A stretch of 64,000 nucleotides of DNA from positions 806,001-870,000 of the forward strand of contig CM020620.1 in assembly GCA_009829735.1 (NCBI GenBank), read 5' to 3'. The notes beneath the pieces were generated by a model. That model made no database searches, was not told the origin of the DNA, and saw only the letters and a program-made list of their open reading frames with translations. Origin of the DNA: Pyropia yezoensis (Eukaryota; Rhodophyta; Bangiophyceae; Bangiales; Bangiaceae). Position numbers and translations under genes: made by a program. Positions 1-64,000 of the stretch are shown piece after piece (position 1 is the stretch's first letter; each line of letters begins with the position of its first letter).

Positions 1-498
1 GGCGAATATATCCCCGGGTCTGACCAGGCAATCACATCGGCCAGCGACCTTTCCCCAAGGAACGCCGACAGTCGAGACACTTGCACGCGGCCTCGGACGC
101 CGGTTCGAGAGCCTTGAGACGCTGCGTTCAGGCCGCTTAGCCAAACAGGAGCGGGCGGGCAAATAATATGCATGTATGGACCAGTCAAGACGGCTCACCA
201 CCTGAGAAAGCCGTTGGTCAGTGTCTGGGGAGCAACCCGGCGTGTCTAAGCCGCCAGCGATCCTCTGCGCGCACCCGCCCCAGAGTGAATGATCAGGTTC
301 GTACGTGGCGGGTGGCCCCCCGTCGACGCTGACGCCCGCCCCTTCGAGAAACGTACAATAGTGCACAACAGCTGGCCCCCCGTTGATGCCGTGCTCCGTC
401 CAGTCGTTGCCGAGAAAGATGGCGTAGTGGGTGAAGAGGGGCGAGTTGGCGACCCCACTGACAGAACTGCAGTGCTTGAGGGAGATCATCTGTCCCAT
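1..498 (-). CDS. LRAT-like domain protein, partial, runs off left edge
   Basis: The minus strand is open from ATG at 498 to the window edge with no stop. The first 99 codons (202-498) look like one exon. They begin MGQMISLKHC and contain THYAIFLGND followed about 12 residues later by AVVHY. The pattern G-x-x-I, then H-Y-x-I-[FY]-[LV]-G, then V-[VI]-H-[YF] is that of the LRAT / NlpC-P60-like fold of lecithin:retinol acyltransferase relatives, including plant NC-domain proteins, where the first His is catalytic. The catalytic Cys would lie further downstream and is not seen. A splice donor CAG|GTGGTGAG sits at 201/202, so the exon probably stops there and the remaining open frame to position 1 may be intron. 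ATG 498 may itself be internal, because the codon before the second Met (489) ends in an acceptor-like CAG. Function is inferred from motif only. Confidence 0.4.
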   Translation of the reverse strand, partial: MGQMISLKHCSSVSGVANSPLFTHYAIFLGNDWTEHGINGGPAVVHYCTFLEGAGVSVDGGPPATYEPDHSLWGGCAQRIAGGLDTPGCSPDTDQRLSQVVSRLDWSIHAYYLPARSCLAKRPERSVSRLSNRRPRPRASVSTVGVPWGKVAGRCDCLVRPGDIFA

Positions 499-1927
499 AC
501 GCAGGTCACTTGCTTGACGCACGCGAGTCGACCGCTCCGGCGTGGCGTGCGCCGCCGGCGCCGCCGTCGGCGGCGTGTTTCCCATGCTGACGGCTTTGGT
601 GGGAGGAGGGATTGGGCAGGAGCGGTGCGGAGGAGGGGAACAAGCACGCAGCCGCTTTTGAACGGGGAGCGAGCGAGGGCGCAGACAGCAAAATAAGGAG
701 CCCCAGGCGTCAGTGATCACGCAGGCGGGATGGAGGCAGAGGAGCGCAGAGCTGCGGGCGCCACCGGTAGCCGTCTCATACGCCCTCTTGAGGGCTGACA
801 TGGGCCTGCTTGCGGGACGCGGTCAATGACAAGGTCTGGGAGGGGAGAAAGGAGGGGGCGGAGAAACTGCCTCCTACCAGGCCCCGCGCCCCATGCGACG
901 GGCTGAGGCGTCCAAATCCACAGCCTGGTCACGGCCCAAGGCGGGCTGGCGAGGTTTCAGAGTCTCCCACCGCGACGAGAACTGGACACGCACCCCCTCC
1001 CCCACTGGAGATGGTCGACAGCCGCTAGGGAGCGAAGCCCGGCGGGCTGCATCTTACCCGTCGTAGCGGGAGCAGTCGCTCCACTCACTGAGCATTGCCA
1101 TGACCACGGAGCCCATGGATCCCCGTCGCCGCCGAGGGGCCTCGCCGCCGCTTTAGACTGACACCGGCGGGCTGCGTGGTGCGTTTGTCACCGTTGCCCT
1201 CGGCCGGGTGTTGGGCTCCCTCTTGGCGTGCGCCAACTGGGGAGCGGCACTCCATAAAGAGCCGCCAGTCGGTGCAGGGCGCGACTGCTTTTCGGATGGA
1301 TGTGGCAGCCAGCTCACCTTGTGTGGGCGCGCGTGCCCGCCGGCGCGGGGGGAGCCCACGCTGCTTGACACTACACGGAGGGGCGGGGCGGTGGATACGC
1401 GGCAGCCTGGTCAACAATTTGAAGACCTGGTCATGGAAAGAGCCAGCTTTTGGGATCTTCGTTCTTTCTGTCCCGGTGGTGTTGTAATAGGTATGCATGT
1501 GAGAGCATACGCCTCATGGCCCTGCGATCCTGAAGACATCGGGGTGGGCTTGGGTGCACATACGAGGTTTGTGTTTTGATTTGGGACGCTTTTGAATTTT
1601 GATTAGAGCTTTCCGTGACATCTGAAAAGTTTAAATGTTTGAATGTTTTCTGCTCGGCATGTATCTACCTGGCATGCGGTGCAGAGAGCGGCGCGTAGGA
1701 ATGACGTTTTGGACCTCCAGGAGGAGCACTTTAGCGGACAGATGCAATGATGGAGAGGGAGTGCTATGGGGGTGAGGAGGGGGGGCCATCTTATGAACGG
1801 TGTGTGATGGCGGCGTCGGCGTGCGGCTTCCTCGGGCAGCTCTCGCAGATGACTCAAGGAGAACGACGCGAGAAGAGTGGAGGCAAAAAGAGGGGTTGGG
1901 GGTGCTTTTCAATGTAGAAAAAGTTGA
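499..1927. other. intergenic or intronic stretch, no gene recognised
   Basis: This is GC-rich unique-looking sequence between the left-edge gene and the carbonic anhydrase exon. Several short open frames on both strands (for example 1085-1498 minus) show no recognisable domain. Upstream exons of the carbonic anhydrase gene should lie here or further left, but I could not find its zinc-binding His segments. Confidence 0.3.
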
Positions 1928-2176
1928 GGCTCTGTGGGGAGTGGGGGCGTGGGGTGTGCTTGCGTGGGTCGCGGCCGTCCCGCCGCCTGGCACACGCTGA
2001 CGACGCCGCCGTGCTCCGAGGGCGTCACCTGGGTTATGCCGGGGAAGGCCATCACGGCGAGCCAGACACAGCTGGCTCGCCTCCGACACGTGCTCCTCGA
2101 ATCGGGGGTAGTGGTGCTGACGGAGCGGCCGACGCAGCCGCTCAACGGCGGAAAGGTGCTGTCCTACGGCGCGTAG
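1928..2176 (+). CDS. alpha-carbonic anhydrase, C-terminal exon or fragment
   Basis: The open frame ending in TAG at 2174-2176 encodes HTLTTPPCSEGVTWVMPGKA, then a helix-like segment, then RPTQPLNGGKV. This is the C-terminal signature of alpha-class carbonic anhydrases: LTTPPC-x-EGV-x-W, which closes the active site (the Thr pair hydrogen-bonds the zinc-bound hydroxide), followed by the RPxQPLN strand. The family catalyses reversible CO2 hydration and is often secreted or periplasmic in algae. Only about the last 60 residues are visible. The frame is closed upstream by a TGA at 1925, so either an acceptor lies within about 60 bases upstream of the motif or this is a truncated copy. The N-terminal half with the three zinc-binding histidines was not found, so an intact gene cannot be claimed. 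Confidence 0.55.
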   Translation, partial: GSVGSGGVGCACVGRGRPAAWHTLTTPPCSEGVTWVMPGKAITASQTQLARLRHVLLESGVVVLTERPTQPLNGGKVLSYGA

Positions 2177-2572
2177 GGCGGGCAGGAATGACTCTGGGGA
2201 ACAGCTTGGAGGAGGGGGGAAGGGGGATGAGAGGGGACGAAGGTGGGGTCGCTGTCTACAACTCTTACACGTAGCTGCGGACGTGCCAACGCCTCTCGGA
2301 GGGGTGGCGGGAGAACGGGGGCCTCCACGCATGCGTGATGCGGGGGGGCGACTGGGGTGCCGTGGATGAAGAGCATGAGAATGAACCAAATGGACAGTGA
2401 GAGAGGGGGCGGGTGCGGGGGCGGACAGATGGGCGTGGCCCAGGTGGCTAGACGGTGACGGGAGGCGACTATTCGAAACCTACCCGAGGCCAACATGTGT
2501 TCCCAAAGTCAATACTATATTCATATTTCATGCCATTTTTTATGGTGGTCGCGGTCATGAGGTGAAAGCGTT
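2177..2572. other. spacer before the DIRS-type element
   Basis: Apart from the 3' flank of the carbonic anhydrase exon, I see no coding signal. The last 100 bases are AT-richer than the surroundings and end in GCGTT, directly against the first base of the A1 repeat of the tyrosine-recombinase retrotransposon. Confidence 0.4.
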
Positions 2573-3004
2573 CGCCCACTTTCCCCCCCCACGGGGACAA
2601 GACTGTCAACTGGACAGTCCCGTGGGCGGCCCGGCCAGCGGCGGCTGTAAGCCGCGGGCGGGCGCAGGCCGTTTGAACCGGCTTGGCGTGAGCGGCGCCT
2701 CCCACGGCCTTGAGCCGTTTCGGCTCCCGGCGCTGGCGCCACCGCCACCCAAGGCGGCACCGCCACCCAAGGCGGCACCCCTCGCCAAGCGGCGCACAGA
2801 GGCGGCCGCCGCGCACCCCCCCCCCTTCACCGCCGCCACGGGCGGCGGCTACGCCCGCGCCTGGGCGGGAGCCAACGCCCGCCCACTGACGCCGACGGCG
2901 GGCCCCGCGCCCGACGCCGGCCGGGGACCGGAGCGGCATAAGACGGCCGGGCCGCCCACCCACCACTGCCGGCGGCGGACGGCACTGTCCTCCCTCTTGC
3001 CGCG
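2573..3004 (+). repeat. A1 terminal split direct repeat of the DIRS-type element
   Basis: It matches 17681-18112 over 432 bp with only scattered substitutions. Similarity starts at CGCCCACTTTCCCCC and stops abruptly after CTCTTGCCGCG. Left of it is unrelated flanking DNA ending in GTT. Confidence 0.85.
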
Positions 3005-3020
3005 TGACATACGCGGCAAG
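2996..3020. repeat. 10-bp perfect hairpin straddling the end of A1
   Basis: CTTGCCGCGT (2996-3005) pairs with ACGCGGCAAG (3011-3020) around loop GACAT. The A1/A2 homology ends inside this palindrome, at 3004. A structure at the repeat boundary could matter for the template jumps or recombination that build DIRS-type ends. That role is inference. Confidence 0.6.
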
Positions 3021-4324
3021 TGGGACACCCAGGCTGCCTTGGCGGCCTCGGCTTGACGCGGACTGCGTGCCTGCCAGGCGCGGGCATAGGAGACGAACCC
3101 CCCCCGGCGGGGGTCGAGGACGCGGCGCCGGCTGATCAGACGCCGCAAGCGACGGCGGCCGAGGGCGCCCAGGGCGACGGCAAGGGCTCGGCGGGCACGT
3201 CCCAGAGCCCCGAGGGGGGCGGCGGCCCCGCTCGCGGGGCGGAGGCCGCTGGCGGTGGAGGTGCCGCGACCAAAACTGACCTGGACGAGGTCAAGGCACA
3301 GCTGGCCGAGCTGTTCTCCCTGGTGCGCGGCAATGGAGCCGCCGCGTCGCAGCCGCCGCGTACGGCGGTTGCCCCCAAAGCTCCGGGACGCGTCGCCGGC
3401 GACGACGCTGGCTACCCGCCCGACGACCCCGACATCTTTGACGACAACATCTCGCTCGCTGGCTCCAGCGAGCTTGGTGACTCCGTGCTCGGCGGGGTCG
3501 GGGAAGGGCGCGGCGGAGGCGGCTACGCCTCTGCCGGTGGGTCACGCCGGGCCCACCTTGTGTTACACCCCGACGGATTCGACGATCCTGACCTCCCCGA
3601 CGCGCACGATCTCATTCGGGCGTACGACGTACCTGCAGCCGTGCGGCGCCGGGACGGCATCCCCGTCCCGTTCGAGCCCGACCACGCTCGCTTCCACGCC
3701 CACTTCAAACACGGGGCGGCCAGCTACCACGAGGCCAGTTTCGCATACCAGGTGGCCGCCTGGTCTCAAGAGATCTCTAACGCCGCCATCATCCTTTACC
3801 ACCGGCGCGACGAGTTCAGCGCGGCGGGACTCGCCGACCGCCTCGCCGGCGCGGCCATGGCAACCCGGCAGCTCTTCCACATCGCTACCGCCCACTACGA
3901 CTACCTGGAGTACCTCCAGCGGGACCCCGTCGGCGCTGAACTCTACAAAGCCACGGAGGCGGTCCCGCGCAACACGTTCCGCGGCCCCAAGAGGCGGCGC
4001 TGGCTCTCCAGCGTCGCCCGGGATGAGGTCAGGATCAACGTCAAGGCCGCCGCCGAGGCACGAGCTCGGCGCCGCGGCGTCAAGGTCACACCCGGCGGTG
4101 GTGGCGGCGGGGGCAGCGGGGGGGGCGGTGGAGGCGGCGGCGGCGGCGGCGACGGCGGCGGGGGGAAGAACCCCAAAGCCGCCAAGGCGGACAAGAAAGG
4201 AGTCCCTCGAGCTGGCGGCGGCGGCGGCGGTGGCGGCGGCGCAAATCCTAGCAAGGGAGGTGGCGGAGGCAACGCCCGAGCCGCAGGCGGCGGCGGGGGC
4301 GGCGGCGGCGCCGCGGCCGCCTAA
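3008..4324 (+). CDS. DIRS-type gag-like protein, no ATG start
   Basis: The frame opens after TGA 3005-3007, immediately beyond A1, and ends at TAA 4322-4324 (about 435 residues). No ATG occurs before the middle of the frame, so either the start is lost or another codon is used. The N-terminal third is Ala/Gly/Pro-rich and acidic, with DLDEVKAQLAELFSLV suggesting a short coiled coil. A central conserved-looking block with VLHPDGFDDPDLPDAHDLI, FHAHFKHGAASYHEASFAYQ and ATAHYDYLEYLQ resembles the helical core of DIRS gag-like proteins. The tail holds RGPKRRRW, then long polyglycine tracts encoded by GGC repeats with Lys-rich breaks. Assignment rests on position and general features rather than a strong motif. 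The following pol region is in another frame (+1). Confidence 0.6.
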   Translation, partial: HTRQVGHPGCLGGLGLTRTACLPGAGIGDEPPPAGVEDAAPADQTPQATAAEGAQGDGKGSAGTSQSPEGGGGPARGAEAAGGGGAATKTDLDEVKAQLAELFSLVRGNGAAASQPPRTAVAPKAPGRVAGDDAGYPPDDPDIFDDNISLAGSSELGDSVLGGVGEGRGGGGYASAGGSRRAHLVLHPDGFDDPDLPDAHDLIRAYDVPAAVRRRDGIPVPFEPDHARFHAHFKHGAASYHEASFAYQVAAWSQEISNAAIILYHRRDEFSAAGLADRLAGAAMATRQLFHIATAHYDYLEYLQRDPVGAELYKATEAVPRNTFRGPKRRRWLSSVARDEVRINVKAAAEARARRRGVKVTPGGGGGGGSGGGGGGGGGGGDGGGGKNPKAAKADKKGVPRAGGGGGGGGGANPSKGGGGGNARAAGGGGGGGGAAAA

Positions 4325-6380
4325 AGGTTTTCGTCCGGCCCTCGGGGAGGCGGCCTCGCCCCCAGGCGCCAGGGAGCGGAAGGCCCCGACCGGCGGGAAG
4401 GACCCTGCCGCCGGTCGGAAGGACCCCGCCTGGCCAGCGGGCCGCCCGTACGCGGCGACCCGCCGGGCCATCAAGGCGTGGCGGTCCCTCGGGGCCTCAC
4501 GGTGGGTGATCGAAGCCATCCTCCGTGGGGTGCAGATCCCCTGGCGCCAGCAGCCACCCCGGTACCGCAGCCGGGGCTACCTGCTGGGCCCAGAGGACGA
4601 CGCGTGGGCGGGAGAGGAGCTGGAGCGCTGGCTGGCGGCCACTACCTAGCTGTCGCCGGCGGAGGCGGGGGCGGCGCACTGCATCGTCGGCGCCTTTGTG
4701 ACTCACAGCGCTGGCAAGCCACGGCTGGTGGTGGACTACCGGCACCCGAACGCCCACATGGAACGCCGCCGCTCCAAGTACGAGACGCTCGCGGAGCTGG
4801 CCCCGGGGCTCCGCCCGGGGGACCACATGATCTCGTGGGACATCGCGGATGCGTTCCACCATCTCCGCATCCGGAGCGAGGACCAGACCTACCTGTGCTT
4901 CCGGCTGCAGGGGCGCGTCTTCGCCCCGCTGTCCATGCCGTTCGGGCTGGCGATCGCCCCCTTCACGTGGACGAAGGTCTGCCGACCGGTCGTGGCCAAG
5001 CTGCGGGAGATGGGCTTCGTCATAGCAGCGTACGTCGACGACTTTGGGGGCCGCCCGCCCGTGGCGAGGGCGGGCACCCCGGCGACCAAAGCGGACGCGG
5101 TGGCAGGCTGGCAGGCTGCGGCCCGCCTGCTGGCAACGCTGGGCCTGCGCATGAACCAGCGCAAGGGAATCCGCGACGGGACGACGGCGCTGCCCCTGTT
5201 GGGGCATGTAGTCGATACGGAGCTGGGCGTCTTCCGCCTGCAGCCGCAGCGCGTGAAGAAGATAGAGACGATGGCGGCGGCCCTGCTGAGCTACGCGGCC
5301 AAGCACCGCCGGTGGGTGCGGTTCGGCACCCTACGGTCGTTCTGCGGGACGGCGGTGTCAACTACCCTCTCCGTGCCGCAAGCCCGCTATCGCACCCAGG
5401 CCCTGTTCACCTTGATGGGACCTGGGATGCGGGAGCGGCCAGCCGGCCGCGCGCGCGGCCGCGACGTGCGTCTCTCGCACCAAGGCCTCGCCGACCTACG
5501 TTGGTGGGCCCGGCTGACGTCCCACCATCTGCTCGGCCGAGCGCTGTGGCCCCGCCCAGACGACGCGGTGCTACACACCGACGCCAGCTTGACGGGCTGG
5601 GGCGCGGTGTGGAATGGCACGGTGCCCGCCCGGGGGTTCCACGCCCCGGAGCGGCGGCGCCTGCATATCAACGTGCACGAGCTCGGCACGGTGCGCCTGG
5701 CGCTCTAGTCTTTTGTGGCTCTCCTGCGGACCGAGGCGGACACGATCGTCCGCTTGATGATGGACTCCCTCGTCGGCGTCCACGTTATCAACAACGGGAC
5801 GTCCCGATCGGCGGCTTTAATGCAGGAGCTGCGCTTCCTGCACGCGTGGTGCGCCAGGCACGGGGTGCACCTACGGGCGTCCCACGTGCCGTCGGCGGTC
5901 AAGTTCGCGGCCGACCGCCTGTCGCGGATGGCGGACAGCACGGACTGGTCCCTGTCGGACGCGGCCTTCCGCCGCCTGGATGCGGCGTACGGCCCCCACA
6001 CCCTGGACCTGTTTGCCTCCAGCATCAACCGCAAGTGAGGTCGGTACGTCTCGGCGTCGGCGGACCCGGGGACAGCGGGCGTGGACGCCCTGTCCCACGA
6101 CTGGACGGGCGACAACTGCTGGGCGAACCCTCCGTTCCAGCTGATGGGGTCGGTGGTCGACAAGATCTTGAGGACGGGGGCACGGGTGACCCTGGTTGCC
6201 CCCATCTGGCGGGCGCAGCCGTGGTGGCAGCGGGCGGTGGAGGGCTGCCAGCGCTGGGAGGAGCTCCCGGCGCACGAGGGGGTGTTTATTCACGGGAGCC
6301 GGTCGACGCCGGCCCCCGTTCCCAAGTGGCGGGTGGCCGTCTTCCGCTTCGACGGGCGAGGCACCCCGTTCCCCGCCTAG
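4325..6380 (+). pseudogene. DIRS-type reverse transcriptase / RNase H / methyltransferase-like region with three in-frame stops
   Basis: A single frame encodes an N-terminal RT block (AIKAWRSLGASRWVIEAIL), KPRLVVDYRHPN, ISWDIADAFHHLRI and MPFGLAIAPFTWTKV, then the catalytic YVDD at 5028-5039, which identifies reverse transcriptase. RNase H follows (DDAVLHTDASLTGWGAVW). Next comes the DIRS-characteristic block VDALSHDWTGDNCWANPPFQ, whose NPPF is the N6-adenine methyltransferase signature. The frame is broken by TAG at 4647-4649, TAG at 5706-5708 (inside RNase H) and TGA at 6036-6038 (just after NRK), before the terminal TAG at 6378. No ATG is usefully placed. Other genes here end normally in TAG, so recoding is unlikely and decay is the simpler reading. 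The end overlaps the recombinase frame. Confidence 0.85.
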
Positions 6381-7391
6381 AGCGCTGGCGTCTCCTCTTC
6401 GACGGCATCCTGTCCGACCGCCTGGGCAGCGGCCTCGGTGCGGTCGAGGGCGGCCGCCTGCTCGAGGCGGCGTGCCAGCCGCGTACCGCCCGCAGCTACG
6501 TCAACGGCTGGGAGCGCTTTGTCGCCTTCTGTCGGGAGGCGGCCCTTTGCCCCCTGCCGGCCGCCCCCGAGACGATCGTGCGGTACCTGGGCACCATCCG
6601 CCGCCAGGGCACCGTCGCCGCGGGGTCCCAGGGCACCTACCTGTCGCCCATCGCGGCCCTTCACGCGCTGGCCGGCTACCCCTCCCCGAAGCGGGATGCT
6701 TTGGTCAAGAGTGCCAAGCGCGGCTACCGCCGCGAGTTCACGGCGGCAGCCGGGGGCCTGCGGCTGAAGCGCGGCCCCCTCCCGGCGGCGGCCGTGTCCC
6801 GTTTCCTCGAGCTCTGGCCCGGAGCGCCGCCGGACCTTCGCCACGCCATCGCGGGCGTGGCGCTGGCCTACACCCTCTTCAACTGCCCGGGGGCGGCGTC
6901 CCACATGCGTGCGTGTGACATCTTCCCGACGGCGCGGGGCCTGGAGATTCAGATCCCCGACTTCAAGATGGGGGTGCTAAAAGATGCCGAGCGGATCGCC
7001 TACATGGTGCCGGTCGCGCCCGGCGGCTGGACGGCTGACTGCGTGCTGCCGCTGCTGCGCGAGCACTGGCGGGCGCACCGCGCCGCCGGCCGGCCGGCCG
7101 CCGAACGGCTCTTCGCTCCGCCCGGCCGACGCGCCCCCCTACCGCTCAAGATCGTCAATGTGTGGATGCGGGACCTCCTGCGCCGCTGCCGCGTGCGCCC
7201 CCCACTGGGGACCAAGTGGTCGGGGCACTCGCCCCGCGCCGGCGCGGCGTCGGAGGCCCACGCCCTGGGGCTGAGCGACGCCCTCATTCTCCAGCTGATG
7301 GGCATCACGGACGTCAAGACCGCCTACCGCCACTACATCGACGCCACCTGGGCGCCGACGGCGGCAGCCTGGGATTGGTTTGGGCGCTACG
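6365..7391 (+). pseudogene. DIRS-type tyrosine recombinase, 5' part, cut by the chromovirus
   Basis: This frame encodes an N-terminal SAM-like segment (ARSYVNGWERFVAFCREAAL) and a catalytic domain with the H-x-x-R box HSPRAGAASEAHALGL and the nucleophile region ITDVKTAYRHYIDATW. The His, second Arg and Tyr are all present. Such recombinases insert the circular cDNA of DIRS-order elements in place of a DDE integrase. The frame continues to WFGRY and is then interrupted at 7391 by the 5' LTR. It resumes in the same frame after the 3' LTR at 17618 and ends at TGA 17782-17784, inside B1/A2. Apart from the insertion, the recombinase shows no stop. Confidence 0.85.
7387..7391. repeat. 5-bp target-site duplication, left copy (CTACG)
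   Basis: It is identical to 17613-17617. Removing the element and one copy restores a continuous recombinase frame. Confidence 0.9.
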
Positions 7392-7930
7392 TGTGGGAGA
7401 TTGGGCCGGAATTCGGTACCAATACTTTGGAGATTCGAGTCAAGTGGACATGACCGGAAGTCGAAATTCACCCTACCCACGATGGTGAAACTTCTGACTT
7501 CTGGACGGAAACTCGACTAGGACTTCCGACATACTAGAGCAGGGTAATGCTGCTGGTATTTGTTTCCTGGGATTTTTGCACGGGAGCCAGACGGATTTCT
7601 ACGCTTTGAGTGCTTTGCATGTGGAGTGATATGATTGGTTTGTTTGAGGGTTCATTTTCTGAGTGTTTTGAGGGGTTGCGTGAGCGTGTGAGGAGGGTTG
7701 ATAAGGAGGGACAGCAAGGCGGGGAGGGCCCACCTTGGCTGGCCGAGCAAGTAAACACCGTCTGGCTCCGACACATCTTGCTCGTGCCTTGGTGAGCTGA
7801 CCCGTTCACCACACGCAAGTTCCGTGTTCGGCTGTGTGGAGGTGCTTGCTTCCGGTGTCCCAAGTTGGGATATCGGCAATACTCCTCTTCCTTCCCTGAC
7901 TCGGGGTTGGTGGTTGGGAGTACTGCTACA
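7392..7930 (+). repeat. 5' LTR of the chromovirus
   Basis: 539 bp, TG...CA termini, matching 17074-17612. By eye the two differ at about five positions, clustered near the 5' end plus two C/T changes. Confidence 0.95.
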
Positions 7931-7932
7931 GT

Positions 7933-7950
7933 TGGTGGATCAGCGGGGGA
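7933..7950 (+). promoter_or_regulatory. candidate tRNA primer-binding site
   Basis: Two bases after the LTR the sequence reads TGGTGGATCAGCG. It starts with the TGG expected from a tRNA CCA end. The priming tRNA is not identified. Confidence 0.4.
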
Positions 7951-8247
7951 GAGGATATCGACTTTGGTACCTCCCTTGACCGGAGACGGGACCAAGTTGG
8001 CCCCTCTCCCCCTTCGGCACCGAGACTTCCGGTGACACGATCGACTCGCCTACGTTCCGAGCGTTCGCTGGGTGACGAGGTTGGCCACCGTGAGTCTTGG
8101 TGGGAGACCCGGAGTTTCGGGAAACCTCACCGCCTTCCTTGAGGCAGGTGGAGAGGTGGAACGTGCTCTAGGAACTCCCTAGCTGACGATCCCCGACTCT
8201 GGACACCGTTTGGTCGTTTTGGTTGACTCCACGTGACTCTTGTGGAG
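7951..8247 (+). other. chromovirus leader between PBS and gag
   Basis: About 300 bases of untranslated leader. No hairpin or ORF of note was recognised; the packaging signal would be expected here. Confidence 0.4.
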
Positions 8248-10011
8248 ATGGCTGGTGAGGGAGACCCCCCCATTGCGCCGAGTGTACCTGGGAAGGGGGA
8301 GCGTAGTCCTCCCCCGACGGGCGGAGTACCACCCAGGCCGGGCAGTGCGGATGTGGTGGGTCCAGAGGTTGGACCCCGACGGCGGTCGGCCAGGTTCCTT
8401 CCCAGGCCGTCCCCGGAAGAGACGGGCGGAGTTCGCCCTTCTCCGGTGGGAGCGCCGAGCCAGCGTCAGGCTCCGGCAACCTCTTCGGGGAGTGACGACA
8501 CTCACTTCGGCATGGGACCGCCGACCGGCAGAGGTGACGGGACGGGGAGTTCCGTACCCCGGGTTGGTGGGTCCGCGCCACGACTGGTGCCGGAAGGACC
8601 GGGTGGGAGCTCGAGTCAAGCTCCACCTGGGTCATCCGGTATCGTGGATGACTCGGTGATGACTGTCATCGCACAAGTCGTGCGAGAGGAGGTGGGGAAG
8701 GCGTTGAAGGGGAACACCCCTCCGCCTGAGCAGGCCTCGAGGCGTCAGAAGCGACGGGAGATTAGACGTACTCTCCGTCGTGAGGTGGACTCAGAGTCTG
8801 AGTCCTCTGCAAGTGGCAAGTCGGGTGAAGAGGATCTTACCCGACGTGGTCGTGTGACTCACACGGACCGTCTTGGGACTAGAGTCGTCCCAGGAAAGAT
8901 AGTGGTGAATAATCCATTGTTCAAGGATGTCTTCGACTGTGAGACATATGGGTTGGTCAACAAGTCGTTGACCTACTCGAATAGTCAGGCCCGTACCCTG
9001 GGCCGGCGCAAGAAACACGTTGCGCAATCCTTCGGGGTCCGTTCAGAATGGGACGGGACACCACCCCTGAAGGTCTTCCAGTTTTTGCGGAAGTTCGCAA
9101 AAGCCTGCGATGACAATGATGTCTCTGAAGCTGAAGCGTTTTTCATGCTTCAGGACTTCACCAAGGAGCCACTCCGCTCCGAGGTGATGAACGTCATGCC
9201 AAGTCGGCATGGTGGGAATCCGGGTGAGGTGACCTCCTACCTGGAGTTGGTTAAGTGGATCCTTCGTCTTCACGCAGACGAGGCTTCCTTGGCTGTGCAG
9301 GTTGAAGAGTTCAACCGCGCCACCCAGAGTAAGGGTGAAGAGGAACGGGAGTTCGCTGAACGACTCCGTCAGCTGAACGTCCTCTGTGGATTCCTATATC
9401 CCCAAGGAGTCATTAAGGGACGCTTTGTGGAGGGTGTCCACCGAGCAGCTCGAGCGACTGTGCGAGAGCGTAATACTCCGACCATGACTCTGGCGGAGTT
9501 GGCACGCATCGCCCAGACTAAGGGTGATGAGTACCGCTGGCTCGTGTCTGAGCAGCGGAAGGAACGAGAGAAAGAAGCTAAGGGAGTGGAAGCAAGTCGC
9601 TTCCGCAGAACTGCAAGGGTGCCTTCCTACACGCGGACGTACCCTGCAGTACCTTCGTCCTCAACTCGAGAGACGGAAGGTATGGTGGCCGCCATCCCTG
9701 ATAGGTCACAGGGAAAAGCGGGGCCATCGGCGTCAATGAGTGATCGGCCGTGTTGGCAGTGTTCCAAGTCGGGACACTGGGCAGCCCAATGCCCCACTCT
9801 GGACGTTCGACTGAGAGCCCTCTTGGCTCGTATTGGGAAGCTCGGTATTCCGAGGACTGATTCGGATACCCGGCCGCGCACCACACGGGTACCGTCCATG
9901 ACTCAACCTAAGTCAGAGGATGAGTCCACGCTTGAGAAGGGGGAAACCTCTTCCCCCAGCTCAAGTGGCAAGGATACTCCATCATCCGAGTCGGATGAGG
10001 GAAACGCCTAG
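8248..10011 (+). CDS. gag: chromovirus Gag polyprotein
   Basis: 587 residues from ATG 8248 (context GGAGATGG) to TAG 10009-10011. An upstream in-frame GTG at 8233 is less likely. The N-terminal 150 residues are Pro/Ser/Gly-rich. An Arg-rich stretch precedes a retrotransposon capsid-like domain at roughly residues 270-410 (FLRKFAKACDDNDVSEAEAF, EFAERLRQLNVLCGF). A CCHC zinc knuckle, C-WQ-C-SKSG-H-WAAQ-C, lies at about residues 502-515 and binds the RNA genome. The tail is Ser/Glu-rich. Gag builds the virus-like particle. The last codons include slippery G_GGA_AAC two codons before the stop, and the pol frame is open through this point, so Gag-Pol is probably made by -1 frameshifting. Confidence 0.93.
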   Translation: MAGEGDPPIAPSVPGKGERSPPPTGGVPPRPGSADVVGPEVGPRRRSARFLPRPSPEETGGVRPSPVGAPSQRQAPATSSGSDDTHFGMGPPTGRGDGTGSSVPRVGGSAPRLVPEGPGGSSSQAPPGSSGIVDDSVMTVIAQVVREEVGKALKGNTPPPEQASRRQKRREIRRTLRREVDSESESSASGKSGEEDLTRRGRVTHTDRLGTRVVPGKIVVNNPLFKDVFDCETYGLVNKSLTYSNSQARTLGRRKKHVAQSFGVRSEWDGTPPLKVFQFLRKFAKACDDNDVSEAEAFFMLQDFTKEPLRSEVMNVMPSRHGGNPGEVTSYLELVKWILRLHADEASLAVQVEEFNRATQSKGEEEREFAERLRQLNVLCGFLYPQGVIKGRFVEGVHRAARATVRERNTPTMTLAELARIAQTKGDEYRWLVSEQRKEREKEAKGVEASRFRRTARVPSYTRTYPAVPSSSTRETEGMVAAIPDRSQGKAGPSASMSDRPCWQCSKSGHWAAQCPTLDVRLRALLARIGKLGIPRTDSDTRPRTTRVPSMTQPKSEDESTLEKGETSSPSSSGKDTPSSESDEGNA

Positions 10012-10047
10012 CCGCTGGGACTAAGAATGACCCAAAGGCTCCAGCGG
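9999..10047 (+). promoter_or_regulatory. candidate -1 ribosomal frameshift signal between gag and pol
   Basis: Slippery heptamer GGGAAAC (9999-10005) is in the gag frame as G_GGA_AAC. After a 6-base spacer that includes the gag stop, CCGCTGG (10012-10018) can pair perfectly with CCAGCGG (10041-10047). A -1 slip enters the pol frame, open from here to the pol ATG at 10050. Heptamer, spacer length and GC-rich stem all fit canonical -1 frameshifting; GGGAAAC is a known functional slippery site in some plant RNA viruses. Confidence 0.7.
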
Positions 10048-10049
10048 TA

Positions 10050-13000
10050 ATGAAGCGGGTTGCTTCACACTCACCGACCCATGGGAGAGTGAAGGTCCTG
10101 ACTCGACCTCGAGGGGTGAGGCCTAGAGACAAGGTCCCTCCTCAGAAGCACGACCCGAGTCGGATTGTGTCAGTGCTGGTAGGGAGTAACTACCAGGTCG
10201 CAGCTCGACTCTGGCTGCAGGATGGATATGAGTTTACCTCTCGTGTCATAGTCGACACAGGCTCTGCTGCCTCTCTCATTAGGCAAGACTTATTGCCAGA
10301 GGGGACAGATGTGAGTCCCGCCGGCTCACCCGAGTGGCGTATGTTTGATGTCAATGGGGGACTCCTCCCCATTGTTGGATCTATTGCATTGACTGTTTGC
10401 ATTGGGTTCTACCAGACGCAGGTGAACTTTGGAGTAGTCTCCAATATGTCAGTCCCCGTACTCCTGGGAACTGACTATCTGGACCTCCATGTCCCGGCCG
10501 TCTGTGGACCGGAAGGGGTAATCCGAATGCGTAATGGAGAGACTGTCCCCATATTGCGTAAAGGGAGGACTGTTTCCCCTACGACTCATCAACCTAGGGA
10601 AAACTCTCCCAAGGTTGGAGGCTCTACGACTCATGTACGAGTATGTAAGGGTACTGCAGTCCCGCCCCGATCAAGGACCTTTGTGCGAGTACGCACACGG
10701 TTTCGAGGGAATGGACTCGTTTCCCCCGTGGACCGAGTCTATCATACTCACCAAGTGCAAGTTGCATGGGGCCCCATGACTTGTGGGGATGACCAAACTT
10801 GGTGGGTGGAGGTCCTCAACACGTCGGAGGAACCTCGACGACTCCCCGGAGGCATGAAGATTGCGTCGATCTCTACCTTTGAGGGGAATGTCGTTGCTGT
10901 GACTCAACAGCAATGGAAGGATATTGGAACGGCAGGCTCTGCCGACCAATCGAGTTCATCGACGGCTAAGTCGCCGACGGTACATCGGGAGAACATCCCG
11001 GAGTGTTTACATGGACGACTGGATGAGTTAATCCAGAAGCATTACAATTTGTGGAATGGTGACCTTGGGCTCATCAAGGCCACCGAACACAGAATCGTGT
11101 TGAAGCCAGGGGCTAGGCCAGTTCGCCTGAGTCCCTACCGTATGGGACCAGACTCACGGGAACTCACCCGAGAGCAGGTCCAACGGATGCAAGACATGGG
11201 TGTCCTTGAGCCTTGCTCAAGTGAGTGGGCCAGTCCCATAGTCTTGGTGCCCAAGTCAGACGGCACGATGCGGATCTGCATCGATTATCGTAAGCTAAAC
11301 GAGCGGATGGTAAGGGATAGTTACCCCTTACCCCGTATGGACGATTGCCTCGACTCACTCGGTGAGGCACAGTACTTTTCCACGTTGGACTGCAACGCGG
11401 GGTACTGGCAGATACCCATCCGCAAGGAGGACAGACACTTGACCACCTTCACTTGTCACTGTGGAGTTTATCAGTGTACACGGCTCCCTTTCGGGCTTTG
11501 CAATGCACCTGCGACTTTCCAGCGTGCTATTGACTTGATACTTGCCGGAGTCAAGTGGCAGATCGCCCTGGTGTATCTGGACGATATCATTGTGTTCTCC
11601 GGGACTGCCGAAGAACACCTGTCCCACTTGGACAGAGTGTTTACCCTGTTCGGTGAAGCAGGAGTAACACTCAAACCTACGAAGTGTCACCTCTTTAGTA
11701 ATGAGGTGGAGTACCTCGGCCATATAGTCCGGCCAGGTCGCATTCTGGTCAATGAGAAGAACCTCATGGCCATCCGTCGGGCGAAGTTCCCCCAGACGCA
11801 GACACAACTCAGGAGCTTCCTGGGTATGTGTAACGTATACAGACGCTTTGTGGCGAACTATGCCAAAGTGTCTGCACCGTTGAACCACTTGGTAAGTTCC
11901 AAGATGCCCAAGCGCTTGGATGCTCCCAAGCCCCCGGAGCAAGAAGCGTTTGATAGGTTGCGAGAACTCCTTTGCAACCCACCGGTGTTAGCGATCCCCA
12001 GACCGGGGGCTCACTACATTGTTGATGTGGACGCAAGTTACGACCAACTTGGTTGTTGCTTACTCCAACAACAGCCTTCGGGGGAGTATTTACCCGTTGG
12101 CTACTTCAGCAAAGGACTCTCACCGGCCCAGAAGAACTATTCTGTGACGGAGGTAGAGGGCCTTGGCGTAGTATGGGCAGTCTCCATGCTACGGCCATAC
12201 ATCGAAGGAAGGAAGTTCCTCATTCGATGTGACCACAAGGCTTTGAAGTGGATACTCACCACTACAGCCTGTACGAATAACCGACTCAATCGATGGCGAC
12301 TCTGCCTCGCTGAGTTCGATTATGACGTTGAATATCGGCCAGGCCCGAAGCATGCGGTTGCGGACGCGTTGTCTCGCATTGGGAAAGACTCTTCCCCCAT
12401 CCCTGAGGAACTCCCTCATGTGGCAGTGACCACTCGCTCAGGAACTGTCCTCGACCCGAGGATGCCTGGCATGGCCAAGCTATTACCCGTGTCTCTGGCT
12501 GAGTTTGTCCAGGCACAGGAGAGCGACAAACTTTGTCGACGACTCAGGAAGGAGCTCGACCAGGCTCAACCGACTCGGCTCTTCCTGAATGACAACGGCA
12601 TACTCTGCCGTAAGGGATATACCCAGGGGGACAAGCAAGTCGTCGTCCCCAAGGAGTTACGCAAGAGTATCCTTCAACGGGAGCACTCCTCACCGTTGGG
12701 TGGACACCCAGGGTCTACGAGGATGTATCAGACCCTACGCAAGAAGTACTATTGGCCATCACTCGTGGCTGATGTGTACGGGTATGTAGCCGCATGCGCG
12801 ACTTGCGCAAAGAATAGACTCATGGAGTCCCGGCAGACTTCTTCCATGAGACTCTTTCCTGCAACAGAGCCGTTTGCAGCGATAGCAGTGGACTTACTCG
12901 GTCCACTACCACGAACACCTGAAGGATATGAGTACCTTCTGGTGATGTGTGATCGCTTTACTAAGCTCACACGGGTATCCCCGCTCAAGGATATCACAGC

Positions 13001-14030
13001 CGTGGACGTTCTGAGTGAGTTACTCGACGTCTGGGTTGCCAGTTATGGCATCCCCGACTCTATCCTTTCGGATAACGGACCACAGTTTGCGTCCGTCCTG
13101 TATCAGGGAGTCATGAAGATGTTGGGGGTGCAGACGAATTTCGCAACCCCTTACCACCCCCAGACTAATGGGCAGGTGGAACGATTCAACAGGACTCTAG
13201 TGCGCCAGTTGCGTCACTATGTCCATGACCATGTAGTCACATGGGCTCGTTATGCGTCACTACTCGTGACAGCATACAACTCCCAGGTACACAGTAGTAC
13301 GGGAGAGGCACCGTTTGCCTTCGTCTGCCCCCGACGACTTCCGTCAGTAGCTGTGGAGCGTCTCACCCAGACAGAGGGTGAGACTTCGACTCAAACACCG
13401 AGTCAGGCGAAAGCCTCCCTACTCCAGAGACTGGAGGAGATGATACCCCTTGTCCGGGCTACTATGGAGAAGGCCCAAGCTCGTTACAAGAGGTACTTCG
13501 ATGTCCGAGTCAGACATCGTCGCGATCCGCTCCGAGTTGGAGATTGGATTTATGTCAACTCCCACGACAATAAGGGAGGGAAATTGGTCTTCAAAACTCT
13601 GGGACCATGTCACATCCTTAAGACGGATGGACGGCGGTTAACCATCGAGAGTGATGATGGTATCCGGACGATAAATGGGAATCACGCGACTCGCGCACCC
13701 GAACCCCCAGAGGGAGATCCCGCTTGGGAAAGGGCCTTGCAAGCATGGAAAGTCCCATCCTTGCCGACCTCCTCCAATAAATCGTTGGAGGCGGTGTTCG
13801 ACAAGTTTGTCGGACACGGGTACGATGAGTCGGGGCGACTCATGCTCCGAGTCAGGTGGTTCGGGTATGGACCAACTTCCGACACATGGGAGTTTGTAGA
13901 GGACCTACCAGTAGAGAGGGTCCGTAGATACTGCCAGGCTGCGGGCATATCTATACGCCGACGTAGCACTCGTACGTCGGGGGATGAAGTCCCTGCTCCA
14001 AGTCAGAGCAGAGCGGCAAGCCAACCATGA
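10050..14030 (+). CDS. pol: chromovirus Pol: protease, RT, RNase H, integrase, chromodomain
   Basis: 1326 residues from ATG 10050 to TGA 14028-14030, in the -1 frame relative to gag and probably fused to it. Approximate domains: aspartic protease with DTG at residues 69-71; reverse transcriptase with YLDD at 509-512; RNase H with VDVDAS near 660 and ADALSRI near 770; integrase HHCC zinc finger at 878-920; DDE core with Asp 948 (VDLLGPLP), Asp about 1008 (SDNGPQFAS) and Glu about 1044 (VERFNRTL), the D,D-35-E spacing. A basic GP(F/Y)-like module follows (KTLGPCHI). The C-terminal chromodomain spans about 1248-1300 (LMLRVRWFGYGPTSDTWEF). Chromodomains of chromoviruses bind modified histone tails and direct insertion to heterochromatin. 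No stop or frameshift was seen. Confidence 0.95.
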   Translation: MKRVASHSPTHGRVKVLTRPRGVRPRDKVPPQKHDPSRIVSVLVGSNYQVAARLWLQDGYEFTSRVIVDTGSAASLIRQDLLPEGTDVSPAGSPEWRMFDVNGGLLPIVGSIALTVCIGFYQTQVNFGVVSNMSVPVLLGTDYLDLHVPAVCGPEGVIRMRNGETVPILRKGRTVSPTTHQPRENSPKVGGSTTHVRVCKGTAVPPRSRTFVRVRTRFRGNGLVSPVDRVYHTHQVQVAWGPMTCGDDQTWWVEVLNTSEEPRRLPGGMKIASISTFEGNVVAVTQQQWKDIGTAGSADQSSSSTAKSPTVHRENIPECLHGRLDELIQKHYNLWNGDLGLIKATEHRIVLKPGARPVRLSPYRMGPDSRELTREQVQRMQDMGVLEPCSSEWASPIVLVPKSDGTMRICIDYRKLNERMVRDSYPLPRMDDCLDSLGEAQYFSTLDCNAGYWQIPIRKEDRHLTTFTCHCGVYQCTRLPFGLCNAPATFQRAIDLILAGVKWQIALVYLDDIIVFSGTAEEHLSHLDRVFTLFGEAGVTLKPTKCHLFSNEVEYLGHIVRPGRILVNEKNLMAIRRAKFPQTQTQLRSFLGMCNVYRRFVANYAKVSAPLNHLVSSKMPKRLDAPKPPEQEAFDRLRELLCNPPVLAIPRPGAHYIVDVDASYDQLGCCLLQQQPSGEYLPVGYFSKGLSPAQKNYSVTEVEGLGVVWAVSMLRPYIEGRKFLIRCDHKALKWILTTTACTNNRLNRWRLCLAEFDYDVEYRPGPKHAVADALSRIGKDSSPIPEELPHVAVTTRSGTVLDPRMPGMAKLLPVSLAEFVQAQESDKLCRRLRKELDQAQPTRLFLNDNGILCRKGYTQGDKQVVVPKELRKSILQREHSSPLGGHPGSTRMYQTLRKKYYWPSLVADVYGYVAACATCAKNRLMESRQTSSMRLFPATEPFAAIAVDLLGPLPRTPEGYEYLLVMCDRFTKLTRVSPLKDITAVDVLSELLDVWVASYGIPDSILSDNGPQFASVLYQGVMKMLGVQTNFATPYHPQTNGQVERFNRTLVRQLRHYVHDHVVTWARYASLLVTAYNSQVHSSTGEAPFAFVCPRRLPSVAVERLTQTEGETSTQTPSQAKASLLQRLEEMIPLVRATMEKAQARYKRYFDVRVRHRRDPLRVGDWIYVNSHDNKGGKLVFKTLGPCHILKTDGRRLTIESDDGIRTINGNHATRAPEPPEGDPAWERALQAWKVPSLPTSSNKSLEAVFDKFVGHGYDESGRLMLRVRWFGYGPTSDTWEFVEDLPVERVRRYCQAAGISIRRRSTRTSGDEVPAPSQSRAASQP

Positions 14031-14158
14031 GTACAAACGCATACCATGGTTCTTCAAAGATTCTCTACTAACAAAGCCGACTATGGCACAATACAAAACG
14101 AGAAGAACACACACCACTCTTCTCGCCAAGAAAAGAACAAGTCGTTCGACCGCTGACT

Positions 14159-15766
14159 CTAGCGTTCCGTATGCCCACCCCCACCACTATAGGGACCGCC
14201 CGACCACGAACCCCCAGGGTCGTAGGCCGGTAGCGGAGGGGCGTAACCCACTCGGGAAGGCCCCGGAGTGGAAGCACTGGGAGGGGCCCGCCGACTCGCG
14301 GACCCATCCCCGTCGTAAGAAAGATGTCCGGAGGTACTCCCTCCGTGACGCGGAAGCTGCTGCTGAGTCGACAGCAGCCGTTGGACAAACTCGTGTCCAA
14401 CCGCGAGGCGAGTGACCTCAGCTGCCAATGACTGTCGCGCCGTGGCTGAGTCGCCCGACGCGAGGAAGTGACTGACACGCCGGGTGACCCAAGCCAACGT
14501 GTCAAGGGAGGCCACGAGTGAGGCCTCCACCGTGGCGTCATACATGATGGCTCCCAAGTTGGGAAGCATCTCGCCGACGCCACGCGCAATCGGCATCGGG
14601 ACCGGAGTTCGGACCCGTAGCGAGCCCAACGCCACGTCGGGGAAGGGTTCGAGGAACTGGAAGGGTGGAGCCTGAGTCGGCTCCACACCCCCCGAGGTCG
14701 GAGTCGCGACCCGCGGGGAAGACGTCGGCACAGCTCGCCCGCGGCTTCGAGGGGCTCCTCGATGAGCACCACGACGAGTCGTCGCCGATGACGTCGCCCA
14801 CCCAGAGCCAGGGGGCGACGTAGAGGGAGTAACCCCCTCCGCGGAGGGAAGGGAAGGGTCCCCCAACCCCTCACGCAGGAGCAGCTGCCCCTGCACCAGA
14901 GTATGGGTGACATGGACGAACTCCCGGGGTGGCTCACTCTCCAACCCCGGCTCTGAACGCTTGTTGCGGCGGAGGAAGGGGTCCAGCTGCGCCCAATCGA
15001 GTCGATTGTGCAGGGTGACCATACCCTTGAGGAGGAACGGAGCCAGGTCCCCCGCGCCCAAGGCTAACCAGTGGAAGCCAAGGGTTTCCATACCCTCCAC
15101 CAGAGCCGGTGGGAGGTGCCACAGGTAACCCCGATGGACTACATCGGAGTACCAGCCCCGAGCCACCACGACCACCCAGTGCGTGGCGAGGTAGAAGAAG
15201 ACCCGGTTGCCCTCCGAGCTGGAGCGTAGCACGGAGCCAAAGTAGGCAACGAGGAGGGGGATCCGAGCCGGAAACCCACGAGGTACCTCCACTGTCTCGC
15301 ACCACCCTGGGAGAAGAGGGTACTGGTGCTCACGCTCCTCCAGAGGTACGTGGGTGAACTCCACCCGCGACCCGTGGATGAGGAAGCCCGAGGAGCCCCG
15401 TAGTCGGAACTCCTCTCGCACCACACCGTGTTGGGCGTGGGCGTCCTCTCCGCCCAGGTAGGGACGAGGAAGGGCACACCACTCGGTAGACACCACCGCG
15501 TGGGTGTCGTCGATCTCCACGTCGCCCGACCCCATGGCGAGGAAGGTTGACAACGCCTGGACTTCAGGCGCGTCCGCCAGGCAGAGTAGCGCTGGTAGGT
15601 CGCAGACCACCCCATCAGGTAGAGTCACCTGGTTGGGGTACCGACGAGTCCGGCGGTACCATACGTCGGTCCGCCGTGGCTCGGGGATGATCAAGTAGAC
15701 ATCCTTGAGCTTGCAGTCGGGAAGCTCCCCGACTGACTTGGGAGGCGCCCAGGCTCGGGACCCCAT
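14159..15766 (-). CDS. antisense ORF of the chromovirus, function unknown
   Basis: 535 residues from ATG 15764-15766 to TAG 14159-14161, on the strand opposite gag-pol, between pol and the 3' LTR. The frame stays open upstream to about 15990 without another ATG. A different-frame ATG at 16065 (MAGEPSRPLSPSPTSLSDKR) opens a Ser/Pro/Arg-rich stretch that could join by a frameshift or an intron. The middle looks like a folded globular domain: KDVYLIIPEPRRTDVWYRRT, LPDGVVCDLPALLCLADA, FFYLATHWVVVVARGWYSDV, and a hydrophobic helix around LGAGDLAPFLLKGMVTLHNR. The last 200 residues are Pro/Ser/Gly-rich. I recognise no family; it is not an envelope (no clear signal peptide or transmembrane anchor). 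Antisense ORFs in this place are known in some plant gypsy elements such as Grande and RIRE2. Confidence 0.75.
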   Translation of the reverse strand: MGSRAWAPPKSVGELPDCKLKDVYLIIPEPRRTDVWYRRTRRYPNQVTLPDGVVCDLPALLCLADAPEVQALSTFLAMGSGDVEIDDTHAVVSTEWCALPRPYLGGEDAHAQHGVVREEFRLRGSSGFLIHGSRVEFTHVPLEEREHQYPLLPGWCETVEVPRGFPARIPLLVAYFGSVLRSSSEGNRVFFYLATHWVVVVARGWYSDVVHRGYLWHLPPALVEGMETLGFHWLALGAGDLAPFLLKGMVTLHNRLDWAQLDPFLRRNKRSEPGLESEPPREFVHVTHTLVQGQLLLREGLGDPSLPSAEGVTPSTSPPGSGWATSSATTRRGAHRGAPRSRGRAVPTSSPRVATPTSGGVEPTQAPPFQFLEPFPDVALGSLRVRTPVPMPIARGVGEMLPNLGAIMYDATVEASLVASLDTLAWVTRRVSHFLASGDSATARQSLAAEVTRLAVGHEFVQRLLSTQQQLPRHGGSTSGHLSYDGDGSASRRAPPSASTPGPSRVGYAPPLPAYDPGGSWSGGPYSGGGGHTER

Positions 15767-16065
15767 AGGAGGACGGGGCCGCGGCGGGAGTAGCAGCCGC
15801 GACTCAGGAAGGCGGGGGATGGGAGTCACATCCCCTTCCGCCACCGGGTTGGAAGACCCATCCCCCGGTGGGACCAAAGCCGAGGGGGCAGTAGGAGGTG
15901 ATGGAGCGAGGCGGCCGCCTCCGACCCTCGCCCGGGACGAGTCGTCTCCATGGCCGACCCCCGGCTGAGAGACTCCTCAGTCCCGAGGGCCTCCTCTCCC
16001 GCCCGTCGCTTGTCCGACAGAGACGTCGGAGACGGGGACAAAGGCCGACTCGGCTCACCCGCCAT

Positions 16066-17060
16066 CTTGAATAACCTTGACCAACTCGGTGAGGTTGAGC
16101 ACGGGAGGGGGATACGACCCGCTCCCCCTCCTTGACCGCCACCAGGTTAACTCAACCTGGGCCTTGAACAACAGGGGGGGACACGACCCACACCCCCCAA
16201 CGACAACAAAGAAGCCCGACACAAGGGGCAGCGCGGGGAAAACACAACCCCGCCGACGAAGAGCAACAAGGGGGGGACACAACCCACGCCCCCACCGACA
16301 ACGAAGACGCCCGACACAGGGGCAGGGAGGGGGAAGGCACCACCCCAAGCGGCGACACAAACCGCACGGCGGGAAGAGACAGACCCGCCGACGCGAAGGA
16401 GCAGCGGCGGGAAGACACACACCCGCCCGCACACACGAAGGGGAGAGAAGACCCCGCACCGGCGGCCGAGTACCACCGCCGGCGACCGAGTGCAACACCC
16501 CCAACTCGGGGTGCGCACACCCCTCAACCCTGACTAGAAGGGGGGGGGGAAAGAGTGAAGAACACCCCGCAGAGAGCCAGCTGGGGGTGGATCGAGCTCT
16601 AAGGGGGGGACACAACCCGACCCCTCGAGAGCAACCGTACCCCAACTGAAGGGGCAGGTGCAGGTCGACGTTCCGAGTGAGAACGTCGACGCCCTACTCC
16701 TCCAGTTGAGGGGCAGGGGGTGTGGCGGAGGAACGCCGACACCCAGGTTAGGGGGCCCACCCACACGGGAGTCCACCCGTGGAGCACCCTGACCAGGTGG
16801 GGGACGACTTTCCCCCCACACCTGTTTCGCGTGGAGGGGGCTCCTCTACCCAGGTTAGGGCAGAGAGCGCACCCCACGGAGAGGGACTGCCTCTCCCGGA
16901 GGGCCCCGCCGGACGCGAGTGCAACCCCGGCGTAACCCTGGTGCACGCTAGACGCCAGCGATGCACCGTACTTTGCATCCCGACTCGGGAATTGCATCCT
17001 CCTCTCCCGGTCACGGCGACTCGCAGCTGATTGGACGTCCACCGGGACGGCTGGACTTTT
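16066..17060. repeat. chromovirus 3' spacer with recurrent G-run motifs and a hairpin
   Basis: Non-coding region between the antisense ORF and the polypurine tract. A motif of five or more G followed by A(C/T)AC(A/G)ACCC recurs near 16106, 16174, 16270 and 16603. GTCGACGTTC (16664-16673) and GAACGTCGAC (16681-16690) form a perfect 10-bp hairpin. The open frames here are shadows of the repetitive composition. Confidence 0.55.
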
Positions 17061-17073
17061 GAGAAGGGGGAAA
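17061..17073 (+). promoter_or_regulatory. polypurine tract
   Basis: GAGAAGGGGGAAA immediately precedes the 3' LTR, the expected plus-strand primer site. Confidence 0.85.
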
Positions 17074-17612
17074 TGTGGGAGATTGGGCCGGAATTCGGTA
17101 CCAATACTTTGGAGATTCGGGTCAAGTGGACCTGACCGGAAGTCGAAATTCACCCGACCCACGATGGTGAAACTTCTGACTTCTGGACGGAAACTCGACT
17201 AGGACTTCCGACATACTAGAGCAGGGTAATGCTGCTGGTATTTGTTTCTTGGGATTTTTGCACGGGAGCCAGACGGATTTCTACGCTTTGAGTGCTTTGC
17301 ATGTGGAGTGATATGATTGGTTTGTTTGAGGGTTCATTTTCTGAGTGTTTTGAGGGGTTGCGTGAGCGTGTGAGGAGGGTTGATAAGGAGGGACAGCAAG
17401 GCGGGGAGGGCCCACCTTGGCTGGCCGAGCAAGTAAACACCGTCTGGCTCCGACACATCTTGTTCGTGCCTTGGTGAGCTGACCCGTTCACCACACGCAA
17501 GTTCCGTGTTCGGCTGTGTGGAGGTGCTTGCTTCCGGTGTCCCAAGTTGGGATATCGGCAATACTCCTCTTCCTTCCCTGACTCGGGGTTGGTGGTTGGG
17601 AGTACTGCTACA
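17074..17612 (+). repeat. 3' LTR of the chromovirus
   Basis: 539 bp copy of 7392-7930, TG...CA, followed by target duplication CTACG (17613-17617). Confidence 0.95.
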
Positions 17613-17617
17613 CTACG

Positions 17618-17784
17618 TCCCTCGTACGCGCGCCAATCTCCGGGTTGATGGCTACCCCTCTCCCCCCCCCTTCCCGGTTGCGCCCACTTTCCCCCTCCAC
17701 GGGGACAATACTGTCAACTGGACAGTCCCGTGGGCGGCCCGGCCAGCGGCGGCTGTGAGCCGCGGGCGGGCGCAGGCCGTTTGA
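17618..17784 (+). pseudogene. tyrosine recombinase, 3' remnant after the chromovirus
   Basis: It continues the recombinase frame of 6365-7391 (after WFGRY: V, PRTRANLRVDGYPS...) through B1 and into A2, ending at TGA 17782-17784. It is separated from its 5' part by the 10.2 kb insertion. Confidence 0.7.
17649..17680 (+). repeat. B1 repeat of the DIRS-type element
   Basis: 32 bp, TGGCTACCCCTCTC... ending CCCGGTTG, identical to B2 at 18297-18328 and directly abutting A2. Confidence 0.8.
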
Positions 17785-18112
17785 ACCGGCCTGGCGTAAG
17801 CGGCGCCTCCCACGGCCATGAGCCGTTTCGGCTCCCGGCGCTGGCGCCACCGCCACCCAAGGTGGCACCGCCACCCAAGGCGGCACCCCTCGCCAAGCGG
17901 CGCACAGAGGCGGCCGCCGCGCACCCCCCCCCCTTCACCGCCGCCACGGGCGGTGGCTACGCCCGCGCCTGGGCGGGAGCCAACGCCCGCCCACTGACGC
18001 CGACGGCAGGCCCCGCACCCGACGCCGGCCGGGGACCGGAGCGGCATAAGACGGCCGGGCCGCCCACCCACCACTGCCGGCGGCGGACGGCAACGTCCTC
18101 CCTCTTGCCGCG
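17681..18112 (+). repeat. A2 repeat of the DIRS-type element
   Basis: 432 bp, near-identical to A1 (2573-3004). Confidence 0.85.
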
Positions 18113-18296
18113 CCCCTCGCCTCCCCAGCGCTTCCGGCGCTGCTGCCGGGGGGGCGAGAGGCTAACGCCCTTTGTCTTGGTAGCGGAGGCCGGCGAGTAG
18201 CGCCGGCCCCCGACTTGGCCAGGCGAGACCTGCACTCGTTGTTTTTCCTCCTGTAATTGCTCTCTCCCATGTCCAATTAAAGCAGTCAACGTTCCT

Positions 18297-18328
18297 TGGC
18301 TACCCCTCTCCCCCCCCCTTCCCGGTTG
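18297..18328 (+). repeat. B2 repeat, right end of the DIRS-type element
   Basis: 32 bp copy of B1, followed by unrelated flank ATCCCAAGG. Between A2 and B2 (18113-18296) lie 184 bp with no partner elsewhere in the window. Confidence 0.8.
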
Positions 18329-18940
18329 ATCCCAAGGATTTTATAGGCTGATGACCGACGACTTGCTGCGCTGCGGGCCATCCGTTACTTAACAGGTTCG
18401 GCCAGGATTGGTCGAGAGCTCGGCACCAGGTCCCCACGTTAACAGAGATGCCACATTCTATTGGCCAGCTGAATTGGGAATCTCGTATGTGCACGGTTGT
18501 TGCTTGGCCAGGGCTGGTTGGCTAGGACTTCAGAGAAAAGCCTTGTCCATCGTTGGTGGCCGATGCCTCTTTTGCATGGGAGCGGCTGCTCTCCCAGATG
18601 GAATCGTGACGCACGGGGCTGTCGGAGACCACGTGGGTCCGTGCGTGCGCTGGCGCGCCACGGGAGGCTGACGATTCTGACAGGGACAGTAAAGTACACC
18701 TGTCCCGATGCGAAAGTCGCGCGGGAGGGGCTGACAAACCGTGACAGCGACATCGCAGAAATCCCGCTGCAGGAATCGCGTCGGACCAATACAGTCTTTC
18801 TCCATTGCTGTGACATCCTTTCTTGGGTACGGTGTCTACACACGCGCGATGCTACAGATTCACACCGCGCTTGTTTCCCCTCAAGTATGTGCGCGCCACT
18901 TTCCTGGGGGAGAGACGTTCAGACAGCAAACGCTTGTGGG
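18329..18940. other. unique flank between DIRS element and MITE
   Basis: Moderate GC, no recognisable gene. Short open frames on both strands have no domain signature. Confidence 0.3.
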
Positions 18941-18942
18941 TA

Positions 18943-19393
18943 TTGCAGTTCTCCCATTTTTGTCCCATGTGGACAAGAGCAAGAGCAAACTGTGTTTGAC
19001 CAATGATATGACTCAGATGCTGCCTCTCTGGCCAATGACTGCTTTGCATGAGGGTCCGTTGTCGTACGAACAGTGTGATCGGGGATTCTCTCGGGATTTC
19101 TGACCACTTCGAGGGCAGAACAAGCACCGGCTGAGCGCTTCGCACTGTTCTTGACAGAGATGACCTGAGATAAAGGGCCAGCCGGCGAGATCCGATGAAA
19201 AAACAAGAGTGCTGCGACCAACCAACGTTCGTTGCGAGAGCAGTTGTGGCCATAGCCAATCATCAGCTTCTTCCGACAGACGTGTTGCAGCACGCCATTG
19301 GTAAGCCCTCTGCTGCCAGCATGCGATTGGCCCTTGCTCTTGTACACTTGCTCTTGCTCTTGTCCACATGAGACAAAATTCGGAAAACTGCAA
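18943..19393. mobile_element. MITE, Tc1/mariner-like, 451 bp, TA target duplication
   Basis: Inverted ends TTGCAGTTCTCCCATTTTTG and, in reverse complement, TTGCAGTTTTCCGAATTTTG continue over about 46 bp, including the identical core CATGTGGACAAGAGCAAGAG. Each end is flanked by TA (18941-18942 and 19394-19395). Weaker inverted similarity extends to about 85 bp per side. There is no transposase frame, so it is non-autonomous. Confidence 0.75.
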
Positions 19394-22300
19394 TACAGTG
19401 CCTCGGTTGACTAATCGAGAGAGGCTCGGACTGCGGTGTATCTCGATATCTAGCGAGTTCCCGCACGCGCCTTGATCCTCGCCAAGCGATTGCCCCAATT
19501 GATGGACACACGTCAATTCACGGTGGGTGGGCCGCCTACATAATATGTACATATTATGTACACATGGATTGGCATCCGCTACGTATTAGAAAAGCCAATC
19601 TTCAGTTTTAATCATGATTCCCAGAGACCGTCAACATGCATCAGAACAGCTCGGCGGGGCGTCCCATGTGAGAGAAGACTTGCCTTCTTGTTGGTCTAGT
19701 ACCCTATCTTCACATTGTATCTCCTCCACTACCTCTGTAGTGGGGTCCTCGCCCCACCAGGCAGTCCTCTCCTCTCCCCATGCAGAGTCTCGCTCGTCGT
19801 GCCCCCCTTCCTTAGGGCGCCCTTTCCCAGCAGCGACCATCCAGCGATAGCCCGGCCCGTCCCATGCTTGCACTCCTGGCTGTCGGTGGACGCGCCGTCC
19901 CGGCTGGATGGTCGCGATCACGTGGCAGTCTGCTTGCGCATGCTTGCTCGGGAACGGGCGCAGGCCCACGTGGCCCGCGCTGTCAGTCTCGCTGCTCATT
20001 CACACCCCAGCCCTCTTGTTCGCCCGGTCGCCCCTCCCTCTCGCTCTCGCTGTGGACATCTTTGCCGCACCACGCACTGCTCGTACGCACGCCGAGCGGC
20101 AGCAGTTGAGGCCAGCGGCCTCGCTGAGGCCGCCGGCTTCAATGAAGCCGGCTTCGTTAATCCGGCTGCATTGAAGCCAGCTTCATTGAAGCCGGCTCCC
20201 ATCCCCCTAGAAGGGAGCCAGGCGTGCCGTCACCGGTACCGTCACGGTCACTGGAGCTCGTGACTAAAGTCGATTCCACATAGCTAGACTGATTGGCACC
20301 CCCCAACTTTGTCCCCTCCTATCTTCCTTCTCGCTCAAACCCAGACGACGTACTCGGCTCATTATGTGGCTCATGTCATGGGCATTCGACTGCGCCTTCG
20401 CACGAGCTCCCTGTACGAACGTATCAGACAAAAATGCTCCACGCCGTGAATGTAGCTGTGGTTTTTCCGTCACTCTTTCGTCGTGTTTTCTCTGCAGCAA
20501 CCAGGTACCGCTTTCTGGCGAAGTGGCGTGGACTCCGATTGTGTCTTCACATGCATGCGATACCATCCTCCGTTTTTGTAGCGTTCGTCAGGAGTGTGGT
20601 AGCATATACAGGGCGGTACGACGTCGGGCATGTTGCGCTTCTCCGCATAGATTGCATCCAGTGTCGATAGCTGGAAAGCAAAGTAGACCCCCGTTCTTGC
20701 GCCAGATGCTCCCTCTGATATGGGGCTCCGCTGGAAGAGGTAGCAGAGGAGGCCAGATCGAGAGTCTCCCCGGAAAAATATGGACGTACGAGACGCCAGC
20801 ACTACACCTCCGGGCCCACATGACAAGCTGTGTCGGAGAGGTCTACCGCAGGGCACTCTTGCGTCTGCCTGCGAAGTTTGGAGCGGTGAGCTGCAGTCTG
20901 CTTTCTGCACGGGGCTTTTTCTCAGGCTTCTAGCTAAATGGAATCGACTTTAATTCCTCGAAGCAAAAGATGACGAGACTCGGGGGGGCGACGGCGGTGG
21001 TTGGGCGTCGGGACCTGGAGGGGTGGTGCTGTGTCGCCTGCGTTGATTGCGTTGATAGCCGTGATGATTGAGTGTGGGTTGGCGGCGGAGGTGAGGGCGG
21101 CGGGGTCGACGGTGGTGCACACTTTGGTGGCGGGCGAAGTGTCCAGGCTGGTTGTTCAGCAAGTCGCTTATAGTGGTGGTGGGGAAGAGGGGTATGGGCG
21201 AAACGCCATCCCTGTCTTTGATCTTCAGGGCTGTCAGATGCTATGTTCTTCGGTGCTCTCTTCTGGATGAGTTGGCGTCTGTGGTGGCTTAAGGGGAGTA
21301 GCTCGGGCGTGGTCAGAAGAGAAAGAATGGCTGCTTTCTGCTGTAGCGCGTAGTCATCGAGGGCGCAGGTGATGATGATGAGTCTCGGACTTGATACAAA
21401 ACAACACACACCAGGAATGCGAAACCGGCCTTCCCTCTTGCACATGTCCCGACTGAACGAACAGGCAAGAGCGCACTATACGAACAGTCATTATCATGGA
21501 TGAATCGAAAACACCCATGTGACTGTTGGCGGCCCCAGTTCTTCATCACTCAGGCCATTGGTAAAGGTATATTTATCTTTGAAGACCATGCCAGTGCAGA
21601 CAAGGTCGCGCACGCTCTTGTACAGTACATACATAGAATGATACTGCGTATTTACGTACATACATACATAAGCCAGATTGCTGGCTGATCGTCGCAGTCG
21701 CTCAGACGAATGCCGTTGGCATCTCGTGTGGCGTATCTCATTGGGCAACGTGTCAGGCACCTTGCGCGGATCGCCTTCAGCAGAACAAAAGGCGGTCCTC
21801 CGTTGGCGACAACGGTCTTTCCCTGGTCTGTTGAGAGCGACGACTTATCAAATAGGCAGAAGGAGCACTCCGCATGAAGCCCCCCCCGGCGCCAGCAGCT
21901 ACCACGCGCGCTCTCCTAGATCCAAATGGGAAAGGTCTGGGTGTCCGCCGATCCACCCAAGTGCGTGGGGCTTCGGAAAGCTTCCGCCCCGCATTGGGTG
22001 GCTGTAGATACATTGTGCGCCGTTGCAGCCGATTCTCCCGCTGGATCCACAGGTGAGGCGGAACAAGGGGCCGCAGGGTCCCAAAACGGGGCGCCCTCTC
22101 CCCTGTCTGCGCCCCTATCCAGCTCGCTATGCCATCACTTCAATATTAGGTTTGTGCGTGAGCCCCCGTTCCGCAGCGCAGCGGGTCTGCAGCTCTTTTT
22201 TATTCCCTAGTTTACATCGCAGCACTGCAAGGCCGTGCAGGTAATCGTGAAAACGCGCAACCCGAACCACATCGTGGCATCACTTCTCATGCCCAGAATG

Positions 22301-25300
22301 ATATGTCATGCAGATATGCATTCAGGGAGTCAGGCCGAGGACTATCTCCCGGCATGAAGTTGGATCTGGTTTGATTGTGGTTCGAAAAGAGAGCCTATTA
22401 GGGAAGGGCTCTCGGTCAGAGACTGTTGTACGGTCAATGCCATAGCCCCAATCCGGCCGTGCGACTGTAGTCGCCCATGGGCAAGCGTGGGGCCGCTTTC
22501 AAAGAGTGTTTTAGGTTGATCCAAGATCCCGATGGCAATCGGGCGTTGGAACTCAGCACGCCTCCAGCAGTCGGCGGCACCCACGGCACCTCCCCAAGAA
22601 CGCGACTACCCCGCTGGGCTGACAACACAGTGAGTTGGCAAGCACCTCCTCGCCGTTGCGGAGGACGCCCGCCGCAACGGCACCAGCGCCGCTCCGTTGT
22701 CCCCACCACCCTCTCTTCACCCCCCCCCTCACCCCCACTCCCCCTTCACCTCCACCCCCCCCTCGCGCACACCCCCCCTCGTCTCCATCACTTCCCTTGC
22801 TCCTGAAGTCTCACCTCGCCGGCTGCTGCCCGAGGTGGGGAACTATGATGGGGCGATGAGCGGGTCGGCTTGGGCGGTCCCTACTCGTCGAACGAGTAGG
22901 CTGGCTGGCGTGGGCGGGCGACTTCCCAGTGGCCGGCGTCATGACGGGTCGTTCGGTGCCGGCGGGCGTGGCGCGGTGGCGTCGACGGGTGGCTCGTTCT
23001 CTGCAGGTGTCGCTGCCGGGGGGTGAGCTGCTGGTGAGTGGGTTGCCGGCGGCCGGTGCTTTGACGTTGACAAGTAGGTGACCGCCTGTGGGTGTGCTGC
23101 CCGTAGGTGGAATGTATTGGTTTTGACGGGTGGGCTGCCGGTGGCGGAGGAGTGGACCGGGCGGCGATGGGGATGACGGTACGGGCAGTGGCTGTGTTGT
23201 GTATGTTCGACAGGCGGGACTCCGGGCTTTGAGACGGCATGGTGGGGAGTGACAGTGGGGGAAGGGGGGGTGCCGGGCGGCTGCCCGATGTGGTGGTGGC
23301 GAAGTGCCGCGTTTCGGCCGGGTGCTGGGAGCCACCGGTGTCCTGGCGCAGGGTGCGCTTCTTGCCGGATGACCTGTAGAAGTTGACGTATACGAGTATT
23401 CATAACAAGCCCCATGTATGTTTATTGATGATTGTTAAATGTTGTCTCATAATTCAGCAATCAGCCAAAATATCATCATGAAAGGTACGTTCCCATTGAA
23501 CAGGAAGTGGGCAGGTGAGAGTCCCGTATGTGGGCCATTCTCATGCTTGGACCAGCTGGGAATGACACCGTGGTCTTGCCGGGCATGACCCTGAAACGCA
23601 AATCGGCATGAAGTTGGGTGTCATTCGGTCTCCGCCCTTTCCCGTCCCGTCCCCCCCCTCCCCCCCCACCCCTTCTATGAGTCACACATACGGATGGGGG
23701 GGGGGGTGGGTGGGGGGGCGGCGGGAGCAGGCAGCCGACGAAGTCTCACGCAACGGTTGAAGACGCGGTCACCAATCCCGGCTGCCCACGAGACCGCGAA
23801 TGCCCGCCAGCCCTTATGCCATTTGCAGTTCGAGGCTTGTGGCGAAGTGTGCTACATCGTGGCGACGCAGTGGGAGGAGGCGGGGTCTGGCGGGTGTGTG
23901 CGCTCAGGTCACCTCACGTGCGTCACCAACTTGTGCACCCTCAATAAACCGGAACCTCATCCGGCATGTGGTCCAGGTGTTATCCTTGGATAACCGCGAT
24001 GTTATTGCATTGGTCTTCAAAGGAGCATTCAGGTGCAAGGATAACATTAGGTTGGCTCGTGACCAGCCGCAATCGAGTCCCAGTGGATAGTTACGATTTT
24101 GCTGTAATTGCGGGGGCGAGGGGGGGAGGGGGCACAGCGTCGGAGCAGAAGTGTAGTGCCGGACACCCCGTCCGCACGCTACCAGATCACGGGTAGAGCT
24201 GGAGGGTGTACCGGAGGAAGGGAGGGGGCGCGGGGCACGCGTAATACCTGCCTGCCTCTCCTGGATTTTCAAACGCGGCCTCGGTGGCCGCCGAGGACAG
24301 CGGCGGCGGGCGCTGCTGCGGCAGCCTCCCTACAATGGGATGGGTAACTATGAATGTATAGGACGTACATACCTACATCAATATGTGTGGAACATGCCTC
24401 CCCCCCCCCGGCCCCTCCACGCCCATGGATGGCATCGCGGGAAGAGTACTTAAAGAACGAAAAAAAAACAAAACTGGACTGCATGCTGATCCAGACAGCT
24501 AAACAGGCGCGAAGAAGGGCTGCCAGAGCAGCAAGAGGTCCAAGCGCAAGAACAGATCAAACGCCGACAACCTGTTCTGTCACGGAATACGAGCAGCACG
24601 GGATCAAAAAGGGTCTCGGTTGAGGACACGTCCCACCCACCCCCCCCCCCCCCCCCCCCCACCCCCCCGGCCGCCCACTCACGCATGGTGAGGCCACAGC
24701 AAAAGGCTGCGGGCCCACCGCCCGCCACTCCCCCCCCCCCACCCCCGTTGAGGGCACGTGGAGCAGACACGAAGAAAGAAAAAAGAAATCGGATTAATGC
24801 ATATTCCTTTTTCATGAACACGAGTGTGACAATAGACAGGACGAGCACAGAACCAGAATCGCAAAAGAAACGTCCGAACAGGACCCGGAGGACTGCAAAA
24901 AAGATCCCAAAGGAACCAAGAAAGCGAAGCTTGGCCGGCCTTTGCCCAAACTGCTGCCCCCCCTACTCCATTCCCGCCCCCCTCCCCGCCTCCTCGCCGG
25001 GGTCGCCGCGTGACGTTGAGCTCTGCTGGGGGCCCACCCCTCTGACGAGCGGCGGCGGCCTTGCTTTCTCCGCCTGGTATGGATACCACCTCGGGAGGGA
25101 AGCGCGGCCGCACCGCTGGACGCAGCCGTAGCAGGGAAATGTCTGGTGGGAAAGGGGGCCCCCCCCACCCTTCGAGGAGCACTGCGCGGTAGATGGGCAG
25201 GTGGATGACGACGGCACCCGTGCCCCCGCCACCCTTCCCCCCACCCACCCCCCGCCGTCAGCCCCTCCCCCCGTTGCATTCCTCCCACCCACCCTCCTCC

Positions 25301-25503
25301 CTTCCGCGCCAGACGCGGCGGGGAGCACCATAGATTCGCCGGCTGGGAGGTTTCATACGATGTCATTTATTGCGGGGGTGCGGGTGTCGCTCCCCGACAC
25401 GTTGCATCCCGCCCATCCGCGTAGCGTTTGCGTGTGCGTCTGCGCGGGCGCGTGCGCGTCAACGACCAGCAACGGCGGCGGTGGCGGTGGAAGGGGATGT
25501 ATG
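19394..25503. other. 6 kb without a recognisable gene
   Basis: Mixed composition. Items seen: a perfect 20-bp palindrome at 19540-19560; repeated AATGAAGCCGGCTTCATT-type palindromes at 20130-20205; a 10-bp-arm hairpin GCCGTTGCGG / CCGCAACGGC at 22652-22681; CT-rich and poly-C tracts around 22700-22800, 23650-23720 and 24640-24660 (21 C); TACATACATA runs near 21655. No open frame shows a domain I can name. Confidence 0.35.
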
Positions 25504-25618
25504 GTGCGTCCCGTAAAAAGTGGACGTGCTCGTGTCGTGATCATGTCAAATATCGGCCACTGGACCAATCAAACCCACACTGCACGACCCGTGCACGTCC
25601 ACTTTTTACGGGACGCAC
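25504..25618. mobile_element. 115-bp MITE, copy 1
   Basis: Perfect 26-bp terminal inverted repeats starting GTGCGTCCCGTAAAAAGTGG. It has no coding capacity. Flanking target duplication is not obvious. Confidence 0.75.
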
Positions 25619-25645
25619 AATAGCTAAGCTACGTTGGTGGGTACT

Positions 25646-25760
25646 GTGCTTCCCGCAAAGAGTGGACGTGCACGGGTCGTGCAGTGTGGGTTTGATTGGT
25701 CCAGTGGTCGATATTTGACATGATCACGACACGAGCACGTCCACTTTTCACGGGACGAAC
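25646..25760. mobile_element. 115-bp MITE, copy 2, inverted relative to copy 1
   Basis: Same length as copy 1, and its interior is the reverse complement of copy 1 with few changes. Terminal repeats start GTGCTTCCCGCAAAGAGTGG. A 27-bp spacer separates the copies, so the pair can fold into one long hairpin. Confidence 0.75.
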
Positions 25761-26289
25761 TATAGGTACCCGCGCAGTGAGCACTTGTCAAGCATCGTTC
25801 AAGCACTCGGGCGTGGCAGCATGTCGGTCGCAGGCCGCGTTTAGGCCTGTTCGGCCCGATCTAAGAGGAAGTACCGCTGGAAAAGGAGGCCCGACCGGCA
25901 TCTGAGCTGGTATTGTTGGGACTGAAGAGCACACTTTGTAGTCTGATGAGATTTGCGAAGCCCCTCGTAGGCCGACCCACACCCTCCGACAAGGCGTCGG
26001 GATGGATTGACAGAGGCAACTTACCAATACATTACAAAGAAATAAACAGACACTCCACGGGTGAGTGTTCAGCTTCGTGCTCCCTTCACTGCAATCGTCA
26101 CATCGCTACGAAGTGCTGGGCTCAAGTGCTGGGTTCATGGGCACCACGCTCGTCATGCGTTAGCGTCCCCCCGCGACAAACAGTTCGTACTACCTGTGCC
26201 TCCGCCCTGATGACGCATTGTCCCCCCGCCATGGTTCACCTCCCCCCCCCCCCCCCCCCCCCCCGTTTGCTCCCCCCCGCCTCTGCGAC

Positions 26290-28150
26290 CGACGATGTGG
26301 CGGGGTGCCCAGCGGGGTTGGCTGGCGACGGTGGCCGGCGACGGTGACTTGCGGGGGGAGCTGACGGGGTTGGCCTGCGGCGGTGGCCTGCGGAGTTTGC
26401 CGGCGGCCGTAGCGTTCGTTAGAGGGCTTGGCCTGCGGGGTCGGGTGGCCGGCCGGGGTGGCCGGCGGGGGTGGTCGGCGGGGGTGGCCGGCGGGGGTGG
26501 CCGGCGGGGGTGGCCGGCGGGGGTGGCCGGCGGGGGCGCACCGGTGGGGGTGGCCGGCGGCGTGGCTGGCTGGCGTTGCCTGCGGCGGTGGCCTGTCGCC
26601 GTGGTCGGCCGCGGTGCACCGGTGGGGGTGGCCGGCGGGGGTGGCTGGCTGGCGTTGCCAGCTGCACGCCTGCCGCTGTGGCCTGCGGCAGTGGCCTGCC
26701 GCGATGGCCTGCCGCTGTGGCGGTGGCCTGCCGCTGGGTCATGCGGGGGTTGCCAGCGGCGTTCGCCGGCGGGGGTTGCCCGGCCGTAGTGGCCGGCGAC
26801 AGCGGCCTGCGGCTTGTGGCCGGCTGCGCCGTTTATTTGCGGGGTTGACCGACAGGGTCGGGTTGCCGGCGCGGTTGGCCGGCGGCGGTGCACCGGTGGG
26901 GGTGGCCGGCGGGGGTGGCTGGCTGGCGTTGCCACCGGTGCACCGCCGCTGGCCAACCGCGCCGGCAACCCGACCCTGTCGGTCAACCCCGCAAACAAAC
27001 GGCGCAGCTGGCCAAAGCCGCAGGCCGCTGTCGCCGGCCACCACGGCCGGGCAACCCCCGCCGGCGAACGCCGCCGGCAACCCCCGCCGGCCGCCGCGGC
27101 AGGCTAACCCCGCGGACGACAGCCGCAGGCTACCCCCGGCCGCCGCCGTCGCAGGCCACCGCCGCAGGCCAATCGCGCGGACCCCAGCCGCAAGCGACAA
27201 CAACCGGCCAAAGCCACATGCCTCTGTCGCCGGCCACCACCGCCGGGCAACCCCACCAGCTACAGCCACTGACAACCCCCGCCGGCCAACCCCGCCGGCC
27301 ACCCCCGCAGGCCAAGTCTGCCGGTCACCCTCACCCGCCACCCCCGCCGGCTAACCCCGCGGACCACGGCCGCAAGCCACTGCGGCCAGACACTCCCTCC
27401 AACCAGAGCCGCAGGCGACCGTCGCCGGCCGTCGCCGGCCACCGCCTCCAGCCAGTCCCCCTGACTACCCCCACAGGGCACGACCGACGGCTACCGCCGC
27501 AGACAACTGCTGGTGTCGACCGCCGCAGACAACTGCTGGTGTTCAACGCCGCAGACCATCCCAGCCGGCCTGCGCTGCCGGCCACCCCCGCCGGCGACAG
27601 CTGCCGGCCACCCCCGCAGGCCACAGCTGCTGGACACTGCTGCCGGCCACAGCTGCCGGCCACTGCTGCTAGACGCCCCCGCCGGTCAACCCCGCGGACC
27701 ACAGCCGCAAGCCACTGCTGCCGGCCACTGCTGCCGACCACCGCCGCTGGCCAATGATGCCGGCCACCCCCGCCGGCCACCCCCGCGGACCACAGCCGCA
27801 AGCCACTGCTGCCGGCCACCACCGCTGGCCAATGAAGCCCGCCACCCCCGCCGGCCATCGTCGCTGGCCACCGTCGTCGGCCAACTCCGCCAGCGATCAC
27901 CCCCGGTAGCACCCGCCGGCCACCGCCGCAGACGACAGCTGACGGCAGCCTCAGGCCGCCGTCGCGGGCAAACACCGTCGGCAACCCTCACAGGCCACCG
28001 CCGCCGGTCACAGCTGCAAGCCACTGCTTCCGGCCACGGCTGCCGGCCACGCCCGCCAGCCATCGCCGCTGGCGACCGCCGCCGGCAACACCTACCCGCG
28101 ACAGCCGCAGGCCATCGTCGTCCGTCTGGCAGCTCCGCAAGGCCGTGGTC
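26290..28150. repeat. degenerate GC-rich minisatellite field with strand-skew switch
   Basis: Left of about 26930 the plus strand is built from G-rich units like GGTGGCCGGCGGG. Right of it the units are the C-rich complement (CCACCCCCGCCGGCC). GCACCGGTGGGGGTGGCCGGCGG recurs near 26539, 26609 and 26888, and units of about 90 bp recur at 27690-27850. Long open frames on both strands are a consequence of the repeat composition and are not called as genes. Confidence 0.7.
26742..27088. repeat. large near-perfect inverted repeat, about 155-bp arms, 36-bp loop
   Basis: 26742-26896 and 26933-27088 are reverse complements with few mismatches (shared core includes GGGGTTGACCGACAGGGTCG on the left arm). 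The strand-skew switch of the minisatellite field lies at the loop. Confidence 0.8.
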
Positions 28151-29022
28151 GACACCACCACCTTCGCGGCCCTCAAACACGGAGTGGTCCCGCGGCCCCT
28201 AAGGCAAGTCGCCCGGCGCCGCTGCGGCTGATGAAGGGCGAGCCAGCTTGCTACCCACCACCCCAATCCATCACACGAGGCCTACAACACGGTCACGACT
28301 CGCTGCTTCCGTCGTTCGAACGCACCGGCCAGTCGCTGCTGCCAATGGTGCTGGGCGCGCCGGAGTGCCTGGCGGCAGGGCGACGCTGAACCAGGTGCCG
28401 CCGGGGGGTGCGCGCCGCGCGGGTTGTCAGCGGCTGCATGAGGCCCATTCCATCGAGAGGAACGCCTTCCTGTTTCGTCTGTGGGCAGTGCACTCTCCTT
28501 GGAGACGGGTATTTCTTGTGTGATTTCCAGGAACTTAATAGGTACTGCTTCTCCATTATTAGCGATGCGTTAGCTTAACACGACGCACTTTGTCGCACTT
28601 ACACCTGCTTTAAGTCGGCTTCGCAACCAAGATTCGAGGTCGTTTCACCCGTCGTTTCAGCCGGCAGGCCTGCTTGACAAGCCCCGTACAAGGCGTTTGG
28701 CCACTGCGCCGGGTGTGACAAGGATGGGGGGGGGGGAGAGCGGCCCGGGGGGCCGGGGGGGGGCAGGGGGGGGGGCGGGGGGAGGAGGGGGAGGGAGAGG
28801 CGGACGTGTGATCACGTAGGGTATCCAGAGCCTCTGAGAAACGATTCCTCTCTGCCGCTGGCCCGCCGCGCCGCGCCGCGCCCCCCCCCCGCTGGCCACC
28901 GCGACCAGTCGCACACGCGAGGGGGTGGCGCGCGCGCGCCCGCGGCGTGCGCTGACGGTCGCGTGTGTGGGGGCGGGGGGGGTGGGCAGGGGGAGGGAGA
29001 AGAACGCGCCCCGCCCGCCCGA

Positions 29023-29057
<35 letters not shown>

Positions 29058-29305
29058 CACGCCCGCCTGGTTGTGGCCGCCCCCCGGCCGACCGACCGAC
29101 GGCGCCGTGGGCCCACGTCGAGGATAGTACGATACCCCCCGTGAGGATGACGAGTGCCCGCCGGGCCCCCTCCCCAAGCACGCCGGCCCCGCCCCGCCCG
29201 TCTGCCCCCTCCCTCAGTCTCCCTTGCCATTGTCCCCCCCACCGCCGTTGCCACTGCCGTGCCGCCACCGTTGCTGCCGCCTGCCGCTGCCACCGCCGCC
29301 GCTGT

Positions 29306-29361
<56 letters not shown>

Positions 29362-29507
29362 GGTCGTTTGCAGTGGCGCCAAAGGGGGGAGGGGCCGCCA
29401 CCGGACTATGTGGTGGCTGGGGGGGGTGGGGGGGGGAGGAGGCCGAGGGGGGGACCCACCCACGCACCCACCCGGTCTGTGGTGCGGGGGGGGGTGGGGG
29501 TGGGGGG

Positions 29508-29545
<38 letters not shown>

Positions 29546-31031
29546 AGAGGGTGTTGGCTGGAAACCGCTGGCCGCTGGTGCCGCACGTGTGTGTGCGTCT
29601 GCGGGGGCGGGTGGGCGTGGGGGGGCGTGGTACTGGGCGCCCCTTCGCGTTGCGCGGGGGTGGAGGGGGGCCCTGCTGGCGGCCGGGCGGGCGGTCGCCC
29701 CGCCCTCTGTCCTCCTCCCTCTGCCCCCCCCTCGCCCCCACTCCCTCCCCTCCCCTCCCCTCCCCTCCCCCCGCCGCGTGAGCGGCCGTCCTCCCCTCTC
29801 CCATCCGACACGGATGGGGGTGGGACAAAGCCAGAGGTAGATACCCGCCCGCCGCCCCGCCCTGCCCTCCCCTCCCCCCCGCCGCCGCCCGCCACCCCCT
29901 CCTCCTCCGCCCCCTCCTCTTCCGCCAGCCGCCGCCGCTGCCGCTGCCGCCGCCGCTGCCGCCGCCGCTGCCGCCACCCCCGCCGTGGCCAGTGGCGCCC
30001 GCCGCTGCCGCCACCAGCCGCCGCCCCCCGCCCCGACAAGCGCGGCGGCAGCGAGCAGGGCTACGCGGCACACCCACGCCCAGCCTCCCGCCTACCCCGC
30101 CCCCGCCGCATCCCTTCCTCCTCCCCCCCTCCCTCCCCAGCCAACCCGCCTTCCCTCCCTCCCTCCCTCCCTCCCTCCCCCTCCCCACCACCCCCTCCAC
30201 CGCTGCTGCCCCTTTCCCCACCCTCTCTCCCCCTCCCCTCTCTCTCTCTCTCTGTCTCTGGCGCTCCCTCCCCCCCTTTGTCCCCCGCCCCCCCTCGCAC
30301 GTTGCACGCCAACCCGCCCAGTCCCCCTCCCCCCCCCCCCCCCCCCGCCCCACACGCAAACGCGGTACCCCACTCCGCCCCACTCCTCCCTGGCGGGTGG
30401 GTGGGCGGGGGGGGGGGGGAAGGGGCGGGCGCGGTGTCCTCCTCGACAGCCCCGCCGCCGCTGCCGTCGCCACCGTGGCTGCGAGCCGTGCTGTCCGCGT
30501 TCCCCGCTCCCTCCCCCCCCCCCCCCGCCCCCACCCCCCCCTCCGCCTCCCCCTCCCCCTCCCCCCGCGCGTCTGGCCTGTCCCCTGCTCTCCCGCCTGC
30601 CGCCGCGTGCGGCGCCCTCCTCTCTGCCGCCGCCGCCGCCGCCACTGCAGGTCGCCGCCGCCGCCGCCACTGCCGCCGCCACCGCGGCAACCACGGCTGC
30701 TGCTGCGGCGGCTACTCTGCGGAGGGGGCTGTGTCCCAACCGCCACCTGCCTCCCTCTCCCCCTTCCCATACCCCCCCCCCCCCCCCCCCCTCACCCCCC
30801 ATCCGCTCCACGCCCCCCCACTCATTGGGTGGGTGGTCGGCACCCTCTCCGCCCCTCCCCTCTCCGCCCCTCCCCTCTCCGTGCATGGGACGTCCCCCAC
30901 TTGGCTCTACTGCCCCCCTCCCCCCAACCCCGCCCCCTGCCACCAACTCCCCCCCCCCCTTCCTTCCCCCCCAGCCCACGTCCCCCGCCCACGCCCCCGC
31001 CCACCCCCTCCAACTCCCCCCGCTCACGCCT
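28151..31031. other. homopolymer- and microsatellite-rich stretch upstream of the Myb-like gene
   Basis: Contains (CTGC)n at about 29028-29056, (CCG)n at 29300-29360, a run of 37 G at 29507-29543, and many C8-C18 tracts. The long open frames on both strands here are low-complexity Pro/Gly/Arg and are not supported as genes. The promoter and 5' UTR of the Myb-like gene should lie near its right end. Confidence 0.5.
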
Positions 31032-31279
31032 ATGAACCCACCGCTCCGCGGCGGCCGCCGCACCTTGCCAGCCCTCAACGCCGGCGGCGGTGCAGGTCGC
31101 GGCGGCGGCGGCGGCGGCGGCGGTGACGGCCTTGGCCGTACCGGCGGCACTGGCGACCTTGGCAGTACGGGCGGTGCTGGCAGCGGCGGCGGCGGCGGCG
31201 GCGACGGCACTGGCAGCGGCAGCGTCGGTGGCGGCGGCAGCGGCGGCGTCGTCGGTGGCGGCGCCGTCGGCAGTGACGC

Positions 31280-31313
<34 letters not shown>

Positions 31314-32481
31314 TGCGGCGACGGCAGCGGCGGGGGGGCCAGTGGCAGCGGCGGCGGTAGCGTCGGCGGCGGCGGCGGTGGTAGCGGCGGCGGCAGATGT
31401 GGCGGGGGCGGCGCGCCCGCCGCCCTCGCCACCGCCGTTGGGTCCTTCCGGTCCAAGCTGCGGGACATTGGCTGGGCGCTCGTGACGATGGAGGTGGTGG
31501 CCACCGACGGTAGTGGCCGCCGCCTCACCCTCCCAGGCCGCTCCCCGCTGTCCATGCTGTCGGTGAGACGACCACCGGGGGGGGGGGGGCGGGGGTGGGC
31601 AGCGGCGGTGGGTGGACTGGTGGCCTTGCCGCCCCGTGGTCGCCCTACCCGCCCTTTTCGCCCCTCTCCCCACTCTCCCCGCTCGTCACGCTGTCGCCGG
31701 CGGGGCCTATTGTCGCCCCACCGAGTGGGGTGGGGGGCGCGGCTGCGGCGGCGGCGGCGGCGCACCCCAAGAAGCAGCAGCAGCAGCAGCAGGAGCAGCA
31801 GCAGCTGCCACCGCCGCCGCCGCCGCCGCCGCCGCCACCGCCGCCGCCACGACAACCGCCGCCGCCGCCACCACGACCCTCATCCCCACCACCGCCTTTG
31901 TCAGCATCACCACCGCAGCCGCCGTCGCCGTCACCGCCGCCACGCCAGTCGGCGCCACCGCCGCTGCTACCGGGCTTGGCCAACGCCACAGCTGCGGCGT
32001 CACCCAACAGTGGAGGGGCGGCGGCGGCGGCAGCAGCACCCGTGCCCACTGGAAGACCATCCCCGAGGGCACCCCCTGCTGTGACCCTTGCCCCACGGCC
32101 TGCTGGTAGCGCCATGGTGGCGGCACTCCCCGCGCCCGCAATGGGCGCCTCGGCTTCTGGTGCGGTGGTGAGCGCCCCCCCCGCGGGTGGCCCGCGGGTG
32201 GTGTTGCTCAACCGGGCGGCCGCGGGGGTGACGTCTGGTGGGAGGGGACGGCCAGGGGGCGGCATCGGCAGTGGTGGCGGCGGCGGCAGCGGTAGTGGCA
32301 GCGGCAGCATGGCTGGTCCACCCAGTGCCGCCGCCCCCACCCCCACCGCCTCCACCGCCGCTGCCGACACGTTTCGCGTGCCGATGGAGGGTCTCGCTGC
32401 CCCCACGAGTGGGCGGCCACTCCGTGGAGCGGGCGCCACCGACGGCGCCGCTTGGAATGGGGGCGGCGGGGGTGCAAGTGT

Positions 32482-32528
<47 letters not shown>

Positions 32529-33448
32529 GCAGCGGCGCGAGTGGCGGCCACGGCTTGCCGCCCCCCCATCGGGATGCACTGCGGGCGCCGCCGCCTATCG
32601 CTCCCTCCTCACCGGCGGCGCCGCAGCCACCAGCGGTACTGCTGAGGAACGACCCCGCGCCACGGACGTCTCCGTCGGGGGCCTACCCCGTGCGGCTGCC
32701 GCCGGTTTGTGTCCTGATGGCGTCACTGAAGCCGGCTGGTCTCTACGGAGGCAGTGGCGGTGGTGGCGGTGGTGGTGGCGGCGGTGGCGGCGGCGGTGGT
32801 GGTGGCAGTAGCGGTGGCGGTGGTGGTGGCGGTGGCAGTAGCGGTGGCGGTGGTGGTTGTGACGAGGGCGGCGGCGGTGGCCACGGTGGCGACGGCGGTA
32901 GCGGGGAGGGGGCGGCGGTGGGGGTGGGCGACGGGGGAGGGGCGGCCGCTGTGCCATTAAAGTTGAAAGGGGGCAACGGCGGCGGCAGCGGTGGCGGGGG
33001 CCACCGTGACGCGCCCGCCCCTCTTCTGCAGGCCGCCGCTGCCGCCGCTGCTGTTGCCACGGCGGGGGCGTCCCGTCCCCCCGCGTCGTCGGCGTGGCCC
33101 GCGTACCCGCCCCTCCCGGCGTCACTGCCGCGAACCCTCTACGCGCCCCTCCCGCCGGTGCCGCCGCTGCCCATGGCGCCGCTGCCGGCGGCGGCGGCGG
33201 CGGCGTCGGCGGCGTCGGCGGCGTCGGCGCTGCGGTCCCCGGCGGGCGCGCCGGGCGAGCCCGGTACGCACTCGCGCAAGCGCGGACGAGTGGCCGCCGC
33301 GGCGGCAACACCCGTGGAGGAATACACACCCTCCGCCCTTACCACGGCCGCCCCAACCCCACCGCGGCTGCTGTCCACGCACTCACCGGCGTATTTGTAT
33401 CCCTATGGGGGTAGCGGCGGCGGCAGCGGAAGCGGCGGCGGTGGTGGC

Positions 33449-33480
<32 letters not shown>

Positions 33481-34702
33481 AGGTGGCGGCGGTGGTGGCG
33501 GTAGCGGTAGCGGCAGCGGTGGCGGGAGCGGTGGCGCTGCAGCAGTCGGCATGGTCAGGGGCTACTCGACGTTCCCACAAAGGCTGTCCATGCCGGGCGT
33601 CACCGATGCGCCGCCGCCGGCACCGGGGGCGGGCGGGACTGGCGGGGCGGGTTCCTCGCCGCGGCGACGCGCTCGCGACAGCGGCTCGGCGAGTGACTGG
33701 GCAGACGAGGGGATGGAAGAGGGCGCGTCGGACGAAGTCCTGACCGACGAGGATGGAGGGGCGGCCTACGCAGACGCTGACTACAGCTTTAGGGGGGCGG
33801 GCGCCTATGGCAGCGGTGTGGGCAGCGGTGGTGGCGGCAGCAGGGATGCTGGCAGCGGCGGTGCCGGCCCTTCTGGCGGCGGTGGCAGCGCCGACGGCGG
33901 CGGCGGCGGTGGCGGCGGCGGCGGCGGTGGCGACGATGGTGGGGTGGCGGGCGACGGCGCCCCCCCCCCCCCCGCGCGGCAGCGGCAGATGCGGCGCCCC
34001 TACTCTGCAGAGGAGCGCCAGCTGGTGCGGTCGCTGATTGTGGAGCTCGGCTGGGGCCGCTTTGACACCCTCCGCTCCCGGCTGCCCACCCAGCGGAGCC
34101 TCCTCTCCGTGCGGGGCCTGGCCAACGCGCTCCGCGACGCGCACGAGGACGTGGCCGCCGCCTACGCGCGGCGGCGGGAGACGGCCACCCCCGCCCAGCG
34201 GCTGCCGTGGACCGACGCGGACGACCGGGAGCTGGAGGAGGCGGTTGTTGCGGTGGGCTGGGGCCACCTCCCGGCGGTGGTGGGGCGGCTGCGGAAGAAG
34301 CGGAGCAAAAACGCGGTCGTCACCCGCCTGAGCGTCATGAAGAAGCGGAGCGCCCGGCTGCGTGCCGCGCACTCGGCGTTTTTGGCTTCGTCCCGGGGGG
34401 GCGGGGGGGCTGGGGGGGGGGCTGGCGGCGGCGGCAGCGGCGGCGGCGGCAGTGGCGGCGGCGGCGGGGGTGGGGGCGCGGGCGGGGGTGGGGGGGGAGG
34501 TGTCATTGGAGGTGGACTGAGGGGACTGGGGGGGGGAGGGGCGGCAGCGGAGGAGGGAGCAGAGGGAAGGAGGGGGGGGGGAACCGCCGGCCCTGGCGGC
34601 ACCTGCCACGACAGCGGCGGCGTGGGCGGCGGGGACGGGGGCGTCCGCTACGGCGGGGACGGGGGCGTCCGCTACGACCCCTATGGGGATGGCAGTCGAT
34701 GA
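31032..34702 (+). CDS. Myb/SANT-like domain protein, Gly-rich, probably two exons
   Basis: Proposed exon 1 is 31032-31562 (177 codons) and ends CTGTCG|GTGAGA. Its last part, AVGSFRSKLRDIGWALVTME and LTLPGRSPLSML, looks like a folded element after a polyglycine run. Exon 2 probably starts at 31772 after ACCCCAAG, the first in-phase AG, giving about 1153 residues to TGA 34700. Near residue 921 the RRPYSAEERQLVRSLIVELG block and near 988 the LPWTDADDRELEEAVVAVGW block each read as a three-helix Myb/SANT-like unit with aromatic spacing and a basic third helix (RLRKKRSKNAVVTRLSVMKK). Between and around them are polyglycine, polyserine and polyalanine tracts. A nuclear DNA-binding or chromatin role is inferred. 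Splice sites are predictions; the Myb call rests on pattern, not a full match. Confidence 0.55.
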
Positions 34703-37448
34703 GGGGGTGGGTGGGGGTTGTCATGCGCTGGGGGGCGGGGCGGGTGGAGACGAGGAGGAGCCCCCCGCTGAGGCGACCATGCGAGGCCCGCCCCCCGCCC
34801 GCCCGCCTCACGTCCCTGCTCCTCGCTCTGTGCACCCCCGCCCCGCCTCGACCGCCCCCGACGCGAGGCCATGACACGTATACGAGGGGAGGGCGGAGCG
34901 GGCAGTAGGCACGTCTGTTAAGGGAGCAAGGTCACAGGTGCGGACGGGTGTGGACGGCGGGGACGGGATGGGGACAGCTGCGCCCAGCGAGTCTCTACCC
35001 GCGGTTGACAGCAGCACACCCCCCCCTTGCTACGTACGACAGCAACAGAGTGGCGCGGCACACGTTCTTGAATGTCCCTGTCGTTGAGACGGGGGACCAC
35101 CCGAAGTTGACTGTCTGGCAGCCTCCCCACCAGAACAAAACTGTATGTACCTTACAGCGAAACTTGCCTCGAGACCGGGCAAGTTGGGCCCGAAAGAATT
35201 GCATGGCTTTCCGAGTGGGGACCGAACCTCTTTGGTCCTGATCTGGCCCCCGAAGGGGCGTGTGGCTTTGCTTGGCGATTCAAGCCGCGGCCTCGGTGAT
35301 CCGCAGCGAATAAAGCAGGCGGCTTCCCTGATCGATCCACGGCTGCAGAGGGCGTGGCTGGACCCTAGCCAGTCTGGACCTAATGTCGACCATTTTCGAT
35401 GAGATCCTTGGTCTCTGTGTACTGCATGAGATGCACGACATACCCCTTTGTAGAAGAGACTGAGGGGAGTCAGAAGGTATTTTTTATTTTCTGAGTGCTC
35501 TTGGTCTCTCTGAGTTATGAGGAGAGAAGGCAAAAGTACTGTCAGTTATCTGCTCACTAATTTCGACCACGTCTTGGGGCCAATGGGGGCACCCGATCTG
35601 CTCAACGTCGCGGGCTGCGGTGCGCTGCAAGCGAATCATTCTTGCTGAGTGTGGCCCGACCACCCCTTTGGTGCCACAAGGGCGCCGTATGTCTCCGAGA
35701 ATAATACACTCTGCAGCAGAGAAAAAAGCACAGCAAAAAGAGAGTTGAGGCTCAGGTCTTGATGCATGACAAGAAAGACAACAACGTCTATGTGTATCCC
35801 TTGTTGGAAGGCCTGATGCCCAGGCCCTGTGTGCTTCTCTTGTTCTTGACTTGGAAGTAGCAGACAAAAAGAAAAGAAAATACTTCGGTCACGAGTCTGC
35901 CTCCTGGGGGCCTCCAGGAGACCCTGGTGTGGTCAACATTTAGAACAGTGGTCGACATTGCGAACAGACTAGCTACGTACGAGCAGAAGCGTCACGACCG
36001 GGGCCATACAGTGTGAGTGGCTTCAGTTGATGCGCAGACGACCGTTCGGGCTCGTCACAGCACCGCACCATGCGACCCGCTGCTCTGTGGCAGCTGACTG
36101 ATCGCCAGCCGATTGCGTGCACTCCCGACGCTCATTGTTGGGGGGGGGCGTGGGTGGTCGGCTAAAATCACAACGAGCTACTGAGAGAGCTGTGGAGGGG
36201 CGGAGGGGTGGCCGCGGGAAGCCGCGCTCTCGGACGCAAAGAGCGGCGATGTCTGCCGTGTTCTGCCAGGCCAGGTGGATTGAACTGGGGGCTGGGGGAG
36301 GTACGCGGCGTTGTTCACAGCCAAAGAGCAACCACCCGATGTTGTGGCAGCGGAGGGGTCACGACGTGTCCCCACCAAGGAAGGCGGAGGCATTCACGAG
36401 AACAGTCTCGGCCGTCTGCCCGGGAGTAGGCAAACCACTATTTCCCATAGTTTCTAAAGTATGCAAACCTGTGTTGTCTGCCTCTTGACGGCCGTCAAGG
36501 CTTCCTTGACTTGGTCACGGACGCACGACAGACACTCCACTCCCTTCTCATGACCGTGGCTAGTGTACTCCTCTTTGCGTGGCGGGACCGGGATAGGGGC
36601 CCATGCCTTCGCGGCCTCGCTATGCCACCTTCCCACGGGGCCGCGAAGGCATGCGCCGATATCCCGACAAGCTTCCAGCCAAGTCCTCTGAGCGGATCGT
36701 CGTTGAGCGGATCGTCCAAGCAAAGACGTGTATCTCAAGCAGCAGTCTGAGCTATGGCGGTTTATCGAGGGATACCTCTACCCTCTATTTCATCTGTGTT
36801 GCTTCACTCTGACACCATCCGCACCCGCAGCTCGTTTGGCTTGGAGCAGACACTCCTCGGATGTCGGGTTGAACCCATGGAGTGTAAATTTACATCGTTT
36901 CCCCCCTAGAATGTTTTTTCGGTCAAGGTTTGTATGCATCATGAAAATACTATAATACTCTCAACTATCCAAGGTTCCGAAATATATTTTTGATTTACAC
37001 ACGGGCTTTCGCTGTTGCGGTCTGGGCACAGTAGTGAGTCGCGGCCGCCGGGCAGCGTAGGCATGGGGGAACCACATGTGGGTGTGCACACAGCCTACAC
37101 CCGTCACGCTCTCCCATGAACGCGTCCTCTCCCTGCATTGAAGCCGGCTTCATTTGCCCCCTCCCTTCCTTACGCTGTTGCGGGCGGTGTTCCTAGTCCT
37201 CATGGTAACGGCGGGAAGAAAGAACGAAAAAAAACAGCCAAGCACCTGTCGTCGCACACACGTTCCGTGTTGCGACGTCGTTGTGTCCAAAACAATCGTA
37301 AACAGAAAACAAAAGGGTGATGTCCTCTTCATGATGTGCTGCTGACAAACCCAGCCCTCAACCGACCGAACACGCCAACCGCACCAACCACTCCAGCCAG
37401 ACGACCTAGAGGCGCACGCACGCAAAGGCCCTACAAACGGAGGCGTGA
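34703..37448. other. 2.7 kb without a recognisable gene
   Basis: Composition drops toward normal GC. Features seen: a hairpin with arms CATGCCTTCGCGGCC / GGCCGCGAAGGCATG around 36602-36654, a doubled GAGCGGATCGT at about 36690-36716, and an AT-rich island at 36890-37010. The only open frames are short and without domains. Confidence 0.35.
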
Positions 37449-38536
37449 TCAGACCTGGATCTTAGTCAGCACTGCCGCGTACCAAACAATGGTCCCGCCA
37501 CAGGCAGCACGTTTGTCATGGTCACACACAGGATCAACAAGTCAGAGGAACAAGCCATGGAATGATGAGTATCGAGCCCCAGGGGACTCCCTCACATCGT
37601 TGCGACATTGGGTTCGCAGAGGGATCAACGATCAACCATACGCGGCATCACAAGAGCGAACACCCCAGCCCCCCGATGCCCACCCCCAACATCTCTCGCA
37701 TCCCGACACGTACCTGGCGGCAGGGATGACTCCAGCTTCTTCGCCTTGACCTGGTCGGTCACCACCAGGGTGTACATGTACTTGGAGCAGCGGACCTTGA
37801 ACTTGGTCGACGTGGACGACTTCTTGATCTTCACCGACTGCGCATCCTTCCTGCGCGCCGTCACCAGAAAGCTCTTAATCTCAAGAATTTGGCGCGGCTG
37901 TAGGGGGGAGGGAGAGGGGCGTATCGGATATGAGTGGGTGCAGACGTAGTGTCCCGAAGACGGCAAAAAAACAACCAAGAGGCGCACAGTACATCCACGA
38001 CCACGACAACGACCACGAAACGATACAACCAAGTCAGGATGCCACCCCATCCAAAGCATGAGGCTACAGAGGCACGCATGCGTGCGCACCCCCATCCTCG
38101 AGTAAAGAACTAACGACAACCACGCGGGCACATGGCAGCTCGTCCTCGAGCCACGGTACAGGCCGACGCCCAACACCCACCGCCACAACCTCCTTCCGTC
38201 CCTGCTTTCCCGCCTCGCGATGCCGCCTGTGTCCCCTCCATCCCCGACGGGGGTGCCGGCGGCAAGAGCGGCAGACGCAACCTGCACAGCACCGCCGACG
38301 GGGCCCAACCGCTGACGACCCCCCCCCCCCCCAACCATCTTCGACTGTCCTGCCCCAACGCCACATATCCCCCTCACACCCACCTGTAGCGCCATCCAGA
38401 CGAAAACAAACGCCGAATCCACACCCCACCCCATCACAAAGACACCCCCCCCACTCCCCCCCGGGCAGGCGACCCAACTCGTCGCGCACACCCCAATCTT
38501 CCTCTCCCCCTCGACAAGAAAAAGTCAACGCACCAT
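37449..38536 (-). CDS. RPL38: 60S ribosomal protein eL38
   Basis: Exon 2 (37714-37897) encodes [18 protein letters not shown], then [19 protein letters not shown] and LESSLPP, an unmistakable eL38 match. Its acceptor is CTCCCCCCTACAG|CCG and its donor CCAG|GTACGT. The predicted exon 3 (37449-37471, acceptor GGCAG) adds 23 bases ending in TGA, giving a final LTKIQV. The first exon would carry only the ATG at 38534-38536, followed by donor GTGCGT. Total is 69 residues, matching the 69-70 of plant and animal eL38. Introns are about 636 and 242 bp. eL38 is a small protein of the large subunit. Exon 2 is certain; exons 1 and 3 are fitted by phase, splice sites and length. The residue after PP is Val rather than the usual Gly (yeast has Thr). 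Confidence 0.88.
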
Positions 38537-39358
38537 GATGACAGGCAATGGCGGGCACGGACGTCCACCTATGGTCGAGACGGACCTGCAGGGGCACAGG
38601 CGACCGGGCACCAGGCGGGTAGGGTATGTCGCGGCACGGCGGAGACGGCTTGCATAGCAGGCGCGGCTGGCACCGATGTCGACGACGGGGTCACCGGCCA
38701 CACCAGGCCGATCGCACGGCCACACCCACCCCCCCCCACAAGGAGCCCGCGACTCGTCCGCTCGACCGGATCGATCGAAGCATTCGGTGCAAAATTGTAC
38801 AAGTCGCTGCGACACAGCTGCGGCGGGCCCTAATTCGTCGACACCTGTCTTTCAAACCTCAATGGACTGCGTCTGTTGGACCGCGCCGCACAAACATCTC
38901 GACACTTCTCGGCACTTCTCGGCACTTCTCGGCACTTCTCGGCACTTCTCGGCACCTCACTTCTCGGCACTTCTCGGCACCTCACTTCTCGCCACTTCTC
39001 GGCACTCCTCGTCGCTTCTCGGTACCTCTCGGCACCTCACTTCTCGGCGCCTCTCAGCACTCCTCACCGCTGCTCACCACTTCTCCCACCGGGACAGTGG
39101 GATGCATGTATGTACATATTTACGCTGTTCAAATGTTGGAACACCGCTCGAATGGTGGAACACCGCCGGATGTGCGTTTCCAGCTCGTTTGCCCATTGTC
39201 TGCCTCTCAGAACAGGCAAACAATGGAAAGAGAAGCAAGACGTTGTGGAAAAAAAAAAAAAAAACAGAGGCAAGAAGGCTATCCGGACGATCTCTCTGAC
39301 AACTTTAAAAAACCCTACAGCCGTTCAGCGGTGGCGGCGGTGCAGGTATGTACATGTA
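38537..39358. other. upstream of RPL38; contains a 10-bp tandem repeat
   Basis: 5' flank and probable promoter of RPL38 (minus strand), then the tandem repeat listed separately, then unique sequence up to the Tc1/mariner element. No TATA box was identified with confidence. Confidence 0.35.
38897..39085. repeat. tandem repeat, 10-bp unit CACTTCTCGG
   Basis: Five near-perfect head units followed by degenerate units and composite CACCTCACTTCTCGG variants to about 39085. Confidence 0.85.
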
Positions 39359-40677
39359 CAGTTGGTACCCAATACTACTTGCCTTCCCCAACCGTCAGAT
39401 CCTGAGATTTGTATTGACTCGATGCGACCGTCCGTTTCCAGTGCAAGAAATGTGGCTGATTTCATCGTATCTACTGCGTGATTGCGGCCGCGGCTATGGA
39501 TTGCCAGGTGCTGGCCAATTATTGCGCGGGATTGCACGACACCTGTGATTGCGTATCACACGGGTGGTTGATTGGCGCCTTCGGGGGCGAGATTCTCTGC
39601 GTTGCCTGCGTGCTGGCGACGCCCTGCTGGCCTGTCGGCGACCTGTGTGGCAGGCGCTGCTCGTGCGTACCCCTGGCTCGTGTGAGTGCACCTGTATTTT
39701 TTGTGCGTGCACGAGGGGGGGGCTTGGCCCGGCGTGTGTGGGCACGCCTACATGCCTGTGGGGGGGGATGCCCGTGCGGGCTCGTGTGCGTGCCCTGACG
39801 TGGGGGGCTGCGCCGGCCCTACATGAGGGCGGGCACAGCGCGCCGAGGGGACGATTGCGAGGGGAGAGACATTGAACGACGAAGAACAAGGACTCTTGGA
39901 TTGCTGTGTCTGGGGCGTGCACGGACGTCGGCTGCCCCATTTACACAGATCCGCGGTCGGTAGCAGGCCGTGAGTCTGATACGATTTCTGCCAATACTGC
40001 CACAAGAAACGCACTAATAGTTGGTGCCAGACCCGTTCGCTTCCACCACCCCCCGCACACGGCGGCACATGCTCTCGGTCAGGTGCTTGAAATAGGCGCT
40101 CGGTATCGACGCCCACTCTTCCTGCAGGGCAGTGAACAGCTCGTCCTTCGTCTTGGGGAGGGGGGGCCCGACTGCGGTGCTGGTTCGTCCCTGGTTGACC
40201 TCTTCGGCGATTTCCGCCGTTGAGGCGAAAGGGTTGCCGTCCACCACCCAGCGGAGCCCGCGCAGCTCTCGAGGGCTGAGGAGCTTCGGCTGACCTCGGT
40301 TTTCCTGGCGCGCAGTGGCCGCCGCCCGCCGCGCGTTGGCTGCGTGGTAGCTGACCACCGTCTTGGGGATGCCGAGCGCGGTGGCGATGGCCCCATTGGA
40401 CTTCTTGTTCGCGACCATGGTCTTGATGGCGCCGACTTCCTGGGGTTTAAGGGGGTCCTGCCCTTGCCCCCCATGGTGCTGCTTTTTTTCTTCTTCGCTG
40501 GGAGAGAAGCTATGGGCGCTTCTTTATAGCACCATGCCCCGCAACGCTGCGCCCAAGTGAAGTGAATGCAATGCGCCAGAGCGGCACCACTGAGGCCGCT
40601 TTTTGGATCTCGTCCGTGGTCGATTTGGTGTAAAAAGTGATCCGCCAGGGTGGGCAAATAATATTGGGTACCAACTG
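39359..40677 (-). mobile_element. Tc1/mariner element, internally deleted, 1319 bp
   Basis: Terminal inverted repeats start CAGTTGGTACCCAATA at both ends (left 39359, right 40677) and continue imperfectly to about 31 bp. TA dinucleotides flank both ends (39357-39358, 40678-40679). Outside them AGGTATGTAC is also mirrored, so the true ends may lie about 10-15 bp further out. The single coding frame is a transposase lacking its catalytic core. Confidence 0.8.
40014..40418 (-). pseudogene. Tc1/mariner transposase with DDE domain deleted
   Basis: 134 residues from ATG 40418 to TAG 40014. Residues 1-75 are a helix-turn-helix DNA-binding region (KSNGAIATALGIPKTVVSYH, then STAEIAEEVNQ). Residues 88-134 are the extreme C-terminus typical of Tc1 family transposases (KDELFTALQEEWASIPSAYF, then RRVRGVVEANG and TNY). 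The catalytic DD(E/D) portion, normally about 200 residues between these, is absent, joined at GRTSTAV. The frame stays open upstream of the ATG (DPLKPQEVGAIKT), so the true N-terminus may be longer or frameshifted. It could bind the terminal repeats but not cut; such truncated proteins can act as competitors, which is inference. Confidence 0.75.
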
Positions 40678-40943
40678 TACAGTACATACCTTCTCCGCAC
40701 AGCCGTGCGCCACATCCGCTATCTCTCCGAAGCCAGCCCCCCCCTCTTGGCCCTACCCGCGCGCCACCTTGGCGGCCCCGCCGTCGTCGTGCCGACCCCT
40801 GGCGGCAGCCTTGCGCGGCAGCGGACGTCACCGCGCCGTCGTACGCACCGCCACCGGCGCCAGCCGCCATTGCCCCCGCCGCTCCCGTCCGCGTCGCGTC
40901 GACGGAATCGGATGAGCGCCAAGGGCGGCTCGGCCGCCCCCTC

Positions 40944-40944
<1 letters not shown>

Positions 40945-40978
<34 letters not shown>
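40945..40978. repeat. 34-base poly-C run
   Basis: Uninterrupted C at 40945-40978, just downstream (in gene direction) of the separase stop. Exact length in such a run should be treated as uncertain. Confidence 0.8.
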
Positions 40979-41004
40979 TGTGTGGCACCCGCGGCGGGGG
41001 TGCA

Positions 41005-41798
41005 TCAGCTCAGCCGCAGCGACCGGGCGGTGCGGGAGCGGGTGGCACGGCCGACCGCCCCCCCCTCCCCCCCGACGGCCGCCGCCGCCGACGCCGCCGC
41101 CGCTGGCACGCGGGGCGCCCGGGGCGCGGCGCGCCGCCGCGGTGCCGTCGCCCTGCTGGCCGTGCCGGCGGCCCGCCGGTGGGTGGCGGGCGTCGCCGCC
41201 TCGACGCCGGTCGCCGCCGCTGCCGCTGCCGCTGCCACCGCCGCTGCCACCGTCGGCCCAGCCGCCGGGGCCTCCCCGTCGGCGACCGCCGCTGCCGCAC
41301 CGTCGGCGCCGCCGCCGCCGGGTGGGCCGCCCGCCGCGGTCGCCGCGACGGCCGGCCGCTCCGCCCCACCCGCCGGGCCGGCGGCGGTGGCGGCGGCGGC
41401 GGGGCGGGCCACCCACGGCAGCCCATAGACAACGGCCGCGGCGCCTACGAGGTAGCGCATGTGGCACGCGCCACGGGCGGCGGCGAGCGCGGCGGCCAGG
41501 CTCAGTGGCGGCGGCGGCGGCACGCCGCCACCGTCACAGTCCCCATCCCCGCCGCCACTGCCAATGCTGGGGGCAGCGGCGGCGGCGGCGCCGTCGGCGC
41601 CTACGCCCAGCCACCCCCCCAGCAGCGCCGCCGTCAGGCGGTCAATGTCCCGGTCAGTGACGTCCCACAGGTTACCCACCACTGCCGGCGCGCCGGCGGC
41701 AAGGTAGTCGGTGACGGTGCCGGCAGCCTCGGCGGCGGGCGCCGCCAGTGCCGCCGTCCGCGCCGACGCGCAGCCCATCAGCACCGCCGTCGGCGCAC

Positions 41799-41855
<57 letters not shown>

Positions 41856-43357
41856 TACCACCCCCGCCGCCGCCACCGCTGCTGCCACTACCACGGCCAC
41901 GACGGCCACCGGCGGCACGCCGCGTGGGAGCGGCGGTCGCAGCGGCGGCGGCCGCTGCCAGGTGCGCCGCCGGCGGTGGCAGGATGCCCTCCCCCCCCCC
42001 GTGGCCACAGTAGAGCAGCACATCAGGCGGGGCGGCGGTGGTGGTGGCGGCGGCGGCGGGGGCGGTGGGAGCGGGTGCCCCCTCCCCCCCCCCCGACCGG
42101 GGGCATAGGACTTCGAGCGGCAGCGGCGGCGCGGGCGGCGGTGGCACGCCCACCACCCCCACCCACCCGTCCTGGCGGGCGCAGAGGGGCCCAAACGCGG
42201 CGGCGGTGGCGGGCAGGTCCCCCCCCGGGTCCAGCACGTACGCCACCGACGCGGGGTCCACCACCCCCCACGGCACCACCGCCGCCGCCGCCGCCGCGGC
42301 CGCCGCCGCCGCCGTCGTCGTCGACGGGTCGTTGCTGCACGGCGGTGGGGGCAAGCCGCCGCCGCCGCCACCACCGCCGCCGACACCGCCGCCGCCGCCG
42401 CCGCCGCCGCTGGCGCAGCCGGCGGCCGCCGCACCGGCGACGCGGGGCACCCGGCCACGGGGGAGGAGGAGGAGCGACGGGGAGGGCAGCCGCGCGACGG
42501 GCACGGCGGGGGTGGCGAGCGCCGGGAGGGCCTCCCACGGGAAAGCCTCGAGGGCAGGGTCCAGCGCCAGCAGCACCGCCGCCGCCGCCGCCGCCGGCGG
42601 TGACGGTGGCGGCAACGGCGGCGGCGACGGCAGCGGCGGCGGCGGCCGTGCGGGCGCCGCGGCGGCCGGCGACGCGCTGCCGCCGGCGGCGCCCCCCCCC
42701 CCGCGGCGGCGGGACGCCCGTCGGCGTGCCGCCGGCGTTGCCGTCACCGCCGCCGCTGCCGCCGCCGCCGCCTCCCCCACCGTCGGTGGCGTCGTTGCCG
42801 CCGCCCGCGGGGGTGCCCCCCCCCCCCCTGCCGGCGGCAGGGCAAAGAGCCAGGCGGGGACCCCCCCCCCCAGCCACGCCCCCTCCACCGCCCCGGCCAG
42901 CCGCCCCAGCGCCGCGTCGAGCGCGGAGCGGCGCGCCCACCAGGCCGCCCGGTCGGCGTCGGTGGCGGCCGAGGCGCGAAAGGCGGCCGTCGCGGCGGCG
43001 GCGGCAGCGGCAATCGCCGCCAGCGCCGCCGCCACGCCCGCCACCGACAGGTCGGGGGGTCCGCCCCCGCCCCCGTCGGCGGCGGCGCCCGCAGCCGCTG
43101 CCGCCGCCGGCACCCCCTTCTCCCCCTGGGAGGGGGATGGGGATGGGGGGGGGCGGGGGGACGGCAGCCGCTGGCGTGCCAGCCGCGGCGGCTCCCCGCG
43201 GGCCACCCGCCAGGCGTAGAGGTAGGCCCGGCGGGGGCACAGCGTCAGCCCCGCCACCGCCGCGCCGCCGGGCAGGGCGGCGGTGACGGCGGCGAGCCGC
43301 GCCGCCGCCACCCCACCGCCCGCCGCGGGCGGCGCGGCCGCCAGCGCACCCCAACCC

Positions 43358-43398
<41 letters not shown>

Positions 43399-46300
43399 CG
43401 CCCGTGCCGCCGCCGCCCCCACCACCGCCGCCGCGCGGAGGTCGTAGGAGCAGCCGGCGGCGGCAATGGCGGCGGCCACCCCCGCCGCCCCCGCCGCCGA
43501 CCCGGCCGCCCCGCCCGCCACCGCCACCACCGCCGCGGCGGCGGCGCGGACCAGCGGGGGGGGGACCACCCCCCCGCCCCCGCCACCACCGCCGCACCCG
43601 CCGCCGCCGCCGCCGCCGGGGGCACCCCCGCCGCCCGCCAACGCTGCGGCCATGGCGGCGGCCGCCCACCGGCGGGCGGCGGCCACGTCGGCGCCCCCCA
43701 TCACGCCGTCGACGCCCCCGGGGCGGCCACCGCCGCCGCCGCCGTCTGTGCTGTGGGCGGCGGCGCTGCCGCCGCCGCGGCGGCGCGCCGCCGACCCCCC
43801 ATCCCCCCCCCCCCGCGTCAAGCGGGTGGGCACGGCCCGCGGGGCGGCGGCGGCACCTCCCTCCCCGCCTCCTCCATCTTCACCGGGGGAGCGGGAGGGG
43901 GGTGCCCAGAGGGCGTCCACCGCCGCCGCCGGCAGCCGCGCCGCCGCCACCGCCGCCGCCGCCACCAGCAGCGCCGCCGTGCCCGCTAGGTCGGCCGCCA
44001 CCGCCGCCGCCGCCGCCGCCGCGCCCCCACCGTCACCGCCGCCCCCGCCATCGTCGTTGCCGCCCAGGGCGGCGGCGGCGGCGGCGGCATCGGCATCGCC
44101 GAGCACCACCGCCGCCGCGGCAGCCGCGTCGGGCCACCACGGCGCCATGGCCGCCGCCGCCGCCGCCGCCTCCCCCCCCTCCCCCGCACCCTCCGCCTCC
44201 CCCGGCATTACCCGCAACTGCGCGGTGGCCTCCCCCACCGCCGCCGCCCGCCGGAGGCGGCGGGCGAGCGCCGCGTCCATCCCCCCCCCCCCGCCGCCGC
44301 CCACCGCCGCGGCGGCGCGGCGGTAGAGCGCCGCCGCCGCCGCGGGCGCCCCCGCCGCCCACAGCAGCCCGTCGGCAGCGGCGATCGCGGCGGCCGACGC
44401 GGCGGCGCCGCGGGCCCCCGCCGGCGCCGCTACCCCCGCCGCCGCCACCGCGCGGGCCACCGCCGCCGCCGTCGGCCGCCGCGGGGGGGGGGTGGGAGCG
44501 GTGCCCCCCGCGGGCCGCCCCGCCGCCGCTGTCGCTGTCGCCGCCACCGCGGACCGCCGGCGGTGCCGCCGGCGGCTGGCGGCGAGGGGGGGGGAGAGGA
44601 GCCCCATGGCACGGACAGGAGCGAGCGGGGAGGCACAGCCGCCTTCCCCCCCCCCCCCCCCTCCCCAAGCGCCAGCTCCCCCCGCCCCCACCCCCCACTG
44701 TCCACCCCACCACCGTCACCGTCACCGTCACCGTCACCGTCACCACCAACGTCCACAACCAGCGCCGCAACGAGCGCACGGGCGGCAGCGGCCACCCCCC
44801 CCCCCCCCCCCGCGGCGGCCGCCAACGCAGCCGCCGCCCGCCCATAGTACCGCGCGTCGGCCACCGCGTCGGCGGCGGCGGCGCGCGTCGCCGCCCCCAC
44901 CAGCGCGTCGGCGGCAGCCAGCAGCGCCGCCGTGTGGGCGGTCGCGGTGGCAAGGCCGCACCCGCTCCCGCCGCACCCGCCGCCGCTGCCACCCCCCGAC
45001 AGCGGCGGCGGCGGCGGCCGCACCGGCACGTCAATGCGGCCAATGCGGAGGTGGGTTCCCCCGCGGCGGCCGCCGCCGCCGCCACCGTCGCCGCCGGCAG
45101 GGTCACCATCCTCGGCGGGGGTGGCGCCCGCCGCGACCAGCGCGGCCTTGACCGCCGCAGTTGCCGCCGCCGCAGCGGCGGCGGCGCCGCCCGTTGCGGC
45201 CGCCACGGCCGCCGCCGCGGCGGCCGCCGCCGCGGGCGGGGTGCCCCCGTCCCCCGCCGCAGCCGCCGCCGCCGCCGCCCAGTCGGCGCGGTCAACCGCC
45301 AGGCGCGCGGCGGCGGCCGCCACGGGCGGTGGCAGCGGCGGCGGCTGGCCACGGCGGCCGCCCCCCCCGCCGCCCTCCCCACTGCCGGCCGTCGCCGTTG
45401 CCGTTGCCGTCGCCGTCGCCGCCGCCACCGCCGCGGCGGCGGCGGCCCAGTCCCCCTCCCGCCGCGCCGCGTCTGCGGCCGCCGCGGCGGCGGCGGCCGC
45501 CACGTCGCCGGCGGGGGGGGCGGCGGGGAGGGGTGGGCACCCGGCGGGTGCCGCCGCCGCCGCCGTGGCGGCGGCCGCCGCGGCCAAGACGGCCCGCGCG
45601 GCGCCGTCGGCGCCGCGCGTCGCGGATAAGAGGGTGCCCACGGCGGTGGCGGCCGCGGCCGCCTCGGCGGCGGCCACCACCGCCGCCGGCGGCACCACCG
45701 CCCCGGGGAGGATACCCTGACGGAGAGGGGGGACAGCCCTGTCAATGGCGGCGGCCAGGTCGGCCGCCGCCGCTGCCACCACCGCCGCCGCCGCTGCGGC
45801 CGCACCCGGGGCGGCGGTGGTGGTGGTGGAGAGGGCGTCGTCGTCGGCGCCGGTCTCGTTGTCGTGGTCGACCGCGTCGGCCGCGGCGGCGGCGGCGGCG
45901 TCGGCGGGCACCACCGCCGTCGCGCGGGCGGCGGTCCACCCGGCGGCGGCGGTCCACGCGGCGGCCACCGACCGCACCAGCGCGGCCACCTCCCCCGTCG
46001 ACCCCCCTCGCCTGCCGTCGGCGGCCCCCTCCCCGGTGGCCAGCGCCAGGCACCGGTCGACGGCGGCGGCGGCGGCCGCAACGGGCGCCGCTCCGCCGCC
46101 CGCCGTCACCGCACCACGGAGGGCGGGCAGGCGCGACGCGGCCGCCTCGACGGCCGCCGCCTCGGCCGCCGCCGCCACCGCAGCGGCGGTCGCCGCCACC
46201 CCCCCGGCGGCCACGTCGTTGTCGTCCCCGTCCCCTTGGCCACGAAACGCAGCGGCCGCCGCTTCGGCAGCGTCCGCCACCGCCGCCGCCACCGCCGCGT

Positions 46301-46640
46301 CGGCGGCGGCCAGCACCGCCGCCCGACGGCGGGAGAGGCCACCCCCGCCCCCGCCGCGGGAGCGGCGGGCGGCGGCAGCGGCGGCGGCCGCCGCGACCGC
46401 CCCCCGCACCGCCCGCAGCAGCGCCACGCGGGTCGGCGGCGCGGCCGATGCCCTTGCCGGCGACCACCCTAGGAGGGGAGGTGCGGCAGGGGAGGAGGCC
46501 GCCGCGCCCGTGGTGGGGGGCGCCCGCGCGGGGAGGAGGTCGACGAGCGCGTCGCCGCCCGCGGCGGCCAGCCAGCCCCGCACCAAGCCCGGCGGGTGGC
46601 CGCCGACAGCCGCCGCCGTGGCGTCGACGGCGGCGACCAG

Positions 46641-46673
<33 letters not shown>

Positions 46674-47816
46674 GGCGCCGGCGCCGGCGGCGGCGCCGGC
46701 CGACGCCCCCCACCCGCCGTCATCGTCGCTGTCGTCCCCGTCGTCGTGCTCCGCGGCGGCAGCCGCGGCCGCAGCGGCGGCGGCAGTGGCGGCGAGCGCC
46801 CGGCCGAGCGCGTCGGCGGCGGCCGCGTCGGCACCCCCCGCCGCAATGGCAAGGACCGCCGCCCGCAGCGCCGCGGCGGCGGCGGCCGCCTCCTCCTCCA
46901 CCGCAGCCGCCGCCGCTGCCGCCCCCATGGCGTCCGACAGGGCCTCCCCCCCGTCGCCGGCGCCGCCATCGTGGGTGCCGTCACTCGTACACGGGCTCCC
47001 CCCGCCGCCCTCCCGGCCACCCCCAGCCGCCGCGGCGCCCCCGCGGTCGGCGGCCGCCGCGGCGGCCGCCGCCCAGGCGGCACTGCAAAACGCGGCGCGG
47101 GCGCCCAGCGGCGGGGGGGGGCCACCCCCCGCCCCCGCGGCGGTGCCCCCCCCACCGCTGCCAAGGGCCGCCCACCCGAGGCCCCGCTGCACCACCTCCG
47201 CCGCGAGGGCGTAGGGGCAGCCGCCGCCGCCGTCGCCGCCGCCGCCACCAAGGTGTCGGCGGCTGCCACCCCCACCCCCGCCGGCCAGGGCGCCGTTGAA
47301 GAGCGTGACGCCCACATTGTGGAGCACCCCCGCCGCCCACGCGGCGTATGGCCCCACGCCGCCATCACCGCCGCCGGCGCCACCACCACCACCACCACCG
47401 CCACCACCGTCACCACCCCCGTCAACGCCGCGATTGGCGCCATCGGTGGCGGCGGCCGCCGCCACCCCCGACACCACCACCGCCCGCACGCCGTCGGCCA
47501 CCCCCGCCACCGCCGCGGTCACCGCCGAGGCGGCCGCGTCCACCGACCCCATCCCGCCCTTGCCGTCGCAGCCGTCGCCGCAGCCGCTGTCACCGCAGCC
47601 GCCGTCGACGTTATCTGCCATGCCGCCACCGCCAGCTGCGGCCATGGCCGCCGCCGCCGACGTGGCGGCCGCCGCCGCCACCGCCCGGAGGCACTCGAGG
47701 CCCGCCCCCACCGCGGCGGCCAGGCGGGGCTCGGCAGGCGTGCCGCCGCAGAGGCCCCCCACCACCGCGTCCGCGACCGCCGCCGCCACCGAGTGCGCGT
47801 CGGGGTCGCTCCCGCC

Positions 47817-47847
<31 letters not shown>

Positions 47848-48022
47848 ACCGAGCGGTGGGGGCGGGCGGGTGGGACCTTGGCGGTAAGCGCCGCGACGGC
47901 ATCCCGCCTGAGGGGCTCCACCACCCGCACCACCCGCAGGGCATAGGCGCCACGCCGCGCGGGGGGCACCGACCCGACGCGGGGGAGCGCCGCCAGGGCG
48001 GCATTGACGCCACCACCACCAC

Positions 48023-48056
<34 letters not shown>

Positions 48057-48959
48057 CCCCCCCCGCGCCGCCACGCCGCCCACCCAGCCGACGCCCGCCC
48101 GCGCGGCGGCGACCGCCGCCGCCGCCGCCAGTTCCGGCCGCCCCCCCCCCGCGACGGCGACCGCCCACCACTGCCACACACCCCGGCCGGCGGACCGCCG
48201 GCCGCCCCGCACCGCCGCGGCGGCGGCAGCGTCCACCCACGCCGCTAGCGGCTCGCCGGCCGCCACCACCGCGGCGGCCTCTGCATCGGCGGCGGGGGGG
48301 GGGGTTGTGGGCGACCCGCCCTCGCTCGTCCCTGCGGGCGGCTGCTGTGGCGGCAGCAGCTGCTGCTGCTGCGCCTGCTGCTGCCGGTAGGCCGCCACGC
48401 TGCGGACGGCAGCCGCCGCCACCGCCGACGCCGCCGCGTCCTGGTTTTGGCCGCGACCGCGCCGTCGTCGGCTGCCGCCCCCCCCCGCCACCGACGGCGC
48501 CACCGTCAGCGCAGACGCGGCGGACCGGAGGGTGCGGGCGGCGTCGGCGGCCCAGGCGGCGCCGTCCGCCACCACCCCACAGTCCCGCCCCGCGATTTCC
48601 GCGGCCAGCAGCCGCGCCGCCGCCGCCACCGCCGCGGCGGTGGCGGCGGCCGACGGCGGCCGTCCCGCCGTCCCGCCGCCGCCGCCGCCCTCCCCACGGG
48701 CCACCCCCAGGATGGCCCGCCGGATGCGCCGGGCGGTGGCCGCCGCCGCCGGGCGGTGGCCCCCCGCGGCGGCGGCGGCGCGGACAAACGGGATGGCCGC
48801 CGCCGCGGCGGTGGCGACCAGCTGCCCCGGGGGGGTGCCGGGGGGAGGGCACGCCAGGTGGGCGGCGAGGAGCTCCGCCGCCGCCGCGGCGGAGGGCGGG
48901 TGGCCGCACACGGCGCAAGTGCAGGGGGGGGGGGGGGGGGGGAGGGCCGCCGCCATGTC

Positions 48960-48993
<34 letters not shown>

Positions 48994-49164
48994 GTAATGG
49001 TGGTGGGAAGGGGGGGGAAGGAGGGGGGGAGGAGCGACACGCGCCGCACGCGGGAGGTCAGGGCCGTCACCCCGCCGTCGCTGCCGCCGCTGCCCGCGTC
49101 GTCGGCGGTCGGGGCGTCGCCGTCGCTGTCGCCGCCGCCGCCGTCGCCAATGTCGCCGTCCTCC

Positions 49165-49208
<44 letters not shown>

Positions 49209-49882
49209 GGGGCTGTCGCCCCCGCCCGCGTCGTCGTCGTCGACGCGGCCAGCCACGCCGTCGGCGTCGCGGTGGGCCTCCCCCCGCAGCAGCCGCCGCA
49301 CGGCAGCCTCCCACCCCCCCCCCGCCGCCTCCCCATACACGCCCATCTCCCCCCACGAGTGGGGCACTACCGCCCCCCCGGCACGATGCGACGCGGCGTC
49401 GGCGGCGGCGGCCAAGTGTGCCAGTCCCCCCGCCACAACGGTCGCCACGACGGGGGCGTCCCCCGCGGCGGCGGCCGCCCGCGCGGCGGCCGCCGCGTAG
49501 GCCTCCACGGCGGCGGCGCCTCCGCCGCCACCACCGCCACCACCACCCGCCGCTCCGCCGAGGCGCAGCGCCGGCGCCAGCAGCCGCAGCGGCGGGAGGG
49601 TGGCAGCCCAGACGCGGCGCCAGCCGTCGGCCGGCGGCGGCGGCGCGTGCGGGGCGGCGGCGGCCGCGGCGGTGAGGAGGCCCAGCAGGGCCGGCGCGTG
49701 CCGCCGGGCGGCGGCGCGGGTGGCGGCGGCGGGGGCGGGCGCGGTGGGGGTGCACCCCGGGGGGGGTAGGTCCGCGGTGAGGCGGGTGGTGAGGGCGGCC
49801 AGGTCGGCGAGGGCGGCGGGGATCAGCGGCGCGACTGTGGGGGGGGGGGGGTGGCGGTGGCGGCGGTGAGGAGGGCCTCCAT
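41005..49882 (-). CDS. ESP1: separase (cysteine protease C50), reading frame changes at two poly-C runs
   Basis: Separase cleaves cohesin to release sister chromatids. The C-terminal catalytic domain is clear: YVLDPGGDLPATAAAFGPL, then the His motif LLYCGHGGGEG (His codon 42001-42003), a polyglycine insert, the Cys motif VLMGCASA (Cys codon 41770-41772), and GAPAVVGNLWDVTDRDIDRL. It ends at TGA 41005. Translation most likely starts at ATG 49880-49882 (CCCGCCATGG, MEALLTAATA). The frame must shift within 13 C at 49839-49851 and again within 16 C at 44646-44661 to stay open, giving about 2,960 residues versus about 2,100 in human or plants. The N-terminal 2,400 residues are Ala-rich helical-looking sequence without recognisable repeats. 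The shifts are probably run-length errors or small introns. Confidence 0.85.
41793..41860 (-). repeat. polyglycine insert between separase catalytic His and Cys
   Basis: A GGC/GGT triplet array (minus strand) encodes about 20 consecutive Gly between the two catalytic residues, which are 77 codons apart. Confidence 0.8.
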
Positions 49883-52640
49883 GGCGGGTGCCGGCGGCTG
49901 GGAGATGGAGGGCGACGAGGGAGTTGGGGGGGGGGGGGGGGGAGAGGAGGGAGGGATGGGAGGGGGAAGAGTGCAAGGAGGGAGATGGGGACGGAAGGGA
50001 GCCCCAGGGGCGAGAGGATGAAGCAGGAAGGAGAAGAAGACAAAAAACAAGTGGGGGGGGAGTGTGGGGGGGGTGGCGGTGTGTGGAAAAAACAAGTCAA
50101 CCGCAACGGTGGGGGGCGCGTGCAGACGGACGCCGATGGAGGTGGCCGTCACCCATGCGGGTGTTGGCGCCGAGCCGCGATGGCGGCGGCGGCAAAGGCC
50201 GACGGGGGTGGCGGAGGAGGCGCCGAGGGGAGCGGGTCGCCCACGGGAGGGGCCAACTGCGACGTCAGGGGGGGGGGGGTCGGGGAAAGGGCGTGCGATC
50301 GCCCTCTCGTGTGAGAGGGAACACCAGGGCCGGCAGGGGCATCTGCTCGCGGTTTGAAATTTGAAATAGATTCCGGGTGGGCAGGCGCCACGTGTCTGTG
50401 ATTAGATCGGTTGACGCTTGGTCGCTGGGCCTCCAGCGCTGCGCCGTCAATCGCGCGAACCGGAAAGCTACAAAAATCGACCGCATTGGACCTGTGCGAA
50501 CGCATGCAGAACACATGCAGTGCGGCGCGAATCGGCCTCACAGCCCCCACAGAGCGCGACAATACGGGGCGCCGCCCCGCAGGCCTGCTGAGCACACCAT
50601 CCGTGGCGCCCGAGACGCGTTTTTTATGTCTACAGGTAGAGACCGAAGGGGGGGACCCGACAGCAGTAGTTGATGAGTATTTGTGCCCACACAATCCCCG
50701 GGATCGGGATTGCGTGGCGAGCGTGTAGCACCGTCGTACCCGTGTGGAAGTCTGTGGTCCGTCCATCTCTTATACGGATGTCTCGAGGACAAGAGCATTA
50801 CGGCTGGGTGGCCGAGCATTGAATGACTTGGCGTAATCTGGTCTTTCAAGTACCAGACGGCGGCGATGCAGATCGACGCGTCCGCGTGCAGTCGATTGCT
50901 ACTTTAGCACGGCTTCTCATAATCTGTGCGAAGCCATGTGCGAAGTTTGCACTCCGCTACTCGCCAGAGCACTGTCGACCCAACCCCCAAGGCCTCTCTA
51001 GGGGGGGGGGGGTTGGTCCGATGAGTTCCTGCGTTTGACGGCGATGAAGATACCGCCCCCACGAGCCTGGGGAGCACGAGGACGGGGCATCACCGCCCGG
51101 GGTGGAGCCCTCTATAGGCAGGCACCGAGAAGCACCGCGGCCATTATCCAGCCGCGAGAGAAAGGGGGCTTCTCGGCGGCCGCAGAGGTTATGGGGCGAT
51201 GCTTTTCTCCAGCGGACCTTCGCGGAGCCGCAGCCTCGGCGGAAATATATTCGCGTGTGACTGGGCCGGGACGCTGGCATGATATGATTTCATCGCCGTA
51301 GGCGGCTCGAGGCTCCGGCCCTCGCCCGTCCACGGGGTCTCCGATCGTTTTTTCAGCTCCATTAGTCCGCCATTTTGCACTCTCGGACTCCCCCCTTCCC
51401 CCATCCCGGCTCTTTTTTGCTGCTAGATTGGCCTTGCGGCTGTGGCAAAAACCTTTCACGTACGCGACACCCAAGTTGGGGCGGTATGCTAGGGCTGCCT
51501 CCCGAGTCGGGGGAACAGGAAGAAGTGCAAGTGGCACACACTATCCCTGTTGTGGAGCAATCCTCCCACTACGAAACAAGGTGATGGTGTGTGGACCAAC
51601 AGTTTCTTGTTCGGGACGGGGAAGCGAGGCCCAGCCCCGCTGTCCCCCCCCTGTTCCCTCCAGGGACACCTCGGGATCTCGCCACTCAGAATCCCCCACC
51701 CCAGCACCTGCCCACCGGGCCACACGATAATTCAAGACGACAAAGAGTGCAGAAAGCCCTCCAATCCTCGTTAAATTTACTGTCAAGCAAAATATCCCTT
51801 AGAGCCTATCTTACAACGTCGAACCCGACCTGAATATTGCGAATTGGAATCGGCAACGTGTGCACTGCTGAATGGCTGCGGGACGAGGTTGCCGCTGCCA
51901 GGTCGAGCTCGTGGCCCCGAGCTGCAAATGAGCCCGAGGACTCGCGATGAACGGGGTCTACTAGTCGAGTCAGAGCGCCAATTGACTGGAGTTCGACAAT
52001 GCTTGTCGCGAACATAGGCGTGCTATTCATTTCCCATCGAGGGCAGTCGAGGGCGCCTTTTCGGCGAAACAAAGCCGTAAAATGCTGATGATTAGGTACC
52101 CGGCGTGTCAAAACGTGCCGATCGTCCTTCGATTGACCTTCACAACAGCCGCCGTCGTCCTTGACTGTCACTAAAAGACATATACTATGAGCCAATCTGC
52201 AGGCGATCGTCTTAACTTCTGGATAATCGAGCAATCGAGTGCGCCAAGTGGACTGCACTATGGCACATGTCTGCGTCCAAGAGCAGATTGAATTTTTACC
52301 GTGCGCGGCCGTTCCGGACCTGGCCGCCGGTCCATCGTCACCAAGCGACTTTCCGCGCTCAGAACGCCAGTTTCGAGCGCGGTTTGATCCAGCCCTGATG
52401 CCTATCACCGGGCTGAAGTGGATCGAGGAAGATACGGAATCAGTTGATACGCCATGGAATGCGGCATCAGTTGACACGCCTAGAAATGCGGCATCAGCTA
52501 ACAAGCTCTTGATAGCCGCATCAGCTGACACGAGGTGAAACGTGGCATGAACTGATACGAGAGTGATAAACGGCTGTTCCTCCAATGAAAACGCAGTTTT
52601 TTTGTGGGAGGGCTACCCGTGCAGGCGCGGCTCAGAACGG
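49883..52640. other. separase 5' flank and gene-poor stretch
   Basis: Promoter side of separase (minus strand) at 49883 onward, with poly-G runs near 49930 and 50260. Further right is moderate-GC DNA with no recognisable gene. At 52440-52563 a unit of about 30 bp containing GCGGCATCAG(T/C)TGACACG repeats with variation. The open frame at 51806-52585 (minus) covers this repeat and has no domain. Confidence 0.35.
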
Positions 52641-53262
52641 GATCACCAGAGCGGACGACCGCTGAGCAGCGCAGCGCGCCGCTCACCATTACCACCGCCA
52701 GCGGCGCGACGTAACCCACCACGACCACCGACAGCAGCATAGTGCGGCGCCGCCCACGAGGACCACCGCCAGCAGCGCGGCGCGGCGGACCACCACGACC
52801 ACCGCCAGCGGCGCGGCACTGCCCACATCTACCACCGCCAACACCGCGGCGCGGCGCGGCGGACCACCACGACAACCGACAGCGGCGGGGCGCCGCCTAC
52901 ATCAACCACCGTCAACACCGCGGCGCGGCGCCGCTCACCACGACCACCGCCAGCGGCACGGCGCCGCCCACAACGACCACCGCCAGCAGCGCGGCGCGGC
53001 GGACCACCACGTCCACCGCGCGCAGCGCCGCGCGGCGGACTATCACTACCACTACTAGCAGCGCCGCGCGGCGCGGCCCACCACGAGCACCACCAGCAGC
53101 ACCACGCGGCGGATCACGACGACCACCGCCAACAGCGCCGCTCGGTGGACCACCACGACCACTGCCAGCAGGGCGGGGCGGCGCGGCCCACCACGACCAC
53201 CGCCAGAGCGCGGCGCGGCGAATCACCGCTACCACCGCCAGCAGCGCGGCTGTGACAAGATG
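52641..53262. repeat. GC-rich minisatellite, unit about 30-36 bp
   Basis: Degenerate tandem units of the form CCACCACGACCACCGCCAGC followed by AGCGCGGCGCGGCGGA, repeated about 17 times with internal variation. Confidence 0.8.
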
Positions 53263-53714
53263 ACCCTCCCCCTCTTAGCGTACGAAAAAGAAATTCATAG
53301 AGGCAACGCAAACGCAAGCAGAAGGGAACAAAAAGAGAAGCCACAGCATAAGACACGCGTACACGCGACACACAGCAATAGGGATGACACGGAAACGGGG
53401 GCAAGGACGCCGTACAGCATCATCACCCCGTGACCCTCTTGGAACTCCAACGACCTCCCTCACCCGCGCGGCACTCGCACGTTGCAAGCCGGCCCAGAAC
53501 CATAGTCGGCTACCTCCTCCTCCTCAGCCGACTCATCTTCGTCGTCCTCGGGCAACAGGGCGCGGCACGGGTCGGCGCCATCAACGAGACGCAACCCGTT
53601 GCACGCCTCGGCGTCGCGAGGGAGCTCTTAATGGACGCATTGAAGCTCTTCCACCCACACGCCGTCGATGCCCTCACCCACCCCCCCGCGCACCGAACGC
53701 AAGCCCACCGCCAC
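53263..53714. other. spacer between minisatellite and pseudogene
   Basis: Purine-rich 53280-53380, then pyrimidine-rich. No gene recognised. Confidence 0.3.
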
Positions 53715-54810
53715 CTATAGGATAAAGCTAACAAAAGAGGTGACGAGAGACACGTGCCCGAGTGTGCAGTTGATAGTCTTGAGGTCGCGTGCATTCGCAG
53801 GCTGCACCACTCGGTCGGCGGCGCCCAGCAGCAAGAGAAAGGCCTCTGCACCACAGAGAGTCGCCGGGAGGCCACGCACGGAAGTGAGGTAGCCCATGCT
53901 GTGCAGCACCTGCTGGGCCTGCTGCGGGGTGACGTCGTCTCGTGACAGTCCGAGGGAGCCGAAGTAGGCCACAGTGATGACATCCTTCCACTGGTGCATG
54001 GTATGACCCTATACGCGCAGGATGGACGTGCAGCGATGGACGCCCTTGAGCGCCGAAGCGTCCTTGCGCGTTGGTAAGCCCGCGTAGCCCAGCAGCCAGT
54101 CCGAGGCCGCCACCGCGTCGACGTCCAGCACACTGGCGGCGATGCTCACGTACTCGACCCAGCTGCGCGCCGTGCTCGGGCACACGTCGCGGGTGACGGT
54201 GGCCCCACCTGCTCGCTCCACGAGAGATCTGCGGGAGCGCCTCTTTATCTCGTTTATCTTCGTGTAAACGTCGTCGGCCTCAGACGGGGCAATGCCGCCA
54301 CTTACGCATGTCCGCAGGTCCTCAAAACTGGTGCTCTAGGACTCAAGTGCCTTGGAGAAGTCACCGCGCATAAGGGTCAGCGACATGATGACCCGCTCGT
54401 GTCCGCGCGCCAGTGTCTCGTGGCCCATGTGTAGATGGTGGACCTCCTCCACCAATCCACCGAGCTTCGTGTTGACGCGCTGCAGCTCTTCACGCAGAGG
54501 AGCGATACCGCGTGCAACGGCATTGGCGAGCATGTCTGCTCCACGGGTGGAAGTGGCTACACCCGCGGAGAAGCCCGCAGCGGGCGCCGACGCCAGGGAC
54601 GACAACCGACGCCACGTCAGCCAAAGGTGCAGCCCGCGCCGTCCCGCCAGAATTTCCCGGCACAGCTGCGGCAGCGCCAGCGAGAGGCGCAGCCCGCTTC
54701 GTCCCGCCAGACTCTCCAGGCACAGCTGCGGCAGCAGTGCCTGCCGAGGATGACAGTGGGGGCTCTTCGCCCAGTGATGGCGGGTGTGGTATAAAACTCG
54801 ATCCTCTCAT
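53715..54810 (-). pseudogene. unrecognised ORF broken by two TAG codons and a frameshift
   Basis: On the minus strand one frame carries three consecutive open segments: 54605-54336 (ending KALES, TAG), 54335-54009 (ending SILRV, TAG 54009-54011) and 54008-53715 (ending VSFIL, TAG). The first contains a probable coiled coil (ELQRVNTKLGGLVEEVHHLH). The last is hydrophobic and globular-looking (DVITVAYFGSLGLSRDDV, GAEAFLLLLGAADRVV). Upstream, in another frame from ATG 54810 (MRGSSFIPHPP), two 20-residue repeats (AAAAVPG(E/N)SGGT(K/A)RAAPLAG) lead naturally into it if the frame shifts near 54590. The consistency of frame across two stops suggests a former gene of about 360 residues. I do not recognise the family; a transposon-derived protein is possible. 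Confidence 0.5.
54622..54741. repeat. two tandem 60-bp units inside the pseudogene
   Basis: CAGCCCGC recurs exactly 60 bp apart (54630, 54690), and the intervening sequence is about 80% alike. In frame it encodes a 20-residue Ala/Gly-rich repeat. Confidence 0.7.
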
Positions 54811-55410
54811 ACGCGTGTCAATATCCCTCGGGGGAAAGGGACAGGTAACACAGAAAGGGGAACTACGAGAGTGGTATGCCTGTTGCCTCACGTGCCTGCT
54901 CGCAGAGCGAACAGATACGCACGGTAGTGCACACGGGGAAGAGGAAAGCAAACGCGCAGTTGTCTTTTTCCTGAGGGCGCGGGTCAAGGGCGCCTCGCTG
55001 TCCCTCTTAACGTGCATCTGGGAGAGCCTCGGCACGTTGGCCAGGTGGCCCCCCCGTACCCCCGAGTGGCCCCGACCCGAGTCTAACCTCGTCAGGTTGG
55101 GGCCACTATCACTACTAATTCTATTTCCACTCACTAATCTCACACTCAAGTTCTCTCAAATCAAGTCCCTCACAAATATGCAAAAACCCATCCGAAATCC
55201 CTCTCTGACGTGTGGATAGCGTAGTCCACCGCATCCCAGTGCCGGACACGGGCCACGGCCGCCAACCATCACCACACGGCGGCGTGTTCTGGCACCTAGT
55301 GTCCTCTGGTCGCCATCCCGGGTCGGCGTCAAGTCGGGGCCAGGGATGCTACACGACCCATTTTCATTCGGAAAGCCGAATGCAGATCGAACCGAGGACG
55401 GGCCGAATCT
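54811..55410. other. stretch before the LTR-like end, no gene recognised
   Basis: If the LTR call is right, this would be the 3' internal part of an LTR element in plus orientation. No protein motif remains. Confidence 0.3.
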
Positions 55411-55640
55411 AAGGGGGGGATATGTAGCAATATGGATGACCGTATTGTAACCCTAATGTAGGGGGACTACTTCTAATTCTTAACTGTCAAGTTGGAAGTT
55501 CGCTTTGGTCACGGTATCTACGAGTTACGTATGATCAGAGGGACTTGCCTCTTGGGGTGGAGGGTAGTTAGTGGTGTCTCTGAGGGTTTATAAAGATGGG
55601 GCCGGCGGCGAATCCACCGCCGGCCATGGTAGAACAACAA
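55411..55640 (+). mobile_element. probable LTR fragment with polypurine tract and TATA box
   Basis: AAGGGGGGGA (55411-55420) followed by TATGTAGCAATATGG resembles a polypurine tract and the TG start of a 3' LTR at 55423. TATAAA at 55589-55594 is positioned like a U3 promoter. No second LTR copy exists in the window and I could not find the right end, so length is open. Confidence 0.4.
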
Positions 55641-55983
55641 TCCCGTCCCATTTGGGCTCCCATCTTGGTCCCGTGGCCTGCGCTCCAAGGACAGCAACCT
55701 TGGCCTCCCGGTGACGTTGGTGCTGATCCCCCCTGGTGAGTGTTCCCTGAGAGCGGACGCGCAACGGTTTCCTGTTGTACTACACCTCGTCACGCACAGG
55801 AGCTTCCAACACACGCGCCCCACTGAGGTTCATCTGCTCGCCGTCCGCGAAGGTCGCCTCTTCAGTCTGGTCCAGCGTTCCCAACTCCCCGATGTGGTGC
55901 TTGACAACATGACGAGCAGTCACAAGCGCGGCCATGTGAGCGTCGGTGCGCACCACCCACGCGGTGCTCATTGTGGAATAACG

Positions 55984-56071
55984 AAAAAGTAGATATCGGA
56001 GAGTCGGAATCGAACCCGGGCCCTTGAGAAGTAAGCGGAATGGCGCGCTCAAACCACTAGGCAACCGGGTG
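55984..56071 (-). other. tRNA-like sequence (tRNA pseudogene or SINE head)
   Basis: Reverse strand shows an A-box-like TTGCCTAGTGGTTTGAGCGC, a B box GGTTCGATTCC, and a Pol III terminator TTTTT (plus-strand AAAAA at 55984-55988). The acceptor and T stems do not pair well and no sensible anticodon arm forms, so a functional tRNA is not claimed. Confidence 0.5.
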
Positions 56072-57050
56072 AAATCCCTGACATCTGGAGCCACATTTGG
56101 GGTTACGACTACCTACCTTTTAGGTAAGCCGATCGGTGATTATGTATTATGCTACACTCATGCTGTATTTACCGCTGTTGCTCGCACGCTTGGCAAGAAG
56201 AGAACAGACGGCACGCTTGGACGTCTCCACACGCGAAAACCCCTCCTTCAGGTGGAAATCTCGCTGGCCGCCGCGATTGTCCCCGTCGTCGGATAACGCC
56301 ATGCTGAGACAAGGCCTACAAGAAAGGCCAGCCGCAGAGGACCAGACGCCGCGTGTCCCAGGTCCCACGAGGACCTGCAGCACCCACACCGGCTGGCGAA
56401 AGTCACCACGACGAGGGTCCGACTTCCCCAGCACTCAAGCGTCGGCTACCCAACGGAGCCTAATTCTGCGAACAGAACGCTCGGCCGTCACGCAGCCGTC
56501 AGGCTTCTCCGTCCTTCAAAAGGGCACGCCCAGCGAGACGGCCGCGGAGGCACCAGGTGAACAACACAGTCAATACAGTCCGCAACGGTAGTTCCCCAGC
56601 ACGCCGGCAGACGCGTCCCCCGCACGCGACGGGCGGCGGAGCACACCCGGTGATGACAAGCTGACTCGAGAGTCGGCCCAGAAGCTGCACCAACGCGAAA
56701 CCGTCATCGCCACGCCACGCGGATGTCCAAAGAAGCAGGTAGTCATGCAATGCGGCGCTGCAACCGCACTGGGCGACGTAAAGGCCCGCCGCAGCAGCGG
56801 TCGGCGCAGCAAGAGATGGAAGGGAGCGTCTCAGCATGCCAGCCCACAGAAAGGTGCCTCATAGGTAGGTATCTATTCGATGGGTGACAGGCCACTTAAT
56901 CTGACGCCAAGTCTATGCACTAACTAAGGACCTCGCGGAGATTGAATTTCGACCTGTCCGCGACGACTGGCTGGACCATTTGGGAGCTTCTAAATACTGT
57001 TGCGGGGCACTCCAGCCAGACGTTGCATGCAACAGCTGTTGCTGCAGCTT
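56072..57050. other. no recognisable gene
   Basis: Moderate GC unique-looking DNA. Open frames of up to 151 codons exist on both strands without domains. Confidence 0.3.
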
Positions 57051-57960
57051 TGCCCGTGCTGCGCGCTACCTCTCGCCCCTCCCCCCCGCGGGCAGCAGCG
57101 TGTGTGCCGCGCACACACGCTGCCGCCCGCGCCAGCTGACTCCGCCGATGGCCGCTGCCTTCGCTGGCTGCCGCCCCCGTCGGCCAGTGCTGCCGCTCCT
57201 CCCGCCGGCAGGGCGCTGCCGCTACCGCGGCTGGGCGCTGCCGCCGCCAGCTGCCGCCCCCCCCTCGCTGCCGCTCCCGCCGTCTGCCGCCGCCGCTGGC
57301 TGGCCGCTGGGGCCACTGGCTGGCCGCTGCCGCCGCCCGTTCCCCCTCTTCTTCTACCTACCGGCTGCGGCTGCCGCTTCTCCCCGCCGCCGGTGTACCG
57401 CCGCCGTCCAGCTGCCGCCGACGAATGGCTGCCGCCCCCTGTTCCCCCCGCCGCCGGTTCCCCCCAACCGCCGCCGGTCAGCTGCTGCCGCCGGCCAGCT
57501 GCCGCCGCTGCTGCCGGCTGTCTGCCGTCGCCGCGGCCGGCTCTCTGCTGCCCCCTGCCGGCAATCTGTACCGTCGGCTCCTCTCTTCCCGCCGCGGACC
57601 CTCTGCCGCCGTCGATGGCCGACCGCCAGCGGCCGCCGCCGGCGGCTCCCCCCCCGCCAGCCGCCGGCCATATGCCGCCACCGCTTTTGCCGCTGCCGGT
57701 GGCTGACCCTCGCCGCCGGGGGGTGCCACGGCTGCGGACTGGGTGCGGCCGCTGCCTCCGGCTGGAAACCTGCCACCGGCCGGTTGCCGTCGTCGGCTGC
57801 AGGCCGCCGCCGGCCGCCTGCTGCCGTCATGGGCGGGCGCGAGCTCCTGGCCGGCGGCTGCCTCCCCTGCTTTCTGCCGGCGCCTCGTGCTCCTGCCGCC
57901 CGTCTCTGCTGCCGCCGGGGCTGCGGCTCCCGTCAGCTGCCGGCATCGCCCTGCAGCTGA
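57050..57960. repeat. degenerate CTGCCGCCGG-type low-complexity tract
   Basis: Dense variants of CTGCCGCC, GCCGGC and CCGCCGCTG over about 900 bp. The long frames are Arg/Pro/Ala shadows of the repeat. Confidence 0.6.
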
Positions 57961-59059
57961 GGCGGTAGTGGGGGAGCTTCACATATGTACAGTGCAAGTT
58001 TTTCTCAAAAAAGGTCAAATGAAAAGAACAGTCCTCATCTCGAGTCGCGGGCGGTCGGCGCCGGGACGCAACCAGGTGCGTGGTGGGGGTTGGCGGCAGC
58101 GGCCGCAACGGCGGCGAGTCCGCGCTGTCGCCGGTATCTGGGGGGGCCGGTGGGCGCCCGGCCGTCCGAGGGAAGGGCCGCTCCAGAGGGGAAGCACCAC
58201 TCCGTGGCCGCCATGTCAGCGGCATCGCCGGCGGCGGCGGCGGCGGCAGCGGCGGTGGCGCTGGCCCTGGGGTGGTGGCCCTGGGGTGGTGGTGGAGGTG
58301 GCGGCGGTGGCAGTGCCGTCGGTCATAGAAGGGGTCGTTGGTTTGGGGTACGAACCGGGCGGGGCGGGACCCGACCGCCCCCCCCGACGCCCATTCCGCC
58401 CGCTGGCACGGCCACCTGCCCCTGGTACTGTAGAAGGCGGCGGCGGGATTGCCGCGCCGCCACCAGGTGGGGGCGCCTCCTTTCCCCGAGGCCCCTCTTT
58501 CGGTCGCACACGGGCAGCCGATGTACAGTACGGTGGCCAGCTGGTGTAGGTCTCTTCATCTTAAGTGTGTCTGTCAGTTGCTTCGCAAACAATATATTTA
58601 TGGAGGTACCAGTATGACGCATCGGCTGCCCCCCAAAGCGGGTGACCGCGCCAGCGAGCCGGCAGCGGCGACGGTGCGTGACCAAGCAGCAGGCCCGCAG
58701 CCGTCCCCGCGTCCGCCCTTGGGCGGGTGGGAGGAGCGGGCGCGCGTACCGTACCGTACACGGGCCCTTTGGGCGGGAGACGCGTCGCGTAGCACCTGCC
58801 GCGCGCCGCGGTCCTCCGCCGGGGGCCCGCACCCGCGTGGGCAGGGTCGGCGACGGCCGTCGGCGACTCTCCCCACTCGTCGCGGGCACCGCCAGCGGGA
58901 GAGGGGGGTGGGTAGGTCCCTCTACCACCGCGCCCGGGGACGGTGCGGGCGGGTGCGTGCGCGTGCACGCAGTGCCTGGATCCTTGAGCGGTACAGGTGG
59001 GGGGGGGGGCGGGGATGGCGCTGACAGAGCCTCCCGCGCGTGGACTGGCGGCGCGCCCA
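57961..59059. other. 3' side of the minus-strand paralogue
   Basis: GC-rich sequence with no further gene recognised. CATAAATATATTG (minus strand, about 58590) could act as a poly-A signal region for the gene at 59060-59518; this is inference. Confidence 0.3.
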
Positions 59060-59518
59060 TCATGAGCGGCCCGCCCACAGCGCCCGGGCCGAGCGGCCAC
59101 GCACCAGCCCCACCGCGCGGCGGAGGGCAGACGGAACGGGGCTGGCGGCGGCGGCGGCGCACCCCCCCCCCCCCAGCCCCCACCGGGTGGCGTACGGCGC
59201 CCCCGTCGACGGCAGCGGCGGCGTCGGCAGCGGCGCGTCCGACGGCCGCGGGGTGGCTGCCGCGGCGGCGGTCAGCGCCGCCACCCCCTCGGCGGCGGGG
59301 GTGGGGGCCCACGCGGCGGCCGCGTCGCGGAGGTCGTCGGCGAGGGAGTCGGTGGAGCGGCCCGCGTCGGCGGGCTCCTCGGCGTAGTCGTACGCCTGCT
59401 GGCTGCGGATGCACGTGAGGGGGTACCCGCCGCGGCCGCCGCGGGGGGGGAAGGACGGGGAGGGGACGAGGGCGGTGGGCAGCGACGCGGTCCGGAAGAC
59501 GGTCGGCGGGGACGCCAT
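59060..59518 (-). CDS. unrecognised PLTCIRSQQA-motif protein, copy 1
   Basis: 152 residues from ATG 59518 (CCCCAATGG) to TGA 59060. It starts MASPPTVF and holds the block YPLTCIRSQQAYDYAEEP followed by ADAGRSTDSLADD (about residues 34-65). It then has an Ala-rich spacer and a basic end, ALRRAVGLVRGRSARAL. It is the paralogue of 62127-62615, which lies head-to-head 2.6 kb away. Identity is concentrated in the first 65 residues and the last 25, at both protein and DNA level, while the middle has diverged; this is the pattern expected of a real coding gene. There is no signal peptide or membrane segment. The conserved Cys and the acidic DYAEEP/DSLxDD cluster next to Ser/Thr sites suggest a short interaction or phosphorylated motif. 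Function is unknown. Confidence 0.75.
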   Translation of the reverse strand: MASPPTVFRTASLPTALVPSPSFPPRGGRGGYPLTCIRSQQAYDYAEEPADAGRSTDSLADDLRDAAAAWAPTPAAEGVAALTAAAAATPRPSDAPLPTPPLPSTGAPYATRWGLGGGGCAAAAASPVPSALRRAVGLVRGRSARALWAGRS

Positions 59519-61148
59519 TGGGGTGGGGGAGCGGGCGGGCGGGGGAAGAAGAAGAGAGAGGAGAGGAAGCCGTGTGACGACGGCCTGGCCGGTGCGGTCG
59601 GGGAGGCGGGGGGCGGGGGGGGGGTGAGATGGTCAGAGGGGAAGAAGGATGCGGTGGGGGTGGCTGCACAGCAGGCTGGCGGTGGCTGCCGTTGGGTGCT
59701 GCTCTCTCCCTGCGAAGGGGGGTCCTCCGACCGCCCGCGGCGACGGGTCTTGTACTCGGGCGGCGGCGGCGCCACCGCCGCCACCCCCCCCCCCACCCCG
59801 CTCCCTGCGCCATGGACGGCTGCTGCTGCTGTCGCTGCGCTGCCTGCCCCGTGCGCGCAGTTGGCAAGGACGCTGGGGGCAAGGAAGGCAACGCGGCGGC
59901 TCCCACCGAGCGTGTCACGGCGGCGCCGTCCCGCCGGCAGGGCAGGCCAGCCACCGCTGACGTTTCTCCCCGTTCTCTCCTCCCCTCCTCTCCCCCCCCC
60001 CCCCCCCCCCTGTCCTGCACACCGACATCGCCACGCGGCATCCACAGCTGCCATTTTTTTGGGGGGGGGGGTGCGGGGGGGCGTTGTGTCTGGCCTGACA
60101 GACACACAGCGGCAGGGCAGGCAGTGGCGGCACGGCGGCGGTGTGACAGGGGTGGGTGAGCAGACGGGCAGGGTGGGTGGGTGTGTCGGTGGGCGGGCGG
60201 GTGGGCGGGTGGCAGGCGAGCAGGCACGTAGGCAGGCAGGCAGGGAGGCAACGGCAGACACGCGGGCGGGGGAGGCAGGCAAGAGAAGAAAAAAAAAACG
60301 GCAGGCAGTGTGGCAGACAGTCAGTGACGGAGACGGAGGGGGCGAGAAATAAAACGAGGCGGACGGGGGGGGAAGGGTGGGGCAGAGGGGGGCGGGGGCG
60401 GGGGGGGAGGGGGCGTGTTGCTGGCGTCACTACGGGGGTGCGCTCGTGGGGCGGGGAGCGCGGACGCGGTGTTTGCGGGCGTGCGTGGCGGCGACAAGGT
60501 GGAAAAAACGCTCCCCCTCCTCCGCCCCCCCCCCCCCCCGCTATTCCATGATGGCAGAGGGGCAGGGAGGGGATGGAGGGGGAGGCGGAGGGCGACGGGG
60601 TGTCTGCTGTGACGTGGCTCGGGGTGGAGGGGAGATGGGGTGCTGCTGCTGGGGGGGTATGGGGGTGGGGGGGGGGAAGGAGGGCAGGTTGACGGAGATG
60701 GCGATGGATGGGAAGGGGAGTAAGCGCGGGGTGGTGCGTGCGGGAGGGGGCGAGGGGGCGGGGGGGGGGGGGGGGGGGGCGTTGCCGTGCGTCGGCCGCG
60801 GCCCTTCCTCCGGCGTACGGCGACAGCGGACGCGGTGGCGGGGCGGGAAATAATCAAATTCTTTTGTAGTAGAGCCGCTCGTCACGGACGCTTCGTCCAT
60901 CCTCGGCCGCCACGGACGCTTCTTCCTTCCTACATACCTCGCCCCCCACACCCTCGCCGTCTGGGTGGGTGAGGGGCGGCGGCGCGCGCTCCGCCGCCTC
61001 CCCCCCCTTCCCCCCCATCCCCCACCTGCCGGGTCGTCTGCGCGGGCGCGCCCAGATCACGCGGTCGTGACGGCGACGCGCCGGTTGCGGCGCTTCCCGC
61101 AGACGGCGCGCCATCATGGCGGTGCGGATGGCGCACAGCACCGCGGTA

Positions 61149-61199
<51 letters not shown>

Positions 61200-62126
61200 G
61201 GGTGCTTGAAAGGGGGTGGATGCTTCCATCCCGCCCCTACGTCCTGCCCACGGGGGGGGGGGAGGGGGGGGCCGACGCACCCCCTCCCGGCTCCGCCACC
61301 CCTCCCTCCGTTTCTCCACCCCCGTCGCAACCGCCGTCCCCCCCCCCCCCCCCCCCCTTCCGTATCCGTTTCTCTCACCCCCCCCCCCCCCCCCCCCCGG
61401 GCGGGCCGGCTGGTCATTTCTCCCCCTCCTCCCCCCCGGCGGCACCGTCCCGCTCCATCTGCAGACACCCCGCTCCCCCCCCCTCCCCTCTACCTCTCTG
61501 TCACTGTCTGCGCCACTGCCTGCCGTCCCGGCCTGCCTGCCGACCCGCCCGCCTGCCTGCACTGGCTGCTGTCCTGCTTGGCCCCCACCCGCTCTCCCCC
61601 CCCGGCGGTGGGCACGGCGGCCGCCTGCCTGCACGACGCGCCGCCGCCGCGGCGGTGGCGGTGGCGGTGGCGGCGGCGGCCGTTTTGGTGACGCGGCGGC
61701 CCCGCCGTGGGTGTCATAGAGGTGGGGTGGGAGGAAGGCGTCGGGGGGGGGGGGGGGTCCCAGGCGCGCGGGGGGGATACGCAGACACACACGGCGTGGC
61801 CGCGGTGGCGGGGAGGGTGGGGGTGCGTCGGCACCTCCCCCCCCTGCGGTGTCTCCCACCGCCCCCCCCCCTGCTTCCCCGCCCCGCCCGTCGGTGGTCG
61901 GCGCAGCGGGCGGCCGCGGCAGCAGCCTTTTGGGGAGTACAAAGCACGGCCGGCGGTGTGCCCAGTCGACACCCGCCGCCTCCTCCCAGTGCAGAGCAAC
62001 AGCACCTCACTCGCCCCTCACCCCCCCGCCCCCTCCCCCCAACGGCCATCCAATCCTTTCCTTCCTTTCCTCCGCCACCTCGCTCCCGCCACTCCGTGTC
62101 CCCTTCCCCCCCCCCCCGCCGCCACC
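59519..62126. other. divergent intergenic region between the two paralogues
   Basis: 2.6 kb shared upstream region of the head-to-head pair, with many G or C runs of 8-18 bases, CCTGCCTG-type repeats (60180-60260, 61530-61580), a (GGC)n array at 61148-61200, and a drop in GC around 60850-60880. Open frames here are low complexity. Short translated similarities persist just upstream of both ATGs but do not extend far. Confidence 0.4.
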
Positions 62127-62615
62127 ATGGCATCCCCGCCGACCATCTTCCCGACCGCGTCGCTGCCCACCCCCACCCTCCCCGCCTCCCCGTCGCTGCC
62201 CCGCCGCGGCGGGTGCCCCCTCACGTGCATCCGCAGCCAGCAGGCGTTTGACTACGCCGAGGAGCCCGCCGACGCCGGCCGCTCGACCGACTCGCTCTTT
62301 GACGACGCCCCGCCGGTCGCCGCCGCCGCGGCGGCGGCGGCGGCAGACGTGGAGGTGCTGGTGGTGGCGCCCGTGTCCACCCGCCGCTCGCGGTCGGCGT
62401 CGCCCGCCTCGTCGCTGTCGCTGTCGCCGTGCTCGTTGCGCTCGCCGTCGCCGTCGCCGGCGGCGACGCAGCCGGCGGCGGCGGCGCTGTGGAATGTTCG
62501 GTGGGTGGAGGAGGGGGGGGGGCGCGCTGGCGGCCTGCCCGCCGCCCTCCGCCGCGCGGCGGGGATGGTGCGCGGCCGGTCGGGGCGGTCGCTGACGCGG
62601 CGGGGTCGCCACTGA
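62127..62615 (+). CDS. unrecognised PLTCIRSQQA-motif protein, copy 2
   Basis: 162 residues from ATG 62127 in an ideal Kozak context (GCCGCCACCATGG) to TGA 62613. It starts MASPPTIFPTASLPT, carries CPLTCIRSQQAFDYAEEP and ADAGRSTDSLFDD, then an Ala tract, then a Ser/Arg-rich region absent from copy 1 (STRRSRSASPASSLSLSP, RS-like), and ends with ALRRAAGMVRGRSGRSL. The upstream in-frame extension is low complexity, so the Kozak ATG is preferred. Gene pair orientation (divergent) and conservation imply an inverted duplication of a single gene. The RS-like segment could be phosphorylated. No known domain was recognised, and the biochemical role is open. Confidence 0.78.
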   Translation: MASPPTIFPTASLPTPTLPASPSLPRRGGCPLTCIRSQQAFDYAEEPADAGRSTDSLFDDAPPVAAAAAAAAADVEVLVVAPVSTRRSRSASPASSLSLSPCSLRSPSPSPAATQPAAAALWNVRWVEEGGGRAGGLPAALRRAAGMVRGRSGRSLTRRGRH

Positions 62616-64000
62616 CGGGAGCGGCCGCCCGCCGCCGCGGCCGCCCGCCCATCTGCGGGCGCGCGACTGGCTGCACCCACTTCAACGCCCCACGCCACCG
62701 CACACTCGGCATTCCGCTCCGTCGCTCCCCACGCGGGGGCAGAGGCTGTTGCGCGGTGCGGCAGAGCGCCCCGCCCCCACCTGACCGCTGGGGTGGGGCG
62801 CTGCCACACCGCCTGCCCAACGGGCCGGCTGCACGGCGGCTGCCTGCTGTGCGCTGCCGCCCACTGCGGACGGAAGCGCCGGCGGCTATGGTCCCCCCCC
62901 TCCCGCCCATTGGCGGCTTGGGCATCATCCCGCCGCCTCTGGCCCGCTCTTCCTGCCACAAGGGGGGGGGGAACAGCCCGCCACTGCCGCGACGTGGTAC
63001 CCGTCACTGCTACGGTTGCCGGTGCTGCCGTCCCCGACTACATAAGGTCATGGCACAGCCGTGCCGGCCGGTGTCCCCCCCCCTTTGGCTGCATACTTGG
63101 TCATCTCCTCCTGGGACCGGGTCGCGGGGCAAGTCCGACCGACGGGAAGGACGCTTGAGAGAGAGAGTCGATTGTTTTGACTGCCCTATGCTCCTTCTCG
63201 CGGCGCCATTAAATATCTTCACGTCCATACAAAATCATCGGTGACAGACACAGTGGCAGAATGATCGCCGCGAGAGAGGCGCCGTGCTTGGCGGCCTCAC
63301 CGGGCAGCGGCGCTGCCGCGGGCTGGCCGGCAGAAGGGCCACCGGATGCGCGCGCGCGCACACGGCCAACAACCGCCATGCAGATGGGGCGTCTACACCC
63401 CCCCAGTGTCCTCCCGCGGGCACCATCGGGCGGTACGGGGGGCACAACGTGGTGTGGCAATGGTCGCTGCCGCACGGCCTTGGGGGGATGGACAAGCGCT
63501 AGAGCGTGGCGGTCAGTATCCCAACACGCCGTCCATAGCACTTAAAGAGGAAGGTGAGTGGTCGTACCCGTTGCGCACGCCACGGTCTGCCCTTCACCGT
63601 GGACCTGGTCACCACGCCCGGCGTCGCTGACGATCATCATCGAATGTCTTTTGCACGTCGATGACGATCTCATCGTCGTACATATGACTTTTGCCCTCTC
63701 GCGTGTCTTCGGTCTTCGAGAAAGCTCAGAACTCCGCCGAAGAAACACTTGACCGAGGGACAGCAATTGAATTTCCGCACTTACCAGTGAAATGCAATTC
63801 CAATTCTACTGCCTGTCCGTTACCGCACGATCATACGAGAAGTAGTCCCCTGCCACATGTAGTACAGTCCAACTCCCCTCCCCGCACGGACACCTCCGAA
63901 AAGTGCCTGCACCAGGCGGGGCGGGTCGTTCCCCTCGCGTCACCCCCAGTCCGCGGTCGCAGGGACGGGAGTGTATGCGCCGCGTCGCATCCCCGTCACG
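62616..64000. other. 3' side of copy 2 and right edge, no gene recognised
   Basis: ATTAAATATC near 63210 may belong to a poly-A region of copy 2. From 63550 the composition becomes less GC-rich. A short frame at 63630-63690 reads LLHVDDDLIV, reminiscent of a reverse-transcriptase YVDD box, but nothing around it supports that. Confidence 0.3.

Follow-up and report, generated by a model that had tools for sequence, protein, structure and literature searches.

An antisense gene under purifying selection between pol and the 3' LTR of a Ty3/gypsy retrotransposon family in the red alga Pyropia yezoensis

A long open reading frame lies on the strand opposite gag-pol in a Ty3/gypsy retrotransposon of Pyropia yezoensis, and it is almost certainly protein-coding. 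The comparison of genomic copies shows, at the level of nucleotide variation, that this antisense frame stays open under purifying selection through rounds of transposition. Homologues recognised by similarity were shown to have the same antisense placement in two other groups, a sister element and a distant family with abundant copies. The analysis started from the window, i.e. the whole stretch of 64,000 nucleotides under study, and was extended to the 107.5-Mb assembly, whose large contigs measure 43.59, 34.33 and 29.39 Mb. The features of the element are collected in Table 1.

Table 1. Features of the window element and pol matches of the deletion form (positions in the window unless a contig is given)
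Feature	Position	Strand	Remark
Ty3/gypsy element, 10.2 kb	7392-17612	+	Pyropia yezoensis window, C3:806001-870000
5' LTR, 539 nt, TG...CA	7392..7930	+	target-site copy CTACG directly outside
gag ORF with CCHC zinc knuckle	8233..10011	+	PF00098 E 7.1e-4, 20.0 bits against a cut-off of 20.8 (just under)
pol ORF: reverse transcriptase, RNase H, integrase, weak chromodomain match	10050..14030	+	ORF list and Pfam
Antisense gene, portion still in frame in the window copy (572 codons and stop)	14159..15877	-
Antisense gene 5' end, from ATG at 16065	15878..16065	-	cut off from the remainder by a short deletion
Spacer from antisense ATG to 3' LTR, purine tract (PPT) at its end	16066..17073	-
3' LTR, 539 nt	17074..17612	+	target-site copy CTACG directly outside
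Deletion-form pol copies, pol full-length	C2:2046340, C3:20630283, C2:23925986, C1:10972746, C2:32219604, C3:6135943, C2:25796993		190-nt spacing

The window element belongs to Ty3/gypsy by the order of its pol domains (reverse transcriptase, RNase H, integrase). Pfam places RVT_1 at residues 400-560, RNase H at 629-756, a zinc-binding domain at 866-923 and rve at 940-1037. A match to the PF00385 chromodomain follows at residues 1254-1286 (E 0.011, 16.1 bits), under the Pfam cut-off of 25.1. The two LTRs have TG...CA ends, differ at 5 of 539 positions and are flanked on both sides by CTACG. LTR retrotransposons are plentiful in the P. yezoensis genome, according to the accessible part of PMC7423979. 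The spacer upstream of the antisense ATG is a candidate location for the antisense promoter; BLAST revealed diverged self-similar blocks within it, and Tandem Repeats Finder detected no array between 14000 and 17700. Two observations concern the rest of the window. The final codons of a 991-codon ORF (4478-7453, + strand) extend into the 5' LTR at 7392, and the end of this ORF looks by eye like what we take to be a tyrosine recombinase, which suggests insertion of the chromovirus into another mobile element. The region 42001-50000 has a GC content of 83-86% over 8 kb, far higher than elsewhere in the window.

The portion of the antisense gene still in frame in the window copy is counted from a TTG and belongs to an open frame of 605 codons from stop to stop; from its first ATG it measures about 535 codons, which is the stop-free frame described in the earlier note. 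Coding on the sense strand of the same region (14159-16075) was rejected: each of the three sense frames contains 17 stops, and the longest open run is 120 codons. Frame length alone is weak evidence, because GC-rich DNA also yields such frames: when Markov sequences were modelled on 14031-17073, none of the 500 first-order sequences had a frame of at least 605 codons, against 15 of the 500 second-order ones. We regard the comparison of copies as the decisive sequence evidence for the antisense gene.

The genome search with the antisense protein, in which the best 76 of 2,412 first-look candidates were scored, returned at least 77 rows at 82-100% identity, one copy being spread over two rows. 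No internal stop is present in 65 of the 77 rows, frameshifts not being counted. The 49 copies aligned were taken from these 77 rows: the top 30, the 16 ranked after them, and the 3 near-full-length rows of lowest identity, a sample that favours good copies. The start codon at the position of 16065 is ATG in 48 of the 49 copies, the stop codon is TAG in 48, and an uninterrupted frame of about 638 codons links the two in 44. On this alignment, the ATG at 16065 is the true start of the frame. The window copy (L001) is among the five interrupted ones, and its short deletion is absent from the other 48. The earlier note had taken the upstream ATG to suggest a longer product made through a frameshift or an intron. 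The longer product is retained; a programmed frameshift or an intron in this copy was rejected as unnecessary, since most copies carry an intact single frame and the deletion occurs, among the 49, in the window copy alone. Counted per copy, 8 indels were found in the 1,914 columns of the ORF (in 3 copies, none a multiple of three), compared to 75 in 145 flank columns.

To estimate selection, variants were classed as changing or silent, with context-matched sites of the ORF itself as the reference. Variants present in at least two of the 49 copies comprise 40 changing and 60 silent ones, where 66.5 and 31.1 would be expected (omega 0.31). For the remaining two frames of the antisense strand, omega is 1.36 and 3.12, and for the three sense frames 1.24, 2.60 and 0.36; this last value comes from a frame that is closed by stops and has its third positions in common with the antisense frame. 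By codon position, the shared variants number 14 at position 2, 31 at position 1 and 55 at position 3, a ranking that a coding antisense frame would predict. When the diverged copies L048 and L049 are left out, 24 of 55 shared variants are changing, omega is again 0.31, and none of 20,000 permutations gave so few changing variants. Private variants have an omega of 0.56 in all 49 copies, and of 0.77, closer to neutral, without these two. Eight pairs of copies were tried: seven gave omega values of 0.23-0.38 (0.38 for L004-L048 and 0.23 for L004-L049) and one recent pair, L006-L039, gave 0.86. In the 13 copies with a full pol, the shared variants show an omega of 0.13 for pol versus 0.29 for the antisense gene, and the private variants 0.65 versus 0.64. 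The antisense gene is selected, less tightly than pol. The earlier note's claim that the env position of a chromovirus-type element harbours a real antisense protein gene is upheld both by frames free of stops in most other copies and by a dN/dS of shared variants that is not neutral.

Relatives of the gene were searched with its two ends separately. The C-terminal piece gave 121 matches (123 of 123 candidates scored), with one clearly distinct relative at C1:3608380 (locus L050, 57% identity). This locus is a degenerate sister element: its antisense protein, which shares 47% identity over 614 aa and lies in a single frame interrupted by three stops, adjoins pol pieces with 53-69% identity to the pol of the window element. 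The comparison gives an omega of 0.38 for the antisense gene and of 0.18 and 0.24 for pol, rough values as dS is 1.0-1.3. The N-terminal piece uncovered the second, distant family at 27-34% identity (25 of 150 rows listed), to which the sister protein forms a bridge (31-36% identity, E down to 1.5e-14). Statements on the distant family rest on match coordinates and on one copy read as sequence, which is internally deleted and nested in locus L044. The antisense protein of this copy is 36% identical over 288 aa (E 3.5e-43); its pol, 60% identical to that of the window element, lies on the strand opposite the antisense gene. Among the 150 antisense and 150 integrase matches listed, 62 pairs are no more than 6 kb apart; the two partners are on opposite strands in every pair, and in 60 of them the integrase is found at a distance of 2-3 kb, on the side where it is expected. 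Of the 150 best antisense rows, which favour intact copies, 115 have an open frame of exactly 724 codons. Omega between the two families is 0.52 for the antisense gene and 0.13 for pol, values that are not relied on because silent sites are close to saturation. Relatives with 634-codon open frames at C1:778223, C1:42741795 and C1:27264294 perhaps represent a further subfamily; the first has an opposite-strand integrase at C1:780782. Within the window, 51441-51798 is 85% identical to L044 4474-4830, directly before the nested distant-family element, and is probably an LTR remnant of that family.

These comparisons bear on the reading of the frame as a chance opening in GC-rich DNA. The second-order model sequences that reach such a length would speak for it, as would the low omega of the sense frame with common third positions. 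Yet the silent bias is specific to the antisense frame, each sense frame is full of stops, indels are nearly all confined to the flank, and other families carry the same frame, at 47% and 36% identity, so that we find a chance origin hardly credible.

The conceptual translation contains two hydrophobic-rich blocks, residues 111-385 and 471-560, amid P/S/G-rich stretches. Both blocks have conserved counterparts in the sister element, at 52% and 54% identity respectively, in line with the folded-protein composition seen in the earlier note. A stretch PxWWxxxExPxGFPA within the first block is common to the families. In the distant family the second block is represented by 27 aligned columns, where the L044 copy ends; the C-terminal piece missed this family. 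The sequence suggests the following layout: variable N-terminus, first block, linker, second block and tail. The location of the gene is that of env, which would suit an Env-like or cell-to-cell spread protein. Against this, the gene runs antisense to gag-pol in each of the two large families, and 19-residue hydropathy peaks at 1.38 in the window family and 1.23 in the distant one, values below the usual transmembrane threshold. The hydropathy scan of the protein detected no transmembrane-like segment and no hydrophobic or signal-like N-terminus. An Env identity was rejected on the grounds of strand and of the missing transmembrane-like segment, and a spread function of this kind appears very improbable to us. 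The term "env" of the earlier note is kept for the position between pol and the 3' LTR, as a label only, because no segment reaches the threshold.

No known family was recognised, in agreement with the earlier note. Pfam (three proteins scanned, E up to 10), NCBIfam, PHROGs (window protein) and PDB sequences (single protein and three-family profile) gave no match. A six-frame genome search for PF04195 (Transposase_28) at E up to 1, run without a positive control for the domain, gave none either. Searches of viral, bacterial and archaeal contigs yielded no relative; red-algal elements are not expected in such collections. A host gene captured by the ancestral element and now in element use would explain the gene-like size and the two-block make-up, but no clearly separate host homologue was found: the C-terminal search separated the sister element only, and in the N-terminal searches, where introns break six-frame matches, the best 150 candidates were scored. 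We consider such a capture rather improbable.

The association of the gene with pol bears on its mode of action. Both blocks are near pol in 26 of the 35 best pol copies, a few of them with altered spacing. In 7 copies, match coordinates indicate the same spacing of 190 nt, compared to 1,308, and the C-terminal piece is gone; one copy retains a displaced first block only, and one has neither block nearby. This deletion form has multiplied, so a copy does not require the full protein in cis, which leaves two readings: action in trans or dispensability. The protein could indeed be dispensable, given the multiplied deletion form.

Our preferred explanation is that the antisense gene is an accessory protein gene of a red-algal Ty3/gypsy (chromovirus-type) lineage, situated opposite gag-pol from pol to the 3' LTR. 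An antisense mRNA, starting in the 1-kb spacer or in the 3' LTR, would be translated into a soluble two-block protein, which may act in trans on the expression of the element itself or on its escape from silencing. The regulatory role is proposed by analogy; it parallels proposals for Grande gene23, the Retand Transposase_28 proteins and retroviral antisense proteins (PMC7264820; accessible part of PMC11963269). Taken whole, with its mechanism, we judge this explanation about evenly balanced between right and wrong. Trans action would equally account for the multiplied deletion form if the protein were a cofactor of the pre-integration complex or of target choice, travelling with the cDNA and aiding nuclear entry or integration without controlling expression. 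A nuclear role has been proposed for plant antisense genes, which were likened to retroviral accessory proteins (PMC7264820). However, simple patterns detected no simple basic nuclear-localisation motif in the antisense protein, and the product of a separate antisense RNA would need recruitment to particles; we see a cofactor as unlikely, while still worth bearing in mind. It has also been proposed that antisense transcripts themselves are functional (PMC7264820), for instance through double-stranded RNA control of the sense RNA, the protein being incidental. This does not predict selection that follows antisense codons, and as the main role it seems very doubtful, although both roles may coexist. 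The regulatory accessory protein is the reading retained below.

The gene can be compared with antisense genes of other LTR retrotransposons, which are described mainly from land plants and whose function is unsettled in the accessible part of the literature. No paper title reporting such a gene in a red-algal element was found in a search made mostly outside subscription papers and preprints. By its sequence, the red-algal gene answers to the descriptive class aORF-3R: opposite strand, between pol and 3' LTR, and conservation in most copies. The genomic arrangement is a known one, while the protein family is new. We tentatively see in it, with somewhat less than even confidence, an ancient red-algal class of antisense accessory genes, unrelated to Transposase_28, kept across families whose pol has drifted to 60% identity, with the protein provided in trans for deletion derivatives; on this reading, minus-strand regulatory genes of LTR elements would have had an independent origin here. 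A shared location and orientation, together with measurable selection and no detectable sequence relation, point to repeated evolution of a minus-strand gene by the 3' LTR. Since one small genome contains both numerous near-identical copies and a deletion form that has multiplied, the role of such genes is open to direct test by expression data and comparative genomics. The antisense genes of the Retand lineage (Transposase_28, PF04195), Grande gene23 and RIRE2 likewise lie antisense from pol to the 3' LTR, and they too are kept in most copies of a family and common to several families (PMC7264820; accessible part of PMC11963269). Unlike them, the present gene has no Transposase_28 match, a red-algal host and a chromovirus-type pol, Retand being non-chromovirus. 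The env-like ORFs of Athila, Bagy-2 and comparable plant elements are also located between pol and the 3' LTR (PMC7264820), whereas the red-algal gene is on the opposite strand and has no transmembrane-like segment. HTLV-1 HBZ and other retroviral antisense proteins similarly come from minus-strand genes close to the 3' LTR and regulate the virus from the nucleus, according to the accessible part of PMC11963269. The red-algal gene differs in having its own stretch between pol and LTR, and no homology is claimed. HBZ is also much smaller than the red-algal antisense protein.
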